Positions 1 through 64,000 of a stretch of 64,000 bases of DNA are shown here, in pieces; position 1 is the first letter of the stretch, and each line of letters opens with the position of its first letter. A program made the position numbers and the translations under genes. The DNA comes from Cytophagaceae bacterium (lineage in GTDB: Bacteria; Bacteroidota; Bacteroidia; Flavobacteriales; Flavobacteriaceae): positions 248,001-312,000 of the forward strand of contig PALD01000080.1 of NCBI GenBank assembly GCA_002710685.1. Direction: 5' to 3'. The notes below the pieces were generated by a model. The model made no database searches and was not told the origin of the DNA. It saw only the letters and a list, made by a program, of their open reading frames with translations.

Positions 1-179
1 AATTTACGCTTTAGCTAATTTCCCAGAATCCAACCCTATTTCCCGCATCACAATTTAAAAACATTCGTAAAACCGTTATTTTAAAATATAACACGATCTA
101 CTACCGTGAAAATGGTGATGTAATTGAAATCTTATCCTTTTTCTCCAATAGACAAAATCCTAAAAAACGCAAATTGTAG
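1..179 (+). pseudogene. RelE/ParE-family toxin, C-terminal part, interrupted
   Basis: The frame ending with TAG at 177-179 encodes a tail with the pattern NP..FP.S...KNIRKTV..KYNTIYYR and then IEILSFFSNRQNPKK. This is the typical C-terminal half of Bacteroidota RelE/ParE-type toxins of toxin-antitoxin pairs, which act as mRNA nucleases or gyrase poisons. The same frame has a TAG at 12-14, only 15 codons before the NIRKTV motif, so the gene is either broken by a nonsense or frameshift change or joined to a different frame upstream. The N-terminus and any antitoxin lie outside the window. The family is inferred from motifs; whether it is truly dead cannot be decided with only 11 bases upstream of the stop. 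Confidence 0.6.
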
Positions 180-222
180 ATATCTACTTCTCCTTTTAGA
201 AGGTGCAATTCTTAGGAAACCT

Positions 223-230
223 TATCTTTG
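223..230 (+). promoter_or_regulatory. -7 box TATCTTTG upstream of rmuC
   Basis: TATCTTTG fits the Bacteroidota primary-sigma -7 consensus TAnnTTTG and lies 19 bp before the rmuC ATG. I do not see a good -33 TTG at the expected distance, so this is a weak call. Confidence 0.35.
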
Positions 231-249
231 ACTCAAACCTAATTTTCGC

Positions 250-1641
250 ATGAGCGACACATTGATTATACTTATTACGGCATTGCTCTGCCTGGGCATT
301 GGCGCATTTATAGGCAACCTCATTGCAGGACTAAAAACCAAGTCGGCGACAAGTTCACTAGAAGAAAGGCTTAACAGCCAGAAACAAAATCTAGAGCGTA
401 CAGAGCTCGCTTTCCGCGAAAGCGAAGAAACCAGAAACAATCTGAATAGCGAGATTTCGGCCTTGCAGAACAAGCTCACCGCCCGCAATGTAGAATATGA
501 AAACCTGGCTACGCGACTGCAGGAAAATAAAGACGAACTGGAAAAATTACAGGAGAAATTCACCAAGGATTTTGAAATCGTGGCAAACAAGATTCTCGAT
601 GAAAAATCCAGTAAATTCACCTTGCAGAACAAGGAGAACCTGGATATTATACTTAAACCACTTCAAGAAAAAATAAAGACATTTGAGGAAAAAGTGGAGC
701 TGACCAACAAAGAGAGTATTGACCGTCACAGCGCCATGCGCGAGCAACTTAAAAACCTTGCCGAACTCAACCAGCAAATGAGCAAGGACGCCGATAACCT
801 GACCAAAGCGCTGAAAGGTGATTCTAAAATGCAAGGAAATTGGGGCGAGCTTATCTTGACAAGAGTCCTAGAAAAATCTGGACTTGAAAAAGACCGCGAA
901 TACACCATTCAGGATAGTCACAACACCGAGGATAACAAGCGCCTGCAGACTGATGTGCTCATCCATCTGCCAGACGGCAAAAAAATGATCGTGGATAGCA
1001 AAGTATCGCTGACGGCCTTTGAACGTTTTGTGAGCGAAGAGGACGAAATGCAAAAAAAACAATACCTGCAGCAGCACATCAACTCCATCAAATTGCACGT
1101 AAAACAACTGAGCGAAAAGAACTATCACCACCTCATTGATGAAAGTCCGGATACGGTCTTTATGTTCATCCCCATCGAGCCGGCATTTGCGATTGCTTCT
1201 GCAAACGAGCCCAATTTATATGAAGATGCGTTCAGCAAACAGGTAATCATTGTGACGCCCTCTACCCTGCTGGCAGCATTGAGGTTGGTAGATAACCTTT
1301 GGCAAAACGACCGTCAAAAGAAAAATGCCATTGAAATCGCAACTCAGGCAGGAAATCTATACGATTCTTTCACCCTACTGACTGACGAACTCTTAAAATT
1401 AGGCCGCCAACTTGGGACTGTTTCTAACACCTATGAGAGCACGATGAAGAAACTTACCGGAAGAGGAAACATGATCAACCGGGTAGAAAAATTGCGTAAA
1501 CTGGGTGCCAAGGCAAGTAAACAAATCGACACTAAATTATTGAGCCGGGCCCGTGAGGAAGACATTGATGATGACGATGATGAAGATACACCAGCCCTTG
1601 AAGCCCCTAAAACCGATAACGGCAACCTATTCAATAACTAG
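250..1641 (+). CDS. rmuC: DNA recombination protein RmuC
   Basis: 463 aa. It starts with one N-terminal membrane helix (residues about 5-27), followed by a long coiled coil (about 35-200) and then the RmuC domain (about 190-420). That domain includes the stretch around GNWGELILTRVLEKSGL and the predicted nuclease-like core with DVLIHLPDGKKMIVDSKVSL. The family is thought to restrict DNA inversions and rearrangements at short inverted repeats, as a membrane-anchored nuclease-fold protein. The tail is acidic (a run of D/E near residue 440). The gene ends 3 bp before a small membrane protein gene and probably shares its transcript. It contains one copy of the palindrome family at 408-424. Confidence 0.93.
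   Translation: MSDTLIILITALLCLGIGAFIGNLIAGLKTKSATSSLEERLNSQKQNLERTELAFRESEETRNNLNSEISALQNKLTARNVEYENLATRLQENKDELEKLQEKFTKDFEIVANKILDEKSSKFTLQNKENLDIILKPLQEKIKTFEEKVELTNKESIDRHSAMREQLKNLAELNQQMSKDADNLTKALKGDSKMQGNWGELILTRVLEKSGLEKDREYTIQDSHNTEDNKRLQTDVLIHLPDGKKMIVDSKVSLTAFERFVSEEDEMQKKQYLQQHINSIKLHVKQLSEKNYHHLIDESPDTVFMFIPIEPAFAIASANEPNLYEDAFSKQVIIVTPSTLLAALRLVDNLWQNDRQKKNAIEIATQAGNLYDSFTLLTDELLKLGRQLGTVSNTYESTMKKLTGRGNMINRVEKLRKLGAKASKQIDTKLLSRAREEDIDDDDDEDTPALEAPKTDNGNLFNN
408..424. repeat. Palindrome family copy in rmuC
   Basis: CGCTTTCCGCGAAAGCG, a near-perfect inverted repeat with one extra central base, read in frame as AFRESE within the coiled-coil region. Confidence 0.7.
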
Positions 1642-1644
1642 ACC

Positions 1645-2010
1645 ATGAAAAGAGTTCTTTTAATTATCCTGGGGGTTATACTCGCACTGTTCATCGCCTT
1701 TTATACCATCGCCTATTTTGCAACATATAGCGAGGGGACCAGAGCTGGAGAACTCATAAAATTCTCCCATAAAGGCGTGATTGTAAAAACCTGGGAAGGC
1801 CAGATAAGCCAGGGGATTAGCGGTGCACAGATTTTTGATTTTTCGGTGATGGGTGGTGAAGATGAAGTTATTGAGAAAATGCAGGAGTATCAGGGAGAAT
1901 ATGTCAAGCTCACTTACGTGGAAAGGTTTACAACCTTCTTCTTTTGGGGCGACACAAAGTATTTTATCACTGATGTTGAATTAGCTCAATCGCCGCATTT
2001 TAGGAGGTAG
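1645..2010 (+). CDS. Small membrane-anchored protein of unknown function
   Basis: 121 aa. It has one N-terminal hydrophobic segment (residues about 4-26), then a soluble part likely outside the cytoplasmic membrane. Features include a G-rich stretch (SQGISGAQIFDFSV), an acidic helix and the C-terminal motif VELAQSPHFRR. It starts 3 bp after rmuC, so it is co-transcribed. I recognise the rmuC partnership as common in flavobacteria but know no function. A diverged fragment of the same C-terminus occurs at 15172-15219 with mostly synonymous differences, which shows that the tail is under protein-level constraint. Confidence 0.8.
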   Translation: MKRVLLIILGVILALFIAFYTIAYFATYSEGTRAGELIKFSHKGVIVKTWEGQISQGISGAQIFDFSVMGGEDEVIEKMQEYQGEYVKLTYVERFTTFFFWGDTKYFITDVELAQSPHFRR

Positions 2011-2098
2011 TTTTAGTCATTCATACCTCGTACCTCGTAGCTCGTAGCTCGTAGCTCGTAGCTCAAAAATCAAATAAATTACTTAAGTCTTCTCCGGT
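1963..2098. repeat. Left direct repeat flanking the amino-sugar locus
   Basis: Matches 15172-15279. The first 24 bp are coding and diverged. 1987-2031 matches 15196-15240 with one mismatch. 2060-2098 matches 15241-15279 exactly. The left copy carries 28 extra bases (2032-2059), equal to four heptamer units. It spans the 3' end of the small membrane protein gene, the intergenic spacer and the last 12 codons of nagA. Confidence 0.9.
2025..2064. repeat. Heptamer tandem repeat (agctcgt / acctcgt)
   Basis: Five full 7-bp units (acctcgt twice, agctcgt three times) plus a partial sixth unit, located between two convergent genes and ending at the nagA stop codon. The homologous right-hand repeat has one full unit (acctcgt at 15234-15240) plus the partial one, so four units were gained or lost, consistent with slipped-strand change. 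Confidence 0.8.
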
Positions 2099-3214
2099 CT
2101 TTATCGTCTGAAGAATCTTCATTTTATCTTTTTCACTCTTAAAAAGGATAAAATCTGCTGGCTCTCCTATTTGAAAATCCTTAATCGATTTGTTATTTAT
2201 GAATGATAAGGGTTTGAAGGATGCCATATCGATAGCCTCTGAAAAAGTTGTTATTCCGGTATTTACCAAATGATCAATACACCAAGTCAAGGATTGAGCC
2301 GAGCCTGCAAGCATTTGAGGGTTATCTTTTATAAAAAGTCGGCCAGAATCACTAAGTTCAACTTCGCCCCCAATATGCGTTGTGTATTTCCCAGCGGTCA
2401 AGCCCGCGAATTTTGTACAATCACTTACTAAAATACACTTTCCGTGCTTTTGCTTCAGAAATACTTTGAGTACATTTTCTGGTAGATGAAATCCATCTGC
2501 AATCAAGGAAGCCCATAAACCTTCAGCGGCAAGCTGGTCCCAAATGTAATTATGATGTCTGGGAAGTTCTAGATGTGTGGCATTTCCCAGATGTGTGGAA
2601 ATTTTGGCGCCAGCCTTAACTGCCTCATCAATTTGCAATGAAGTCGCAGCGGTATGCCCAATGGCCACCAATACACCCCAAGTAGTACATTTTTGAATAA
2701 ATTGTGCAGCATTTTCCCATTCTGGGGAGAGTGTAATCATCTTTATCCTTCCATCCGCTACATCCTGCCATTTACTAAAGAGATTCCAGTCTGGTGCCTT
2801 TATGTGTTCTAGTGGATGAGCACCTCGTGGTCCATTTTTTTTTGATAGAAAAGGGCCTTCAAGATGAATTCCCTGGATGGTTTTATTGACCAATTCATTT
2901 TGTTGACAAGCTTCATTTATCACTTTAAGCGTGGCCTGGATATGCTCATCACTATTGGTAATCAACGTGGGAAAATAGGTTGTTATCCCTACTTTCCAAA
3001 GCTGTTCAGTGACTTCAAAAACATCTTCAACGGTAAGACCATCTTCATTAAAATCAATTCCCTTAAAACCATTGACCTGCAAATCCACCAGCCCGGGAGC
3101 AATACTGTTTTCGGGAGTTCCGGTATGTTTTTCAACAGCAGTTATATAACCATTTTTAACGGTAATCTTAACCGGTTCCCGGGTTTTGTAATGAAGTCCC
3201 TCTAGCTGAATCAC
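2063..3214 (-). CDS. nagA: N-acetylglucosamine-6-phosphate deacetylase
   Basis: 383 aa, amidohydrolase superfamily. It converts GlcNAc-6-phosphate to glucosamine-6-phosphate plus acetate in the cytoplasm, feeding NagB. Visible motifs are the early PGLVDLQVNGFKGIDF segment, HLEGPFL (metal ligand Glu), AIGHTAAT and STHLGNATH (His ligands), and LVSDC with the catalytic Asp. The start is GTG at 3214. It is the last gene of a minus-strand run, 5 bp after the symporter gene. Its last 12 codons lie inside the left flanking repeat and are identical in DNA to the tail of the unrelated gene at 15264, so the C-terminus may have been reshaped by recombination. Confidence 0.93.
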   Translation of the reverse strand: MIQLEGLHYKTREPVKITVKNGYITAVEKHTGTPENSIAPGLVDLQVNGFKGIDFNEDGLTVEDVFEVTEQLWKVGITTYFPTLITNSDEHIQATLKVINEACQQNELVNKTIQGIHLEGPFLSKKNGPRGAHPLEHIKAPDWNLFSKWQDVADGRIKMITLSPEWENAAQFIQKCTTWGVLVAIGHTAATSLQIDEAVKAGAKISTHLGNATHLELPRHHNYIWDQLAAEGLWASLIADGFHLPENVLKVFLKQKHGKCILVSDCTKFAGLTAGKYTTHIGGEVELSDSGRLFIKDNPQMLAGSAQSLTWCIDHLVNTGITTFSEAIDMASFKPLSFINNKSIKDFQIGEPADFILFKSEKDKMKILQTIKTGEDLSNLFDF

Positions 3215-3219
3215 ACGCT

Positions 3220-4698
3220 TTAGTTTGATGAATTCTTTTCTAAATTAAGATGTAAATCCTTAACCACTGGCGAAACTTCTCTTTTATTTAAAAGACCAAG
3301 CCCTATATACAAAATAAGTGCTATAATCGTGGGGCCGCCCACCTGTACTGCCAGAGAATCAAAAGGAAATAACTTTAAAACTATAAATCCCATTAATCCA
3401 CCTATAATGGATATTACGGCGATTTTTCCGTCGCTTTTCGCAAAAGCAGGTAAAAGACCCAGAATCATGGGGATTGAGATGGGACCGAGTAATGCGGCGA
3501 ACCAAGAAATAATCAGCCCAAAAACACCACCAAAATACCCCGCATTCAACGCCGTGACAATGGTAAGTGACGTAAAACAAAGCGTAGTGATCCGGGCAAG
3601 TTTGAGGTTCTGTGAATTTGAAAAGCTTCTGATTTTTGGGAATAAATTGGGCAAAATATCCCTGCTTATCACCGCTGAAACCGTGTTAGAGTCTGATGCG
3701 GTCATGGATAACGTATTTGCAAATAGCGAGGCCAGGACAAGTCCCACAAGCCCTTTTGGCAGAAAATCTATTACCATTTTACCGTATGATAGCGTGGGGT
3801 CTGCCAGGTTTTCAAAAAATAAAGGCGAGGCAAACATGGGATATAAGAGGATGAGTGGCCAGATAAAATACAATAACGATGAAAGTACTGCCGCCTTGCG
3901 CGCCGTTGTGCCCGATGATGATGAAATAAAACGTGTTGCGAGGTTCCAGGTGCCGCCACTATAACTGAAAAAGTTAATGACTAACATCACCAGGGCAAAA
4001 AACACGGTATATGGACTATTGAAAAAAGCTGAATTGCCTTCGGGCAATTTATCCCACATGGAGATTAAGCCTTCAAGGCCATCATCTAATTTTATGATTA
4101 TCATGACCATCATGGTAATCCCGGCCAGTAACTGAACGATAAACTGGGCAAAATCATTCCAAACATCTGCCCAAAGACCGCCAATGGTTATATAGACCAA
4201 GGATACACTGCCCACGAGCAAAATTCCCACGGTTATTGAAGTGCCGCTAAAAACATTGAGCAATACGGCAATGGCTGCAAGTTTCCCACCCGTATCAAAT
4301 ACCTTGATAATCGCGCCGGTCCATGCAATTAACTGTTGTGTGGTAAGATTGTAACGTGTCAATAGATATTCAGTGGGAGATTGAATACCAGAATAGATAC
4401 GAAGCCTTGACCACCTTGGGGCAATATAGAATGCTGCAATCATGGTGGCAATGGCCACGGTAAAGGCCCACCAGACATATAGTGTAAAACCATGGGTGTA
4501 GGCAATTCCGGCGTAAGCCACAAAAACGGCCCCACTGTATCCAGAAACATGGTGTGAAATCCCAGAGAGCCACCAGGGCAACTTCCCTCCTGCCGTGTAG
4601 AAGTCGGCAGAATCCTTTACCCTAAAATAAGCCCATAACCCTATGGACAACAGCATTATAAAATAGATAAATAATACAACCCAATCGAGTACCTGCAT
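3220..4698 (-). CDS. Sodium/solute symporter (SSS family), probable amino-sugar importer
   Basis: 492 aa with about 13 hydrophobic helices. The N-terminal helix followed by DSADFYTAGGKLPWWLSGISHHVSGYSG matches the SSS family fold (SglT/PutP type). Such proteins use the sodium gradient to bring in sugars, sialic acid or amino acids across the inner membrane. Position between nagA and the GH20 gene argues for import of GlcNAc or another product of hexosaminidase cleavage. The substrate is inference from context. Confidence 0.88.
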   Translation of the reverse strand: MQVLDWVVLFIYFIMLLSIGLWAYFRVKDSADFYTAGGKLPWWLSGISHHVSGYSGAVFVAYAGIAYTHGFTLYVWWAFTVAIATMIAAFYIAPRWSRLRIYSGIQSPTEYLLTRYNLTTQQLIAWTGAIIKVFDTGGKLAAIAVLLNVFSGTSITVGILLVGSVSLVYITIGGLWADVWNDFAQFIVQLLAGITMMVMIIIKLDDGLEGLISMWDKLPEGNSAFFNSPYTVFFALVMLVINFFSYSGGTWNLATRFISSSSGTTARKAAVLSSLLYFIWPLILLYPMFASPLFFENLADPTLSYGKMVIDFLPKGLVGLVLASLFANTLSMTASDSNTVSAVISRDILPNLFPKIRSFSNSQNLKLARITTLCFTSLTIVTALNAGYFGGVFGLIISWFAALLGPISIPMILGLLPAFAKSDGKIAVISIIGGLMGFIVLKLFPFDSLAVQVGGPTIIALILYIGLGLLNKREVSPVVKDLHLNLEKNSSN

Positions 4699-4733
4699 AA
4701 AAATGATTTTCTATTAACAAAAAACTTCTATCC

Positions 4734-6278
4734 TCATTTTAATTTGGCCAAACGGTCACGCAAAACTTTCATGGGCTGTATTCTTATTTCATTTTGTTCT
4801 TTTATCTCGGCATCATACAAAAAACCCTTATTGAGCGAGGTGAATTTCTTGCTCAATTTATGGGCATCTTTAATAACCGTTTCCAGCGCATTAAGTACCT
4901 GTGGGGTTTGTGCCATGACAAACCCTGGTGAATTATATTGAGCTTCAATTTCCTTAAAGCTTAGGTAATTCATCCTTAAATCAGCCATAAGCCTGTAATG
5001 GTCAAACTCCGTTTTATGCTCTTTAGGGTCAATCTGGTTTATCTGTTCCTGTATTTTTGCATATTTCTCTTTAAGAAGCTTTATGCTCTTGGTCTTGACG
5101 GGTTTTCCATCTTCAATCAATTCTGGAGACCAGAACAAGAAATCTTTAAACCTTTCAATCTCGGCATTGTTGAGGCCAAACCTTTTTTTGGCGTAAGCCG
5201 AAACAAACTTCTCTGGATCTATCGGCTCCTTGCTCTTGAGGGCTTCGGCATAACTGGCAATCAAGATCCTGAAACCAGAAAGTGGATAGTTATTTCTTAT
5301 CTGCACCATATCAACAACGTCATAGCCCACATCCCAGGTAAAACCGTATAGGCCACTGGTAGACCATGAGGTCATGACCATACCCTTATAACCTGCCTCT
5401 CGGGAATAGGGTATGAAATCGCGCTGGTTGTTAAAGTGGGTTTTCCAGTTTGTGATGTACCAATTGTCAGGATGGCTACGAATGGATGGTGCGCCCCAAA
5501 AGGTAAAACCGAGTTCTTGTAATTTTGGGATATCCCCAAAATGGTTCACTTTCCAACCGTAGTTCCAGTCTACAAAAATGGTTTCCTTGGGAAGCTCCCG
5601 TGCTGCCTCGGGATGCTTTAAAATGATATCGGCCCACATGACGGGTTTTTTACCCAGGTCGATTACCAACTGGGCAATCATTTTCATGTGGTCAACAAAA
5701 AGTTTTGACTTGCCCTCTTCTTCTACCTTTTTCTGGCATTTTTCACAATGCCCCAGTAACCGTGTTTCGTCACCTCCTATGTGGATATAATCTGAATTGT
5801 GCATGGCAGCCATATCTGCAAAGAGATCTTTGAAAAGTTCACGGTTTGCCTCTACTTCCATGGGGCATAGTTGAGATATGTCTTTATCGTCTTCTTTTAA
5901 GATGCTATAGCGTGGGTTTCTTAAGATATATTCTAGATGGCCCAAGCTTTGCTGCAACGGTATCACCTGAATCCCCAGCCCGTCGCAATAAGACACAAAA
6001 TCCTTGATTTCTTCACGGGTATATGAATACTTATTGCCAATGGTCGCATGGTCTTTAAAAGGATATGTGCCCTCATACTCCATCACGATGGTGTTCATGC
6101 CAAAACCTGCAAGTTCTTTAGCAAAATCCTTGAGCGCCCCAGGGGTCATTACCTGAATACGCAGGTCAAGGTGAAATCCTTTAACCTCAAAATCATCTGT
6201 ATTCATATCTTGACCCCAGATGGATAAAGGGACCATTATGATCAACAGCATTATTTTGAGAAGATATCCAGATTTCAT
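4734..6278 (-). CDS. Beta-N-acetylhexosaminidase, glycoside hydrolase family 20
   Basis: 514 aa with a signal peptide (residues 1-22, ending near WGQD), so exported, probably periplasmic. The TIM-barrel catalytic domain begins almost at once (KGFHLDLRI), with no N-terminal GH20b domain. The family catalytic pair is seen in YIHIGGDETRL (Asp-Glu, about residue 170). It would release terminal GlcNAc or GalNAc from the non-reducing ends of oligosaccharides. It lies 35 bp from the symporter gene and 3 bp from nagB in the same operon. The compact architecture resembles the minimal GH20 enzymes more than large chitobiases. Confidence 0.86.
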   Translation of the reverse strand: MKSGYLLKIMLLIIMVPLSIWGQDMNTDDFEVKGFHLDLRIQVMTPGALKDFAKELAGFGMNTIVMEYEGTYPFKDHATIGNKYSYTREEIKDFVSYCDGLGIQVIPLQQSLGHLEYILRNPRYSILKEDDKDISQLCPMEVEANRELFKDLFADMAAMHNSDYIHIGGDETRLLGHCEKCQKKVEEEGKSKLFVDHMKMIAQLVIDLGKKPVMWADIILKHPEAARELPKETIFVDWNYGWKVNHFGDIPKLQELGFTFWGAPSIRSHPDNWYITNWKTHFNNQRDFIPYSREAGYKGMVMTSWSTSGLYGFTWDVGYDVVDMVQIRNNYPLSGFRILIASYAEALKSKEPIDPEKFVSAYAKKRFGLNNAEIERFKDFLFWSPELIEDGKPVKTKSIKLLKEKYAKIQEQINQIDPKEHKTEFDHYRLMADLRMNYLSFKEIEAQYNSPGFVMAQTPQVLNALETVIKDAHKLSKKFTSLNKGFLYDAEIKEQNEIRIQPMKVLRDRLAKLK

Positions 6279-6281
6279 GTC

Positions 6282-7061
6282 TTATTTGTTAAGATTAATA
6301 TACTGCATTGATTCTTTGGTAACCTTATATGCCGCTTTGTCAAAATAAAACATGCAATGCGGGTGTTTCCTGAGAATCGATGCCGGGCAAGAAGTAGAAA
6401 TGGGCCCCCGCAAGGTGTTCTTGACGGCTAGCCCCTTTTTATCACCCACCACGACACAATAAAGAAATCTACCATTTAAAAGTGTGGGGATGGTCAAGGT
6501 AAGCGCTGTCGTGGGCACTTCTTCAATAGCTTCAAAACAAGCATCATGCACTTGTTGTAAACGGCAATCATCATCAAGTACGACCTTTTTTAATATTTGG
6601 CTGTCGCCAAAATCAGCCACGGGCGGGTCATTAAAAGCAATGTGGCCATTTTCTCCTATTCCCAGGCATACAATGTCAATTTTGTGCATCGTGATAAGTT
6701 GAGAAAAACCATCTATCTCATCAGCGACATCATTCCATGGGTTGATCAAGTGCTTTTCCTTTACCCCTACCTTAGAAAAAAGGTTTTCCTCAAGATAGTT
6801 GGCAAAAAGTTGGGGAGCTTTTTTGGGCAGACCCAGATATTCATCCATGTTGAAGGCTATTATCTTTTTCCAGTCTATTTTGTTAGATCGTGATAAGTAA
6901 TCTAGCATTGTATCCTGGGAAGGTGCCGCTGCAAATATTATCCTTACGTTTTGTTGCCGTTCCTGTAATTCAACAATCTTATCTTCTATAGCTTTTCCTG
7001 CGGCCACTCCAGTCTTTGCAGGAGATTCAAAAACCTTAACGCTATTCTTTAAATCAAGCAT
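6282..7061 (-). CDS. nagB: Glucosamine-6-phosphate deaminase
   Basis: 259 aa. It converts glucosamine-6-phosphate to fructose-6-phosphate and ammonia, the step after NagA. Motifs are FAAAPSQDTMLDYL, AFNMDEYLGL (catalytic Asp region) and GIGENGHIAFNDPP (active-site His and neighbours). The length is normal for the short NagB form. It lies 3 bp upstream of the GH20 gene. No GlcNAc kinase is present in the operon, so the GlcNAc-6-P for this pathway must be made by a kinase encoded elsewhere. Confidence 0.93.
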   Translation of the reverse strand: MLDLKNSVKVFESPAKTGVAAGKAIEDKIVELQERQQNVRIIFAAAPSQDTMLDYLSRSNKIDWKKIIAFNMDEYLGLPKKAPQLFANYLEENLFSKVGVKEKHLINPWNDVADEIDGFSQLITMHKIDIVCLGIGENGHIAFNDPPVADFGDSQILKKVVLDDDCRLQQVHDACFEAIEEVPTTALTLTIPTLLNGRFLYCVVVGDKKGLAVKNTLRGPISTSCPASILRKHPHCMFYFDKAAYKVTKESMQYINLNK

Positions 7062-7159
7062 TTATTTTTTCAATTTATTAAAAAATTAATCCTCACCGGA
7101 AATAATCGTGCCTCCGGCAGAATTTTTTGAAAACTGACCATATCAAATTTTTCGTTTCT

Positions 7160-7939
7160 TTATTGGATTTCAAAATGATCAATGATCATTTCCTGCTCCA
7201 TATCATTGCTGGGCCTTGCCCCCTTAAACAACCACAGGTTGATCTTGATCCTTTCATCTCCCGCTGGGGGAATATTATCTCCCGTATAACTCCATTCACT
7301 GATTACATCATCTGCCCCTGGGGTCAATGTATGGCCTAGATAACTTCCAAATTCAATTACATCAGCCTGCCAATCAAAATAATGTGTGGAGAGTTTTCCA
7401 TTTAGATTCAGGCCATAACGTGATTTATTTCCTGCTAGATAGGATGGTTGAATGGCAAATTGTGAATTTTCATTTTCATCTTGGGACCACTTGGAAAATT
7501 CAATATCGATTTCCTCTTCGTCGTTAGTGTATGAAAAAAGCCCCCCCACAACATTTTTATCAAGTGCATCAACATTGCTCGCCACATAGAAAACATATTT
7601 TTTGAATCCGTATGAATTGCGCAAGGTTATACCTGCACATGACCATAGGCCGGCATTTTCAGTAATCTTAAGATGCAGGCGACCTTGATTATCAACCCAT
7701 ACATTTTCTTCTGAATCTGAAAAGTAATTAGGGCCAGGCCCCGCTGTTTTATCATCAGTATCCCTCACGATCCATTCATATCCTGAGAATTCTATGATCC
7801 TTGTACTGTTGACGGGCGTGGGTATTTCTTCTTGTTCCTGGGAAGAACTACAGGCTGCCAGAAACATCACTACCAGTACACAGTTTACATATCTATATCC
7901 CGTGTGGGACTTTTTAGAATTTTTAAGTCTATACATCAT
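7160..7939 (-). CDS. GH16-like lipoprotein (concanavalin-A-like glucanase fold)
   Basis: 259 aa with a lipoprotein signal: hydrophobic stretch then FLAACSSS, Cys at about residue 30. The domain from about 45 to 259 has the beta-sandwich pattern of family 16, including the E-x-D-x-E catalytic motif in EEIDIEFSKW, with nucleophile and acid/base glutamates intact. Such enzymes cleave beta-1,3/1,4 glycans (laminarin, agar, carrageenan or host-type galactans); the substrate here is unknown. Only 4 bp separate it from the upstream lipoprotein gene. A second start codon lies one codon downstream. Probably outer-membrane anchored and surface exposed, acting before the GH20 enzyme. Confidence 0.75.
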   Translation of the reverse strand: MMYRLKNSKKSHTGYRYVNCVLVVMFLAACSSSQEQEEIPTPVNSTRIIEFSGYEWIVRDTDDKTAGPGPNYFSDSEENVWVDNQGRLHLKITENAGLWSCAGITLRNSYGFKKYVFYVASNVDALDKNVVGGLFSYTNDEEEIDIEFSKWSQDENENSQFAIQPSYLAGNKSRYGLNLNGKLSTHYFDWQADVIEFGSYLGHTLTPGADDVISEWSYTGDNIPPAGDERIKINLWLFKGARPSNDMEQEMIIDHFEIQ

Positions 7940-7943
7940 CTAG

Positions 7944-9380
7944 TTATTGAACGGTGACAAGGATATTGAATGGCTCAATACTTGATCCTGCCCTATCTCT
8001 TGCCGAAAGCGTAATCACATCTTCACTCCCTGAACCATCATTGATATACAGAAGGTTCATTACCTCAACATCATGTTGCGTAAACTTATCACCCACCTGC
8101 ATGATACTGGCTCCTTTTACAAGCCAACCATGAACAGGGATTTCCTCAACCGTATAGATAACATCTTCTGGATTTGCTCCCGTGACCTCTAAAATGTTAT
8201 TGTCAAGAGCCGTTGCCCCACCTGCCCCTACTGTAAAACCAGTATTGGTGTTGAGTTCTATTGAACTATCTCCTGATGCTAAAGTAGCAATCAACATAGG
8301 CGGACTCAAAGTAGTACTTTCTTTTGAACCAAATTCATCAGTCTCATCACCACCGGCCTCACCATCAATCACCAGTGCGATACGACCTTTGTTATCAATA
8401 CTGTTATAAAAATCAGTAACATCAAATTGAAAAATATCTATTTTCTCAGTTGTAATACTGGCTATGGGCGCATCATCAGGTAAAGTGGCGTTATTAAAGT
8501 TGAGTCCCATTTCAGTCCATAACGTATCTTTTACTGAATATACATCAAGGCTCAAACCCTTAGCGTGAGTAAAACTTACGGCCAACTCCAGCTTTACATC
8601 AGTTATGACACCTTCCTTTTCAAAATCTTTTAAATCAAACATCATGTAGGTTTTCCTGTCATATTCACCGTCGCCAGTAACATTCTTTACCTTTAATTTT
8701 TGGTCAGAGCCAAAATTAGAACCAGATTGACTGCCCCCGTTGATAAACGTATCAAATAATGGGGTAATGGTATCCCTTACAACAGATGCATCAGGAGGGT
8801 TTAAATCTCCAGATGGTGCAGAAAAATACACGATGGATGGTGAAATATGTATCACACCATTTGTCGGCTCCAGGTTAGATGTTGTAATGGTCCATTGACT
8901 GCTTGTGCCTTCATTAATTATCCCTTGAAAATTACTGTTATGAGACAGGTACATTATCTGTCCATTTTCAGTTGCATACGGTAATGGATTATTACCTTGT
9001 ATAAGGTCAGGATCTGTAAATAGTACCGTGGCCTTGACAATATGGTATTTTAATGCATTGCGTAAAATGGGTACAGGTATTTCAGCCAGGGATTCATAAT
9101 TGTTATCCTCAAGATATTCTTCAAAGGCACTATTTGCTGGAGCTATAAAGGTATGAGTATCTGCTGCCTGATAAACATCTTCAAGACCCGAGATTTTAAT
9201 TGCCTCTTCCAGTAGTGACAGGGATTCTTTTGTCTGGATATATTCCCATGCGGTAACACCCAGCTTACCCGTGGAGCCTGATGGCTGATATTCATAATCC
9301 TCCTGTATCTCACAACTGTATATCGCGCAAAGTATTATTGCCAAGACCGATACGCTAAAAAGTATTTTGTTTGTTTTCAT
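7944..9380 (-). CDS. Multidomain surface lipoprotein: FAS1, DNRLRE and CSPG-like domains
   Basis: 478 aa. Lipoprotein signal (ILCAIYSCEIQ, Cys at about 23). Residues about 40-190 form a fasciclin (FAS1) domain with HTFIAPANSAF, LKYHIVKA and NGVIHISPSIV. Residues about 200-365 match a DNRLRE-type carbohydrate-associated domain (DTFINGGSQSGSNFGSDQKL). Residues about 370-478 resemble a CSPG/cadherin-3 repeat (GWLVKGASIMQVGDKFTQHDVE). It sits where other polysaccharide loci place a surface glycan-binding protein, directly after susD. Role proposed: glycan capture or adhesion at the cell surface. No catalytic residues are recognised. Confidence 0.75.
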   Translation of the reverse strand: MKTNKILFSVSVLAIILCAIYSCEIQEDYEYQPSGSTGKLGVTAWEYIQTKESLSLLEEAIKISGLEDVYQAADTHTFIAPANSAFEEYLEDNNYESLAEIPVPILRNALKYHIVKATVLFTDPDLIQGNNPLPYATENGQIMYLSHNSNFQGIINEGTSSQWTITTSNLEPTNGVIHISPSIVYFSAPSGDLNPPDASVVRDTITPLFDTFINGGSQSGSNFGSDQKLKVKNVTGDGEYDRKTYMMFDLKDFEKEGVITDVKLELAVSFTHAKGLSLDVYSVKDTLWTEMGLNFNNATLPDDAPIASITTEKIDIFQFDVTDFYNSIDNKGRIALVIDGEAGGDETDEFGSKESTTLSPPMLIATLASGDSSIELNTNTGFTVGAGGATALDNNILEVTGANPEDVIYTVEEIPVHGWLVKGASIMQVGDKFTQHDVEVMNLLYINDGSGSEDVITLSARDRAGSSIEPFNILVTVQ

Positions 9381-9421
9381 CTCAATTTATTTTAATGATT
9401 TGAGCACCGATTGACCTTAGT

Positions 9422-10789
9422 CTATTGATAATATGAATTTTGTTCCAGGTTAGGGTTACGGTTTAAAGCATCCTCATGTAGAGGCCAGAGTATATTACCC
9501 TCATCACTTATACCGTTTATGGGGTTCATGACTTCAATGGCTTTACCGGTCCTTACAAGGTCAAACCACCTGTGTCCCTCATAACTAAGTTCAATAGAGC
9601 GTTCATGTAAGATGGCCGATGCCACATCTCCATACATCTCCGTGGCAGTTGACTCATCAAGATTGGGCAAGCCGGCCCTGCTTCTTATTAAGTTCAATAA
9701 TGTGAGTGCTTCTGCAGTTTCCCCCAGGGCTTCATGGGCCTCAGCCTTTAAAAGGATTATATCTGCAAGGCGCAGTAGGACGATATTGTTAGCCGAAGGA
9801 TCTGGACTTTCATCATTGAATCCTTGCCCAAAGAACTTCCATATTTTCCTGGGTGCTTCTACCGTGGTATCATAAATCAAATCTTTCCTGGCATCACCTT
9901 CTTCAAACGAATCCCTAAACTTCTCACTGGGAAAATAATGACTGTCTGAACCCAGGGCATATAGAACCCGTAATGAATTGGTCTGTGTCTCGTTGTACCC
10001 TACTTCAAAAATACTTTCATTAGAATATCCAGATGTAAAGATCTTTGACCAGTCGCCAATGGAAACCAGGGAGTAGAGATTATTCTGCATTACCGCTTCC
10101 GCGGAAGCGATTGCACTATCATACTCATGCCTCCACATGTAGACCTTTGTTAAAAGTGCCTGAGCCCCGCCCTGGGTAAATAAAATCCTGTCCCGCTCAC
10201 CCCCATAACTTTCCCGGCAATTTTCGGCAGCAAAAACAAGGTCAGCAACAATTTGATCCAGTACGGTTTCCTTATCCGTCCTTTCTAAAAACAAATCCTG
10301 GTCAATGCTCTCATAGGGTTCAAGGATAAATGGGACATCTCCCCAAAGCCTCACTGCATAGAAATAGGACAAGGCCCTCAGTGCCCTGGCCTGGCCTTCT
10401 AGCTGCAGCCCAAATTCACTACCCCCCTCAAATACATCTGGGATATATTTTATGGCATAATTAGCCCTGCTTATGGTTTCGTAAATATTGTTCCAGCTGG
10501 CTGAAGAGGTGGTCCTGTTCAATGTGTTTTGAAGCAGTGCCTGTGGATCACCAGAGTGCCTGGTATCCACGGCATCTGCCCTACCCTCACCCCAGAAGGA
10601 AAAGTTTGTACGAAAAGTGGATTGGGCCGCCGCATATATGCCATATACACCGGCCTGTGCATCAGCTGAAGTTTTATAGTACCCCTGGGCAGGAAAACTG
10701 CTTACCGGGTCCTTGTCAAGTATATCATCTGAACATGATAAAATACTTAGTGCGACAATTACATGGAATATTCTTTTCATCTTCTTCAT
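9422..10789 (-). CDS. RagB/SusD-family nutrient-binding lipoprotein
   Basis: 455 aa. Lipoprotein signal (ALSILSCSDDILD, Cys at about 19), then the SusD TPR-rich fold with EGQARALRALSYFYAVRLWGDVPF in the N-terminal half and the C-terminal motif ELSYEGHRWFDLVRTGKA. SusD proteins cap the SusC channel at the outer surface and bind the glycan. The gene follows susC by 11 bp. Two start codons lie at positions 1 and 4 of the ORF. A perfect 16-bp palindrome lies inside at 10094-10109. Confidence 0.93.
   Translation of the reverse strand: MKKMKRIFHVIVALSILSCSDDILDKDPVSSFPAQGYYKTSADAQAGVYGIYAAAQSTFRTNFSFWGEGRADAVDTRHSGDPQALLQNTLNRTTSSASWNNIYETISRANYAIKYIPDVFEGGSEFGLQLEGQARALRALSYFYAVRLWGDVPFILEPYESIDQDLFLERTDKETVLDQIVADLVFAAENCRESYGGERDRILFTQGGAQALLTKVYMWRHEYDSAIASAEAVMQNNLYSLVSIGDWSKIFTSGYSNESIFEVGYNETQTNSLRVLYALGSDSHYFPSEKFRDSFEEGDARKDLIYDTTVEAPRKIWKFFGQGFNDESPDPSANNIVLLRLADIILLKAEAHEALGETAEALTLLNLIRSRAGLPNLDESTATEMYGDVASAILHERSIELSYEGHRWFDLVRTGKAIEVMNPINGISDEGNILWPLHEDALNRNPNLEQNSYYQ
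10094..10109. repeat. Palindrome family copy in susD
   Basis: CGCTTCCGCGGAAGCG, a perfect 16-bp palindrome, read in the gene as ASAEA. Confidence 0.7.
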
Positions 10790-10800
10790 TTTGAATGTTT

Positions 10801-13800
10801 TTAGAAACCTAGGTTCAAGCCTAAAATAAATGTCCTGCTTTGTGGATATGAGCCTTCATCCACTCCGGTCCTTAAGCCGTTATATGAGTTAACATCTGGG
10901 TCATACCCGGTATAATGCGTCCACGTTATCAGGTTTGACCCCGTGATATAAGCATCAAGTCTTGAGAGACCAAATTGATCTATCAATTTACCGGGGAAAC
11001 TGTACCTTAGATTGATGTTCTTCAACTTGATGTAAGACCCATCTTGAACCCATCTACTTTGCACCCTACTGTCAGTTTCCAGGGGATCATCCTGTATGGG
11101 CCTGGGAAAATCTGTAATATCCCCTTGCTCACGCCATCTATTGAGTGCATCTCTTGACAGGTTGTTATACCGCACAACTGAATTTCGCTGATGATTGATT
11201 TCGCTATAGATATCATTGCCGTAAGAGAACTGGAAGAAAACACTTAGGCTGAAGTTTTTGTATGAAAAATCATTGGTTATTCCTCCATAAAAATCAGGTG
11301 TTGCATCACCTATCACCTGCTTGTCATCAGCATCTATAATATTATCACCATTGACATCGTCCCATATGGGATCACCTCCTTGAAATTGTGGCCCCGTGGC
11401 ACCGTAAGTCACGCCGTTGACGTTGTCTTCATCCCTGGCATAAACTCCATTGAATTTCCAGCCATAAAATGTACCTATAGGAAGCCCCTCTTTAAGAATA
11501 TGATATTGACCATTTTGAATATAACCATTGGTCAACAATTCATCTGGTAAATCCTTGACCATATTTTTGTTAGAGCTGATGTTAAGATTAGTATTCCATT
11601 TAAAATCACCTACAAGATTGCGTGTGCTTATTGAAACCTCTACACCTTTATTTTCAATTTCACCTATATTCTGAGTGATGTAAGAAAACCCGGTAGTCCT
11701 GGGTATAGGTACATTGTAAAGTAAATCGTTTGTTTTTTTGAGATAAACATCTCCATTTAAAACCACCCTGTTTTTCCAGAGACTAAGGTCTAGGCCGGCA
11801 TTATATTGTGTGGTGGTTTCCCAGCTTAAACCAGAATTAGGCATGACCACGGGAGCTGCACCAGAGTAATCCAAGTAGTTTGCACCCACCATGAATTCTC
11901 CCTGAGACGTATAGTTCCCTATTGCTTCATTACCGGTCTGACCTACGCTTAAACGTATTTTTGCATCATTTACAACTGTTATACCTTCAAAAAATGATTC
12001 ATCAGAGAAACGCCAACCCAATGATGCAGAGGGGAAATAACCAAACCGCTTGTCTTTTCCAAAACGGGATGATCCATCTGCCCTGAGATTTACCTCTGCC
12101 AGGTATTTGTTCTTATAATCATAAGAAATCCTTCCAAAATATGAAAGCAGGGCATGTTCAGTCGTGATATTTACTTCCTGGTTAGAAATTGTTCCAGCCC
12201 CGTTCAACGTAGTAAGATTGTCGCTGGGAAAGAACATTCCGTCAAGGCCGGTTTGTTCATATTTCCATTTTTGAAAACTCATGCCCAGCACTGCCGAAAG
12301 ATTGTGGTCTCCAGCTATGTTTTTATCAAAGCTCAAGTAAGTCTCATTTCCCCAGGTAAGGTTATTAAGAGCCCTTACCGCCCCTGAATTATAGCCCTCA
12401 CGATAATCCAGGGTAGACGGAAGAAACTCATCCTCTTTCATGGAAATATAATCCACGTTAAGGTTGCTCCTTAATTTAAGCGCATCGATGATTTGATATT
12501 CTGCATACTGGCTTCCTATAATGCGGTTGGTTTTATTGAGATGCGTTGCCAGTTCCGCAAGGCCTACGGGGTTTCTTTTACCAAACTGGTAACCGTTCAA
12601 TGAACCATCTGGCAGGTACATGGCATATGTGGGTGGGCGTATGAGCAACTCCCTCACAACACTCAAATTGCCACTTCCACCTGCATTTATCCTATTATTG
12701 ACCCCATTGGTGTACGATATGCTTTGTCCAAAAGTAAGTTTGTCAGAAGCTTTAAAATCCACATTTAAACGAGAGGTGACCCTTTTATAATTTGAATTGA
12801 GTATAACACCATCCTGGTCTAAAAAAGAAGAACTCCAGGCATATTTTATGTTTTTGGAACCACCCCGTACAGAGAGTTCAGCTTTGTATTGAGAAGCCAC
12901 CCTGAAAACCTCATCCTGCCAATCCACATCTCCATTGTTTTTTGCACTAAGTGAATCTATCACAGCAAAAGTAGGTTCAGTGGGATTGACCATATTTCTA
13001 TATGAATCAAGAATAAGGTCGCGGTACTCGCTAGCATTCAACACGTCCAGGTGACGTGTAACCTCACTGTACCCGGCAAAAACATTGACGTTTATCTGTG
13101 CATCTCCATCCATACCCCTTTTAGTAGTGATCATCACCACACCGTTTGCTGCCCTGGAACCATATATGGCCGTTGAGGCAGCATCCTTCAATATTTCAAT
13201 GGACTCAATATCTCCTGGGTTTATATCAGCCAGTGGATTCAATCCAAAATTCTCTGTCCCGTTAAGGGAAGACATTGTACTGGTTTCAATGGGAATACCA
13301 TCTACCACATATAATGGGGAGTTACCTGAATTTAAGGAAGAGCTTCCCCTCACGCGTATGGTCATCCCTCCTCCCGGCGCCCCAGAATTTGATGTTACCT
13401 GAACTCCTGCCGCCCTTCCCTGTAACAAGGATACTGCATCCTGTTGATTTGCTTTTGAAATTTCTTCGCTTCCTACAGAAGTCACAGAACCGGTAAGGTT
13501 CCTTTTCTTTTTCTTGCCATACCCCACAATTACGAGTTCATCTAGTTGATTGGTCACCGGGGCTAATGCCACATCAATCTTATCATCATCCCCAATCGTG
13601 ATTTCCATAGTTTCAAAACCAAGAAAAGAAAAAACCAAAACATCACCTTGTGATATCCCAGATATTGAATAAGAACCATCCATATCTGAGGAAGTCCCCG
13701 TGGATGAGTCTTTTACAATAACATTGACCCCGGGAATGGATTGTCCTGTCGTCGCATCTGTAATAACACCTTGAACAACTGTATCTTGAGAATAAGCGGT

Positions 13801-13890
13801 AAAAACACTTAAAATCAGCAGGCTACATAATAAGATACCTTGACGTAGTCTCAATGATTTATCAAAACTGTTACAAATAATTTGACGCAT
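10801..13890 (-). CDS. SusC/RagA-family TonB-dependent outer-membrane transporter
   Basis: 1029 aa. Signal peptide (1-35, ending AYSQD), carboxypeptidase-like regulatory domain (about 38-120: GVITDATTGQSIPGVNVIVK), a plug domain with the family signature region and a long beta-barrel ending in aromatic LGF. It imports oligosaccharides across the outer membrane with TonB energy and pairs with the SusD gene 11 bp downstream. It is the first gene of the operon, and its promoter (13938-13969) is overlapped by a LacI-type operator. Together with NagA, NagB and GH20 the likely cargo is a GlcNAc-containing oligosaccharide. Confidence 0.95.
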   Translation of the reverse strand: MRQIICNSFDKSLRLRQGILLCSLLILSVFTAYSQDTVVQGVITDATTGQSIPGVNVIVKDSSTGTSSDMDGSYSISGISQGDVLVFSFLGFETMEITIGDDDKIDVALAPVTNQLDELVIVGYGKKKKRNLTGSVTSVGSEEISKANQQDAVSLLQGRAAGVQVTSNSGAPGGGMTIRVRGSSSLNSGNSPLYVVDGIPIETSTMSSLNGTENFGLNPLADINPGDIESIEILKDAASTAIYGSRAANGVVMITTKRGMDGDAQINVNVFAGYSEVTRHLDVLNASEYRDLILDSYRNMVNPTEPTFAVIDSLSAKNNGDVDWQDEVFRVASQYKAELSVRGGSKNIKYAWSSSFLDQDGVILNSNYKRVTSRLNVDFKASDKLTFGQSISYTNGVNNRINAGGSGNLSVVRELLIRPPTYAMYLPDGSLNGYQFGKRNPVGLAELATHLNKTNRIIGSQYAEYQIIDALKLRSNLNVDYISMKEDEFLPSTLDYREGYNSGAVRALNNLTWGNETYLSFDKNIAGDHNLSAVLGMSFQKWKYEQTGLDGMFFPSDNLTTLNGAGTISNQEVNITTEHALLSYFGRISYDYKNKYLAEVNLRADGSSRFGKDKRFGYFPSASLGWRFSDESFFEGITVVNDAKIRLSVGQTGNEAIGNYTSQGEFMVGANYLDYSGAAPVVMPNSGLSWETTTQYNAGLDLSLWKNRVVLNGDVYLKKTNDLLYNVPIPRTTGFSYITQNIGEIENKGVEVSISTRNLVGDFKWNTNLNISSNKNMVKDLPDELLTNGYIQNGQYHILKEGLPIGTFYGWKFNGVYARDEDNVNGVTYGATGPQFQGGDPIWDDVNGDNIIDADDKQVIGDATPDFYGGITNDFSYKNFSLSVFFQFSYGNDIYSEINHQRNSVVRYNNLSRDALNRWREQGDITDFPRPIQDDPLETDSRVQSRWVQDGSYIKLKNINLRYSFPGKLIDQFGLSRLDAYITGSNLITWTHYTGYDPDVNSYNGLRTGVDEGSYPQSRTFILGLNLGF

Positions 13891-13937
13891 AATCCAGTAT
13901 TTTAATTATTTGATAGATTTTTATCAATCTTAGGACT

Positions 13938-13969
13938 CAAATGTAAAATTAACTTTCTTATAATGCAAA
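13938..13969 (-). promoter_or_regulatory. susC promoter (Bacteroidota -33/-7 type)
   Basis: On the minus strand TTTG (13969-13966) is followed, after a 20-bp spacer, by TACATTTG (13945-13938), matching the Bacteroidota consensus TTTG-N(19-21)-TAnnTTTG. It implies a transcript start near 13930 and a leader of about 40 nt before the susC ATG. The -33 element lies within the operator palindrome, so bound regulator should block polymerase. Confidence 0.7.
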
Positions 13970-13980
13970 CGTTTGCATTA
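13961..13980. promoter_or_regulatory. LacI-family operator upstream of susC
   Basis: TAATGCAAACGTTTGCATTA is a perfect 20-bp palindrome with the central CG and half-site TGCAAAC typical of LacI/GalR operators. It covers the susC -33 element. Confidence 0.85.
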
Positions 13981-14116
13981 AAAATGTGAAATTAAAAGTA
14001 TTCATTTCCAATATTTGATGATATAATAATTATTTTTGTTTATATAAATAATGCGTTAACATCCATTATATATACTATATGGTCTTTTTTTTTAGATAAA
14101 TCAATCACCTTATAAT

Positions 14117-14136
14117 TGATGCAAACGTTTGTTGTA
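14117..14136. promoter_or_regulatory. Second, weaker LacI-family operator at the regulator start
   Basis: The core GCAAACGTTTG repeats the susC operator core, but the outer bases are asymmetric. It ends 7 bp before the regulator ATG, suggesting autoregulation or looping with the site 156 bp away. Confidence 0.6.
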
Positions 14137-14143
14137 TTATTTT

Positions 14144-15166
14144 ATGAAAAAAAATAGAATCACGCTTAAAGACCTGGCGAAGGAGCTTAATTTATCTCCT
14201 TCCACCATCTCAAGGGCTCTAGATAATCATCCTGCCATAAGCGCTGCCACAAAAAAAAAGGTTCAAGATAAAGCTGAAGAGTTAGGTTTTATGCCAAATT
14301 CAATTGCCTCCAGCTTCCGAAAGAAAAAGACCAGTTCCATAGGGGTGATTGTTCCGCGCATAGATATTCATTTTCATTCCCTTGTAATCAGTGGTATTGA
14401 GGACTTTTCATATCAAAGGGGATATAATGTCACCATATTTCAATCCAAGGATTTATCCAAAAGAGAAAAAGAAATAACAAAAATCCTTCAAAACAAGATG
14501 GTTGAAGGTATCATAGTTTGCCTTGCCACCGAAACCAAGACCTATGACCACTTCAAGAAGTTCAAGAAGTTTGGTGTCCCCATCGTATTTTATGATAGGG
14601 TTCCGGCAGATTTAAATTTCAATAAGATTGTAATCAATGATTTTGAATCGTCATTTATGGCCACAGAACACCTCATAAACAAAGGGTGCAACAGGATTGC
14701 CCATATTGCCGGTAACCAATCTACAGATATTTTCAAGGCACGCCTTGAAGGCTACAAAGCCGCATTGACAAAGCATAAAATGGATATTGATAAAGATATT
14801 ATTTCGTTTACCGAAAATCTAACCTATGAAGAAGGTGCGCTTTGCGCAAGTAAATACTTGTCACTTGACAGCATCCCGGATGGTATATTTTGTGCAAACG
14901 ATTACACAGCTGTAAGTGCTATCCAGGTTTTTAGAAAAGCAGGTATAGATATCCCTAAACAAACTGCAATCGTGGGTTTCAGCAACTATCCTATTTCACG
15001 GGTTATTGAGCCACATCTTACCACTGTGAATGATCAGGCATTTCAAATGGGGGCAGCAGCAGCAAAACTTTTGATACGTCTTATTGAAGATGAAGATGAA
15101 ATAATTAATTCTGAAACCATCTCCTTAAAAACTGAATTGATTGTGCGTGAGTCATCGATGCGGTAA
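14144..15166 (+). CDS. LacI-family transcriptional regulator of the amino-sugar locus
   Basis: 340 aa from the ATG at 14144. A TTG 15 bases upstream would lie inside the operator and add five residues not typical of the family. Residues 1-60 hold the LacI DNA-binding head: TLKDLAKELNLSPSTISRALDN (helix-turn-helix) and the hinge region NSIASSFRKKKTSSIGVIVP. The rest is a periplasmic-binding-protein-like effector domain (about 62-335). It is divergent from susC, with operators at 13961-13980 and 14117-14136. The effector is probably a sugar or sugar phosphate from the NagA/NagB pathway, which is inference. The operator position argues for repression. Confidence 0.93.
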   Translation: MKKNRITLKDLAKELNLSPSTISRALDNHPAISAATKKKVQDKAEELGFMPNSIASSFRKKKTSSIGVIVPRIDIHFHSLVISGIEDFSYQRGYNVTIFQSKDLSKREKEITKILQNKMVEGIIVCLATETKTYDHFKKFKKFGVPIVFYDRVPADLNFNKIVINDFESSFMATEHLINKGCNRIAHIAGNQSTDIFKARLEGYKAALTKHKMDIDKDIISFTENLTYEEGALCASKYLSLDSIPDGIFCANDYTAVSAIQVFRKAGIDIPKQTAIVGFSNYPISRVIEPHLTTVNDQAFQMGAAAAKLLIRLIEDEDEIINSETISLKTELIVRESSMR

Positions 15167-15171
15167 TAGAT

Positions 15172-15219
15172 TTCATCACCCATGTTGAGCTTGCACAATC
15201 GCCGCATTTTAGGAGGTAG
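15172..15219 (+). pseudogene. Fragment: last 15 codons of a homologue of the gene at 1645-2010
   Basis: Reads FITHVELAQSPHFRR and a TAG stop, against FITDVELAQSPHFRR at 1963-2010. Five codons differ synonymously (TTT/TTC, ACT/ACC, GAA/GAG, TTA/CTT, GCT/GCA) and one is nonsynonymous (GAT/CAT). From the CAA codon on the DNA is identical. It begins five bases after the regulator's stop. This is a remnant of a second, diverged copy of that gene, left at the right junction of the amino-sugar locus. Confidence 0.85.
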
Positions 15220-15279
15220 TTTTAGTCAGTCATACCTCGTAGCTCAAAAATCAAATAAATTACTTAAGTCTTCTCCGGT
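15172..15279. repeat. Right direct repeat flanking the amino-sugar locus
   Basis: Counterpart of 1963-2098. It contains the gene fragment, the spacer with a contracted heptamer array and 39 bp identical to the nagA 3' end, which here supply the last codons of the LOG-family gene on the minus strand. Confidence 0.9.
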
Positions 15280-15845
15280 TTTAACCACTTAGGCGCGGGC
15301 AATGGTTTAAAGTTCCTCATTTTTTCGAGCAAACGGTTGACATCATCATCAACCAATAGCATTTTATAATTTTCCATAGAGAGGAAACCGCGTTTTACCA
15401 TCTGCTCCAGCAGGGTAATAAGAGGGTCATAAAATCCGTTGATATTCAACAAACCTATAGGCTTTGAATGCAGGCCCAGCTGGCCCCAGGTGATGATCTC
15501 AAAAAGTTCTTCCATGGTGCCAAAACCTCCCGGAAGCGTAATAAACCCATCACTCATCTGCTGCATTTTAAGCTTGCGCTCATGCATGTTTTCAACCGTG
15601 ATAAGTTCAGGCAGGCCCAGGTGCACCACTTCTTTTGTCTTCAAAAAACCGGGGATAATACCTATAACATTCCCTTTTTGGGCGAGGGCGGCATTGGCAA
15701 GTTTTCCCATTACTCCGCGCTTCGCGCCACCATATATCAAGGTAATGTTTTCGCTGGCAAGCGTTTTCCCTAATTCTTCGGCTTTAGTGATAATTTGGGG
15801 GTCGTTACCCTCACTGCTTCCGCAAAAAACACAAATAGACTTCAT
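15264..15845 (-). CDS. LOG-family (TIGR00730) nucleoside-5'-monophosphate phosphoribohydrolase
   Basis: 193 aa from the ATG at 15845 (MKSICVFCGSSEG), which matches the family start; a longer reading adds 19 unlikely residues. Rossmann-fold protein with IYGGAKRGVMG and the signature LPGGFGTMEELFE. Family members hydrolyse AMP-type nucleotides, or cytokinin nucleotides in plants, to a free base and ribose-5-phosphate. The last five codons (KPEKT) lie in the repeat shared with nagA, so the natural C-terminus may have been altered by the recombination that brought in the neighbouring locus. Confidence 0.9.
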   Translation of the reverse strand: MKSICVFCGSSEGNDPQIITKAEELGKTLASENITLIYGGAKRGVMGKLANAALAQKGNVIGIIPGFLKTKEVVHLGLPELITVENMHERKLKMQQMSDGFITLPGGFGTMEELFEIITWGQLGLHSKPIGLLNINGFYDPLITLLEQMVKRGFLSMENYKMLLVDDDVNRLLEKMRNFKPLPAPKWLKPEKT

Positions 15846-15920
15846 ATATATTGTTAAACTGTTAGTAGTTATATGGTTACCCAACCCATAACCATTGGAC
15901 ATTCTCTAAATACTTAATTC

Positions 15921-16808
15921 TCATTTCTCAAACCTGGAGACAGCTTTTATCATCCGGTCATTGCCAAATATATCCTTGCGCAGTTCCACTTCAGCAAAGC
16001 CCAGTCCTGCAATCAATCTCACGGTCTCAACTCCTAGATATTGATTGATCTCATAATACAGCAATCCATCTTTCTTCAAAGCTTTTGTGGCAAATTCAGC
16101 AATGCTTTTATAAAATTTCAACGCATCTTCATCTGGTACAAAAAGTGCCGTGTGGGGTTCATTATCAAGTACATTGGGCTGTATTTCGGCTTTTTCCAGT
16201 TCACGCACGTATGGTGGGTTTGAAACCACTATGTCAAATTCAGCAAAGTCTGAATTTTTAAATAAGTCCTCAGGATTTAAAGCATCACCTTTAATAAAAG
16301 TGACCTCAACTTCATTCAGTTTGGCATTTTGCCTTGCGGTTTGTAACGCTTCCGCGGAAATATCAACGGCAAACACCTCAGCGTCGAGGCTTTTGGCCAG
16401 ACTTATCGCAATACATCCAGAACCCGTCCCGATATCTAAAATCTTGAGCTTACTGCCCACTGCTATTGAAACCTGCCGACTGTCATTAATAATCCATTCC
16501 ACCAGTTCTTCAGTCTCCGGCCGAGGGATCAAAACCGCAGGGTTTACTTTAAATGGCAGTCCATAAAACTCGGTTTCTCCCAGGATATACTGTAACGGCT
16601 CATGGGTTTTCAGCCTATCAAGGGCGTTTAAAACCCGTGTTTCTTGCTCTTTTGGCAACGAGTCATTACGGTTTAGCGAAACATCGATACGTGACATATC
16701 TGCGTAGCTTTCGCAGCAGCGATAAAAAAAATTGCGTGCTTCTTCCTCAGGATAATCAAGACGCAAATCATCAACAAACCGTTGTCGTAGCCCGTCTAAA
16801 GTCATCAT
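15921..16808 (-). CDS. prmC: Release factor glutamine N5-methyltransferase
   Basis: 295 aa. It methylates the GGQ glutamine of peptide-chain release factors RF1 and RF2. N-terminal helical domain, then a SAM-binding fold with ILDIGTGSGCIAISLA and the catalytic NPPY motif in VVSNPPYVRELE. Two adjacent ATG codons overlap the stop of the acetyltransferase gene upstream, so the two genes are translationally coupled. A partial copy of the palindrome family lies near 16348. Confidence 0.94.
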   Translation of the reverse strand: MMTLDGLRQRFVDDLRLDYPEEEARNFFYRCCESYADMSRIDVSLNRNDSLPKEQETRVLNALDRLKTHEPLQYILGETEFYGLPFKVNPAVLIPRPETEELVEWIINDSRQVSIAVGSKLKILDIGTGSGCIAISLAKSLDAEVFAVDISAEALQTARQNAKLNEVEVTFIKGDALNPEDLFKNSDFAEFDIVVSNPPYVRELEKAEIQPNVLDNEPHTALFVPDEDALKFYKSIAEFATKALKKDGLLYYEINQYLGVETVRLIAGLGFAEVELRKDIFGNDRMIKAVSRFEK

Positions 16809-17326
16809 AAACTTTTAAGCAAATGGACAGGGCAACTACAATGACCGGTGTCTCCCATGGGGCCATCAATGTACTCAAAACCGTTGCGGCGATAGAGTTT
16901 TTGGGCGGCTTCCATGTTTGGCATGGTCTCAATATACATCTTTTCAAACCCGTTTGCTTTCGCGAAAGCAATACAGGTATCCATCATTTTTTGTCCTACC
17001 CCCTTACCGCGGATGCCGTTGAGAAAGTACATTTTTTGCAGTTCGCAGACCGGCCCGTCATAATTGTCAAGTTGCGCGATGCCCGCACCGCCCAGGAGCC
17101 TGCCATTGTCCTCCACGATAAAATATTCGGCTTTTGACCTTTGGTAGGTTTCAAACATTTCGTCAAGGGCCTTGTCAGCATAAGCGGTTCCCACTTTTGG
17201 CACGTCCATCTCAAGAAGCACGGTACGGATGACCTTGGCTATTTCTTTATTGTCTGATTTTTTGATGGGTCTTATCTCCACGATTTGTGAATTTTTAAGG
17301 GTATTTTTGAGGCTGTGAAGATACAT
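16805..17326 (-). CDS. GNAT-family N-acetyltransferase
   Basis: 173 aa from the ATG at 17326; a GTG at 17281 would give 158 aa starting VEIRPIKKSD, closer to the usual GNAT start. The acetyl-CoA-binding region is RGKGVGQKMMDTCIAFAKANGFEKMYIET, followed by the typical LYRRNGFEYIDGPM. The substrate is unknown. The gene is divergent from ribD and, with the ATG start, overlaps its 5' end by 12 bp. A perfect copy of the palindrome family at 16955-16970 encodes AFAKA inside the acetyl-CoA motif. Confidence 0.85.
   Translation of the reverse strand: MYLHSLKNTLKNSQIVEIRPIKKSDNKEIAKVIRTVLLEMDVPKVGTAYADKALDEMFETYQRSKAEYFIVEDNGRLLGGAGIAQLDNYDGPVCELQKMYFLNGIRGKGVGQKMMDTCIAFAKANGFEKMYIETMPNMEAAQKLYRRNGFEYIDGPMGDTGHCSCPVHLLKSL
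16955..16970. repeat. Palindrome family copy in the GNAT gene
   Basis: TGCTTTCGCGAAAGCA, a perfect 16-bp palindrome. Confidence 0.75.
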
Positions 17327-18361
17327 GAAAAATACATGAAGCGCTGCCTGCAACTCGCTAAAAACGGATTGGGAACAACCTATCCCAACCCCCTGGTGGG
17401 CAGTGTTATCGTGCATGACGACCTTATTATTGGTGAGGGCTGGCACCGCAAGGCCGGTGAACCACACGCCGAGGTAAATGCAGTAAACAGCGTTAAAAAT
17501 CCTGAACTTCTCAAAGATTCAACCATCTATGTAAGCCTAGAGCCCTGCAGTCATTATGGCAAGACACCACCGTGTAGTGATTTGATCATTGCAAAGGGCA
17601 TTAAAAAGGTCGTTGTGGGCACGGTCGACCCATTTGCTGAAGTCGCTGGCCGGGGCATAAAAAAACTGCTTGACGCCGGCCATGAGGTCATTGTGGGCAT
17701 CCTCGATAAAGAATGCCAGGAAATCAACAAACGGTTTTTTACTTTTCACAAAAAAAAACGTCCGTACATTATTTTAAAATGGGCCGAAAGCGCTGATGGC
17801 CTTATCGCCCCGGCACCCATAACCCGAAAGAAAAAAGAACCGGTATGGATTACAAATCCCTATAGCCGTCAACTGGTGCATAAATGGCGCGCCCAGGAAC
17901 AGGCAATCCTGGTGGGTACACAAACCGCCCTGGCGGACAACCCCAGCCTGACCACCCGGGAATGGGCCGGCCCCTCGCCTACCCGCATCGTCTTGGATAG
18001 AAAAGGTACGCTTCCGCGAAATCTACAACTCTTCAATCATGATGCACCTACCCTGGTTTTTACCGAAACCGAAAGCAAGGAAGTAGCAAACGTGAATTTT
18101 ATACGGGTTGATTTTGGCGAAAGCCTCATAGAACAGATTCTAGATCACCTCCATACCAAGGGGTTGCAGTCACTTATCGTGGAGGGAGGGGCAAAAACCT
18201 TGCAAACCTTTATCGATAAAGGGCTCTGGGACGAAGCACGTATTTTTAAGGGAGAAACTTTCTTACAGCAAGGGATTGCCGCACCCATGTTAAATGCCCC
18301 TGAACAAGACGTTAGATTTATCTTAAAGGACAAGCTCACCATATTGCGTTGCGGCAATTAA
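17315..18361 (+). CDS. ribD: Riboflavin biosynthesis bifunctional deaminase/reductase
   Basis: 348 aa, GTG start (MKIHEKYMKRCLQLAKNG fits the family; an ATG at 17336 is the alternative). Residues 1-145 form the zinc-dependent pyrimidine deaminase with PHAEVNAV and EPCSHYGKTPPCSDL. Residues about 150-345 form the NADPH-dependent reductase with DGLIAP, VGTQTALADNPSLTTR and IVEGGAKTLQTFI. It carries out the second and third steps of riboflavin synthesis. The start overlaps or nearly abuts the divergent acetyltransferase gene. Confidence 0.94.
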   Translation: MKIHEKYMKRCLQLAKNGLGTTYPNPLVGSVIVHDDLIIGEGWHRKAGEPHAEVNAVNSVKNPELLKDSTIYVSLEPCSHYGKTPPCSDLIIAKGIKKVVVGTVDPFAEVAGRGIKKLLDAGHEVIVGILDKECQEINKRFFTFHKKKRPYIILKWAESADGLIAPAPITRKKKEPVWITNPYSRQLVHKWRAQEQAILVGTQTALADNPSLTTREWAGPSPTRIVLDRKGTLPRNLQLFNHDAPTLVFTETESKEVANVNFIRVDFGESLIEQILDHLHTKGLQSLIVEGGAKTLQTFIDKGLWDEARIFKGETFLQQGIAAPMLNAPEQDVRFILKDKLTILRCGN

Positions 18362-18400
18362 TCGTAACTTACGGGATAGCCTAATCAACCACTTATCTTC

Positions 18401-20191
18401 ATGCAAAAAAATACGCTATGGGCACTCCTGCTCTGCTTGTTCAACATGCTGGGTCAAGCCCAAAAAACACCAGATACCACTGATGCAAGACCAGAATTCC
18501 CCTCAACGGATTCAACGGTCACGCAAAAAGGAAGATATGGTGTCAATGCCGTGCGCGAATACAATGAGGCGTATTATATTTTAAGCCGGTTGAATCAAAA
18601 TATAGGGCTTCCGCCAAATAAATTCAACTTTCAGACCCCACAGGCCACACTTGAACATTTTATCAACAGCTGCCGCAACAAGCGTTTTGCCGATGCTGCG
18701 TATGCCCTTAACCTGAACCTCTTACCGGAAAACCTTACCCAGGATGAGGCTGCCGAACTTGCTGAGAAACTCTATTTTGTATTGAACCAGCGTGTAAAAA
18801 TCGACTGGGGGAGCCTGCCAGATAGGCCTGATGGGCAGATAGACATCTATACGACCACAAACCAGGCCATTGCGGGAAGCCCACGGCGAAGCGTGGTTTT
18901 TGGAGAGGTTTTCCTGGGTGACCAGGACGTGGTCATGCGCCTGCAACGGGTGAAGTACAAGGATTTTGGCGCCTTCTGGATGATATCTGCCAACACGGTT
19001 GAAAACATTGATGCGCTGTACAGGGAGTATGGTCCCAGAAAGCTGGATCGCTCTATGCCAGAGTGGGCGCGCATACAGTTTTTGAGCATTCCCATCTGGA
19101 AGTTCGTGGGGGCCATCCTCTTGATTTTTCTTTCATATCTCCTGGGAAAATTCTGCACACGGGTATTTAAACATCTCTTTCAACGCTCAAAAAAGGCCTG
19201 GATGAGCACCATATCAAACCGGCTCGCGGTGCCAGCGGGATTTGCCGTAGGGGTGTTGTTTTTTTACGTGACGCTCAATTATTTGATTTCGTTTAACGGC
19301 AGTTTTGCCAGCACGCTCTATGCGGCACTGCTCATAGTCGTGGTCTGTGCGATAACCTGGTTCATCATGCGGTTTATAGATTCATTCATGATCTATGTTG
19401 CAGAAAATAAAATAGGCGATTCTGACCCTGAAGAAAACAGGGAGGCACGTATGATGATGACCTATATTTCTGTAGCGAGAAGGGTGTTGACCTTTATTGT
19501 CATCATCGTGGGCATTACCATTATCGTGTCACAGTTCAGGTCTTTTGAAAAGTTGGGTATTTCATTATTGGCTTCGGCTGGGCTGGCAACCGTTATTTTA
19601 GGTATTGCGGCCCAGAGCACCCTGGGCAATATCATTGCCGGGATACAGATAGCCATCACCAGGCCTGCTCAGATAGGCGATACGGTAATCATTGATGATG
19701 AATGGGGATATGTCGAGGATATCAGGTTTACCTATATGGTGGTGCGCACCTGGGACTGGCGCCGTCTCATCGTGCCCTTAAAGGATATTGTCTCAAACAC
19801 GTTTGAAAACTGGTCCATGACCAGTGCTCATCAAATAAGGCCGGTAATCCTTTTTGCTGATTACAAGATCGATGTGCAAAAAGTAAGGGACCATTTTGAG
19901 AAAATCCTGAAATCTTCAGAACACTGGGATGAGCAACACCCGCCCGTGGTCCAGGTAGTCGATATGACTGAAAAATCAATCAAGATACGTTGCCTGTGCA
20001 GTGCAAAAGATGCCAGCAGCACGTGGGACCTGCATTGTGAACTGCGGGAAAAAATGGTGCGTTTTGTGGCTGACCTTGAAGATGGCAAGCACCTGGCGCA
20101 GGAGCGTATCAACTTTAAGAATTTGCAGCAATCAGATTTGAGTAGCTTTCGCGAAAGCGAAACAAAAAAGAACCGCACTAGAGACAATTAA
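18401..20191 (+). CDS. MscS-family mechanosensitive channel
   Basis: 596 aa with a signal peptide (ending GQAQK), then a periplasmic domain of about 200 residues, and membrane helices at about 230-250, 270-295, 305-330, 360-385 and 388-410. The pore and MscS domain contain LGISLLASAGLATVILGIAAQSTLGNIIAGIQIAITRPAQIGDTV. It releases solutes on hypo-osmotic stress through the inner membrane. The size and periplasmic extension put it with the larger MscM/YbdG-like channels. The 3' end contains a palindrome copy at 20145-20158 encoding FRES. Confidence 0.9.
   Translation: MQKNTLWALLLCLFNMLGQAQKTPDTTDARPEFPSTDSTVTQKGRYGVNAVREYNEAYYILSRLNQNIGLPPNKFNFQTPQATLEHFINSCRNKRFADAAYALNLNLLPENLTQDEAAELAEKLYFVLNQRVKIDWGSLPDRPDGQIDIYTTTNQAIAGSPRRSVVFGEVFLGDQDVVMRLQRVKYKDFGAFWMISANTVENIDALYREYGPRKLDRSMPEWARIQFLSIPIWKFVGAILLIFLSYLLGKFCTRVFKHLFQRSKKAWMSTISNRLAVPAGFAVGVLFFYVTLNYLISFNGSFASTLYAALLIVVVCAITWFIMRFIDSFMIYVAENKIGDSDPEENREARMMMTYISVARRVLTFIVIIVGITIIVSQFRSFEKLGISLLASAGLATVILGIAAQSTLGNIIAGIQIAITRPAQIGDTVIIDDEWGYVEDIRFTYMVVRTWDWRRLIVPLKDIVSNTFENWSMTSAHQIRPVILFADYKIDVQKVRDHFEKILKSSEHWDEQHPPVVQVVDMTEKSIKIRCLCSAKDASSTWDLHCELREKMVRFVADLEDGKHLAQERINFKNLQQSDLSSFRESETKKNRTRDN
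20145..20158. repeat. Palindrome family copy in the MscS gene
   Basis: GCTTTCGCGAAAGC, a perfect 14-bp palindrome, 33 bp before the gene's stop codon. Confidence 0.75.
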
Positions 20192-20195
20192 TGTA

Positions 20196-20224
20196 TTGCT
20201 TTTTAAAGGGTATTGTTACTTTTG
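20196..20224 (+). promoter_or_regulatory. Promoter of the udk operon
   Basis: TTG at 20196-20198 and TACTTTTG at 20217-20224 with an 18-bp spacer match the Bacteroidota -33/-7 consensus. A short leader precedes the ATG at 20243. Confidence 0.5.
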
Positions 20225-20242
20225 CAAACAAACACAATATTA

Positions 20243-20851
20243 ATGCTCATTATAGGAATCGCAGGCGGAACCGGTAGCGGTAAAACGACCGTTGTAAAAC
20301 AGATTGTAGATGAACTGCCCGTGGGCGAGGTGACCGTTATCTCGCAAGATTCCTACTATCGCGACACATCGCACCTCACCTATGAAGAAAGGGTCAAGAT
20401 AAACTTTGACCATCCCAAATCAATTGATTTTGAGCTGCTTGAAAAACACCTCATTGCACTACGAGAAGGCTTGACCATCGAGCAGCCCGTATATTCTTTT
20501 AAAGAGCACAACCGCCTGGATGAAACGGTGAACACAAAACCCAGAAAAGTGGTCATTGTAGAGGGCATCCTCATACTTACCCATCCTGAAGTGCGCGAAC
20601 TCTTTGACATCAAGATATTTGTACATGCAGATTCTGATGAACGCTTGATACGCAGGTTAAAGCGGGACATTGCAGAGCGTGGCCGTGACCTTGACGAGGT
20701 CCTCACCCGCTATCAGACCACGCTAAAACCCATGCACCAGCAATTTATAGAGCCCACAAAAGAGTTTGCTGACCTGATAATACCCAACAACAGGTATAAT
20801 ACCGTGGCCGTTGACATCGTTAGGACGATAATCAATCACCGTTTAGTTTAA
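20243..20851 (+). CDS. udk: Uridine kinase
   Basis: 202 aa from the ATG at 20243 (MLIIGIAGGTGSGKTT). It phosphorylates uridine and cytidine with ATP or GTP in pyrimidine salvage. The P-loop GGTGSGKTT is at the N-terminus, followed by ISQDSYYRDTSHL and FDHPKSIDFELL, both typical of the family. A longer reading from 20213 would place the start within the promoter, so the ATG is preferred. It is followed 21 bp later by the FtsB/DivIC gene. Confidence 0.94.
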   Translation: MLIIGIAGGTGSGKTTVVKQIVDELPVGEVTVISQDSYYRDTSHLTYEERVKINFDHPKSIDFELLEKHLIALREGLTIEQPVYSFKEHNRLDETVNTKPRKVVIVEGILILTHPEVRELFDIKIFVHADSDERLIRRLKRDIAERGRDLDEVLTRYQTTLKPMHQQFIEPTKEFADLIIPNNRYNTVAVDIVRTIINHRLV

Positions 20852-20872
20852 AATCTTTATTTTTCAGGGGGA

Positions 20873-21205
20873 ATGGTCAAAAAATTAAGAGAAAAGAGAT
20901 GGTTTAGGATCTTGAGCAACAAATATGTGCTCATCCTGGTCATTTTTGCGATTTGGATGATTTTTTTTGACACAAATTCCTGGTTCATACACCATGAACT
21001 TGACAAGGAAATCGATAAGCTAGAGGGTAACAAAGAGTACTTTAAACGGGAGATGAAATCTGACAAGGAACAAATAAAAAACCTGAAGGACAGCGTTGAA
21101 CTGGAGCGTTTTGCCCGTGAAGAATACAAGATGAAAAAGGACGGTGAGGAGATTTTCCTTATAGAATATGAGGACAGCATAGAAAACAAAACAGATGACC
21201 AGTAA
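20873..21205 (+). CDS. FtsB/DivIC-family septum formation initiator
   Basis: 110 aa bitopic protein: short cytoplasmic N-terminus, one membrane helix (about 17-35) and a leucine-zipper-like coiled coil (about 40-90) ending in the family pattern ERFAREEYKMKKDGEEIFLIEYE. It forms part of the FtsQBL division complex. A run AGGGGG lies just upstream of the start, an unusual Shine-Dalgarno-like element for this phylum. It overlaps the start of the mutase small-subunit gene by 11 bp. Confidence 0.88.
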   Translation: MVKKLREKRWFRILSNKYVLILVIFAIWMIFFDTNSWFIHHELDKEIDKLEGNKEYFKREMKSDKEQIKNLKDSVELERFAREEYKMKKDGEEIFLIEYEDSIENKTDDQ

Positions 21206-22550
21206 GCTCTTTGAAGAATTTCAACCCGTATCAGCAAAGGCATTCAAGCAAAAGATCCAGTTTGACCTGGACGGTGCGGAGTATAACAAAACCCTGGTGT
21301 GGCATACCCCAGAAGGCATTGATGTAAAGCCCTTTTATCATCGTGAAGAGACCACCATGCTTGAGGTTCCCGCATTTCCCAAGACCTGGAAGATTGGTGA
21401 AGAAACCTACATCTCAAATACCGTAAAAACCGTTGAAAAGCTAAACGACCTGGCCGTGTACGGGGTTGAGGCCATCTGTTTAAAAGCCGATAAAAAATTT
21501 GATATCCCTGCTATCTTTTCGGCGATACCGGTGGATTTTCCTATCTATTTGAACCTCTCTTTTTTTGATACCGCTTTCGCGGAAGCGATACAGGCACAAT
21601 CCATATTATCTGGACACCAGGTTTTTTTAAACATCGACCCCATAGGCCGTCTCGCCGCTGACGGGAACTGGTTTGACAAAATGGATAAAGACCTTGCAAA
21701 TCTTGGTGATTTGCTTTCTAGCGAAAAAAAAACAAATACCATCTCCATCGATGTAGCCCTGTTTCAAAATGCGGGAGCGACCATCGTGCAACAGTTGGCA
21801 TACGCTTTGGCACAAGCCAATGAATACCTAAACCGCTATGGGAAAAAAACGGGCAAACTGACCTTTACAGTTGCCGTGGGCTCAAATTATTTCTTTGAAA
21901 TCGCAAAATTGCGGGCCCTGAGAATCCTTTATGCCACGCTTGCAAAAGAATACAATGCAGGAGAAAGTTGCCACATTGTAGCCCGGCCCACACTGCGCAA
22001 CAAGACAATTTACGATTACAATACAAACCTGCTGCGCACCACGACAGAGTGCATGAGCGCAATTTTGGGCGGAGCAGACACCGTCTTGAATTTGCCATAC
22101 GATTATATCTACCACAAGACCAATGACTTTGGACAGCGTATTTCTCGCAATCAGTTATTGATTCTAAAGGAAGAAAGCTATTTTGATACGCTGCAAACCC
22201 CGGCACGAGGTTCTTATTATATTGAGGGCCTAACGCAGCAGTTTGCTGATAGAGCCTTGGCTTTATTCAAGGAAATTGAAACCGGTGGTGGGTTTCTCGC
22301 CCAGCTCAAACCTGGGCTCATTCAAAAGAAAATCAAGGAAAGCGCGGCACACGAGCAACAGCTTTTTGATAAACAAGAGAAAGTATTGCTGGGCACTAAC
22401 AAGCACCCCAACCCAGATGACCGGATGAAGGACAACCTGGAGCTCTACCCTTTCGTAAAAACGAAACCCAGAAAGACGTTGCTGGAACCCATTATCCCAC
22501 GAAGACTAGCGGAGAATATTGAGAAACAAAGACTTGAAAAAGAAATATAA
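21195..22550 (+). CDS. mutA: Methylmalonyl-CoA mutase, small (beta) subunit
   Basis: 451 aa. It forms the non-catalytic half of the heterodimer that interconverts methylmalonyl-CoA and succinyl-CoA. The mutase TIM-barrel-like domain is present (for example [20 protein letters not shown] near the start and the barrel end [20 protein letters not shown]), but there is no C-terminal B12-binding DxHxxG motif, as expected for this subunit. It overlaps both neighbours (11 bp with the FtsB gene, 1 bp with mutB), so translational coupling is likely. A palindrome copy lies at 21572-21587. Confidence 0.92.
21572..21587. repeat. Palindrome family copy in mutA
   Basis: CGCTTTCGCGGAAGCG, a 16-bp palindrome with one mismatched pair, read as AFAEA. 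Confidence 0.7.
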
Positions 22551-24610
22551 TGCAGCGCAAAGACGTTCAACATATTAACCTCGATCCCTTTAAAAAATCA
22601 GCCGAATATCCTGAGGTTGAGCATCTGGATTTTGCTGCTGGTATTCCGCCATATTTGCGTGGTCCTTACAGCACAATGTACGTGCGCCACCCCTGGACCA
22701 TCAGGCAGTATGCAGGTTTCTCAACCGCCGAAGAAAGCAACGCTTTTTATCGCCGCAATTTGGATGCCGGCCAAAAAGGGCTTTCCGTGGCTTTTGACCT
22801 TGCAACGCATCGCGGGTATGACAGCGACCATGAGCGCGTGGTGGGTGATGTGGGCAAAGCCGGCGTCGCCATTGACAGCGTCGAGGACATGAAAATCCTT
22901 TTTGATGGCATTCCGCTAGATAAAATGTCTGTTTCCATGACCATGAACGGCGCCGTGTTGCCCATCATGGCCTTTTATATCGTGGCGGCCGAGGAGCAGG
23001 GCGTCTCGCCAGAAAAATTGGATGGCACCATACAAAATGACATCCTCAAGGAGTTCATGGTGCGCAACACCTATATCTACCCGCCTACCCCGTCCATGCG
23101 CATCATTTCAGATATCTTTAAGTTCGCTTCCGCGAAAATGCCTCGTTTCAACTCCATTTCCATCTCTGGCTACCACATGCAAGAAGCCGGTGCAACCCCT
23201 GAAATTGAACTTGCATATACACTAGCAGATGGAAGGGAATACATAAAAACCGGCATCGCCGCCGGTATGGACGTAGATAAATTTGCGCCCAGGCTTTCCT
23301 TTTTCTGGGCCATTGGGATGGACCATTTTAGGGAAATCGCAAAAATGCGTGCCGCAAGGATGCTTTGGGCAAAAATCGTGGGCGAGTTCAACCCAAAAAA
23401 CCAAAAATCACTTTCCTTAAGAACGCATTGCCAGACCAGTGGATGGAGCCTTACCGAGCAAGACCCGTTCAACAATGTTGCGCGCACCACCATTGAAGCG
23501 GCCGCGGCCGCCTTTGGGGGAACCCAAAGTCTGCACACAAACGCGCTGGACGAAGCCATTGCCCTGCCCACGGATTTTTCAGCAAGGATTGCCAGGAACA
23601 CACAAATCTACCTTCAGGAAGAAACTGAAATCACCAGAACGGTCGACCCGTGGGCAGGAAGTCTTTTCGTTGAAAAACTAACCGAAGAAATCGCCCAAAG
23701 GGCGTGGGAGCTTATCAAAGAAGTCGAAGAACTGGGTGGAATGACCAAGGCCATTGAAAAAGGCATCCCAAAACTGCGTATCGAGGAGGCTGCCGCCAAA
23801 AAGCAAGCACGTATAGACAGCGGTCAGGACATTATCGTGGGGGTGAATAAATTTCGCGCCCCAGCAGAAGAACCGTTACAATTCATGGAGGTTGACAATG
23901 CACAGGTGCGCCGTTCACAAATTGAAAGACTCAGCAATATCAAGGCCTCGCGTGATCCTAAAAGAGTTGGTGCAACGTTAAAAGCCTTGACGGAAGGCGT
24001 AAAGAATAACAAAAATTTATTGGAACTAGCCGTGGAGGCTGCCCGTGAAAGGGCTACCTTAGGGGAAATTTCAGATGCTCTGGAGGAGGTTTTTGGCAGG
24101 CATAAAGCCGAAGTAAAATCCTTTAGTGGCGTGTACAGCAAAGAAGTGAAAGACGATAAATCGTTTCAAAAAGCAAGGGAATTAGCAGATAAATTTGCCG
24201 AACTCGATGGTCGCAGACCCCGCATCATGATTGCAAAAATGGGTCAGGATGGTCACGACCGGGGTGCAAAAGTGGTCGCCACCGGTTATGCTGATGTGGG
24301 CTTTGATGTAGATATTGGTCCGCTGTTTCAAACACCGGCAGAGGCCGCGCGGCAAGCCACTGAAAATGATGTGCATATCCTAGGTGTTTCATCGCAAGCT
24401 GCCGGTCATAAAACCTTGGTTCCCCAAGTGATTGCAGAGCTTAAAAGGCTGGGCCGTGATGACATCATGGTGATTGTGGGAGGTGTGATCCCACAGCAGG
24501 ATTATGAATTTTTATTTGATGCGGGCGCTGTGGCTGTTTTTGTCCCAGGAACCAAGATAAGTGATGCCGCGATTGCTGTTTTAGAAATATTGATACAAAC
24601 CGTAGATTAA
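22550..24610 (+). CDS. mutB: Methylmalonyl-CoA mutase, large (alpha) catalytic subunit
   Basis: 686 aa. Residues about 20-530 form the substrate-binding barrel ([21 protein letters not shown] start as [42 protein letters not shown]). Residues about 555-686 form the B12-binding domain with [23 protein letters not shown], including the DxHxxG cobalt-ligand motif. It links propionate, valine and isoleucine breakdown to the TCA cycle, or runs in reverse for propionate production. It requires adenosylcobalamin. No epimerase or MeaB-type chaperone gene is seen nearby. A degenerate palindrome lies at 23125-23138. Confidence 0.95.
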
Positions 24611-24620
24611 AATATACCTT

Positions 24621-25502
24621 ATGAACTATAAAGAAGGAATGTTAAGAGAAGATGCCCTTGTGGGTAAAGTTATTGTGATCACCGGCGGTGGTAGCGGCCT
24701 GGGAAAAGCCATGACAAAATATTTCCTTGAGCTGGGCGCCAAAGTAGCCATAACCTCAAGAAACCTTGAAAAATTAAAAGGAACTGCCGAGGAACTGGAA
24801 AAAGAAACCGGCGGAAAGGTATTGCCCGTGCAATGCGACGTGCGTCATTATGACCAGGTGGAAGCCATGCTAAAAGCCTGCCTTGATGAATATGGACAAG
24901 TGGATGGTTTGCTCAACAACGCAGCGGGAAATTTCATTTCGCCTACGGAGCGACTTTCAGCAAATGCATTTGATACCATTATTGACATTGTTTTAAAAGG
25001 TTCAAAAAACTGTACGCTGGCTTTTGGGAAACACTGGATTGATACCAAACAGGAAACCAGCACCATCCTGAACATTGTGACCACCTATGCATGGACGGGT
25101 TCTGCATATGTGGTGCCAAGTGCCACGGCAAAAGCCGGTGTGCTGGCCATGACGCGTTCGCTGGCTGTTGAGTGGGCAAAATATGGTATTCGTTCTAACG
25201 CCATTGCTCCTGGCCCCTTCCCTACTAAAGGCGCGTGGGACAGGTTGTTGCCCGGCGAGTTGAAGGACAAGTTTGATCTGGCCAAAAAAGTCCCGCTAAA
25301 ACGTGTGGGCGACCATCAGGAACTGGCCAACCTGGCGGCTTATCTAATGTCAGATTTTTCAGCTTATATAAATGGCGAAGTGGTAACCATTGACGGTGGT
25401 GAATGGCTGGAAGGTGCCGGACAGTTCAATATTTTAAAGCATATCCCAGAAGAAATGTGGGATCAGCTGGAAGCGATGATCAGGGCTAAAAAGAGTAATT
25501 AG
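24621..25502 (+). CDS. Short-chain dehydrogenase/reductase, 2,4-dienoyl-CoA reductase-like
   Basis: 293 aa, classical SDR Rossmann fold. Cofactor motif TGGGSGLGKAM near residue 25, NNAAGNF at about 95-101, and the active-site region with TYAWTGSAYVVPSATAKAGVLAMTRSLAVEWAKYGIRSNAIAPGPF. In the usual Tyr-x-x-x-Lys position the sequence reads SATAKAG, with Ser/Ala in place of the classical Tyr, a variation known from dienoyl-CoA reductases. It would serve unsaturated fatty-acid oxidation. It follows mutB by 10 bp, consistent with an acyl-CoA catabolism operon. Confidence 0.85.
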   Translation: MNYKEGMLREDALVGKVIVITGGGSGLGKAMTKYFLELGAKVAITSRNLEKLKGTAEELEKETGGKVLPVQCDVRHYDQVEAMLKACLDEYGQVDGLLNNAAGNFISPTERLSANAFDTIIDIVLKGSKNCTLAFGKHWIDTKQETSTILNIVTTYAWTGSAYVVPSATAKAGVLAMTRSLAVEWAKYGIRSNAIAPGPFPTKGAWDRLLPGELKDKFDLAKKVPLKRVGDHQELANLAAYLMSDFSAYINGEVVTIDGGEWLEGAGQFNILKHIPEEMWDQLEAMIRAKKSN

Positions 25503-25590
25503 ATGTTAGTATTGAGATGTTAGACTCATCATATGCAGGTTAGCTAATTTGCTCATTAACCCATTTGCTAATTGATAAAAAAACCAACCC

Positions 25591-26205
25591 TTGATTAAGA
25601 ACATCATCTTTGATTTTGGTGATATTTTCATCAACCTCGATAAGAAAGCGCCTGAAATAGCCCTGCAAAAATCTGGTATAGAGGAAATTGATGAAAAAAT
25701 GCAGCAAATCAATGACTGCTATGAAAAAGGCCTCATTTCTGATGAGGAACTGATAGCCTATTACACGGAGCGGTTTACATCCTTGACACCCGTTGCATTT
25801 ACACTTGCGTGGAATTCAATCATCCTCGATTTCCCGGAGCACCGATTACAATGGATCGAGGCGCTTTCGCGAAAGCGTGAATACCGGCTTTTCCTACTGA
25901 GCAACACAAATGACCTGCACATTGAGCAGGTCATTAAAAATATGGGAGCTGTGCGATTTGCCCGTTTTCAGCAGTGTTTTGAGCAGTTTTACCTGTCCCA
26001 GAACATGAAGATGCGCAAGCCAGACCTGGAGATTTTTGATTTCGTTTTAAACGAAAACAAGCTTAGGCCAGAAGAAACCCTTTTTATTGACGACACGCTG
26101 GTCAACACCATGGGCGCGGCCTCGCTGGGCATGCACACCTGGCATCTTAGCGTGGGGCAAGAAGACATCACGGACCTATTCTCCATTAAAGTTGACCTGT
26201 TTTGA
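25591..26205 (+). CDS. HAD-superfamily phosphatase (class IA-like)
   Basis: 204 aa, TTG start (MIKNIIFDFGDIFINLD). HAD motif I is IFDFGD; motif II lies around LFLLSNTNDLH; motif III Lys is in MRKPDLEIF; and motif IV is ETLFIDDTLVN. Such enzymes hydrolyse small phosphorylated metabolites; the substrate is not predictable. It overlaps the following transporter gene by 4 bp. A palindrome copy lies at 25862-25877. Confidence 0.85.
   Translation: MIKNIIFDFGDIFINLDKKAPEIALQKSGIEEIDEKMQQINDCYEKGLISDEELIAYYTERFTSLTPVAFTLAWNSIILDFPEHRLQWIEALSRKREYRLFLLSNTNDLHIEQVIKNMGAVRFARFQQCFEQFYLSQNMKMRKPDLEIFDFVLNENKLRPEETLFIDDTLVNTMGAASLGMHTWHLSVGQEDITDLFSIKVDLF
25862..25877. repeat. Palindrome family copy in the HAD gene
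   Basis: CGCTTTCGCGAAAGCG, a perfect 16-bp palindrome, read as LSRKR, a third reading frame relative to the GNAT and rmuC copies. Confidence 0.8.
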
Positions 26206-27071
26206 TTTACCTTATTTGCAGCGTCCTCGCCTCAACCCTGATTTTTATTGCGTTTAAACTGTTTGCAAAGTTTAGGGTAGATACCTTTCAGGCCATTGTG
26301 GTCAATTATTTATTTGCCTGTATTTCTGGGATTGTTGCGTTTAAAGGAGATGTTGTGCCCGGCAAAATCATACAGCAACCCTGGATCTATGGCTGTCTGG
26401 GGCTGGGCGTTTTGTTTATCATCATTTTTAACCTCATGGCGTTGACCACACAGCGCAGCGGGATATCTGTGGTGAGTGTTGCCACAAAGATGAGCGTGGT
26501 CATACCTATTGCATTTGGCATCTTCTATTATAGCGAAGACCTGGGTATTTCAAAAGGCGTGGGCATTGTCCTCGCACTTATTGCCGTTTATCTCGCATCC
26601 ATCAAAGAATCAGACGGTTTAAGGATTGAGCCCAAAAACCTTATCTTTCCCGTTCTCGTATTTTTGGGCAGTGGAGTCATTGACCTGAGCATCAAATATC
26701 TTGAAGACAGCTATGTCACAGAAAGTGATATCCCCATCTTCTCTGCAACAATCTTTGCTACAGCCTTTGTGGTGGGAGTTTGTGTACTGCTCTTTCAGGT
26801 GGTCCAGGGGAAGTTCAGGTTTCAATTAAAGAACCTACTGGGGGGGATTGGCCTGGGGATACCTAATTATTTCTCGATTTATTTTTTGGTAAAGGCATTG
26901 CGTGCCAATGGGCTTGACAGCAGCACGGTGTTCACAATAAACAACGTGGCCATCGTCATGGTCTCCACGCTGGTGGGTATTGCGCTCTTTGGCGAAAGCC
27001 TATCAAAGAAAAACTGGGCCGGCATTGTCCTGGCCGTTTTAAGCATCATCCTTGTAACGCTCTCTTTTTAA
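26202..27071 (+). CDS. EamA/DMT-family transporter
   Basis: 289 aa with about ten hydrophobic helices in two EamA-type halves, the second ending LGESLSKKNWAGIVLAVLSIILVTLSF, characteristic of the drug/metabolite transporter superfamily. Start is TTG, overlapping the HAD stop. Substrate unknown; inner membrane. Confidence 0.85.
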   Translation: MIYLICSVLASTLIFIAFKLFAKFRVDTFQAIVVNYLFACISGIVAFKGDVVPGKIIQQPWIYGCLGLGVLFIIIFNLMALTTQRSGISVVSVATKMSVVIPIAFGIFYYSEDLGISKGVGIVLALIAVYLASIKESDGLRIEPKNLIFPVLVFLGSGVIDLSIKYLEDSYVTESDIPIFSATIFATAFVVGVCVLLFQVVQGKFRFQLKNLLGGIGLGIPNYFSIYFLVKALRANGLDSSTVFTINNVAIVMVSTLVGIALFGESLSKKNWAGIVLAVLSIILVTLSF

Positions 27072-27074
27072 GAT

Positions 27075-27683
27075 ATGGCAGAAGAAGGTGTGTACAAAAC
27101 CTTGGCAAAAGCCAGTGAAGAAACCCTGTTTACAGAAAAAGGCAGCAAATTTATGGGATATGCCTTTCCCGTTGCCACGGAAGAAGAAATCAAGGAAAAG
27201 CTGGAAGACCTGTGGGCGCAACATGCCAAAGCAACACACATCTGCTATGCCTGGCAGCTGGGCGTAGATTATGGGCATTACCGTGCCAATGACGATGGCG
27301 AGCCCCCAAACAGCGCCGGTATGCCCATTTATGGTCAAATACAAAGCTTTGAGGTCACCAATGTACTTGTCGCGAGCGTACGTTATTATGGGGGCACCAA
27401 GCTGGGTGTGGGTGGATTGATCACGGCATATAAGACCAGTGCAAAACTCGCCCTGGAAGCTTCAAGAATAATCACAAGGCAGGTCATGGTTACCTTAAAG
27501 CTCCACTTTACCTACGATAAGATAAGCGCCGTGGAGCGTACCCTTGAGCAAAATCAAATCTCCGTACTTGACCGCAGGATGGAAATGGATTGTACTTTTC
27601 TTGTGATAATACCGTTAAGGAACAAGAAGGATATACTTGAAATTTTTAACTCAATTTATGGAGTATCGTGGGAGCTTGTCTGA
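27075..27683 (+). CDS. YigZ/IMPACT-family protein
   Basis: 202 aa. The N-terminal UPF0029 domain has THICYAWQLG, NDDGEPPNSAGMPI and VASVRYYGGTKLGVGGLITAYK, the family signature. The C-terminal domain (about 140-202) is ferredoxin-like. Function in bacteria is poorly defined, possibly linked to translation or stress. It lies 3 bp after the EamA gene. Its 3' end overlaps the convergent thioesterase gene by 28 bp. Confidence 0.9.
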   Translation: MAEEGVYKTLAKASEETLFTEKGSKFMGYAFPVATEEEIKEKLEDLWAQHAKATHICYAWQLGVDYGHYRANDDGEPPNSAGMPIYGQIQSFEVTNVLVASVRYYGGTKLGVGGLITAYKTSAKLALEASRIITRQVMVTLKLHFTYDKISAVERTLEQNQISVLDRRMEMDCTFLVIIPLRNKKDILEIFNSIYGVSWELV

Positions 27684-28084
27684 GATTTTATTTTTAACTT
27701 CTCCAGAATATAATCAGGGCAACGGGTAGGCCTTTTTGTCTCCATGTTCACAAAGACCAACCTTGTGGATGCAGTGGTAAGCAAGATATCCTTTTCGTTA
27801 TGGATTTTATAAGTAAATTCTATGGTTGAACGGGGGATATCAACAAGTGAAGTATGAACCTTTAAAGTATCATCAAAATATGCCGGTTTATGATAAGAAA
27901 TCGTCATTTCATGAACAGGTAGCATGATACCATTATTTTCCATACTTTTATATGAAATTCCCAATTCTTCCAACCAGCTTATTCTTGCAAGTTCCAGATA
28001 TTGAGCGTAGTTACCATGATGTACTACCCCCATCTGATCTGTTTCTGCATAACGCACCTTTACAAAAGTTTTGCTTTCTAGCAT
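27656..28084 (-). CDS. Acyl-CoA thioesterase, YbgC/4HBT hot-dog fold
   Basis: 142 aa. The typical start VRYAETDQMGVVHHGNYAQYLELARISWLEELG includes the catalytic Asp of the 4-hydroxybenzoyl-CoA thioesterase class. It probably hydrolyses acyl-CoA species in the cytoplasm. Convergent with and overlapping the YigZ gene by 28 bp. Confidence 0.9.
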   Translation of the reverse strand: MLESKTFVKVRYAETDQMGVVHHGNYAQYLELARISWLEELGISYKSMENNGIMLPVHEMTISYHKPAYFDDTLKVHTSLVDIPRSTIEFTYKIHNEKDILLTTASTRLVFVNMETKRPTRCPDYILEKLKIKSQTSSHDTP

Positions 28085-28285
28085 AGATTATTAACAATTA
28101 AAATGAATATTAAAAAGGTATAGGATTATGCAAAAAAAAATCTAGAAAACCAATGTGATAATTTTTTTTATTTACAAATTTTGTTCACATATTTGCCATG
28201 TGCTGATTGAAACGAAAAACCCTACATTTTCTCACTTTTCAGTGCCCTTAGCCTTTAACTAACTAAATAAAATTCGACCTTTAAA

Positions 28286-29716
28286 ATGAGTGTGACTGCG
28301 CAATCGGTTTGGGATAACTGTCTATTATTTATTCGTGACAATATTACCCCGCAGGCATACAAAACCTGGTTTGAACCCATCAAAGCCGTAAAGTTAACTG
28401 ATAATGCCCTAAGCATTCAAGTCCCCAGTAAATTCTTTTATGAATGGCTAGAAGAGCATTATGTCAAGTTACTTAAAGTATCACTTACACGTGAGCTGGG
28501 CGAGGGTGCAAAACTGGTGTATGTGATAAAGATGGAGAATACCTATGGTAATCGCCAGCCTTTTACAGAAAAGATACCCAGTTCAAACAGGACCAACTCC
28601 ATGAAGCCCCAGGATGTTGATGCTCCTTTAAAGAACAAGAGCCCCGAGCTTAGGAACCCATTTGTGATTCCTGGAATACGCAACCTGGAGATTGAATCAC
28701 AGCTTAACCCCAACTATAACTTTGATAATTTTCTAGAAGGAGACTCAAACCGTCTTGCACGTTCTGCGGGGCTGGCCGTGGCAAACAAGCCCGGTGGTAC
28801 TTCTTTTAACCCGTTGCTCATCTTTGGCGGCGTGGGTCTTGGCAAGACACACCTTGCACATGCCATAGGGGTACAGATCAAGGATAAATATCCCGAGAAG
28901 ACCGTACTCTATATTTCAGCTGAAAAATTCACTCAGCAATACATAGAATCCGTCAAAAAGAACAATCGCAACGATTTCATCCATTTTTACCAGATAATCG
29001 ATGTATTGATTGTTGATGATATTCAATTGCTTTCGGGCAAGGCGGGTACACAGGATGTCTTTTTCCACATATTCAACCATTTACATCAAAACGGCAAGCA
29101 GGTTGTGCTGACAAGTGACAAGGCACCGGTTGACATGCAGGATATTGAACAGCGCCTGCTGTCCCGTTTTAAATGGGGATTGAGTGCTGAACTGCAACAA
29201 CCAGGATTTGAGACCAGGATTTCAATCATCAAGAACAAGCTGTACCAAGATGGGGTGGAGATGCCAGAGGATATCATTGAATTCCTGGCCAATAACATCA
29301 AGACCAATATACGCGAGCTTGAGGGAGCAATTATTTCGCTTATAGCGCACTCTTCTTTTAACCGAAAGGAGATCACGCTGGACCTTGCCAAGAAGATTGT
29401 TGAAAACTATGTAAAACAGACCAAGCGCGAGGTCTCTATAGATTATATACAGAAAGTGGTAAGTGACTACTTCCAGATGGATGTGGAAACATTACAGTCT
29501 AAAACCAGGAAAAGACACATTGTACAGGCAAGACAACTGGCCATGTTCTTTGCCAAGAGATTGACCAAGGCTTCCCTGGCAAGCATAGGCTCTCAAATAG
29601 GCAAGAGGGACCATGCCACGGTATTGCATGCCTGTAAAACCGTCGACAACCTATCATCAACTGACAAGCAGTTTCGCAAATATGTTGAAGACCTGAACAA
29701 AAAACTGACGATGTAG
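28286..29716 (+). CDS. dnaA: Chromosomal replication initiator protein DnaA
   Basis: 476 aa. Domain I (about 1-90) is followed by a linker, then the AAA+ domain (about 120-340) with Walker A GGVGLGKTH and Walker B VLIVDDIQLL. Domain IV (about 365-476) contains the DnaA-box-binding helix-turn-helix with IGKRDHATVLHACKTV. It binds the origin and opens DNA. The 201-bp region upstream holds only near-matches to DnaA boxes, so an origin here is not supported. Confidence 0.97.
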   Translation: MSVTAQSVWDNCLLFIRDNITPQAYKTWFEPIKAVKLTDNALSIQVPSKFFYEWLEEHYVKLLKVSLTRELGEGAKLVYVIKMENTYGNRQPFTEKIPSSNRTNSMKPQDVDAPLKNKSPELRNPFVIPGIRNLEIESQLNPNYNFDNFLEGDSNRLARSAGLAVANKPGGTSFNPLLIFGGVGLGKTHLAHAIGVQIKDKYPEKTVLYISAEKFTQQYIESVKKNNRNDFIHFYQIIDVLIVDDIQLLSGKAGTQDVFFHIFNHLHQNGKQVVLTSDKAPVDMQDIEQRLLSRFKWGLSAELQQPGFETRISIIKNKLYQDGVEMPEDIIEFLANNIKTNIRELEGAIISLIAHSSFNRKEITLDLAKKIVENYVKQTKREVSIDYIQKVVSDYFQMDVETLQSKTRKRHIVQARQLAMFFAKRLTKASLASIGSQIGKRDHATVLHACKTVDNLSSTDKQFRKYVEDLNKKLTM

Positions 29717-29771
29717 CTTGCAAGCCTTTACATTTAATTATTTTTGAGCAAGCTAACCAACCCCAATAAAA

Positions 29772-30227
29772 ATGAAAACCAAGATACTGATGGTATGCTT
29801 GGGCAATATTTGCAGGTCCCCACTTGCAGAAGGCCTTCTTAAGTCAAAACTTGATCCTCGTAAGTTTACCGTTGATTCTGCAGGGACGGGCCACTGGCAC
29901 GTGGGCAATTCTCCTGACCCCAGGAGCGTGGAAGTTGCAAAAAAAAACGGGATTGATATATCTGCACAGCGTGGCATGCAGTTTAAACCAACCTTTTTTG
30001 AGGCCTATGACCACATATTTGTCATGGACAATTCAAATTATCGGGATGTCATGCAGCTGGCAAAAAGCCAGGCAGATAAGGATAAGGTGAGCCTTATTCT
30101 TGACGAGGTATTCCCCATGGAAAATGTTGATGTCCCAGACCCCTACCACGGTGGTGTTGATGGTTTTGACAATGTCTTTGCCATGCTGGACGAGGCCACC
30201 ACGATCATTGCAGATAGAATATCTTAA
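29772..30227 (+). CDS. Low-molecular-weight protein-tyrosine phosphatase
   Basis: 151 aa. The P-loop VCLGNICRSPLAEG (Cys-x5-Arg-Ser) is near the N-terminus, and the general-acid Asp lies in VPDPYHGG. It removes phosphate from tyrosine in proteins, in bacteria often those that control exopolysaccharide. It lies 55 bp after dnaA and 12 bp before the methylase gene. Confidence 0.93.
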   Translation: MKTKILMVCLGNICRSPLAEGLLKSKLDPRKFTVDSAGTGHWHVGNSPDPRSVEVAKKNGIDISAQRGMQFKPTFFEAYDHIFVMDNSNYRDVMQLAKSQADKDKVSLILDEVFPMENVDVPDPYHGGVDGFDNVFAMLDEATTIIADRIS

Positions 30228-30239
30228 GGCAAGAACAAC

Positions 30240-30953
30240 ATGAGCAAAAATCTGGGCAAACTGTACATGATTCCCACTACCCTGGGCGATGTTGACCCCT
30301 TGGCCGTATTGCCCATCACGGTAAAAGATACAATTGAAAACCTTGATGAATTTATTGTAGAGAATGAAAAAACAGCCCGCAGGTTCATAAAATCAATCTT
30401 GCCAAGCAAACAACAATCAAGCCTCAGGCTTCATGCCCTCAACAAGTTCACAGACCCCATGGAAGTTCCAGGATTTTTAAATGCCTGCCTTGACGGCGAA
30501 AGCGTGGGGATGCTATCTGAAGCTGGCGTACCTGGAATCGCAGATCCCGGTGCAGACGTTGCCAAGATAGCCCATGAAAAAGGAATACAGGTCGTACCGC
30601 TCGTGGGCCCATCATCCATCCTGCTTGCAATGATGGCCAGCGGTCTAAACGGCCAGAGCTTTGCCTTTAACGGTTACCTGCCCATCGACAACAAAGAAAG
30701 GCGAAATACCATCAAAAAACTGGAAAAACTCTCAGGCGATATAGGGCAATCACAGGCTTTTATCGAGACCCCGTACAGAAACAACAAAATGTTTGATGAA
30801 CTGTGCAATACCTTGTCTCCAGGCACCCAGCTATGTGTGGCATGCGACATAACCCTACCCACTGAATTTATAAAAACGGCACCTGTTACCATCTGGCAAA
30901 GGTCTAGACCAGACCTTCATAAAAGGCCGGCCATCTTTATAATCCAAAAATAA
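30240..30953 (+). CDS. RsmI-like SAM-dependent methylase (tetrapyrrole methylase fold)
   Basis: 237 aa. Motif SEAGVPGIADPGADV corresponds to the SDAGTPGISDPG motif of RsmI (16S rRNA C1402 2'-O-methyltransferase), followed by VVPLVGPSSILLAMMASGLNGQSFAFNGYLP. The N-terminus is shorter and more divergent than in canonical RsmI, so it may be a paralogue with a different target. Ends at a strong intrinsic terminator. Confidence 0.85.
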   Translation: MSKNLGKLYMIPTTLGDVDPLAVLPITVKDTIENLDEFIVENEKTARRFIKSILPSKQQSSLRLHALNKFTDPMEVPGFLNACLDGESVGMLSEAGVPGIADPGADVAKIAHEKGIQVVPLVGPSSILLAMMASGLNGQSFAFNGYLPIDNKERRNTIKKLEKLSGDIGQSQAFIETPYRNNKMFDELCNTLSPGTQLCVACDITLPTEFIKTAPVTIWQRSRPDLHKRPAIFIIQK

Positions 30954-30978
30954 AAAAGGTGGTCAACGACCACCTTTT
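30954..30978. terminator. Bidirectional intrinsic terminator
   Basis: Perfect 11-bp stem AAAAGGTGGTC / GACCACCTTTT with an AAC loop, with A and T tracts on each side, between the convergent methylase and lysozyme-like genes. Confidence 0.9.
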
Positions 30979-31002
30979 ATCAAACTTTATCCAACTAACT
31001 TA

Positions 31003-31662
31003 TCAATCGTTTAGCGCAAGGCCCTCAATGTTGACCTTGGCATTGCGGTCAGCCTCAATGAAGGATACATCATACCCTGCAAATTTTTTAAGATAGCTGC
31101 GTATGGAGGTTCCAAAAGCATCCCTGAAACCTTCTACCCCACCTGACCTAAGGTATCTTTTTACACTTCCGGGCCCAGCGAGGTGAGCTGCGGCAAGTAT
31201 ACCAGACTCGGTGATCTTTACCCCGTTGATGGTCCTGCCAGTATATCGCTTGATGTCCCTGCGCAAGACCCATTTGTTTCTTTTGGCATTAGCCAAAAAT
31301 GTCCTTTCCTGAAGAATGGGGTTATTTAAAAATTCATCTGTATCAGTAACTCCCAGCAACCTTAATGTACTCCTGCCAAATTGATACTTACCCAGATAAC
31401 CGTATTTGTTTATCTTACTGTAGTCGTTTTGGGATTCTTTAAACCCCAGTGCCTGCTTAAAACCGGTGAATGAATTACCGGTAGCGGCAACATTAGCAAC
31501 ACTTTCATTGACTTCAACCTCATCTGCATGGGGCACGGTGTAGAATAATTCAAGACCTTCTGTAGAAGAGACATTGTTCTCTGTTTCTTTTAAGCTTGTG
31601 GCAAGTGCCACAATACCAAAAACCGAAGGAAGGGCTGCAAGTTTAATTATGTTTCTATTCAT
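31003..31662 (-). CDS. Lysozyme-like (SLT-fold) exported protein
   Basis: 219 aa. N-terminal hydrophobic signal (about 5-23). From about residue 70 the sequence ALGFKESQNDYSKINKYGYLGKYQFG resembles the lysozyme/lytic transglycosylase fold, with the Glu of FKES as the likely catalytic residue, followed by AAAHLAGPGSVKRYLRSGG. It would cleave peptidoglycan in the periplasm. A -7 box (TAAATTTG, complement of 31730-31737) lies about 70 bp upstream without a clear -33. The following 289 bp (31663-31951) are AT-rich and I see nothing else in them. Confidence 0.75.
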   Translation of the reverse strand: MNRNIIKLAALPSVFGIVALATSLKETENNVSSTEGLELFYTVPHADEVEVNESVANVAATGNSFTGFKQALGFKESQNDYSKINKYGYLGKYQFGRSTLRLLGVTDTDEFLNNPILQERTFLANAKRNKWVLRRDIKRYTGRTINGVKITESGILAAAHLAGPGSVKRYLRSGGVEGFRDAFGTSIRSYLKKFAGYDVSFIEADRNAKVNIEGLALND

Positions 31663-31951
31663 ATTTATTATTTCGGAGAGGCTTTCTGGTAAACAAACAG
31701 AAGTGTCACACCCTATCCTATTCAGCGCGCAAATTTACGATTAAAAATTAATCCACTGAAAAACAGTTGATTAAAAATGACCGTCTTTGCATAATCCGCA
31801 ACAAAATTGATGAATAACGAATAATTTGCAGTTAAAGTATTCGTAAAAGTTAGAAGGATAGCCCTAAATTATAGTTAAAACCTGAAAATCGTTAAATTTA
31901 ACAATTTAAATTGCTGATTATCAATATTTTAATTGCATTTTAAAGCTTAAT

Positions 31952-32995
31952 TTAACGATTTATTCCCTGTTTATTTATCCATTCTATGTACTGCCTCCGG
32001 TTAGCATTATGCTGTGCGGCCGTCTTGGCAAACATGTGATAACCGGGTTTTGAAACATTGGCCACAAAGTAGATATAATCATGAAGCTCTGGGTTGAGCA
32101 CGGCATCTATGGCAGAAATATCTGGCATGAAGATAGGCCCAGGCGGTACGCCGGGATAACGGTAGGTATTGTAAGGAGAATCTGTTTCTAGATCTTTGTA
32201 CAGTACCCTTTTTATCACGATGTCAAAATCATTTTTCTGTTTTTTTACCGCATAGATAACGGTGGGGTCAGCATCCAGTTTCATCCCCCGTTTTAATCTA
32301 TTAAGGTAAACCCCAGCAACGCGTGGACGCTCGTCCACCCTAGCGGTTTCCTTTTGGACTATTGAAGCTACGGTATAAACTTCTGTGGGGGTAAGGTTTA
32401 GTTTTTTGGCTTTAGCCAAACGGTCTTCATTCCAAAACCTGTCATGTTCCTTCGCCATCCTGTCCCTAAAATCAATGGCATCTGTATTCCAGTAGAATTC
32501 ATAGGTATTGGGAATATACATGGTGAGGGCCGTTTCTTTGGTGAGGTTGTTCTTTTCAAGAAATTCTTCATCGGTAAAAGCCTTGATCAAGGCCGTACTG
32601 TCCGCTTCAAGTTGTTGAGAGATCCTACCCGCGAGATCAACAAGTCTTTCCTGGTTATTAAAGGAAATCTTGACCGGGATATTGCCGCTCCTTATGGAAT
32701 TTATGATATCGTTGTTACCACTGTTCTTCTTGATGACAAAATGCCCCGGCCTGATGTTATTGATATAACCTTTTCGCTGTGCCACGGCATCCAGGGATTC
32801 CATATCTTCTATAAAGGGTTTGAGCTCTTCGCGCACATCGCCATACATTGCCCCTGTCCTTATATAAACGTTGGCCTCTTCATTATTAAAGGTTGTGTTA
32901 GGGTCAAAGAATTTGCCATAAACAGAATATGCAAATATTCCTCCCGCCACTGCTCCCATGAGGAGTATGACTACTAAAATCTTTTTAATGTACAT
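31952..32995 (-). CDS. mltG: Endolytic murein transglycosylase MltG
   Basis: 347 aa with one N-terminal membrane helix (about 5-24), a LysM-like middle part and the YceG/MltG domain with the catalytic Glu in VASIVQKETARVDERPRVAGVYLNRL and the C-terminal NPELHDYIYFVA. It cuts nascent peptidoglycan glycan strands at the inner membrane. Overlaps the acetyltransferase gene upstream by 11 bp, forming a three-gene overlapping operon with dapF. Confidence 0.93.
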   Translation of the reverse strand: MYIKKILVVILLMGAVAGGIFAYSVYGKFFDPNTTFNNEEANVYIRTGAMYGDVREELKPFIEDMESLDAVAQRKGYINNIRPGHFVIKKNSGNNDIINSIRSGNIPVKISFNNQERLVDLAGRISQQLEADSTALIKAFTDEEFLEKNNLTKETALTMYIPNTYEFYWNTDAIDFRDRMAKEHDRFWNEDRLAKAKKLNLTPTEVYTVASIVQKETARVDERPRVAGVYLNRLKRGMKLDADPTVIYAVKKQKNDFDIVIKRVLYKDLETDSPYNTYRYPGVPPGPIFMPDISAIDAVLNPELHDYIYFVANVSKPGYHMFAKTAAQHNANRRQYIEWINKQGINR

Positions 32996-33524
32996 CTGTG
33001 TTTATAAGTTGATATAAGTATTCATCACGGTATTGACCTTCTATATAAAGCCAATCTTTTTTAAGGCCCACCTTATTGAACCCAGCATTCTCAAAGAGCT
33101 TGATGCTCGCCAGGTTGTCATGGATGATGTTTGCATATAGCTGGTGCATGTCAAGATGAGAAAAACTGTATCTTATCAAGAGCTCGATAGCCTCTGTGGC
33201 AATGCCCTTGCCGCGGTGCAACGCATTAAAGATCAAGATTCCCACGCCAGCACGACGATGTTTGGGCTCATAATCGAAAAGGTCGATCATGCCCAGCGCG
33301 ATACCACTTTCATTTGAAGCGATGATGAGGCGTAGCTGTTTAACCTCAAATATATCCCGGTATGCGTTTTCTAGATACTCGGCAATGGTATGGTGGGAAA
33401 ATGGGGCAAGCGTGGTACTCAGGTGCCACAGGCTTTCATCATTTTCAATGGCAAAGACCAAATCAAGGTCTTCTGGTTCAAGGGCACGCAGCTTGATGTT
33501 ATTTCCTTTAAGACTTATGGCCAT
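32985..33524 (-). CDS. GNAT-family N-acetyltransferase (RimJ/RimL-SpeG type)
   Basis: 179 aa. LRALEPEDLDLVFAIEND at the start and RGKGIATEAIELLIRYSFSHLDMHQLYANI as the acetyl-CoA site are typical of the acetyltransf_3 group. Target unknown, possibly a polyamine or a protein N-terminus. Overlaps dapF by 10 bp and mltG by 11 bp. Confidence 0.88.
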   Translation of the reverse strand: MAISLKGNNIKLRALEPEDLDLVFAIENDESLWHLSTTLAPFSHHTIAEYLENAYRDIFEVKQLRLIIASNESGIALGMIDLFDYEPKHRRAGVGILIFNALHRGKGIATEAIELLIRYSFSHLDMHQLYANIIHDNLASIKLFENAGFNKVGLKKDWLYIEGQYRDEYLYQLINTDVH

Positions 33525-34288
33525 ACCCCTTCATATACCATTTCTGCAGGGCCTATAAGGTATATATCCTCATATCCTGAATCCTTTTTTACAAAACCTA
33601 CTTCAATTTTACCACCTTCAACATAGATAACCACTGACCTTCCATTAACCTTGCCCAGTGAATCCATGGCAAGTGCAACGGCGGTTGCCCCGGTCCCGCA
33701 ACTTAGGGTCTCATCTTCTACTCCACGCTCATAGGTGCGCAATGCAAAACCATCTGTTTTTTCTTCTACAAAGTTTACATTGCTGCCAGCAGTGCCATAA
33801 AGTGCACCATAACGTATGGCGGCTCCCCTTTCACGCACGTGAAACCCTGCCAAATCGTCGACAAGCTCAATATGGTGCGGTGAACCCGTATTTACAAAAA
33901 GATGGCCACCATGATTCTCGACAGCAGGCACATCTATCATCTTCAGGAACACCTTATCATTTTCAATCCTGGCCTCGTGCTCGCCATCTACTGCCATAAA
34001 CCTGACGTCATCCCCTATGATGTTTAGCCTTTCGGCGAAAGCCACGATACAGCGGCCGCCATTGCCGCACATGCTACTGGGGTTGCCATCAGCATTGTAA
34101 TAGACCATGGTAAAATCCAACACTGGGTGATCTTCAAGAAGAATAAGCCCGTCAGCACCTATGCCAAATTTTCGGTCACACATGGTATTGACCAGTTTGG
34201 TATCATTTTTGGGAAATATACCCTGACGGTTATCGATCATGATAAAATCGTTACCCGTACCTTGATATTTATAAAATGGTATGCCCAT
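33515..34288 (-). CDS. dapF: Diaminopimelate epimerase
   Basis: 257 aa. It converts LL-DAP to meso-DAP for lysine and peptidoglycan. Both catalytic cysteines are visible: PSSMCGNGGRC (about residue 73) and ETLSCGTGATA (about 200). The N-terminus FYKYQGTGNDFIMIDN matches the family. A -7 box (complement of CAAAAGTA at 34311-34318) lies 23 bp upstream. Co-transcription with mltG links precursor supply to cell-wall growth. A palindrome copy lies at 34027-34043. Confidence 0.95.
   Translation of the reverse strand: MGIPFYKYQGTGNDFIMIDNRQGIFPKNDTKLVNTMCDRKFGIGADGLILLEDHPVLDFTMVYYNADGNPSSMCGNGGRCIVAFAERLNIIGDDVRFMAVDGEHEARIENDKVFLKMIDVPAVENHGGHLFVNTGSPHHIELVDDLAGFHVRERGAAIRYGALYGTAGSNVNFVEEKTDGFALRTYERGVEDETLSCGTGATAVALAMDSLGKVNGRSVVIYVEGGKIEVGFVKKDSGYEDIYLIGPAEMVYEGVWP
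34027..34043. repeat. Palindrome subfamily copy (GGCTTTCGCCGAAAGGC) in dapF
   Basis: On the + strand GCCTTTCGGCGAAAGCC, the exact reverse complement of the intergenic copy at 37167-37183. Confidence 0.75.
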
Positions 34289-34423
34289 TTGACTTCTTTG
34301 AATTATGGGACAAAAGTAAGGATTGCCTGTAATTTAGGCGGTGTTAAATCCGCGTTAAATGGTGCAACATTTTATACCACACAAAGTATTTATAAAGTTA
34401 AGTTCTAAAAGATTTATAGTACA

Positions 34424-35821
34424 ATGAAAAAATTTGCCAGTTTATTATTTGTAGCCATCCTGGGCGGTGGCATTACATTGGGCGCCTATAAGCTAATAGA
34501 CGACGATCACAATGTTGATCCCAACCCTATTCAAAACACTGAAAAAAACAACTTCTTGCCCGTTTCATATAATGGGCCGGCGGTAAGTAGCACAAATGCT
34601 GACTTTACCGAAGCCGCTGACCGAACGGTACATGCCGTGGTTCACGTCAAGAACGTTCAACTTGCCAGGCAGCCCCGCAACATGCGAGAATACCTGCAGG
34701 GCGGTGGCGAGATCAGGCCCAGCCTGAGGGGCACCGGTAGTGGTGTCATCATCTCACCTGACGGTTATATCGTCACAAACAATCATGTTATAGAGGGTGC
34801 TAATGAAATTGAGGTTTCATTAAACGATAACAGGACATATAGCGCAGAGGTAATAGGCTCTGACCCTGTTGCAGATATCGCACTGGTAAAAGTGGATGCT
34901 GATGGTGACCTGCCCTATCTTCCCTTTGGAGATTCTGACAGTGTGAAGATAGGAGAATGGGCCCTTGCGGTAGGTAACCCGTTCAACTTGACCAGTACGG
35001 TCACGGCGGGGATAATTTCGGCAAAAGCCAGGGATATCAACGAGTTTGACACAAATCCACAATCATTTATTCAAACAGATGCTGCCATAAACCCCGGAAA
35101 TAGCGGTGGCGCACTCGTGAATATTAATGGAGAATTGATAGGTATCAACACCGCCATCACCAGCCAAACTGGTAGTTATGTAGGCTATTCATTTGCGGTA
35201 CCCTCTAACATTGCCAAGAAAATCGTTGAAGACATCATGGAGTATGGCAACGTGCAAAAAGGTGTTCTGGGCGTGAGCGGTACGAGCCTTAATCCCTCTA
35301 TAGCGCAAAAACTGGAAATAGATGAAGTTGAAGGTTTTTATGTGGGCGGACTTGAAGCTGACAGCGGTGCACAAAAAGCCGGTATCAAAGAAGGTGACAT
35401 CATCAAGGAGATTGACGGCATACACGTAAGGAGCTACACAGATCTTAGCGGTTACCTCAATGCAAAGAGCCCCAATGATATCGTACAGGTTAAGATCAAG
35501 AGAAACGGAGATGAAAAGGAAATCCCCGTAAAACTCTTAAAGCTGGAAACATATGACATACCTAACCTGGGCATGGAGATTCGCAACGCTCCTTCAACAG
35601 TGCTCAAGGACCTTGACCTTAAAGGAGGGGTCGTTATAAGCAAGGTCGAGAATGCCGCCATTGCAAGATACCGCCCTTATGTACTTACCGCCATTGACGA
35701 CAATGACATCAAGAACATTCAAGATGTGGAGCGTATCATGAAGAAAAAATCAGAAGGTGATCCCATAAGCATAAGCTTCATCAATGAAAAAGGTGAGTTC
35801 AATCGCCTTATAAGAGATTGA
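34424..35821 (+). CDS. DegP/HtrA-family periplasmic serine protease
   Basis: 465 aa with an N-terminal signal/anchor. Trypsin-like domain (about 60-265) with the triad His in IVTNNHVIEG, Asp in VADIALVKV and Ser in NPGNSGGALVN; two PDZ domains follow (about 285-375 and 385-465). It degrades or refolds damaged envelope proteins. The gene is monocistronic between the divergent dapF operon and a terminator at 35845-35880. Confidence 0.94.
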   Translation: MKKFASLLFVAILGGGITLGAYKLIDDDHNVDPNPIQNTEKNNFLPVSYNGPAVSSTNADFTEAADRTVHAVVHVKNVQLARQPRNMREYLQGGGEIRPSLRGTGSGVIISPDGYIVTNNHVIEGANEIEVSLNDNRTYSAEVIGSDPVADIALVKVDADGDLPYLPFGDSDSVKIGEWALAVGNPFNLTSTVTAGIISAKARDINEFDTNPQSFIQTDAAINPGNSGGALVNINGELIGINTAITSQTGSYVGYSFAVPSNIAKKIVEDIMEYGNVQKGVLGVSGTSLNPSIAQKLEIDEVEGFYVGGLEADSGAQKAGIKEGDIIKEIDGIHVRSYTDLSGYLNAKSPNDIVQVKIKRNGDEKEIPVKLLKLETYDIPNLGMEIRNAPSTVLKDLDLKGGVVISKVENAAIARYRPYVLTAIDDNDIKNIQDVERIMKKKSEGDPISISFINEKGEFNRLIRD

Positions 35822-35828
35822 TTTTTTT

Positions 35829-35844
35829 GCCTTTCGGCGAAAGC
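35829..35844. repeat. Palindrome subfamily copy after the HtrA gene
   Basis: GCCTTTCGGCGAAAGC, identical to the first 16 bases of the dapF copy, directly abutting the terminator stem. Confidence 0.7.
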
Positions 35845-35880
35845 AAAACCCATCCACCACTGGCGGATGGGTTTTTTATT
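35845..35880 (+). terminator. Intrinsic terminator of the HtrA gene
   Basis: Stem AAAACCCATCC (35845-35855) with GGATGGGTTTT (35865-35875), an inner CC/GG pair, then a T-rich tail. Confidence 0.9.
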
Positions 35881-35945
35881 TTGTGACTTTGTTAACTGCC
35901 ATCAATAGGTTTTTCCCCGACTTTTAGAAGCCTAAAGTAGTAAGG

Positions 35946-37157
35946 ATGAGTTCTGGCACCAAAGCAAAACCCACTAAAAACAAAAGAAGGGCATATAAAA
36001 AAAAGCGCTTTCTAATCCCCACGATAATCATCGTGGCATTGATTATCTTTAGGATATTGCTGCCCGGCATCGTAAAAAACTACATTAACAAGGTCCTGGC
36101 AGACATCCCCGGGTATTATGGCCAGGTAAGCGATATTGATATCGCGCTCTACCGTGGCGCCTATGTTATCGACGGCCTCTACCTCAACAAGGTCAATGCA
36201 AAGACCCAGGTACCTTTTCTCAACTTTCCCAATACTGATATCTCCATAGAATGGAAATCCCTCTTCAAGGGCAAAATAGTAAGCGAGATAAAGATGTACA
36301 GTCCAGAGGTCACATATATATTTGAAGATCAAAAAGCCACATCAACAGAAGGAGAAGCAGATGCCGAGGACTGGACAAAAGCCCTCACGGATATTGTTCC
36401 CATAGACATCAACCACTTTGAAGTATATGATGGCAAGGTGGGCTTTGTCAAGCTACAGACAGAACCAGACATAGACCTGTATATGGACAAGCTGCGCCTC
36501 ACCGCAGACAACCTGAGGAACGTGCGCGAAAGCGGCAGGACACTCCCCTCGCCCATTACCGCAACCGCCGTGAGCATAGGCCAGGGAGATTTTAAACTGG
36601 ACGGTGCCCTCAACCTCATCAAGGAAATACCAGATATGGACCTGAATATCAAATTGGAAAATGCAGATGTTACCGCCATAAATGACCTCACACGCGCATA
36701 TTCAGGTATTGATTTTAAGCGGGGCGATGTATCGGTCTACAGCGAGTTTGCCATTGCTGATGGGCACTTTAAGGGTTATGTAAAGCCCATGCTCAAAGAT
36801 TCTAAGATGATAAGCAAAGAAGATGGCATCCTGGGCGTCATCTGGGAAGGATTTGTGGGCATGTTCAAGTTTATCCTTAAAAACCAGGGCACTGACACCA
36901 TTGCAACACAGGTCCCACTAGAGGGCGACCTTAATGATATTGATGCCGGCATATGGCCCACGATAGTGAATATATTTGAAAACGCCTGGATCCATGCATT
37001 TCAAACAGATATCAATGATGATATAGATTATGAAGACGCATTTCTCGAGAAGGACACCAGTGAAATGACCCGTGAAGAAAAAAAGGAATACCGAAAACTT
37101 AAACGACAGAAACGCAAGGAAGAACGCCTGGCAGAAAAAGAAAACGATACGGTATAG
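35946..37157 (+). CDS. AsmA/DUF748-like membrane protein
   Basis: 403 aa. Very basic N-terminus, one membrane helix (about 22-42), then a beta-rich region with YGQVSDIDIALYRGAYVIDGLYL and EIKMYSPEVTYIF, resembling the DUF748/AsmA superfamily of envelope-spanning lipid-transport or assembly factors. It ends in a charged coiled coil (KKEYRKLKRQKRKEERLAEKEN). Precise role unknown; family call from repeat-like patterns rather than a unique motif. Confidence 0.7.
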   Translation: MSSGTKAKPTKNKRRAYKKKRFLIPTIIIVALIIFRILLPGIVKNYINKVLADIPGYYGQVSDIDIALYRGAYVIDGLYLNKVNAKTQVPFLNFPNTDISIEWKSLFKGKIVSEIKMYSPEVTYIFEDQKATSTEGEADAEDWTKALTDIVPIDINHFEVYDGKVGFVKLQTEPDIDLYMDKLRLTADNLRNVRESGRTLPSPITATAVSIGQGDFKLDGALNLIKEIPDMDLNIKLENADVTAINDLTRAYSGIDFKRGDVSVYSEFAIADGHFKGYVKPMLKDSKMISKEDGILGVIWEGFVGMFKFILKNQGTDTIATQVPLEGDLNDIDAGIWPTIVNIFENAWIHAFQTDINDDIDYEDAFLEKDTSEMTREEKKEYRKLKRQKRKEERLAEKENDTV

Positions 37158-37166
37158 AGTTTTTTT

Positions 37167-37183
37167 GGCTTTCGCCGAAAGGC
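37167..37183. repeat. Palindrome subfamily copy (GGCTTTCGCCGAAAGGC), intergenic
   Basis: Lies between the AsmA-like and coiled-coil genes, 10 bp after a stop codon. Not followed by a T tract, so not an obvious terminator. Confidence 0.75.
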
Positions 37184-37274
37184 AAAAAGGTTTTGTGTAA
37201 TTTTGCAGATTCATAATAACGTGAAAAGGTTAACGTTTTTTACAGATAATGAAAAATGCCAAAACCCAATTAAA

Positions 37275-37883
37275 ATGATCAAAAAGAATATCTTCCTTCT
37301 ACTCGCCATACTTTTCACAGCCGTTTCATTTGCACAGGAAGAAACCGCTGAACCGCAACAGGACCTCCCCAATACTATTGACAACCAGTTTGATGTGCTC
37401 ATAGAGTCATCTAACAATTATCAGGATTACAAGGTCGTGCGCAAGTACAAGATCAATGAATTGAGAAAAAACACCGGCGACACCATCAAGGGCCTCCACG
37501 CCAGGATAAGCAACCTCAATACTGAAATCAGCGAGCAGGATTCTCAAATCGTGGGCCTAAAGGATAGCCTGGCAAGCACAAACCTTACCCTGGGCAATAC
37601 CCGTGAAGAAAAAGACAGTATAGACCTTTTTGGCATACAGATGAGCAAGGGAGGTTACAAGGGCCTTATGTGGGGCATTATTGCCGTACTTGCCCTGGCC
37701 ACCATTTTCTTTGCCATGAGGTTCAAGAGCAGTAATTTTCAAACCCGTGAGGCAAAGCATAAACTGGCTGACACAGAGGCTGAATATGAAGATTACCGTA
37801 AAAAAGCCCTAGAAAAAGAACAAAAAATGGGCCGTCTCCTTCAGGATGAGCGCAACAAGCATATCAAGAATTCTAAAGGCTAA
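37275..37883 (+). CDS. Exported coiled-coil membrane protein of unknown function
   Basis: 202 aa from the ATG at 37275, where a clean signal peptide begins (MIKKNIFLLLAILFTAVSFAQE). A coiled coil runs through about 45-120, one membrane helix at about 128-148, and a charged second coiled coil to the end. It lies 9 bp before trmD and is often co-located with it in flavobacteria, which can lead to it being named after that enzyme; no methyltransferase motif is present. A -7 box TAATTTTG lies at 37198-37205. Confidence 0.8.
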   Translation: MIKKNIFLLLAILFTAVSFAQEETAEPQQDLPNTIDNQFDVLIESSNNYQDYKVVRKYKINELRKNTGDTIKGLHARISNLNTEISEQDSQIVGLKDSLASTNLTLGNTREEKDSIDLFGIQMSKGGYKGLMWGIIAVLALATIFFAMRFKSSNFQTREAKHKLADTEAEYEDYRKKALEKEQKMGRLLQDERNKHIKNSKG

Positions 37884-37892
37884 ATCCCGGCC

Positions 37893-38570
37893 ATGCGCAT
37901 AGATATCATCACCGTAGTCCCAGACCTTCTAGAGAGCCCTTTTCAAGCATCTATCATGCAAAGGTCCATAGCAAAGGAGCTTGTGGAGGTTCACTTACAC
38001 AATTTACGTGATTATACCTCAAACTCTTATAAACAGGTAGATGATTATCAGTTTGGTGGTGGTGCGGGCATGGTGATGATGATAGAACCCATTGATAAAT
38101 GTATCTCTGCGCTCAAGGCAGAGAGGGATTATGATGAGATTATCTACATGACCCCAGATGGTGAGACCTTAAACCAGGGCATTGCAAATCAAATTTCAAC
38201 CCTAGAGAATATCATTATCCTCTGTGGTCATTATAAAGGGGTAGATCAACGGGTGCGTGACCACTTTATAACGCGCGAAATATCCATAGGTGACTATGTA
38301 TTGAGCGGTGGTGAACTGGGGGCATTGATTCTTTGTGATGCCGTCATCAGGTTGATTCCCGGTGTTCTGGGCAACGAGACCAGTGCCCTTACAGATTCAT
38401 TTCAAGATAACCTGCTTGCCCCGCCCATCTACACTAGGCCCGCAGAATATAATGGATGGAAGGTACCCGAGGTCCTTACCTCTGGCAATACCCCAAAAAT
38501 CGAGGAATGGCGCGAGGATAAGGCCTATGAACACACCCAGCAAAGAAGACCTGACCTTTTGAAGGAGTAG
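37893..38570 (+). CDS. trmD: tRNA (guanine-37-N1)-methyltransferase
   Basis: 225 aa, SPOUT class with deep trefoil knot. Start [17 protein letters not shown], then [28 protein letters not shown] and the knot region [30 protein letters not shown]. It methylates G37 of tRNAs reading CNN codons to stop frameshifting. Followed by rplS, the conserved partner in many bacteria. Confidence 0.97.
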
Positions 38571-38588
38571 TTTTCGCGACAGCGAAAA
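38571..38588. repeat. Hairpin related to the palindrome family after trmD
   Basis: TTTTCGC / GCGAAAA with a GACA loop, immediately after the trmD stop. It may act as a weak terminator, but the run of T after the stem is missing. Confidence 0.5.
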
Positions 38589-38607
38589 AACATTTTCAAA
38601 CCATAAG

Positions 38608-38637
38608 TTGCCAGATTTGTAATTATATGTATCTTTG
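38608..38637 (+). promoter_or_regulatory. rplS promoter
   Basis: TTG (38608-38610), 19-bp spacer, TATCTTTG (38630-38637), matching the Bacteroidota consensus. Predicts a leader of about 65 nt. Confidence 0.6.
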
Positions 38638-38708
38638 CACGCTCATAAGGCTAACCTCTGGCGATATGCGTGAATGTTGACCTTTGTAAACCTTTAAACT
38701 TCTGTAAG

Positions 38709-39059
38709 ATGGAAGACTTAATTAAATTTGTTCAAGACGAATTCGTAGAAACTAAAGACTTTCCAGATTTTAGTGCTGGGGATACAATTACGGTTTATTA
38801 TGAAATTCGTGAAGGTGAAAAAAAACGTACGCAGTTTTTCCGTGGAGTAGTTATCCAGGTAAGGGGAGCTGGCGCGACCAAAACTTTTACCATCCGCAAG
38901 ATGTCTGGTACCGTAGGTGTGGAACGTATCTTCCCACTTAACATGCCCGCACTTCAAAAAGTGGAGATCAACAAGCGTGGTAAAGTACGTAGGGCCCGTA
39001 TCTATTACTTTAGAGGTCTTACTGGTAAAAAAGCAAGGATCAAAGAGATTAAAAAATAA
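38709..39059 (+). CDS. rplS: 50S ribosomal protein L19
   Basis: 116 aa from the ATG at 38709 (MEDLIKFVQDEFVETKDF). Family features: FSAGDTITVYYEIREGEKKRTQFFRGVVIQVRG, TFTIRKMSGTVGVERIFPL and the C-terminal VRRARIYYFRGLTGKKARIKE. It sits at the 30S-50S interface. It has its own promoter and ends in a strong terminator. Confidence 0.97.
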   Translation: MEDLIKFVQDEFVETKDFPDFSAGDTITVYYEIREGEKKRTQFFRGVVIQVRGAGATKTFTIRKMSGTVGVERIFPLNMPALQKVEINKRGKVRRARIYYFRGLTGKKARIKEIKK

Positions 39060-39082
39060 GTTTATTTTTAATCTTAAAGTAC

Positions 39083-39110
39083 AAAGGCTCCCTATTGGGG
39101 GCCTTTTTTT
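39083..39110 (+). terminator. Intrinsic terminator of rplS
   Basis: Stem AAAGGCTCCC (39083-39092) with GGGGGCCTTT (39097-39106), loop TATT, followed by a run of seven T. Confidence 0.92.
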
Positions 39111-39146
39111 ATGCAATAATTTTATTTCTTTACAAATATCATCCAT

Positions 39147-40364
39147 GTGCAAGTGATTTCAAGACCCTTTCTTTTAAAGTTGTTTACATCAGTGTCCCTG
39201 TTGGCGTTATCAACTGCCAGTGCACAGCACGACCGTGCTGGTCATACTGGTGGCCTTGATGGGCTTTACCTCAATGCAAACCTGGGCCTTATAGCGTATG
39301 CTTATGACAGTGAACTTCTTGAAAATGGTTTTAGCGTGGGCAAGATCAAGGCCACAAAAACCTTTGGCGGCAGGTTTTCAGCTGGTTATCATCTCAATGA
39401 GGATTATGACGTTCAACTTAGTGTCATGCGCCCAGGGGCATGGACAAGCTATAAAGATATTAGCCCCCCTGACCAAGATGGCACGGTATGGACAAACATT
39501 TGGGCAATTACCGGAAGACGCCATATAGACCTTGCTGAATCCACGGGCATTGTCCTGGAGGCTGGCGTGGGCAATGTTTCCCGCCACGGGATAAACATAG
39601 ATGGACAAGAGGTCATTAAAGATGCACATTACCTGCACCCCCTATTTGGATTTGGCTTACGCCAAAAAATCTCGGACAAGTGGCACCTGAGCCTTAATGC
39701 GACATATTCACCCCCCAAGAAATCCATCAATCAACCAGCAACTACCTTAGTGACCGCCGGAACCGAATTTTCATTGACAAGACTGAGCGATGAAAAAATA
39801 AAAAAGAATAAGAAAACACCATATTACTTTCCAAAACACATTATACAGGTTGCCTACAGTGGTGATTGGGCCGGCTTTGACATAAACCGTCAGTTCTCAA
39901 CAGGGCTGAGCACGAGCATCCCTGTTTTTTGGTTAGGAGATGTTCTAGTAAATAGTGGATTTGTCGCAAGCTATCAGCACAATATATTTCATACATACAA
40001 AAACTTTTCACTGGATTGGGGCGGTAGCATTGCAACGTTTAGGACACAGCAAGGAGATTCTTTTTATGCTGTATCTATATTTCCGGTGATACGGTGGTGG
40101 TTTATAAGAACGCGGGCCATGGATGCCTATTTTAATTATAGCTTAATAGGCCCTGCGTATATCTCCAGCTCGGTACTGGACGGGATTGACACGGGTGAAG
40201 AAGCTACATTACAAGACTTTATGGGGATAGGGTTTTTATTGTTTAATGAAAAAAAAGTAAATCTGGATTTTAAGATCATGCACTACAGCAATGGTAATAT
40301 TTTTACTAAAAATCCTGGTATCGCCATCCCGCTTACCATAGGCCTGGGCTACGCGTTTAATTAA
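39147..40364 (+). CDS. Outer-membrane beta-barrel fused to a PagL-like lipid A deacylase
   Basis: 405 aa. Signal peptide (1-26, ending TASAQ). Residues about 35-210 look like an OmpA-type eight-strand barrel (LNANLGLIAYAYD; TFGGRFSAGYHL; HPLFGFGLRQKISDKWHLSLNATYS). Residues about 225-405 form a second barrel whose end has HYSNGNIFTKNPG, matching the His-x-Ser-Asn motif and the following NPG of PagL acyloxyacyl hydrolases. It would remove a 3-O-linked acyl chain from lipid A in the outer membrane. A basic linker (IKKNKKTPYYFPK) joins the halves. The start is probably GTG or the ATG at 39147; a short leader of 5 residues could be shorter. The fusion is not one I know as standard. Confidence 0.72.
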   Translation: MQVISRPFLLKLFTSVSLLALSTASAQHDRAGHTGGLDGLYLNANLGLIAYAYDSELLENGFSVGKIKATKTFGGRFSAGYHLNEDYDVQLSVMRPGAWTSYKDISPPDQDGTVWTNIWAITGRRHIDLAESTGIVLEAGVGNVSRHGINIDGQEVIKDAHYLHPLFGFGLRQKISDKWHLSLNATYSPPKKSINQPATTLVTAGTEFSLTRLSDEKIKKNKKTPYYFPKHIIQVAYSGDWAGFDINRQFSTGLSTSIPVFWLGDVLVNSGFVASYQHNIFHTYKNFSLDWGGSIATFRTQQGDSFYAVSIFPVIRWWFIRTRAMDAYFNYSLIGPAYISSSVLDGIDTGEEATLQDFMGIGFLLFNEKKVNLDFKIMHYSNGNIFTKNPGIAIPLTIGLGYAFN

Positions 40365-40455
40365 CAATTGTTAAAAACCTAGGTTCATAACCGTTTAATA
40401 ACTAAAACGTTGTAAATCCTATGGAATTAGAAAATTCTTTCTTACATTAGTAAAA

Positions 40456-40495
40456 CAATTGAATGAAATACTTCAATTGAGAACTTAAAAAGTTC
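40456..40495 (+). ncRNA. Tandem hairpins of unknown role
   Basis: CAATTGAA / TTCAATTG with an 8-nt loop, then GAACTT / AAGTTC with an AAA loop, one base apart. They may be the 5' part of the transcript that ends at 40865, or unrelated. Confidence 0.35.
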
Positions 40496-40691
40496 ATTGT
40501 GAAACTGAATGCAAATAGATATTTATGAGAATTAAGTATTATTGAATTCAAGGTTCACGTTTGCTGAATATTTTAAGATAAACCGTTTAGCGGTAATAGA
40601 AAGGATGTGGATTTTTGAAGTTTCTTACAGGTTTGACCTCTGAGACAAGATAAAATCAAGTAAACATCATCTAGATTAAAATTTCAGCATC

Positions 40692-40865
40692 GGGATAAGG
40701 CAGGTACAGATATTCAAGATTTGACCATTTGAATTATCCCAATGAGTTGATCTACGGTGCAAGTACTAATATTCTTGCCCAGGAACCTCAAGGGTTCACC
40801 GGTAAAAGATCAAATCATTAGAAGCCATGTCAAGGTACTAAGTACAATGATATGGCTTTTTTATT
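40692..40865 (+). ncRNA. Candidate structured non-coding RNA with terminator
   Basis: Stems seen directly, in order: P1 GGGATA (40692-40697) / TATCCC (40735-40740) enclosing ATTCAA (40712-40717) / TTGAAT (40729-40734). P2 TTGATCT (40747-40753) / AGATCAA (40807-40813), extended by CGGT (40755-40758) / ACCG (40798-40801), which closes a three-way junction of GCAAG/CTTGC (40759-40763/40774-40778) and GAACC/GGTTC (40783-40787/40793-40797, loop TCAAG). Finally AAGCCAT (40822-40828) / ATGGCTT (40852-40858), with an inner GTAC-TAA-GTAC hairpin, runs into a T-rich tract. No motif of tmRNA, RNase P RNA, SRP RNA or a riboswitch class is recognised. Folding is by eye. Confidence 0.5.
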
Positions 40866-40867
40866 TT
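40822..40867 (+). terminator. Terminator-like stem at the end of the RNA candidate
   Basis: Seven-bp outer stem AAGCCAT/ATGGCTT followed by TTTTTTATTTTT. It lies 169 bp before icd, so it ends a separate transcript or attenuates read-through. Confidence 0.6.
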
Positions 40868-40897
40868 TACCCAAATTTACTGCTAATTTTCTCTTAA

Positions 40898-43261
<2,364 letters not shown>

Positions 43262-43286
43262 TGCACAGAACACATATACATTCATG

Positions 43287-43317
43287 GGGCCCTGTTTGAT
43301 TGCAGGGCTCTTTTTTT
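43287..43317 (+). terminator. Intrinsic terminator of icd
   Basis: GCCCTG (43289-43294) / CAGGGC (43303-43308), extended by two outer pairs, loop of 8, then a run of T. It overlaps the palindromic 17-mer at 43315-43331. Confidence 0.88.
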
Positions 43318-43331
43318 GGCTTAAAGCCAAA
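43315..43331. repeat. Palindromic 17-mer TTTGGCTTAAAGCCAAA, copy 1
   Basis: Starts in the T tract of the icd terminator. Identical on the + strand to copy 3 (58458-58474) and reverse-complementary to copy 2 (47651-47667). Confidence 0.85.
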
Positions 43332-43351
43332 TAAATCCATCCCAGAAATAT

Positions 43352-45757
43352 GTGATTTACTGTAAGAAGAACTATATTTTTATAAAAAAAAGCTTGATCA
43401 GAAAATATACCGTGCTCTTATTTTTCATGATACCCTCATTGATATGGTCTCAAGAAAACCACACCGTGAGCGGCACCATCACCGCAGCGGCATCAAGTGA
43501 AACACTTATAGGCGTCAATGTCCTATTTCCTGAGCTGGGCAAGGGTACCACGACCAATGAATATGGCTTTTACTCCATTACACTCCCAGAGGGTAATTAT
43601 CAATTACAGGTAAGGTTTCTGGGGTTTCAGTCAATCACCAAGTCCATAGAACTCAGTCAGAACATCAAAGCAGACTTTACCCTTGAAGAATCTACTGAAA
43701 TGCTTGATGAAATATTACTTGAGGAAGATGTTGAAAAGATAAATATACGACGGCCGCAAATGAGCGTCAACAGTCTGAGTGCGGCTACCATAAAGCAAAT
43801 CCCCGTGGCTTTTGGGGAGGCAGACGTCATTAAGTCCATACTGTTGTTGCCCGGCGTTACCAGTGCTGGCGAAGGGGCTTCTGGTTTTAACGTGCGCGGC
43901 GGCGCAGTAGATCAAAACCTGATATTACTGGACGAGGCCATAATCTTTAATTCTTCACACCTGTTTGGCTTTTTCTCTGTCTTCAACCCAGATGCCATCA
44001 AGGACCTCAAACTGTACAAAGGGGGCATTCCTGCACGCTACGGGGGGCGGGTCGCCTCTGTGCTAGACATTTATCAAAAAGAAGGCAACAGCAAGGAGTT
44101 TCATGCTAATGGCGGTATAGGTGCCGTGGCCAGCAGGTTACTGCTGGAAGGCCCCATCGTCAAGGACAAGTCAGCATTTTTGATAGGCGGCAGGGCTTCT
44201 TATGCCCATCTCTTCCTGCCATTGTTTGATATTGATAACCGGGCCTATTTTTATGACCTGAATGCCAAGGTCAATTACAAGGTAAACGCAAACAATAACC
44301 TCTACTTGTCAGGGTATTTTGGGCGTGACCTTTTTGGCGTAAGCCAGAGTTTTATAAACACCTATGGCAACACGACCCTTAACCTGCGCTGGAACCATGT
44401 GTTCAACCACAAGCTCTTCTCAAACCTTTCGCTCATCTACTCTGATTATGATTATGGGCTATTGCTGGATTTTGTGGGATTTCAATATGACTCTGGCATC
44501 AGGAATTTTAACTTAAAGTATGACTTTCAACATTATCTGGATAGCAACCTCAAGCTGGGGTATGGCATCAACAATGTGTATTATCGTTTTAACCCGGCAA
44601 CCATTGAGCCCAACCGGCCAGACTCTGGCATCCTTCCATCACAACTCACCCATAAATTTGCAAATGAGTTTAGCGCTTACGCGGAAATGGAACAGGACAT
44701 CTCCCCTCCACTCACCCTGCGCTATGGATTGAGAATCAGCAATTTTCAACGCTTGGGCCAGGATACCTTTAACCGGTATGCTGATGACAACCCCATAGTC
44801 TTTGACCCTGACCTAAAAATCTACCAACCTGCAAGTCCTATTGAAGTGGAGGCCAACACCGGTACACTTGCCCGCTTTACTAACCTTGAGCCCCGCGCCT
44901 CCCTTGCATGGGCATTTAATGATAAAGCATCTATCAAGGCCAGCTATAACAGGATGGCACAGTACCTACATTTAATCTCAAACACAAACTCGCCCACGCC
45001 CCTGGATGTCTATACCCCCAGTGGACCGTATATAGAACCGCAACTCCTTGATCAATACGCACTGGGATATTTTACCGAAATAAAAGAGGGTGATTATTCC
45101 CTGGAAACAGAGATTTTCTACAAAGACATCAAGAACAGGCTAGACTACCGTAATGGTGCACAGCTCATCGCAAATGATGTCATTGAAGGCGAAATCCTAT
45201 CTGGAATGGGCCGTGCCTATGGACTAGAAATACTGGCAAAAAAGAATGAAGGCAATTTTACCGGCTGGCTGGCCTATACCCTCTCACGCAGTGAGCAAAA
45301 AACCCCTGGCCGCACACCCCAGGAAACAGGCATAAACAATGGCCACTGGTATCCATCAGCATATGACAAAACCCATGACATCAGCGCGTTCATGAGTTAC
45401 AAGGCCAGCAAAAAGTGGAGCTTTAGTGCTAATTTTATATTTCAGACCGGGCAACCCACCAACTATCCCGTGAGCCAATCACAATTTCAGGGAATCACGA
45501 TTGCCAACTATGGGCCACGCAATCAAGAACGCCTGCCGGCATACCACCGCCTGGACCTTGCTGCCACGCTGACCCCAAAAAACAATAAGAACAAAAAAAT
45601 CAAGGGCGAGTGGGTGTTTAGCATCTACAACCTTTACAACCGCATGAATGCCGCATCCATAACCTTTCGGCAAAATGAGGATACGGGTGCTAATGAGGCG
45701 GTGCGCACCTCAATATTTGGGATTCTTCCCTCGATAACCTATAATTTTAGATTTTGA
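43352..45757 (+). CDS. TonB-dependent receptor with carboxypeptidase-like regulatory domain
   Basis: 801 aa from a GTG at 43352; a TTG at 43394 would begin LIRKYTVLLFFMIPSLIWSQ, also a good signal peptide. N-terminal regulatory domain (about 38-120: VSGTITAAASSETLIGVNVLF), plug (about 130-250, with LLPGVTSAGEGASGFNVRGGAVDQNLILLDEA) and a beta-barrel to the terminal aromatic RF. It overlaps the following DUF4249 lipoprotein gene in an ATGA arrangement, a common flavobacterial pair. It imports an unknown ligand across the outer membrane. Confidence 0.92.
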   Translation: MIYCKKNYIFIKKSLIRKYTVLLFFMIPSLIWSQENHTVSGTITAAASSETLIGVNVLFPELGKGTTTNEYGFYSITLPEGNYQLQVRFLGFQSITKSIELSQNIKADFTLEESTEMLDEILLEEDVEKINIRRPQMSVNSLSAATIKQIPVAFGEADVIKSILLLPGVTSAGEGASGFNVRGGAVDQNLILLDEAIIFNSSHLFGFFSVFNPDAIKDLKLYKGGIPARYGGRVASVLDIYQKEGNSKEFHANGGIGAVASRLLLEGPIVKDKSAFLIGGRASYAHLFLPLFDIDNRAYFYDLNAKVNYKVNANNNLYLSGYFGRDLFGVSQSFINTYGNTTLNLRWNHVFNHKLFSNLSLIYSDYDYGLLLDFVGFQYDSGIRNFNLKYDFQHYLDSNLKLGYGINNVYYRFNPATIEPNRPDSGILPSQLTHKFANEFSAYAEMEQDISPPLTLRYGLRISNFQRLGQDTFNRYADDNPIVFDPDLKIYQPASPIEVEANTGTLARFTNLEPRASLAWAFNDKASIKASYNRMAQYLHLISNTNSPTPLDVYTPSGPYIEPQLLDQYALGYFTEIKEGDYSLETEIFYKDIKNRLDYRNGAQLIANDVIEGEILSGMGRAYGLEILAKKNEGNFTGWLAYTLSRSEQKTPGRTPQETGINNGHWYPSAYDKTHDISAFMSYKASKKWSFSANFIFQTGQPTNYPVSQSQFQGITIANYGPRNQERLPAYHRLDLAATLTPKNNKNKKIKGEWVFSIYNLYNRMNAASITFRQNEDTGANEAVRTSIFGILPSITYNFRF

Positions 45758-46569
45758 TGAATCGCACGATACAGTTTTTCTTTTTGCTCTTTGGCGCAAG
45801 CCTACTATCCATGAGCTGCCAGGATGTTATTGAGGTTGACCTGCCCCCCACCGAAAAACGCCTGGTCATCGATGCGCTCATCCCCGTGCCAGATAATGAT
45901 TCATCTAATATCGTGGCAAGGATAAGGCTTACTGAAACCACTGACTATTATGCAGACTCCGTGCCAACGGCCACGGGGGCAGTTATAGAACTGCGGGGAG
46001 AAACCTCTACCTTTAGGCTTGATGAAGAAGCTAATGGGTATTACTCAACCGTTGTGCCACGTGAAATCATCATGAACGAGATGATGTCACTTACCGTTAT
46101 ACATAAGGACGAGACCTACCGTTCTACAACTCTATACGTCCCCTCGGTCTCCATAGATTCTTTAAAACAGGGGGACAAAAGTCTTTTTGGCGGGGATGAA
46201 ACCGAAATTATCATAGCCTATAAGGATGTGGCACCCCGTGAAGATTTTTACCTTTTCAACCTGGATAGGGGGCAGTTTTTGACCAGTGAGGACACTTTTT
46301 ATCAAGGCCAGGCATTTTCATTCAGTTACTTTTATGAAAATATTGAGCCCCGGGACACCCTTGACATACAATTGCTGGGAATCACAAAACCATTTTATGA
46401 TTACATGAGCATCGTGATCAACCAATCAGGACAAAACTCTGGAAACCCCTTTGCCGCACCGCCATCTGATATACGCGGCAACATAATCAATGAGACAGAT
46501 GAGGGGCATTACCCCCTGGGATATTTCAGCATAAGTCAAGCATATTATGAAAATATAATCATTGAATGA
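45757..46569 (+). CDS. DUF4249-family lipoprotein, partner of the TonB receptor
   Basis: 270 aa from the ATG overlapping the receptor's stop. Lipoprotein signal (LLSMSCQDVIEVDLP, Cys near residue 21), then the DUF4249 start pattern EKRLVIDALIPV and a beta-rich body with GYYSTVVP. DUF4249 proteins accompany TonB receptors and presumably act as surface substrate binders, analogous to SusD but of a different fold. Substrate unknown. Confidence 0.88.
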   Translation: MNRTIQFFFLLFGASLLSMSCQDVIEVDLPPTEKRLVIDALIPVPDNDSSNIVARIRLTETTDYYADSVPTATGAVIELRGETSTFRLDEEANGYYSTVVPREIIMNEMMSLTVIHKDETYRSTTLYVPSVSIDSLKQGDKSLFGGDETEIIIAYKDVAPREDFYLFNLDRGQFLTSEDTFYQGQAFSFSYFYENIEPRDTLDIQLLGITKPFYDYMSIVINQSGQNSGNPFAAPPSDIRGNIINETDEGHYPLGYFSISQAYYENIIIE

Positions 46570-46616
46570 GCTAAATTGCCTTACGGCGAAAAACAAAAAA
46601 CAACCTACCCTTTTTT

Positions 46617-47438
46617 ATGGATTTCATAAGAACAACAGAGCAGGATTCAAGATATGACCATCTGGAAAAGATGGAAGTAAATGAACTGCTACAGCGCATA
46701 AACAACGAGGACAAGACCGTACCACTGGCCGTTGAAAAAGCCATGCCACAAATTGAAGAATTGGTGATCAAGGTGGTTTCTCAAATGAAAGAAGGTGGCC
46801 GGCTGTTTTATATGGGTGCCGGCACGAGTGGCCGCCTGGGTATCCTTGATGCTTCAGAGTGCCCACCCACCTTTGGGGTGCCGCATGAATGGGTCGTGGG
46901 CCTGATTGCCGGGGGAGATCATGCCATCCGCAAGGCGGTAGAGTTTGCCGAGGACGATACGGGACAAGGCTGGAAGGACCTGGAAGAATACAACATCACC
47001 AATAAGGATTTTGTGGTGGGCATCGCAGCCTCTGGCACCACGCCCTATGTAATAGGCGCCCTCAAGGCATGCAATGGTAAAGGTATCCCCACGGGCTGCA
47101 TCACCTGTAACGCGGGCAGCCCGCTCGCACGCGAAGCGCAATACCCCATTGAGGTAATCGTGGGGCCAGAATTTGTTACCGGCAGTAGCCGCATGAAAGC
47201 TGGGACAGCCCAAAAACTCGTCCTGAACATGATATCCACCACCGCCATGATTCAGTTGGGTCGCGTAAAGGGCAATAAAATGGTGGATATGCAACTTAGC
47301 AACAACAAGCTTGTAGGCCGCGGCACAAGGATGATAATGGGTGAACTCAAGATCACCGAGAAGGAAGCCGCACTCCTGCTCAAGCAATATGGCAGTGTAC
47401 GTGCCGCAATCAATTCGCAAAAAGATGGGGACAAATAA
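46617..47438 (+). CDS. murQ: N-acetylmuramic acid 6-phosphate etherase
   Basis: 273 aa, slightly shorter than the usual 300 because the C-terminal helix region is reduced. SIS domain with LFYMGAGTSGRLGILDASECPPTFG and VGIAASGTTPYVIGAL. It cleaves MurNAc-6-P into GlcNAc-6-P and lactate in cell-wall recycling, and its product feeds NagA and NagB encoded at 2063-7061. The following small gene overlaps it by 14 bp. Confidence 0.94.
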   Translation: MDFIRTTEQDSRYDHLEKMEVNELLQRINNEDKTVPLAVEKAMPQIEELVIKVVSQMKEGGRLFYMGAGTSGRLGILDASECPPTFGVPHEWVVGLIAGGDHAIRKAVEFAEDDTGQGWKDLEEYNITNKDFVVGIAASGTTPYVIGALKACNGKGIPTGCITCNAGSPLAREAQYPIEVIVGPEFVTGSSRMKAGTAQKLVLNMISTTAMIQLGRVKGNKMVDMQLSNNKLVGRGTRMIMGELKITEKEAALLLKQYGSVRAAINSQKDGDK

Positions 47439-47646
47439 AGAAATGCTGGTAAAGGGTGTACGCACCATGGCGCTATCACTCTTGTTCATGTTCCTTGCGC
47501 CAGGGCTTATCTATGAAGCTGCCAGCAATAGGGAACATTTTTTATACATCCCTGTACTTATACTGGGCCTGGTCGCAGCATTTTTTGCGATCTACCTGGC
47601 CTTTAAGGGCTTAAACAGGATATTAAAGGCCATGTTTGATAACTAG
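47425..47646 (+). CDS. DUF6095-family small membrane protein
   Basis: 73 aa from the ATG at 47425 (MGTNKEMLVKGVRTMALSLL). Two membrane helices (about 12-32 and 42-64). Overlaps murQ by 14 bp, so co-translated. Function unknown; it matches a small family I associate with flavobacteria. Confidence 0.75.
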   Translation: MGTNKEMLVKGVRTMALSLLFMFLAPGLIYEAASNREHFLYIPVLILGLVAAFFAIYLAFKGLNRILKAMFDN

Positions 47647-47650
47647 CCCA

Positions 47651-47667
47651 TTTGGCTTTAAGCCAAA
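47651..47667. repeat. Palindromic 17-mer, copy 2 (reverse orientation)
   Basis: TTTGGCTTTAAGCCAAA, the exact reverse complement of copies 1 and 3. It lies 4 bp after the DUF6095 stop and 14 bp before a terminator. Confidence 0.85.
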
Positions 47668-47680
47668 AAAAGAGCATAAA

Positions 47681-47708
47681 AAAACCCTTGAAGTTATTCA
47701 AGGGTTTT
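47681..47708. terminator. Bidirectional terminator between the murQ operon and rpmE
   Basis: Perfect 12-bp stem AAAACCCTTGAA / TTCAAGGGTTTT with a GTTA loop. Confidence 0.93.
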
Positions 47709-47728
47709 TCTTGTACTTATACAATGCC

Positions 47729-47980
47729 TTATTTCTTGAACTTGGCATATTTATTCTTGAACTTGTCAATACGTCCAGCGGTATCGACCAGTTTGGTCTT
47801 ACCGGTGTAGTATGGGTGAGAAGTTCTTGAAATTTCAAGTTTTACAAGCGGATATTCCACGCCATCCACTTCAATTGTTTCCTTAGATCCAGCTGTGGAC
47901 TTTGACAAAAAAACATCATCATTTGACATGTCCTTAAATGCCACTATCCTATAGTTTCCTGGGTGTATCTCTTTTTTCAT
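47729..47980 (-). CDS. rpmE2: 50S ribosomal protein L31, type B
   Basis: 83 aa. Start [20 protein letters not shown] and the block [33 protein letters not shown]. It lacks the CxxC zinc motif of type A, so it is the zinc-independent form often induced when zinc is scarce. Its promoter is at 48018-48047. Confidence 0.95.
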
Positions 47981-48017
47981 TTTTGATAAACTTTAAATCC
48001 GCTCAAATTTTGAGGTG

Positions 48018-48047
48018 CAAATTTATGAATATTTTCTTTCTTGACAA
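48018..48047 (-). promoter_or_regulatory. rpmE promoter
   Basis: On the minus strand TTG (48047-48045), 19-bp spacer, TAAATTTG (48025-48018). I see no obvious Zur-type operator overlapping it. Confidence 0.55.
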
Positions 48048-48149
48048 TGCAATGAACAAAATAAAATTTATTTGCCATAAATAAGTGAACAAACCTATGT
48101 AACGTTTTTTTACCTTTGTGTACTAATGGCATAATTAAATCTAAAAATC

Positions 48150-48683
48150 ATGAACGATCTAACCAAAGTCAGCAGTAAAAAAATTATGCTTACCTATGGA
48201 GCAATCCTAGGTGTTGTTTCCATCTTGCTCAGCGTCATCTCCTATGTGATGGGCAATGTCTTTAAACCACACTGGTCCATACAGCTTTTAGGGTTTTTGA
48301 TACTTATTGCCGTCATAGTCTATGGCCTGCGCGAATTCAAGAAACAGAACGGGGGGTTTTTAAAACTGGGGCAGGCCCTGAAAATAGGCATAGGCATCAC
48401 CGCGATATCATCAGTACTGGGCATACTCTATTTTATCATTTTCACTAATCTCATCGAGCCTGACTACTTTGTACAGTATATGGATTTTCAACGAGAAGCA
48501 GCCCTTGAGGCAAACACCTCTGCGACACCAGAGCAGATAGAACAGGGACTTGAAATGTCCAAGCCCTTTATGAACACGGGCTTCTTTGCGGGCATCCAGT
48601 TTATCATGGCAGTTTTCTTTGGGTTCATTGTCTCGCTCGTGGCAGGGCTTGTCATGAAAAGAGAAAACCCACACGCTATCTAA
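48150..48683 (+). CDS. DUF4199-family membrane protein
   Basis: 177 aa with four membrane helices (about 12-35, 42-60, 72-97 and 145-168). The pattern KIMLTYGAILGVVSILLSVISYVMG and the later LKIGIGITAISSVLGILYFIIF fits DUF4199. Function unknown. It lies 9 bp before the glycosyltransferase gene; the pairing recurs in flavobacteria and may reflect a shared envelope role. A -7 box TACCTTTG is at 48111-48118. Confidence 0.82.
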   Translation: MNDLTKVSSKKIMLTYGAILGVVSILLSVISYVMGNVFKPHWSIQLLGFLILIAVIVYGLREFKKQNGGFLKLGQALKIGIGITAISSVLGILYFIIFTNLIEPDYFVQYMDFQREAALEANTSATPEQIEQGLEMSKPFMNTGFFAGIQFIMAVFFGFIVSLVAGLVMKRENPHAI

Positions 48684-48692
48684 AAGAGCTTA

Positions 48693-49655
48693 ATGCAGGT
48701 ATCCATTGTCATCCCCCTTCTCAATGAGGAGGAGTCCATAAAAGAATTATATCACTGGCTTGTAGAGGTACTACAGGCCAGTGGGCTTTCATATGAAATC
48801 ATATTTATAGATGATGGCAGCACGGACGGTAGCTGGGAAGTTATTTTCGCTTTAAGCGAAAGCGATACTGCCGTAAAGGCCCTGCGCTTTAACCGCAACT
48901 ATGGCAAGAGCCAGGCTCTTCATGCCGGTTTCCTGGAAGCCCGGGGCGATGTGGTGATCACCATGGATGCTGACCTGCAGGACAGCCCAGATGAGATACC
49001 AGAACTTTATGACCTGGTTGCCGGGCAAGGCTATGACCTGGTGAGCGGATGGAAGAAAAAAAGGTACGATTCTATCCTTGCAAAGAACCTCCCCTCAAAA
49101 CTTTTTAATGCGGTGGCCCGCAAGACCAGTGGCCTAAAGCTGCATGACTTTAACTGTGGCCTCAAGGCCTACCGTAAGGCCGTCGTGAAGAACATTGATG
49201 TGTATGGAGATATGCACCGCTACATCCCGTTACTGGCAAAAAATGCTGGTTTTTACAACATTACCGAAAAAACGGTACAGCACCAGGCCAGGAAGTATGG
49301 GCAGACAAAATTTGGCGCAGACCGTTTCATAAAGGGTTTTCTTGACCTGTTGACGATATGGTTTGTGACGCATTTTGCAAAGAGGCCCATGCACCTTTTT
49401 GGCACACTGGGGGCCATCATGTTCTTTATAGGTTTTTTGCTCACCGTATGGCTGGGGGTCGATAAACTCTTTATCACGCCAGCAGGGAGGTTGATTACAG
49501 AAAGGCCACAATTTTACCTGGCCCTCATAAGCATGGTCATAGGGGTACAGCTGTTTATTGCAGGTTTTCTGGGTGAAATGATCTTGCGCAGCCGCAAAGC
49601 GTCACCCCGGTATTTAATAAGTGAGAGACTGGGCCTTGACACCCCCGTCTCATGA
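48693..49655 (+). CDS. Family 2 glycosyltransferase (polyprenyl-phosphate sugar type)
   Basis: 320 aa. GT-A catalytic domain (about 1-225) with IPLLNEEESIKELY, IFIDDGSTDGSWE and VVITMDADLQDSPDEIPEL, then two membrane helices (about 230-255 and 265-295). This is the architecture of GtrB/DPM1-like enzymes that move a sugar from a nucleotide donor to polyprenyl phosphate at the inner membrane. The sugar is unknown. Confidence 0.9.
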   Translation: MQVSIVIPLLNEEESIKELYHWLVEVLQASGLSYEIIFIDDGSTDGSWEVIFALSESDTAVKALRFNRNYGKSQALHAGFLEARGDVVITMDADLQDSPDEIPELYDLVAGQGYDLVSGWKKKRYDSILAKNLPSKLFNAVARKTSGLKLHDFNCGLKAYRKAVVKNIDVYGDMHRYIPLLAKNAGFYNITEKTVQHQARKYGQTKFGADRFIKGFLDLLTIWFVTHFAKRPMHLFGTLGAIMFFIGFLLTVWLGVDKLFITPAGRLITERPQFYLALISMVIGVQLFIAGFLGEMILRSRKASPRYLISERLGLDTPVS

Positions 49656-49786
49656 ACCAGAAATCCCTGGGCAATAGCAGCGGGTGCATGAATAAAAAAA
49701 ATCAAAGATTTAGGGCAAGCCTTTGTGTATTCAAATCCCATTTATAGTGTAAATGCTTATTTTTGCCCTTTAACCTATTGTATTCT

Positions 49787-51505
49787 ATGGAACCAGAAAT
49801 TAAGATAAAATCAGAAGCTTGGCTTACAGAAACCTTTGATGTGGAAACTCAAAACGCAATCAAGAAGCTTCAGGCAGAAAAGCCCGAAGAACTCAAGGAG
49901 AGCTTTTATAAAAATCTTGAATTTGGTACCGGTGGTATGCGTGGTGTCATGGGGGTGGGTACTAACCGTATCAATAAATATACCCTGGGCAAGAACACGC
50001 AGGGCCTATCAAATTATCTTAAGCAATCTTTTCCTGGTACAGCGATAAAGGTTGCCATTGCATACGATTGCCGTAACAACAGTAAGGAACTGGCAAAGGT
50101 CGTGGCAGATGTGTTTTCGGCAAACGACATTACCGTATACCTTTTTAGCGACCTGCGCCCCACGCCAGAGTTGAGTTTTGCGGTAAAACACCTCGACTGT
50201 CAGTGCGGTATCGTATTGACGGCAAGCCATAACCCACCAGAATACAATGGCTACAAAGTGTACTGGCAGGATGGTGGCCAGCTCGTGCCGCCACAAGATG
50301 GTGAGATAATCCAGATGATTGAAAAACTGGATTATGACGAAATAAATTTTAAGGCCAAGGCCGAAAACATAAAATACATTGACAAGGATGTGGATGAAGA
50401 ATTCATCAAGGCATCACTTGCTAATGGAAGCTTTGACGAGCTGGATGAACACAGGGACAAGACAACCATAGTCTTTACACCGCTCCACGGCACCTCGGTA
50501 ACAATAATTCCCCAGGTCCTGGAACGTGCGGGATATGATAACGTGCACATCGTTGAAGCTCAAAAAAAACCTGACGGTAATTTTCCCACGGTAAAGTCTC
50601 CTAACCCAGAAGAGCCCGAAGCACTGGAGATGGCCATGAAACTCGCCGAAGAAACCCATGCAGATATCGTGATAGGAACTGACCCTGACTGTGACAGGCT
50701 GGGCATCGCCGTGCGCGATACAAACGGCGACCTCAAATTGCTCAACGGTAACCAGACCATGGTCGTCATGACAGATTTCCTGTTAAAGGAATACTTTAAG
50801 GACAACGAGCGCAAGGGCAATGAGTTTATAGCTTCAACGATAGTCTCGACCCCCATGATGGACGTTTTGGCAAAAGCCTATGACGTGGAATGTAAACTGG
50901 GCCTCACGGGTTTCAAGTGGATCGCAAAGATGATCAAGGATTTTCCAGAACAGCATTTTATAGGTGGCGGTGAAGAAAGTTTTGGCTATATGGTTGGCGA
51001 GTTTGTGCGTGACAAAGATGCAGTCACCGCTACCCTTTTAGCATGCGAGATTGTTACTTTGGCCAAAGCCAAAGGAACTTCGTTTTATGAAATGTTGTTA
51101 GATCTTTATGCTGAGCACGGCCTGTATATGGAAGACCTGACATCGCTTGTCAAAAAAGGGATTTCTGGAGCTGAAGAAATCAAGCAGACCATGATAGACC
51201 TGCGCGAGAACCCCATGACTGAAATCAATGGCGAAAAAGTGATCAAGATTGATGATTATGCCAGTGCAAAATCACTCAATATAGCCACCGGTAGCAGCAC
51301 TGATATTGACATCCCTAAGTCAAACGTGCTTGTATACCATACTGAAAAAGGGTCGCGCATTGCGGCAAGGCCCAGTGGTACCGAACCTAAAATCAAATTC
51401 TACATCAGCGTCAATGAAGACCTTGACAGCGTGGCAGGCTTTGAAAAAACATTACATGCCACGCAAAAAAGAATTGCTGGTATAAAAAAGGAATTGGGAC
51501 TATAG
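49787..51505 (+). CDS. Phosphoglucomutase/phosphomannomutase family (phospho-sugar mutase)
   Basis: 572 aa from the ATG at 49787 (MEPEIKIKSEAWL). Active-site phosphoserine loop TASHNPPEYNGYK, metal loop GTDPDCDRLG, sugar-binding GGGEESFGYM and phosphate loop RPSGTEPKIKFY, in the expected order of the four domains. It interconverts hexose 1- and 6-phosphates (or ribose phosphates in the PGM2-like group, to which the length fits). A -7 box TATTTTTG lies at 49758-49765. Confidence 0.93.
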   Translation: MEPEIKIKSEAWLTETFDVETQNAIKKLQAEKPEELKESFYKNLEFGTGGMRGVMGVGTNRINKYTLGKNTQGLSNYLKQSFPGTAIKVAIAYDCRNNSKELAKVVADVFSANDITVYLFSDLRPTPELSFAVKHLDCQCGIVLTASHNPPEYNGYKVYWQDGGQLVPPQDGEIIQMIEKLDYDEINFKAKAENIKYIDKDVDEEFIKASLANGSFDELDEHRDKTTIVFTPLHGTSVTIIPQVLERAGYDNVHIVEAQKKPDGNFPTVKSPNPEEPEALEMAMKLAEETHADIVIGTDPDCDRLGIAVRDTNGDLKLLNGNQTMVVMTDFLLKEYFKDNERKGNEFIASTIVSTPMMDVLAKAYDVECKLGLTGFKWIAKMIKDFPEQHFIGGGEESFGYMVGEFVRDKDAVTATLLACEIVTLAKAKGTSFYEMLLDLYAEHGLYMEDLTSLVKKGISGAEEIKQTMIDLRENPMTEINGEKVIKIDDYASAKSLNIATGSSTDIDIPKSNVLVYHTEKGSRIAARPSGTEPKIKFYISVNEDLDSVAGFEKTLHATQKRIAGIKKELGL

Positions 51506-51542
51506 CTTTCCCATTTTAGGACTTGTCCATTAAAAATCACGA

Positions 51543-53366
51543 ATGAATTATTTTAGACAGGTACTCAGATTTGCCCTACCCTATAAAAAGTATGGCTTTT
51601 TTAGTATCATTTGCAATATTTTCTACGCGCTCTTTAGCACGTTATCCTTTCTTGCGCTAATACCTGTTATCGAGATACTTTTTGACAAGAGCAAGCGTGT
51701 TGCCCAGGCTCCTGTATGGAACGGTCTGGGAGGTTTAAAAGACTATGCGATGGGCACGTTTTATTACAATGTGAGCCAGCGTGTGCAGGAGGATGAAGTT
51801 TCGGCCCTGGTATTTATATGCGTTATCGTCGTTGTACTTTTCCTGTTAAAGAACCTTTTTGGCTACATGGCAAACTTTTTCCTTACGTTTTTGCGCAATG
51901 GCGTGATGAAAGACCTGCGCGATGCCATTTATGAAAAATTGCTGACCCTGCCCATAAGCTACTTTAGTGAAAAACGCAAGGGTGACACCATATCACGTAT
52001 AACCGCAGATGTCAACGAGGTTGAAAGGTCATTTTTATCTGTGCTTGAATTATTTGTACGTGAGCCACTTACAATAATATTTACCATCATTGCAATGCTT
52101 ATATTGAGTGCAAAGCTCACAATATTTGTTTTTGTTTTCCTGCCTATTTCTGGTTTTATAATTTCAAGGATAGGTAAATCATTAAAGAAAAAATCAAACC
52201 GGGCACAGCAAGAAAATGGTCATTTTCTCTCAATTGTAGAAGAAACCCTGGGAAGCCTTAAAATCATCAAAGGCTTTAATGCCGAGGATACCATGCGCGA
52301 CCGCTTTCAACAATCCACCTCCAGGTTGAACCGTATTCTCAACAGTCTCGTGAACCGTCAAAACCTGGCATCGCCCATGAGCGAATTTTTAGGGGTTTCT
52401 GTCATTGTTGTCATCTTATGGTTTGGAGGAAAACTCGTATTGATTGACGGCACGCTCAATGCCGCTGATTTTGTTGCATTTCTGGGCTTGTCATATCAAA
52501 TACTCACCCCGGCAAAGCAGATTAGTAAGGCCTCATACAGTTTAAAAAGGGGTGACGCTGCCGCGGAAAGAATATTCAACATCCTCCATACAACGTCCAC
52601 CATTGTTGACAGGCCTGATGCCATTGATAAAGCTTCGTTTGATGAAAACCTCACGATTGAAAATATCTCCTTTAGGTATGAAGATGACGATGTGCTCAAA
52701 GATTTCAGTGCAACTGTACCTAAAGGTAAAACCATTGCCCTGGTAGGTCAGAGCGGTAGTGGCAAAAGCACGATTGCAAACCTGGTCACCCGCTTTTATG
52801 ATGTTACTCAGGGTGCAATCAAGGTAGATGGAAAGGATATACGGGACATCACCAAAAAATCCCTGCGCAGCCTCATGGGTCTGGTTACACAGGACAGCAT
52901 TCTTTTTAACGATACCGTACGCAACAATATCCTTTTGGGGAAACCCAACGCCACAGAAGAAGAAATCATAGAAGCCCTCAACATCGCAAATGCATGGGAG
53001 TTTGTCAAAGACCTGCCCAAAGGCCTTGACACAAACATAGGCGATAGCGGCAATAAACTGAGCGGCGGACAAAAACAACGCCTAAGCATTGCGCGGGCGG
53101 TACTTAAAAACCCACCCATCATGATCCTTGACGAGGCCACATCAGCGCTAGACACTGAGAGTGAACGCCTTGTACAAAAGGCCCTTGAAAACATGATGAA
53201 AAACCGTACATCCATCGTGATTGCCCATAGGTTGAGTACCATTCAAAACGCAGACCAGATCATCGTGATGCAGCGTGGCGAAATCGTTGAACAGGGCAAG
53301 CATAACGAGCTTCTATTAAAAGAAGGCAACTATAGCAAATTGGTCGCCATGCAATCTTTTGAATAA
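51543..53366 (+). CDS. MsbA-like ABC exporter (permease and ATPase fused)
   Basis: 607 aa. Six-helix membrane domain (about 15-330), nucleotide-binding domain (about 360-600) with Walker A VGQSGSGKST, signature KLSGGQKQR, Walker B IMILDEATSALD and the H-loop AHRLST. It probably flips lipids, such as lipid A core, or exports drugs at the inner membrane; homology alone does not decide. It is 37 bp downstream of the mutase gene. Confidence 0.92.
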   Translation: MNYFRQVLRFALPYKKYGFFSIICNIFYALFSTLSFLALIPVIEILFDKSKRVAQAPVWNGLGGLKDYAMGTFYYNVSQRVQEDEVSALVFICVIVVVLFLLKNLFGYMANFFLTFLRNGVMKDLRDAIYEKLLTLPISYFSEKRKGDTISRITADVNEVERSFLSVLELFVREPLTIIFTIIAMLILSAKLTIFVFVFLPISGFIISRIGKSLKKKSNRAQQENGHFLSIVEETLGSLKIIKGFNAEDTMRDRFQQSTSRLNRILNSLVNRQNLASPMSEFLGVSVIVVILWFGGKLVLIDGTLNAADFVAFLGLSYQILTPAKQISKASYSLKRGDAAAERIFNILHTTSTIVDRPDAIDKASFDENLTIENISFRYEDDDVLKDFSATVPKGKTIALVGQSGSGKSTIANLVTRFYDVTQGAIKVDGKDIRDITKKSLRSLMGLVTQDSILFNDTVRNNILLGKPNATEEEIIEALNIANAWEFVKDLPKGLDTNIGDSGNKLSGGQKQRLSIARAVLKNPPIMILDEATSALDTESERLVQKALENMMKNRTSIVIAHRLSTIQNADQIIVMQRGEIVEQGKHNELLLKEGNYSKLVAMQSFE

Positions 53367-53474
53367 GAACATTTATCCTTAATAGATAATCAAAAGTGAT
53401 ATTTTTAGTATCCTTTGATTAAACTTAATGCAATAACTTTAGTCATAATTAGTGTAAGGCTAATAAAAAGGTAA

Positions 53475-53993
53475 TTGCAACCACTTGTAAACACGTCACC
53501 TAGTTTGGTTTTTGAAGACCTGGTAAGGGAGTATAAAGAAAAACTTTACTGGCACATCAGGCGCATGGTATTGTCGCATGATGATGCTGATGATGTGCTG
53601 CAAAATACATTTATAAAGGTTTATAAAAATTTGCCCAACTTTAAGGGTGACAGCCACATTTACACCTGGTTGTACCGCATTGCCACAAATGAAAGCCTTA
53701 CATTTTTAAAAAAACGAGCCAGACGCTTGCAGATAAGTGACGAGACCCTGCAGCAAAACATGGTGAACAACCTGGAATCTGACCCCTATTTTGACGGAGA
53801 CGAGGCAAGACTAAAACTGCAAAGAGCAATAGCCACCCTCCCCGAAAAACAAAAACAGGTATTCCTGCTCAGGTATTATGAAGAACTACCCTATGCAGAA
53901 ATGTCTGAAATGCTGGAGGTTTCAGAAGGTTCCTTAAAGGCCAGTTACCACCATGCAGTAAAAAAGATAACACATTTTATCAAAGAAGATTAA
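53475..53993 (+). CDS. ECF-type sigma-70 family RNA polymerase sigma factor
   Basis: 172 aa, TTG start. Region 2 spans about 20-85 (YWHIRRMVLSHDDADDVLQNTFIKVYKN, then IYTWLYRIATNESLTFLKKR). Region 4 spans about 115-170 (LPEKQKQVFLLRYYEELPYAEMSEMLEVSEGSLKASYHHAVKKI). It heads a three-gene run with a membrane protein and an exported sensor-like protein. Confidence 0.92.
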   Translation: MQPLVNTSPSLVFEDLVREYKEKLYWHIRRMVLSHDDADDVLQNTFIKVYKNLPNFKGDSHIYTWLYRIATNESLTFLKKRARRLQISDETLQQNMVNNLESDPYFDGDEARLKLQRAIATLPEKQKQVFLLRYYEELPYAEMSEMLEVSEGSLKASYHHAVKKITHFIKED

Positions 53994-54021
53994 ACCCTTG
54001 ACAATCATCTAAGTCTAAAAA

Positions 54022-54525
54022 ATGATGAATCCACTGGACAACCATAACAAAGATAACGGCCTACACCTGCCCAAGGGATACCTGGAGCAGTTTGAGGACG
54101 GCCTTTATGCTGAGCTTGAGCTTAGGGAGCTACTCCCCAGCACTGATGGTTTTGTGGTTCCACAAGGCTATTTTGAGAAATTTGAAAGTAGGCTCAAGGC
54201 CAAAATCACGCAGCCTAAGACCAAGATTATTTCCATTTTTAGGTCAAGGACCTGGATGAGCAGTGCAGCAGCAATTGCCGCCATCCTCGTCCTGGCATTT
54301 ATAGCCATTTTACCTAAAAATAAAATAAACGACTTTGACGACCTCACGGTCTCAACGCTTGAAAACTATCTACAGGAAGACGGTATCCTAGAGAAAATGT
54401 CTGAAGAAGACCTGGATGCCATAGAAGATGGCACAACCTTCTCATCTGAAACTTTTGCCAATGAGGCAATCCTTGACTATGTAGATATAGACCTTATTGA
54501 TGAACCTCTAAAAGATGAGGATTAA
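54022..54525 (+). CDS. Single-pass membrane protein, candidate anti-sigma factor
   Basis: 167 aa. Cytoplasmic N-terminal part of about 70 residues, one membrane helix (about 80-97), and an acidic periplasmic C-terminal part. Two copies of a short motif (LPKGYLEQFED and VPQGYFEKFES) are in the N-terminal region. Placed 28 bp after the sigma gene, the usual place for an anti-sigma factor, but no known anti-sigma domain is recognised. The role is inferred from position and topology. Confidence 0.7.
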   Translation: MMNPLDNHNKDNGLHLPKGYLEQFEDGLYAELELRELLPSTDGFVVPQGYFEKFESRLKAKITQPKTKIISIFRSRTWMSSAAAIAAILVLAFIAILPKNKINDFDDLTVSTLENYLQEDGILEKMSEEDLDAIEDGTTFSSETFANEAILDYVDIDLIDEPLKDED

Positions 54526-54537
54526 AACAAAAAAAAA

Positions 54538-55002
54538 GTGAAAAAAATAATAGTGATACTCATCATGATGCTCTCTGTGGCTAGTTTTGGTCAAAAGGAT
54601 GACTTCCATAAAAGAATCAAGGCCCTGAAGGTCTCTTTTATCACAGAGCAGCTTCAACTCACCCCTAAAGAAGCCGAGGTATTCTGGCCCATCTATAATG
54701 CATATGATGAAAAAATGGATGATCTGCGACATGAAGAGAGGGACCTATGGCGCAAGCTATATAAGGAAAAAGGCGTAAAAGCTGACCTTACTGAAAATGA
54801 AGCTGACAAACTGGTCTCAGAATACAACAAAATAGAAGAAACCCGGGTAAGCCTGCAATCTAAACTGCTCAACGACCTGCGCGGTAAATTGACCCTCAAG
54901 AAAGTAGTATATCTCCCAGAGGTTGAACAAGATTTTGGCAAGAAATTATTTGAAGAATATAAAAAGCGCAAGGAACAGGAAAAGGGCAAGAATACCCCAT
55001 GA
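54538..55002 (+). CDS. Exported helical protein, Spy/CpxP-like sensor of the sigma module
   Basis: 154 aa, GTG start. Signal peptide (1-18, ending ASFGQ), then an all-helical, highly charged region with FITEQLQLTPKEAEVFWPIYNAYDEKM. The L-T-P-x-E-A-x-x-F-W-P motif is typical of Bacteroidota proteins found after ECF sigma operons, akin to the periplasmic Spy/CpxP group. It may sense envelope state and control release of the sigma factor; this is inference. Confidence 0.75.
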   Translation: MKKIIVILIMMLSVASFGQKDDFHKRIKALKVSFITEQLQLTPKEAEVFWPIYNAYDEKMDDLRHEERDLWRKLYKEKGVKADLTENEADKLVSEYNKIEETRVSLQSKLLNDLRGKLTLKKVVYLPEVEQDFGKKLFEEYKKRKEQEKGKNTP

Positions 55003-56058
55003 TCACAAATCATTACGTTTTAGGGTAATCAGGGCAATTCTTCCATTACCGGCGGCATAAGCTTGATTTTCATCAACAAAGCGAATAGTAAAAAATCCTT
55101 CAGTAGATAAAGTTTTCCAGGTATCGCCGCCATCCTTGCTATAATCAATACCCGTAAAACCTATGGCAACGAGTTCGTTGCCATTTTTGTTGGGTACATA
55201 CTGCACACAACTTTTATATCCGGGAGCCTGGCCCTCTGCAACAAGTTGCCAGGTTTTTCCACCATCTATAGTCCTTGCTTTGTTTGCATGGGATCCCTCT
55301 GGATCTGTATAATCTCCACCAATCACAAAACCATTTTTATCGTCATAAAAATCAATACTATAGCCGCCTTGCGTTTCCTTGCCCTGCAACAGTGGAGTGT
55401 CCACCACTTCCCATGTCCTGCCCTTATCGGCAGTGTGAAAGACCCTTGACCTTATCCCCCCGGTGATGATCCAGGCATGGTTGCCCATGACCTCAACGTT
55501 TGTATTGCTCGCGGCAAAAGCTCCTTCGGTCGCTTCTGGAAGGACGGAGCAATCCAGCTTTTTCCAGGTGTTGCCCCCATCGCGGGTGATTATTATGGAT
55601 AGGCACCCACCTTGGGCATCCCCCATGGCAATACCTTCTTTATCATTCCAGAATTTCATTGAATCATAAAACACCTGCTCACCTTCTTCCTGATAGACGA
55701 GTTCCATTTTTCCTGTATCCCCCGTTTTGTACAACAATGCAGGATTTGCGATACTCAGCATAAAAAAATCTGTTGCGGTATGCGCCACCGCCCTAAATGA
55801 GGGTATAAGGCTGTCTTGCTGCTGCACTCTTGTGTTCCAGCTTTTAGATACTGGGTTGTACAGGCCAAATTTGCCATCGCTTCCCGCAAAGGCAAGGCTG
55901 CCATCATCCAGGATATCAATAGCGCGTATGCTTACAGAGTCTTCGTAGATAACCTCGATTTCCATAGATGCAACAGGACCACTGGCAACACTGGGCCCAG
56001 TAGTATTTTTACACCCCACAGCTACAAGTATCCATAAAAGCCCTACCACGTATCTCAT
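55003..56058 (-). CDS. BNR/YCF48-like beta-propeller lipoprotein
   Basis: 351 aa. Lipoprotein signal (WILVAVGCKNTTG, Cys at about 16). Repeats with the Asp-box pattern (SxDGGxTW) occur as TRDGGNTWKKL, ADKGRTWEVV, IDGGKTWQLV and KDGGDTWKTL, giving a six- to seven-bladed propeller. Similar proteins are called oxidoreductase or photosystem-stability-like, but no catalytic motif is seen. Its stop abuts the convergent sensor gene with no gap. Confidence 0.8.
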   Translation of the reverse strand: MRYVVGLLWILVAVGCKNTTGPSVASGPVASMEIEVIYEDSVSIRAIDILDDGSLAFAGSDGKFGLYNPVSKSWNTRVQQQDSLIPSFRAVAHTATDFFMLSIANPALLYKTGDTGKMELVYQEEGEQVFYDSMKFWNDKEGIAMGDAQGGCLSIIITRDGGNTWKKLDCSVLPEATEGAFAASNTNVEVMGNHAWIITGGIRSRVFHTADKGRTWEVVDTPLLQGKETQGGYSIDFYDDKNGFVIGGDYTDPEGSHANKARTIDGGKTWQLVAEGQAPGYKSCVQYVPNKNGNELVAIGFTGIDYSKDGGDTWKTLSTEGFFTIRFVDENQAYAAGNGRIALITLKRNDL

Positions 56059-56130
56059 TATTCTAATTTTTGGCTAAAATAAACCTAATGTTCCACAAAG
56101 CCTTACCTTTGCAGCCGTTAAAATCAAATT

Positions 56131-57339
56131 ATGCGCCTGCACCGTAACCTTGTATTTGCCGTTGTTGATGGTCTCCTCTCTATTTTTAACGAGGGAGAAT
56201 ATGCTGATAAGGTGATAGAAAAATTATTGAAACGCGATAAGCGATGGGGTTCAAGAGACCGCAGCTTTATAGCAGAGACCACGTATGATATCGTACGCTG
56301 GAAAAGGCTCTATGCAGAAATCGCCGAAGTCAAGGAACCCTTTGACCGCAAGGATATCTGGAGGTTGTTTGCCGTATGGGCCACACTGCGAGGCATTAAA
56401 TTGCCAGACTGGCCCCAGATAGAACAAACCCCCACAAGACGCATAAAAGGGAGGTTTGACGAATTGTCAAACACGAGGAAATTTCGCGAAAGCGTGCCCG
56501 ACTGGATGGATGAACTGGGCGAAAGGGAACTGGGCAAAAAATGGGATGCAGAAATCGCGGCCCTCAATACAATAGCACCCGTCGTGCTGCGCGTCAATAC
56601 GCTTAAAGCGAAAGTATCCCAAGTACAATCAGAACTTAAGGAAGCTGGTTTTTTTACCGCGGAAATCAAGGGATATCCAGATGCGCTCCAACTGGAAGAA
56701 CGTGGCAATGTCTTCTTGACCGAAGCTTTTAAGATGGGGCACTTTGAGGTCCAGGATGCTTCCTCTCAACTCGTGGCTCCCTTTCTGGATGTTAAACCCG
56801 GGATGCGCGTGGTGGATACCTGTGCAGGTGCTGGGGGAAAAGCCCTACACCTCGCAGCCCTGATGGAAAACAAGGGCCAGCTGATTGCCCTGGACATCTA
56901 TGGCAACAAGCTCAAGGAACTTAAACGCCGTGCCAGGCGTGCCGGTGCATTTAATATTGAGCCCCGCACAATTGATTCAACAAAGGTCATCAAGAAGCTC
57001 AAGGCCTCTGCTGACCGTGTCCTGATTGATGCCCCCTGCTCTGGGCTGGGCGTGTTGAGCCGCAACCCAGATGCCAAGTGGAAACTGGAACCTGAATTTT
57101 TGGAAAGGATCAAGAACACCCAGCAGGATATACTGCAAGACTATGCCTCAATTGTAAAAAAAGGCGGAAAAATGGTGTATGCAACCTGCTCCATCCTACC
57201 TTCTGAAAATCAACAGCAAGTTGATTTTTTCCTTGCATCAGAGGCTGGCAGGGAGTTTAAAAAAACAAATGAAAAAATAGTGCTTTCCAGTGAATCTGGA
57301 TATGATGGATTCTATATGGCGCTGTTAGAAAAAAATTAA
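56131..57339 (+). CDS. RsmB/NOP-family rRNA cytosine-5 methyltransferase
   Basis: 402 aa. N-terminal RNA-binding part (about 1-150), then the SAM domain with VDTCAGAGGKALHLA, DAPCSGLGVLSRNPDAKW (TRM4-type PC motif) and the catalytic YATCSILPSENQQQV. It methylates cytosine-5 in rRNA (or tRNA). A -7 box TACCTTTG lies at 56104-56111. A partial palindrome copy is at 56482-56494 (encoding FRES). Confidence 0.9.
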   Translation: MRLHRNLVFAVVDGLLSIFNEGEYADKVIEKLLKRDKRWGSRDRSFIAETTYDIVRWKRLYAEIAEVKEPFDRKDIWRLFAVWATLRGIKLPDWPQIEQTPTRRIKGRFDELSNTRKFRESVPDWMDELGERELGKKWDAEIAALNTIAPVVLRVNTLKAKVSQVQSELKEAGFFTAEIKGYPDALQLEERGNVFLTEAFKMGHFEVQDASSQLVAPFLDVKPGMRVVDTCAGAGGKALHLAALMENKGQLIALDIYGNKLKELKRRARRAGAFNIEPRTIDSTKVIKKLKASADRVLIDAPCSGLGVLSRNPDAKWKLEPEFLERIKNTQQDILQDYASIVKKGGKMVYATCSILPSENQQQVDFFLASEAGREFKKTNEKIVLSSESGYDGFYMALLEKN

Positions 57340-57348
57340 GATCAGGAG

Positions 57349-58389
57349 ATGAAAAAAACTACGTTACTGCTTCTCTTCATTTTTTTGGCGCAAGCCATAT
57401 ATGCACAACAGCCTTATTATGATGATGTTGACCTGACCAAAACAGGTCTTGCCCTGAGGGATGAACTGGCACAAAAAATCATTGAAACCCACACAAACCT
57501 ACTGGAATATTCCCCTGGAGTCTGGGAGGCCAGCCGCATTACAGACGTGGACCCTAATGACAATTCAAAAGTCCTGCTCTTATATGGTTATGAAAATGGG
57601 ACTGATAGCGATGTCACCAATGACCTCAACCGGGATAAATATCAAAATGGAGGCCAAGTAGGTGACTGGAACCGTGAACACACCTACCCAAAATCACTGG
57701 GAAACCCCAACCTGGGAGAAAGCGGGCCAGGAAGTGATGCCCACCACCTGAGGCCCACAGACGTTCAACGTAACGGTGCCCGGGGCAACAGGAAGTTTGC
57801 TGCCGGAAGTGGCAATTCTGGTACCGTGGGCGAAAACTGGTATCCCGGTGATGCGTGGAAGGGAGACGTGGCCCGCATGCTCATGTACATGTACCTGCAC
57901 TATGGTGAGCGTTGCCTGCCCAGCAATGTGATCGTGGGGTCAACTAACGGTACAGACGGCAATATGATAGACCTATTGCTTCAATGGAATGCAGAAGATC
58001 CCGTAAGTGCCGTCGAGGACCAGCGCAATGCCTACCACGACAGTGATGGTCAATATGCACAGGGAAACCGTAATCCATTTATAGATAATCCCTATCTAGC
58101 AACAGCAATATGGGGTGGTCCAGAAGCTGAGGACCGCTGGGGCACGCTAGGTATCGCTTCCGCGAAAGCGAACCAGTTCAAGATATACCCCAACCCTGCG
58201 CACAACACGGTGAATGTAAGTTCCACCCTTCCCGTTGAAGAAATAAGGCTGTATGATATCTCCGGAAGATTACTGGAAACCTATCATCATGAAAAATCCA
58301 TTGACGTTTCAACCCTGCACCAGGGCGTTTATGTTCTTGATATCCAAAACAAAAATAGCAATGAGGTGCATAAGCTGATGGTACGGTAA
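57349..58389 (+). CDS. Secreted endonuclease I with T9SS sorting domain
   Basis: 346 aa. Signal peptide (1-19, ending IYAQQ). Endonuclease I domain (about 25-260) with the WNREHTYPKSLG and SDAHHLRPTDVQRNGARGNRKF motifs (HNH-like catalytic His and Asn). C-terminal type A sorting domain (about 270-346) with FKIYPNPAHNTVNV and a final Lys/Arg-rich segment, so exported by the type IX system. Likely degrades extracellular DNA for nucleotides or phosphate. Palindrome copy at 58155-58170 in the linker between the nuclease and the sorting domain. Confidence 0.92.
   Translation: MKKTTLLLLFIFLAQAIYAQQPYYDDVDLTKTGLALRDELAQKIIETHTNLLEYSPGVWEASRITDVDPNDNSKVLLLYGYENGTDSDVTNDLNRDKYQNGGQVGDWNREHTYPKSLGNPNLGESGPGSDAHHLRPTDVQRNGARGNRKFAAGSGNSGTVGENWYPGDAWKGDVARMLMYMYLHYGERCLPSNVIVGSTNGTDGNMIDLLLQWNAEDPVSAVEDQRNAYHDSDGQYAQGNRNPFIDNPYLATAIWGGPEAEDRWGTLGIASAKANQFKIYPNPAHNTVNVSSTLPVEEIRLYDISGRLLETYHHEKSIDVSTLHQGVYVLDIQNKNSNEVHKLMVR
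58155..58170. repeat. Palindrome family copy in the endonuclease gene
   Basis: CGCTTCCGCGAAAGCG, one mismatched pair, read as ASAKA in the linker between domains. Confidence 0.7.
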
Positions 58390-58410
58390 TCCTCTCTGCC
58401 ATAAATAATA

Positions 58411-58444
58411 AAAAAGGGCCCGAATTGATTCAGGCCCTTTTTTT
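58411..58444. terminator. Intrinsic terminator after the endonuclease gene
   Basis: Stem AAAAAGGGCC (58411-58420) with GGCCCTTTTT (58433-58442), 12-nt loop, T tract. It serves the + strand gene and, given the A tract on the other side, perhaps also the convergent M14 gene. Confidence 0.9.
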
Positions 58445-58457
58445 GTGAGTTTGTTTT

Positions 58458-58474
58458 TTTGGCTTAAAGCCAAA
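58458..58474. repeat. Palindromic 17-mer TTTGGCTTAAAGCCAAA, copy 3
   Basis: Lies 14 bp after the terminator and 3 bp before the stop of the convergent M14 gene. Confidence 0.85.
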
Positions 58475-58476
58475 CA

Positions 58477-61092
58477 TTATTCTGACGCACCTTCATAGAT
58501 AGCATTAAAGATCAACTTATAGGTACCTCGTGGCTGCGCCCTGAATTGAGGCCTAAAAGCAAATAGGATCGTGGAACCCTCACCATAATCAACCTTTACC
58601 ATGGCTGGTTTTCTAGCGATATACCTATCCTCCCCCATGGCCCAGCCACTCATCAAGAGGTCCACTGGCGCATAGGTGGCAACCACCTCAACGTGGGGTG
58701 CGGGGGCATCTTTAATGCTTTCTGTACCCCCCTCACCAGATTTGCGCTGCTTATCTATGGTAAATGCCCTGCTGCGGTTAAACGATACCGCCACGGTATC
58801 CTGCATGCCATACGCCAATGGATGGGTAGTATCTATACCTGTCCTTATCAATGAACCAGGTATAAAAAAGTCCTTGCTATCTGCACCTTCCACGGCATCA
58901 CGCAACGGCAGGCCAAATTGCTCTATGACAAAATCACTAGCTTCATCAAAGGCTATGAGCGTGCCACCACCCTCTACATAATCGCTTAGCGCCAGTGTAC
59001 CCTTTAAGCCCAGCCCACCGGTAAACTGTACTGGCATGCTCAACTCACTATACCCATGCAGGATAGATGCCTTGCCCTGGGAGGGTATAATGATCGCGTC
59101 ATACTGTGATAGATCTTTGGTTTTTATATCTGTGTCATGCAAGGTATCTGTTGCAAAGGCATATTCATCCATGACAAAGCGCGTCCAGCCTTCATCCATA
59201 TTAGCTGCCCAGGATTTATACAGGCCTACTTTGGGCAGGTGGATTTTTCTTAATTCTACATCTGGCTTAGATGCCAAACCTACGAATGACAATCCATAGG
59301 CTTTTGCCAGGGAATCCAAAGTTTCCCTATCACCGGTCACGATATAGGACCCAGCAGGAAAATTTTTGCCTTGAGCGTTAAAAGCCGCCGTACTCCTATA
59401 GGCAGTTCCGCCTGCTTTTAAGACCTTGTTAGTTACCGCCACCGAAGCATTTGTGTTGACATTAAGGGCATAGCCAAATGAGCCGTTATTATCAACCTCG
59501 CCGTCAGCGTAGGTATCTTGCCCTGTTACTTTTTTTGTAGCGACTTTAAAGGAGGATGCAATCTTGTCAACTGCCACACCCATCTGCATGGGCAATGTCC
59601 AGCCAGCCAAATCGTATGGAGTGTCCGGAGGACCTCCCGGATACTGAAAACGGGTGGGGTAATCCTGTTTTTCCATGAGGTCCAGCAGATATGGTCTGAA
59701 TGCCTGGGCGGTATAAATCACGTACGAGCCTTTATCATATTTTTTACCCTCTACGGTAAAATCACGGGTTGCCTTTTCTATCTCAATCCCTCCCCTTAGC
59801 AGTACATTCACCAGGTTTACCGCTTCAAAAGAATCCCATTGCTCTTTTGGGATTATATATGCAAATAAATTGCCTGTCCCGCCCTTTTCAATGGCAGACT
59901 GTCCCATTTTATATATATTATACAGGTAGTTGCTCTTGCGGTCTGCGGCAAGGTCCAGGGTGGCCCAGGTAGCGGTCAACATATAATCTACGGCATCCCT
60001 AAAGTGTGATTCACCACCCTTCCAAGGGTCTGGGTACATAATATCTGTCCCGTCTGTAGGGGTTGTTCCCGCAACCATTTTGGGCAGTTTTTTGGGGTCA
60101 TAAAACCTGGGCGTGGGCGTGGTGTGGCCGGTCTCGGTGAGTATACCTATCATATTGTGATAATAGGGCACCGTGCGCCCCCCCCCATTCCAGAACATGG
60201 TGTAGAAATTATCTGCGATGGCGCCGGGCATGTTTTCAAGAGAAAAACGCTTTGACATGGCCGATCCCACTTCACTTACCCCGGCGGTCACGGCGGGGTG
60301 TATTTTTGGGTTTACCGGGTCTGCATAGGGCGGAATGGAAATCTTGGTCCACGCCGGAGATGATTGATGGTGGTTATACACAATCTGTGGATACCACTCA
60401 TTATATAGGATTTTTGTCACGTTATAGGTTTCCGGCTGGGTATTCATAAACCAATCCCGGTTATTATCGTGGCCCATGTAATAGTGGTATAAAATAGGTG
60501 GTCGCGATGTTTCATAGGCCGTGCCCATATTCTTGCGGTACCAGTCAACCACAATATCAAGGCCATCAGGGTTCATGACGGGCATCAAGAGGGTGATTAC
60601 ATTTTCCCTTATTTTTTGCATTTCGGGAGTTTCAGATGTAGCGAGGGTATATGCAAGTTCAGAGGTCATCTGGCCATGAGCCAACTCTGTAGAGTGCATC
60701 CCACCATCTATCCAAACTACTGCCTTACCTTCTTGTGAAAGCTTTGCCGCTTCAGCATCGCTTACTTGAACCCGGGCAAGCTTTGTGCTGATATCCTTCC
60801 ATTTATCCAGTTGTTCTAGGTTTTCTTTAGTGGATATAAACAGTAGGTACATCTTTCTTCCCAATACGGTTTCGCCTATCTCTATTTTTTTAACCCGACT
60901 TGAAGCTGCATCCAATCTGGATAGATAATCTTCTATCTGGGCATAGTCAGCAAGCTTGTAATCATCTCCTACCCTAAAGCCATAAACATCTTTAGGAGAA
61001 GGTACTTTTTGAGCCGTCATTAATGCAATGCAGCATGTGGACATCAGTGCCATTAGCATCAATGTCCTGAGGTTAGAAGTTGTAAAAATCAT
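58477..61092 (-). CDS. M14-family zinc carboxypeptidase-like exported protein
   Basis: 871 aa from the ATG at 61092 (MIFTTSNLRTLML); a longer start adds 20 residues not needed. Signal peptide (about 1-28, ending MTAQK). M14 domain (about 30-370) with zinc-site WIDGGMHSTELAHGQM (HxxE) and NPDGLDIV. The C-terminal half (about 450-871) has a glutamine-amidotransferase-like fold with IIIPSQGKASIL, as in large flavobacterial M14 proteins. Substrate peptides unknown; periplasmic or secreted. It is 64 bp downstream of the sortilin-like gene on the same strand. Confidence 0.85.
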   Translation of the reverse strand: MIFTTSNLRTLMLMALMSTCCIALMTAQKVPSPKDVYGFRVGDDYKLADYAQIEDYLSRLDAASSRVKKIEIGETVLGRKMYLLFISTKENLEQLDKWKDISTKLARVQVSDAEAAKLSQEGKAVVWIDGGMHSTELAHGQMTSELAYTLATSETPEMQKIRENVITLLMPVMNPDGLDIVVDWYRKNMGTAYETSRPPILYHYYMGHDNNRDWFMNTQPETYNVTKILYNEWYPQIVYNHHQSSPAWTKISIPPYADPVNPKIHPAVTAGVSEVGSAMSKRFSLENMPGAIADNFYTMFWNGGGRTVPYYHNMIGILTETGHTTPTPRFYDPKKLPKMVAGTTPTDGTDIMYPDPWKGGESHFRDAVDYMLTATWATLDLAADRKSNYLYNIYKMGQSAIEKGGTGNLFAYIIPKEQWDSFEAVNLVNVLLRGGIEIEKATRDFTVEGKKYDKGSYVIYTAQAFRPYLLDLMEKQDYPTRFQYPGGPPDTPYDLAGWTLPMQMGVAVDKIASSFKVATKKVTGQDTYADGEVDNNGSFGYALNVNTNASVAVTNKVLKAGGTAYRSTAAFNAQGKNFPAGSYIVTGDRETLDSLAKAYGLSFVGLASKPDVELRKIHLPKVGLYKSWAANMDEGWTRFVMDEYAFATDTLHDTDIKTKDLSQYDAIIIPSQGKASILHGYSELSMPVQFTGGLGLKGTLALSDYVEGGGTLIAFDEASDFVIEQFGLPLRDAVEGADSKDFFIPGSLIRTGIDTTHPLAYGMQDTVAVSFNRSRAFTIDKQRKSGEGGTESIKDAPAPHVEVVATYAPVDLLMSGWAMGEDRYIARKPAMVKVDYGEGSTILFAFRPQFRAQPRGTYKLIFNAIYEGASE

Positions 61093-61156
61093 CTTGTTGG
61101 TTATAGTTTGATTGAAAATTAGCATTAAAAGAATAAAAACAAAAATCTGCACCTGT

Positions 61157-64000
61157 TTAGAGCTTTACTTCCTGTTTAAGTGCATTGAACTGTTTCAAGA
61201 GTTCTTGATAACGGTTTACTTCTTCTTGCCCAGGTTGTTTATCTGCACCGCCCAAAATAGTATTGAGATAGGAAATTTGAGAAACCATGACATTTGCGGG
61301 ATAGGCTCCTTCATCGTTTTTGAGCTTTTTTAGCGCAAGCTGAAGTTGCTCTAGCTGCGCCGCGTTACCTTTACTTTTTTCAAGCTCCTCTATTTTTTGT
61401 TCAACCTGGTCTTGCAACATTCTTGCTTGCGACAATAGGTCAATGACCTTGAATTGCAACTGTTGCTGCGCTGCGATATTTGCCAGGGTAACACCTTCTT
61501 CTTCCAGCCTGGGGTCTACCACTATTTCAAAAGGTTTTTCCAGGGTTGTATCGCCTGCTGTGAGCCTGGCAATGTATTTTCCGGGAGGGACAATGGGCCC
61601 ATTTTTAAACCTCCTGTTCTCGTTCTTGTCCCAGGCTCCCTTTTGTTGCATATCCCATTGAAAACGGTTAAGTCCTTTTTTTGTGGGCAGCTTATTGTCA
61701 ATGTATACAAAGGTTATGCTGAGCGACATGTCATCTACCTTCTCAGTGGCTGACTTCAACAACGTGGAGTCGCTCACGATCTTGGTGATTTCCCTGCCAT
61801 CAACTGATAGGACCTCCAGGCTCACCCCTTCTTTTTTAAAATCCTTTGGCAAGTAATAATCCAGGGTAACGCTCGTCCCTGGATAATGTGGATAATCACT
61901 TCCCCAGCGCGGTGTGTGGTATCTCATGGTGTTCCCGGGCGTGAACAGCACGGGAGCATCCCCCAACTTCGTGATGTGTTCATCCTGCAATGCAGCAATG
62001 TCATCCAAAATCCAGAAACCGCGCCCCATGGTACTCAAAATCAAATCTCCACGAAAGAGAACAATATCCGTAACAGGGGTTATGGGCAGGTTTTGTTGAA
62101 ATTTTTTCCAGTTTGCACCGTCATCAAAGGATATGAACATGCCATACTCGGTACCGCCATACAGCAGGCCTTGCCTGTCCGGATCTTCCCGCAGCACCCG
62201 TGTGACATGATCTTCGGGGATACCGCTGGATGCCGTGGATAATAATGTCCAGCTTTTGCCCAGATCTTCTGTCTTGTAAAAATAAGGTGTGGGATCCCCC
62301 AAAAGATGCCGGTCAACCGCGATATACGCTTTTGCAGGGTCAAATGGGCTTGGCTCTATTGATTTAACACGGCCGCCACCGGGCAATTTTGCAGGTGTCA
62401 CGTTTTTCCAGGTTTTACCTCCATCCTGGGTTACGGAAACAACCCCATCATTTGATCCTGTCCAGATGACACCTTGCTTGATTTTTGATTCCCTGATGGA
62501 ATACAGTGTGCTATAATATTCTTCTCCCGTGATATCCCGTGTGATGGGCTGTCCAGAAATCACCTGTTTGTCAGGTTCATTTGCCGTTAAGTCTGGGGAG
62601 ATGGTCTCCCAGTTGATCCCCCCATTACTTGTTTTATGTAAATACTGTGACCCCATATACACCACTTCTGGATCAAATGGAGATACGGCAATGGGGGCCA
62701 CACGCTGAAATTTATATTTTAAATCCTTTGGGTTTGCTCCATAGATATTGCTAGCTCCTATGGAATATTCCCGGCTCAGACCGGTCTTCTTGTTATAAAC
62801 ACTAAACCTTCCCTTACAATTATTATATACCATATAATGATTACCGGGCATGGGGATTACGGGGCCTGTCTCACAGCCACCCACACTCATCATGATGCTA
62901 CCATTGGCCGGTGATGATGCTTGTGGTGCCTTGCTGGGTATTGCGATTGTCGTGTTGTCCTGCTGGGCACCATACACCCAGTAAGGATATTGATCATCAA
63001 CCGCTACTTGGTAAATTTCGGCAGTGGGTTGATTGTATTGCGTTGACCAGGTTTTGCCACCATTATGTGAAATATTTGCCCCTCCGTCGTTGCATTGAAT
63101 GAGCAGGTCAGGGTTATTTGGATTCATCCAAATATCATGGTTGTCCCCATGCGGAACAGACATGCGCTCCCAGGTTTTACCACCGTCAACTGATTTTATC
63201 AAGGGGTTTGCATTAGAATAGATGATATCTGGATTTGTGGGGTCCAGCTCAATATTTGTGTAGTAAAACGGGCGGTTTACGAGACGCTCGTCATTGGAGA
63301 CCTGCTTAAAGGATTTCCCTTGATCTACAGATTTATAAAGTCCGCCTTCTTTTTCGGGGGCCTCGATGACCGCATATAAAATCCTGGAATCTACCGCAGA
63401 AACGGCAAGGTCAATCTTACCTATCAACCCTTGTGGCAGGCCTTTTCCCAGCTTAACCCAATCTTTACCACCATTAACCGACTTGTATATTCCCCCTTCA
63501 CTGTTCTTGCCGCCAGAGTTGATGGTCCATGGCGTGCGTCTTGCTTTCCATGCCGCGGCATAGACCACATTGGGATTTCCTGGTAACAGTACAAGATCGG
63601 CAAAGCCGGTTTCGTTTGAAACGAAAAGAACTTTTTCCCAGGTCAACCCGCCATCAACGGTCTTGTATATCCCACGTTCTTCATTGGCCTTAAATGCATT
63701 TCCTATCGCGGCGACCCAAACGATATTGTTGTTTGTGGGGTCAATCTCCACGGCACCTATTTGCCCTGTGTTCTCCAGGCCGATGTGCTTCCAGGTTTTA
63801 CCCGCGTCAATGGATTTATACATCCCTTTGCCCTCAATGATATTACTGCGTATGCCGTCAGAACCCGTGCCCACATAGACAATGTTAGGGTCATTGACAG
63901 CAACCCCCATGGCGCCGATAGATGGTGTTTTGAAGAAACCATCAGATACGTTGTTCCAGGAAGTACCATAATCATCTGTTTTCCATACACCGCCACCAGA
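61157..64000 (-). CDS. Sortilin/VPS10-like BNR-repeat protein, N-terminus beyond window
   Basis: At least 947 aa; the frame runs open to the window end (first residues seen SGGGVWKTDDYGTSWNNVSD). Many Asp-box repeats, such as IDAGKTWKHIGL, VDGGLTWEKVLF, VNGGKDWVKLGKGLP and QDGGKTWKNVTPA, form one or two large beta-propellers of the glycosyl hydrolase/VPS10 type (residues up to about 620 of the visible part). A beta-rich domain follows (about 650-840), then a C-terminal coiled coil (about 840-947). Catalytic function unproven; commonly labelled glycosyl hydrolase. Probably exported. Confidence 0.8.
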   Translation of the reverse strand, partial: SGGGVWKTDDYGTSWNNVSDGFFKTPSIGAMGVAVNDPNIVYVGTGSDGIRSNIIEGKGMYKSIDAGKTWKHIGLENTGQIGAVEIDPTNNNIVWVAAIGNAFKANEERGIYKTVDGGLTWEKVLFVSNETGFADLVLLPGNPNVVYAAAWKARRTPWTINSGGKNSEGGIYKSVNGGKDWVKLGKGLPQGLIGKIDLAVSAVDSRILYAVIEAPEKEGGLYKSVDQGKSFKQVSNDERLVNRPFYYTNIELDPTNPDIIYSNANPLIKSVDGGKTWERMSVPHGDNHDIWMNPNNPDLLIQCNDGGANISHNGGKTWSTQYNQPTAEIYQVAVDDQYPYWVYGAQQDNTTIAIPSKAPQASSPANGSIMMSVGGCETGPVIPMPGNHYMVYNNCKGRFSVYNKKTGLSREYSIGASNIYGANPKDLKYKFQRVAPIAVSPFDPEVVYMGSQYLHKTSNGGINWETISPDLTANEPDKQVISGQPITRDITGEEYYSTLYSIRESKIKQGVIWTGSNDGVVSVTQDGGKTWKNVTPAKLPGGGRVKSIEPSPFDPAKAYIAVDRHLLGDPTPYFYKTEDLGKSWTLLSTASSGIPEDHVTRVLREDPDRQGLLYGGTEYGMFISFDDGANWKKFQQNLPITPVTDIVLFRGDLILSTMGRGFWILDDIAALQDEHITKLGDAPVLFTPGNTMRYHTPRWGSDYPHYPGTSVTLDYYLPKDFKKEGVSLEVLSVDGREITKIVSDSTLLKSATEKVDDMSLSITFVYIDNKLPTKKGLNRFQWDMQQKGAWDKNENRRFKNGPIVPPGKYIARLTAGDTTLEKPFEIVVDPRLEEEGVTLANIAAQQQLQFKVIDLLSQARMLQDQVEQKIEELEKSKGNAAQLEQLQLALKKLKNDEGAYPANVMVSQISYLNTILGGADKQPGQEEVNRYQELLKQFNALKQEVKL

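Follow-up and report, generated by a model that had tools for sequence, protein, structure and literature searches.

Gene content of the locus

In the analysed window, i.e., the whole stretch of 64,000 nucleotides from a marine flavobacterium, a block of nine genes lies between rmuC and a small gene on its left side and a LOG-family gene on its right side (Table 1). Judged by its genes, the block appears to be a piece of an operon for the use of N-acetylglucosamine (GlcNAc), comprising lacI, susC, susD, a surface protein, a lipoprotein, nagB, a GH20 gene, an SSS transporter and nagA. The probable lipoprotein carries an EIDIEF motif that we take to be GH16-like. With adjacent susC and susD genes, a glycoside hydrolase and a regulator, the block has the composition by which SusC/SusD polysaccharide utilisation loci are recognised.

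Table 1 Features of the insertion locus, in window coordinates.
Feature	Position	Strand	Basis
rmuC, core gene left of the insertion	250..1641	+	Pfam RmuC, E 7.3e-102
Small 121-aa gene, core partner of rmuC, intact	1645..2010	+	No Pfam family; match in 60 of 149 genomes, own included
Left junction copy: small-gene tail, spacer with 7-bp tract, apparent LOG-gene tail now forming the nagA end	1963..2098	+	Repeat search, alignment
Tandem repeat of the 7-bp unit CTCGTAG, longer by four units than the right-copy tract	2027..2064	+	Alignment
nagA (N-acetylglucosamine-6-phosphate deacetylase-like), last 8 residues apparently replaced	2063..3214	-	Pfam Amidohydro_1
Joint 1, putative nagA/LOG-tail fusion point, likely microhomology of up to 10 bp (ACCGGAGAAG on the minus strand)	2089..2098	-	Tail comparisons
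Sodium:solute symporter (SSS)	3220..4698	-	Pfam SSF; 72-84% identical in five relatives
GH20 family protein	4734..6278	-	Pfam Glyco_hydro_20
nagB-like glucosamine-6-phosphate isomerase	6282..7061	-	Pfam Glucosamine_iso
Probable lipoprotein, LAAC lipobox by eye, 0 Pfam families	7160..7939	-	Same place in four relatives
Fasciclin / CBM96 / cadherin-like surface protein	7944..9380	-	Pfam
susD	9422..10789	-	Pfam SusD_RagB
susC (TonB-dependent receptor)	10801..13890	-	Pfam Plug, CarbopepD_reg_2
lacI-type regulator	14144..15166	+	Pfam LacI, Peripla_BP_3
Joint 2, lacI end to small-gene tail	15167..15171	.	Sequence, alignment
Right junction copy: tail of a diverged small gene (15 codons), spacer, LOG tail	15172..15279	+	Repeat search, alignment
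Intact LOG-family gene, core neighbour on the right side of the insertion	15264..15845	-	Pfam Lysine_decarbox

The block has a GC content of 40.8%, compared to 44.7% in the rest of the window, and the 13-kb stretch starting at position 2000 is the lowest in GC of 52 overlapping 13-kb stretches. GC3 ranges from 0.32 to 0.47 for the block genes and from 0.40 to 0.55 for nine flanking genes. Accessory genes are commonly low in GC. The low GC of the block fits accessory DNA and is in itself no proof of a foreign origin.

The genes on both sides are conserved in relatives. rmuC lies upstream of the small gene at a distance of at most 2.6 kb in 78 of 80 GTDB loci, the best 80 of 134 relatives, and at most 0.7 kb in 49 of these 80. 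prmC is found in the same short locus as the LOG gene in 25 of 29 relatives, or 49 of 53 when loci added later are included. Both the rmuC-small gene pair and the prmC-LOG pair are core. In trees built for rmuC and for the small gene (22 genomes each, no support values), the window stands next to members of its own genus, and both genes look native by this placement. An earlier reading of the letters and open reading frames of this stretch (the sequence-only reading) had considered that rmuC and the small gene arrived together with the block from another lineage; the two trees speak against this option, and a very close donor would still be compatible with them. The LOG tree (21 genomes, no support values) gives the window an unresolved position near the midpoint root.

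An apparent duplicated junction of two genes

The block is bracketed by a direct repeat of 136 nt on the left and 108 nt on the right, which can be aligned as a single repeat. The sole gap in this alignment amounts to 28 nt, corresponding to four 7-bp units that are extra in the left copy, and the longest exact run common to both copies is 44 nt. A repeat search of positions 1-24000 with an exact seed of 14 returned two segment pairs, 1961-2036 and 15170-15245 (88%) as well as 2049-2101 and 15230-15282 (94%), and besides these no other direct repeats of at least 25 nt. Across the whole 64 kb, no other direct repeats of at least 30 nt were found with a seed of 16. The segments of 45 bp (1987-2031 and 15196-15240, one mismatch) and 39 bp (2060-2098 and 15241-15279, exact) described in the sequence-only reading were recovered with the same coordinates and mismatch counts upon realignment.

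When positions 1900-2150 were searched against the window's own genome (4,988,172 bases in 80 contigs; E up to 0.001), two matches were obtained, one being the query and the other the right copy. For an 18-base word taken from the 7-bp tract, with up to 2 mismatches allowed, matches were confined to the left tract. No third copy of the repeat was thus found in the own genome. The sequence-only reading had held that occurrence of the repeat at many unrelated loci would speak against an insertion, and this is not the pattern seen here. As the searches gave no further copy, the idea of a dispersed element was rejected.

The repeat instead appears to be the duplicated former junction of two core genes, where the ends of the small gene and the LOG gene lay on either side of a spacer. 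In the right copy, a second version of the small gene is represented by its final 15 codons; after the spacer come the terminal codons of the intact LOG gene, whose stop is at 15264. In the left copy, the end of the intact small gene is followed by the spacer and the same LOG-tail bases; here, these bases and the spacer form the end of nagA, read in another frame. The 39-nt part is coding on both sides, in different frames: on the left it supplies the final nagA codons, and on the right a part of it encodes the LOG end. The sequence-only reading had seen that a junction was duplicated, while the presence of two gene ends in it and the fusion with nagA had been missed.

The ends of nagA and LOG were compared with those of their relatives. 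In all 53 LOG relatives, the alignment extends at least to residue 188 of the 193, mostly to the last one, and several of these relatives end with LKPE-x-T. All 30 aligned nagA relatives end with G-x-x-[VI]-[YF] plus a few residues. The nagA of the window departs from every one of them after IKTGE and ends with GEDLSNLFDF; an end resembling this one was also not present among six weaker nagA homologues (L072-L076, L078), which had been left out of the tail alignment. Because of these comparisons we assign the 39-nt segment to LOG, as bases that would originally have belonged to this gene and not to nagA, with the nagA end replaced. The nagA gene accordingly reads as a truncated gene that appears to be fused to a copy of the LOG tail.

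At the presumed point of fusion (joint 1), the window has ACCGGAGAAG in both genes. The corresponding DNA is TCGGGAGAAG in nagA of G001 and ACCGGAGAAT in LOG of G003. These bases vary among relatives, and nagA of G013 (TCCGGCGCAA) and LOG of G012 (ACCGGAACGG) are less alike. A shared sequence of up to about 10 bp, i.e., a microhomology, is likely at joint 1; we infer it from relatives whose bases vary at this point. At joint 2, where the small-gene tail starts five bases after the lacI stop, no clear microhomology was seen in the sequence.

The differences between the two repeat copies are distributed unevenly. Seven out of 8 fall within the first 24 of the 108 nt compared (P 8.5e-5). These seven affect 6 codons of the 48-nt coding tail, five of them changed synonymously and one nonsynonymously (Asp/His), in agreement with the earlier count for the 15-codon tail. 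Beyond the coding tail, the next 21 nt contain 1 difference and the last 39 nt contain none. When the test is limited to the 48 coding nt, the clustering gives P 0.0047, and among 100,000 simulated trials with 7 random substitutions, only 0.12% resulted in at most one nonsynonymous codon (P 0.0012); the clustering and synonymy tests are both based on few bases. Since a dead fragment is not expected to mutate in a mostly synonymous and clustered manner, the two tails probably derive from two working alleles, with a crossover near position 1987. The clustered, mostly synonymous differences support the earlier proposal of an insertion at the junction with copies from different alleles, one of them from a related genome.

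The operon and the junction in relatives

An empty site, with the small gene directly followed by LOG, had been suggested as a comparison in the sequence-only reading. This comparison was run on the small-gene and LOG loci of relatives, and no empty small-LOG junction was found. LOG was near the small gene in 0 of the 80 GTDB loci within the flank covered, 15 of the 80 being shorter than 16 kb, and in 0 of the 29 best relatives' loci from a search of 149 genomes. Conversely, the small gene was present within 1.5-kb flanks of LOG in 0 of 53 relatives' loci, with LOG sought in 99 and 397 genomes. Because the best small-gene match outside the own genome reaches only 78% and the compared set may lack genomes very near that of the window, the missing empty site among the relatives examined is weak evidence. 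In Leeuwenhoekiella aequorea (L127), the gene after the small gene, presumably a hotdog thioesterase, has only a 36% match elsewhere in the window's own genome. As this neighbour is matched so poorly and LOG is not near the small gene in relatives, the small-LOG adjacency looks lineage-specific. The evidence that the two genes were adjacent before the insertion is the pair of repeat copies itself, which suggests such an arrangement.

The cassette is found in the same order as in the window in the genomes G013, G009 and G001. G043 shows the same order plus two extra ORFs, with lacI cut by the end of the stretch, and in G026 the set is partial and rearranged. A second GH20-like gene (named by sequence) follows nagA in G013, G009, G001 and G043; it is absent in the window, where the operon extends only to the nagA tail. 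The distribution of the cassette is patchy: 14 of 149 genomes, counting the own, have a nagA homologue, as do 2 of 12 congeners examined, and in the wider family the figure is 29 of 397 genomes (E up to 1e-60, again counting the own).

In 20-kb stretches of G013, G009 and G001, which reach about 2-5 kb past the cassette, long direct repeats flanking it were absent. The G009 stretch has a single short internal repeat, which is unrelated. Beside nagA, the ORFs common to G001 and G009 end at about 120.4 kb on the G009 contig, with none in common among those compared farther out. As this sharing stops, the operon seems to occupy different places even within the genus; the comparison on the lacI side in G001 spanned only about 2.6 kb. 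The window falls with its congeners G001 and G009 in the SSS tree (support 0.97) and with G013 and G165 in the nagA tree (support 0.85). Because these trees disagree, an operon gained from elsewhere and a resident one that moved within the genome are indistinguishable. The own-genome relatives of the second GH20 of G009 reach only 41% and 37%. A nagB-type gene (61%) lies beside the first of them, at 34.7-38.3 kb of contig C26; this GH20/nagB pair does not look like a clean cassette remnant and was set aside as a candidate for the missing part of the operon. A comparison of nagA with plasmid records gave 219 matches, all below 60% identity in a set from which near records are possibly absent, and provided no plasmid lead.

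Origin of the insertion and comparison with known systems

We regard the locus as a real and well-readable insertion scar. The joints, the repeat, the odd nagA tail in common with LOG, the conserved cassette order, the ending at nagA and the uneven differences between the copies are seen directly. We consider it probable that a piece of the GlcNAc operon was inserted illegitimately and without a recombinase at the small/LOG junction, and that exchange with a related strain then mixed the alleles. Starting from an ancestral junction of small gene, spacer and LOG gene, an incoming piece of the conserved operon, with ends inside nagA and just after lacI, would have had its nagA end joined to the 3' end of LOG at a short shared word, about ACCGGAGAAG, and its lacI end joined to the small gene 15 codons before the stop. 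About 108 bp of the junction would thereby have been duplicated, with neither core gene broken. Two alleles would then have come into the two copies by homologous exchange with a related strain (crossover near 1987), and the same exchange may also have been the route by which the finished insertion entered the present lineage. The length of the 7-bp tract would have changed later. Recombination between the repeat copies would restore the small-spacer-LOG junction with both genes intact. The joining at a microhomology, the order of these events and the exchange with a related strain are the parts that we infer.

An unlikely alternative, and the best of those considered, takes up the second idea of the sequence-only reading: recombination between the repeat copies in a relative would have freed a circle, consisting of the cassette and one junction copy, and a single crossover in the junction would have integrated it here. 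The observed allele pattern would result if the resident and the circle junctions recombined near 1987, and there is a precedent in microcin H47, a 12.6-kb element with imperfect repeats of 148 and 144 bp and without integrase, described in the relevant passages of PMC3191183 as excising and integrating. However, no circular form was seen, neither an empty site nor a second carrier was found among the relatives examined, a linear exchange with a relative gives the same pattern in fewer steps, and a first insertion elsewhere would still be required. On this evidence, the mobile module of the sequence-only reading is putative. The wider idea that Bacteroidota possess in this cassette a translocatable catabolic unit, moving via long junction repeats with host functions only and restoring its neighbours on excision, is speculative and improbable in our view. 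If true, operons could spread without any mobility gene.

Somewhat less credible than the circle is a tandem duplication in which a larger segment of a related strain, carrying the small gene, LOG and the operon, was followed by two deletions, from LOG to nagA and from lacI to the small gene. Ordinary deletions could create both joints as well as the diverged small-gene tail, and microhomology at joint 1 would be plausible in such a process. Two independent deletions that both spare the cassette would nevertheless be needed, and on reading the sequence no remnant of a larger segment was seen beside the joints.

We give little credence to a simple duplication whose copies diverged by mutation afterwards, with chance clustering or conversion keeping the rest alike. 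The right tail would be under no constraint against mutation, the remainder could stay similar by exchange between copies, and the clustering is weaker when only the 48 coding nt are counted. Over the 108 nt, on the other hand, the clustering is strong, and the synonymous pattern is unlike that of a dead fragment. A chimeric assembly of two strains is slightly more doubtful still: the genome is in 80 contigs and has an estimated contamination of 8.79%, yet the longest exact shared run of 44 nt is below ordinary read length, and an assembler is unlikely to invent joints 1 and 2.

Integrase islands usually insert at the 3' ends of genes, with the gene tail left on the far side, and the locus shares this look. 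An island or transposon that used the small-gene 3' end as attachment site and later lost its enzyme is nonetheless scarcely believable, as the repeat also includes the end of LOG and replaced the end of nagA, which is not expected of an integrase attachment site. In line with the sequence-only description of a 13-kb block without visible integrase or transposase, a Pfam scan of the nine cassette proteins classified none as a recombinase, and an integrase-type island was rejected. Inverted repeats of at least 25 nt were absent from positions 1-24000, and no inverted words of 9-20 nt were found between 1950-2249 and 15000-15299. A transposon or IS composite was likewise rejected, there being no transposase among the nine cassette proteins and no inverted words of 9-20 nt between the 300-nt end regions, and the duplication measuring 108 bp.

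Judged by titles and abstract openings, we found no published account of this locus. For SusC/SusD loci of Flavobacteriia, the passages of PMC6298971 considered here state that the findings corroborate horizontal exchange between Flavobacteriia, and name N-acetylglucosamine and chitin among the possible substrates. The cassette of the window resembles these loci in its SusC/SusD pair with glycoside hydrolase, transporter and regulator; in contrast to those passages, the present analysis covers the joints of an insertion. Routes by which utilisation operons move between marine flavobacteria without a mobility gene are rarely readable in sequence. Here both joints can be read, one of them at the ends of two reading frames and with likely microhomology, and the 108-bp duplication would permit a clean loss. 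A cassette gene whose last codons come from a neighbour might thereby serve as a search pattern for other loci.

In homology-facilitated illegitimate recombination, one homologous exchange and one non-homologous joint accompany the entry of foreign DNA into the chromosome, as outlined in PMC3240628. Compared to this process, both cassette ends of the window look illegitimate, and the homologous exchange would lie within the duplicated junction; the allele switch near 1987 is probable, and microhomology at joint 1 is deduced from relatives.

Among the described cases that we found, the anatomy of the locus appears nearest to the microcin H47 genomic island of E. coli. In the passages of PMC3191183 on this island, it comprises 12,635 bp with direct repeats of 148 and 144 bp (76% identical) and has no recombinase of its own; its excision and integration were detected experimentally, and unoccupied sites were reported. 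According to a later study of its excision (PMC5426353), no tested E. coli recombination function is involved. Both have direct repeats in the range of about 100-150 bp at their ends (108 and 136 bp in the window), and both lack a recombinase gene, for the cassette as judged by the Pfam scan of its nine proteins. The mobility of H47 was demonstrated by experiment, whereas the locus of the window is known from its sequence anatomy. The two also differ in their cargo, a microcin system in H47 and an amino-sugar operon in the window, and in the nature of the repeat, which in the window appears to be a duplicated pair of gene ends with one cargo gene fused to it.

Small gene and the gene that follows it

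The small gene beside rmuC encodes a conserved 121-aa protein, for which no Pfam family was found, and lies near rmuC in 78 of 80 GTDB loci. The gene found downstream of it in Leeuwenhoekiella aequorea seems to have been lost from the place after position 2010, since its best match elsewhere in the same genome (on contig C36) reaches only 36%.

Three records, two from Mesonia and one from Salegentibacter (L149, L155 and L167), have a small-gene protein ending in VELSQSPHFRR, close to the VELAQSPHFRR of the window. These three loci carry a GTAGGTT-like short tandem tract of their own directly after the stop codon, and despite this tract the LOG-family gene is absent from them.

Further repeats and loci

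A repeat search of the whole 64 kb returned a 34-nt inverted pair with 82% complementarity, centred on GGCTTTAAGCC with adjoining A/T runs; its arms may be two terminator-type hairpins. The genome also contains a second amino-sugar locus, compared here with G009, a relative with the same cassette order.

Coordinates of the features and matches to G009
Feature	Location	Match to G009 counterpart
Small gene	window 1645-2010 (+)	
Inverted pair, first arm	window 47651-47684	
Inverted pair, second arm	window 58441-58474	
nagB-type protein	locus C26 34735-38255	61%
GH20-like protein, beside nagB-type protein	locus C26 34735-38255	41%
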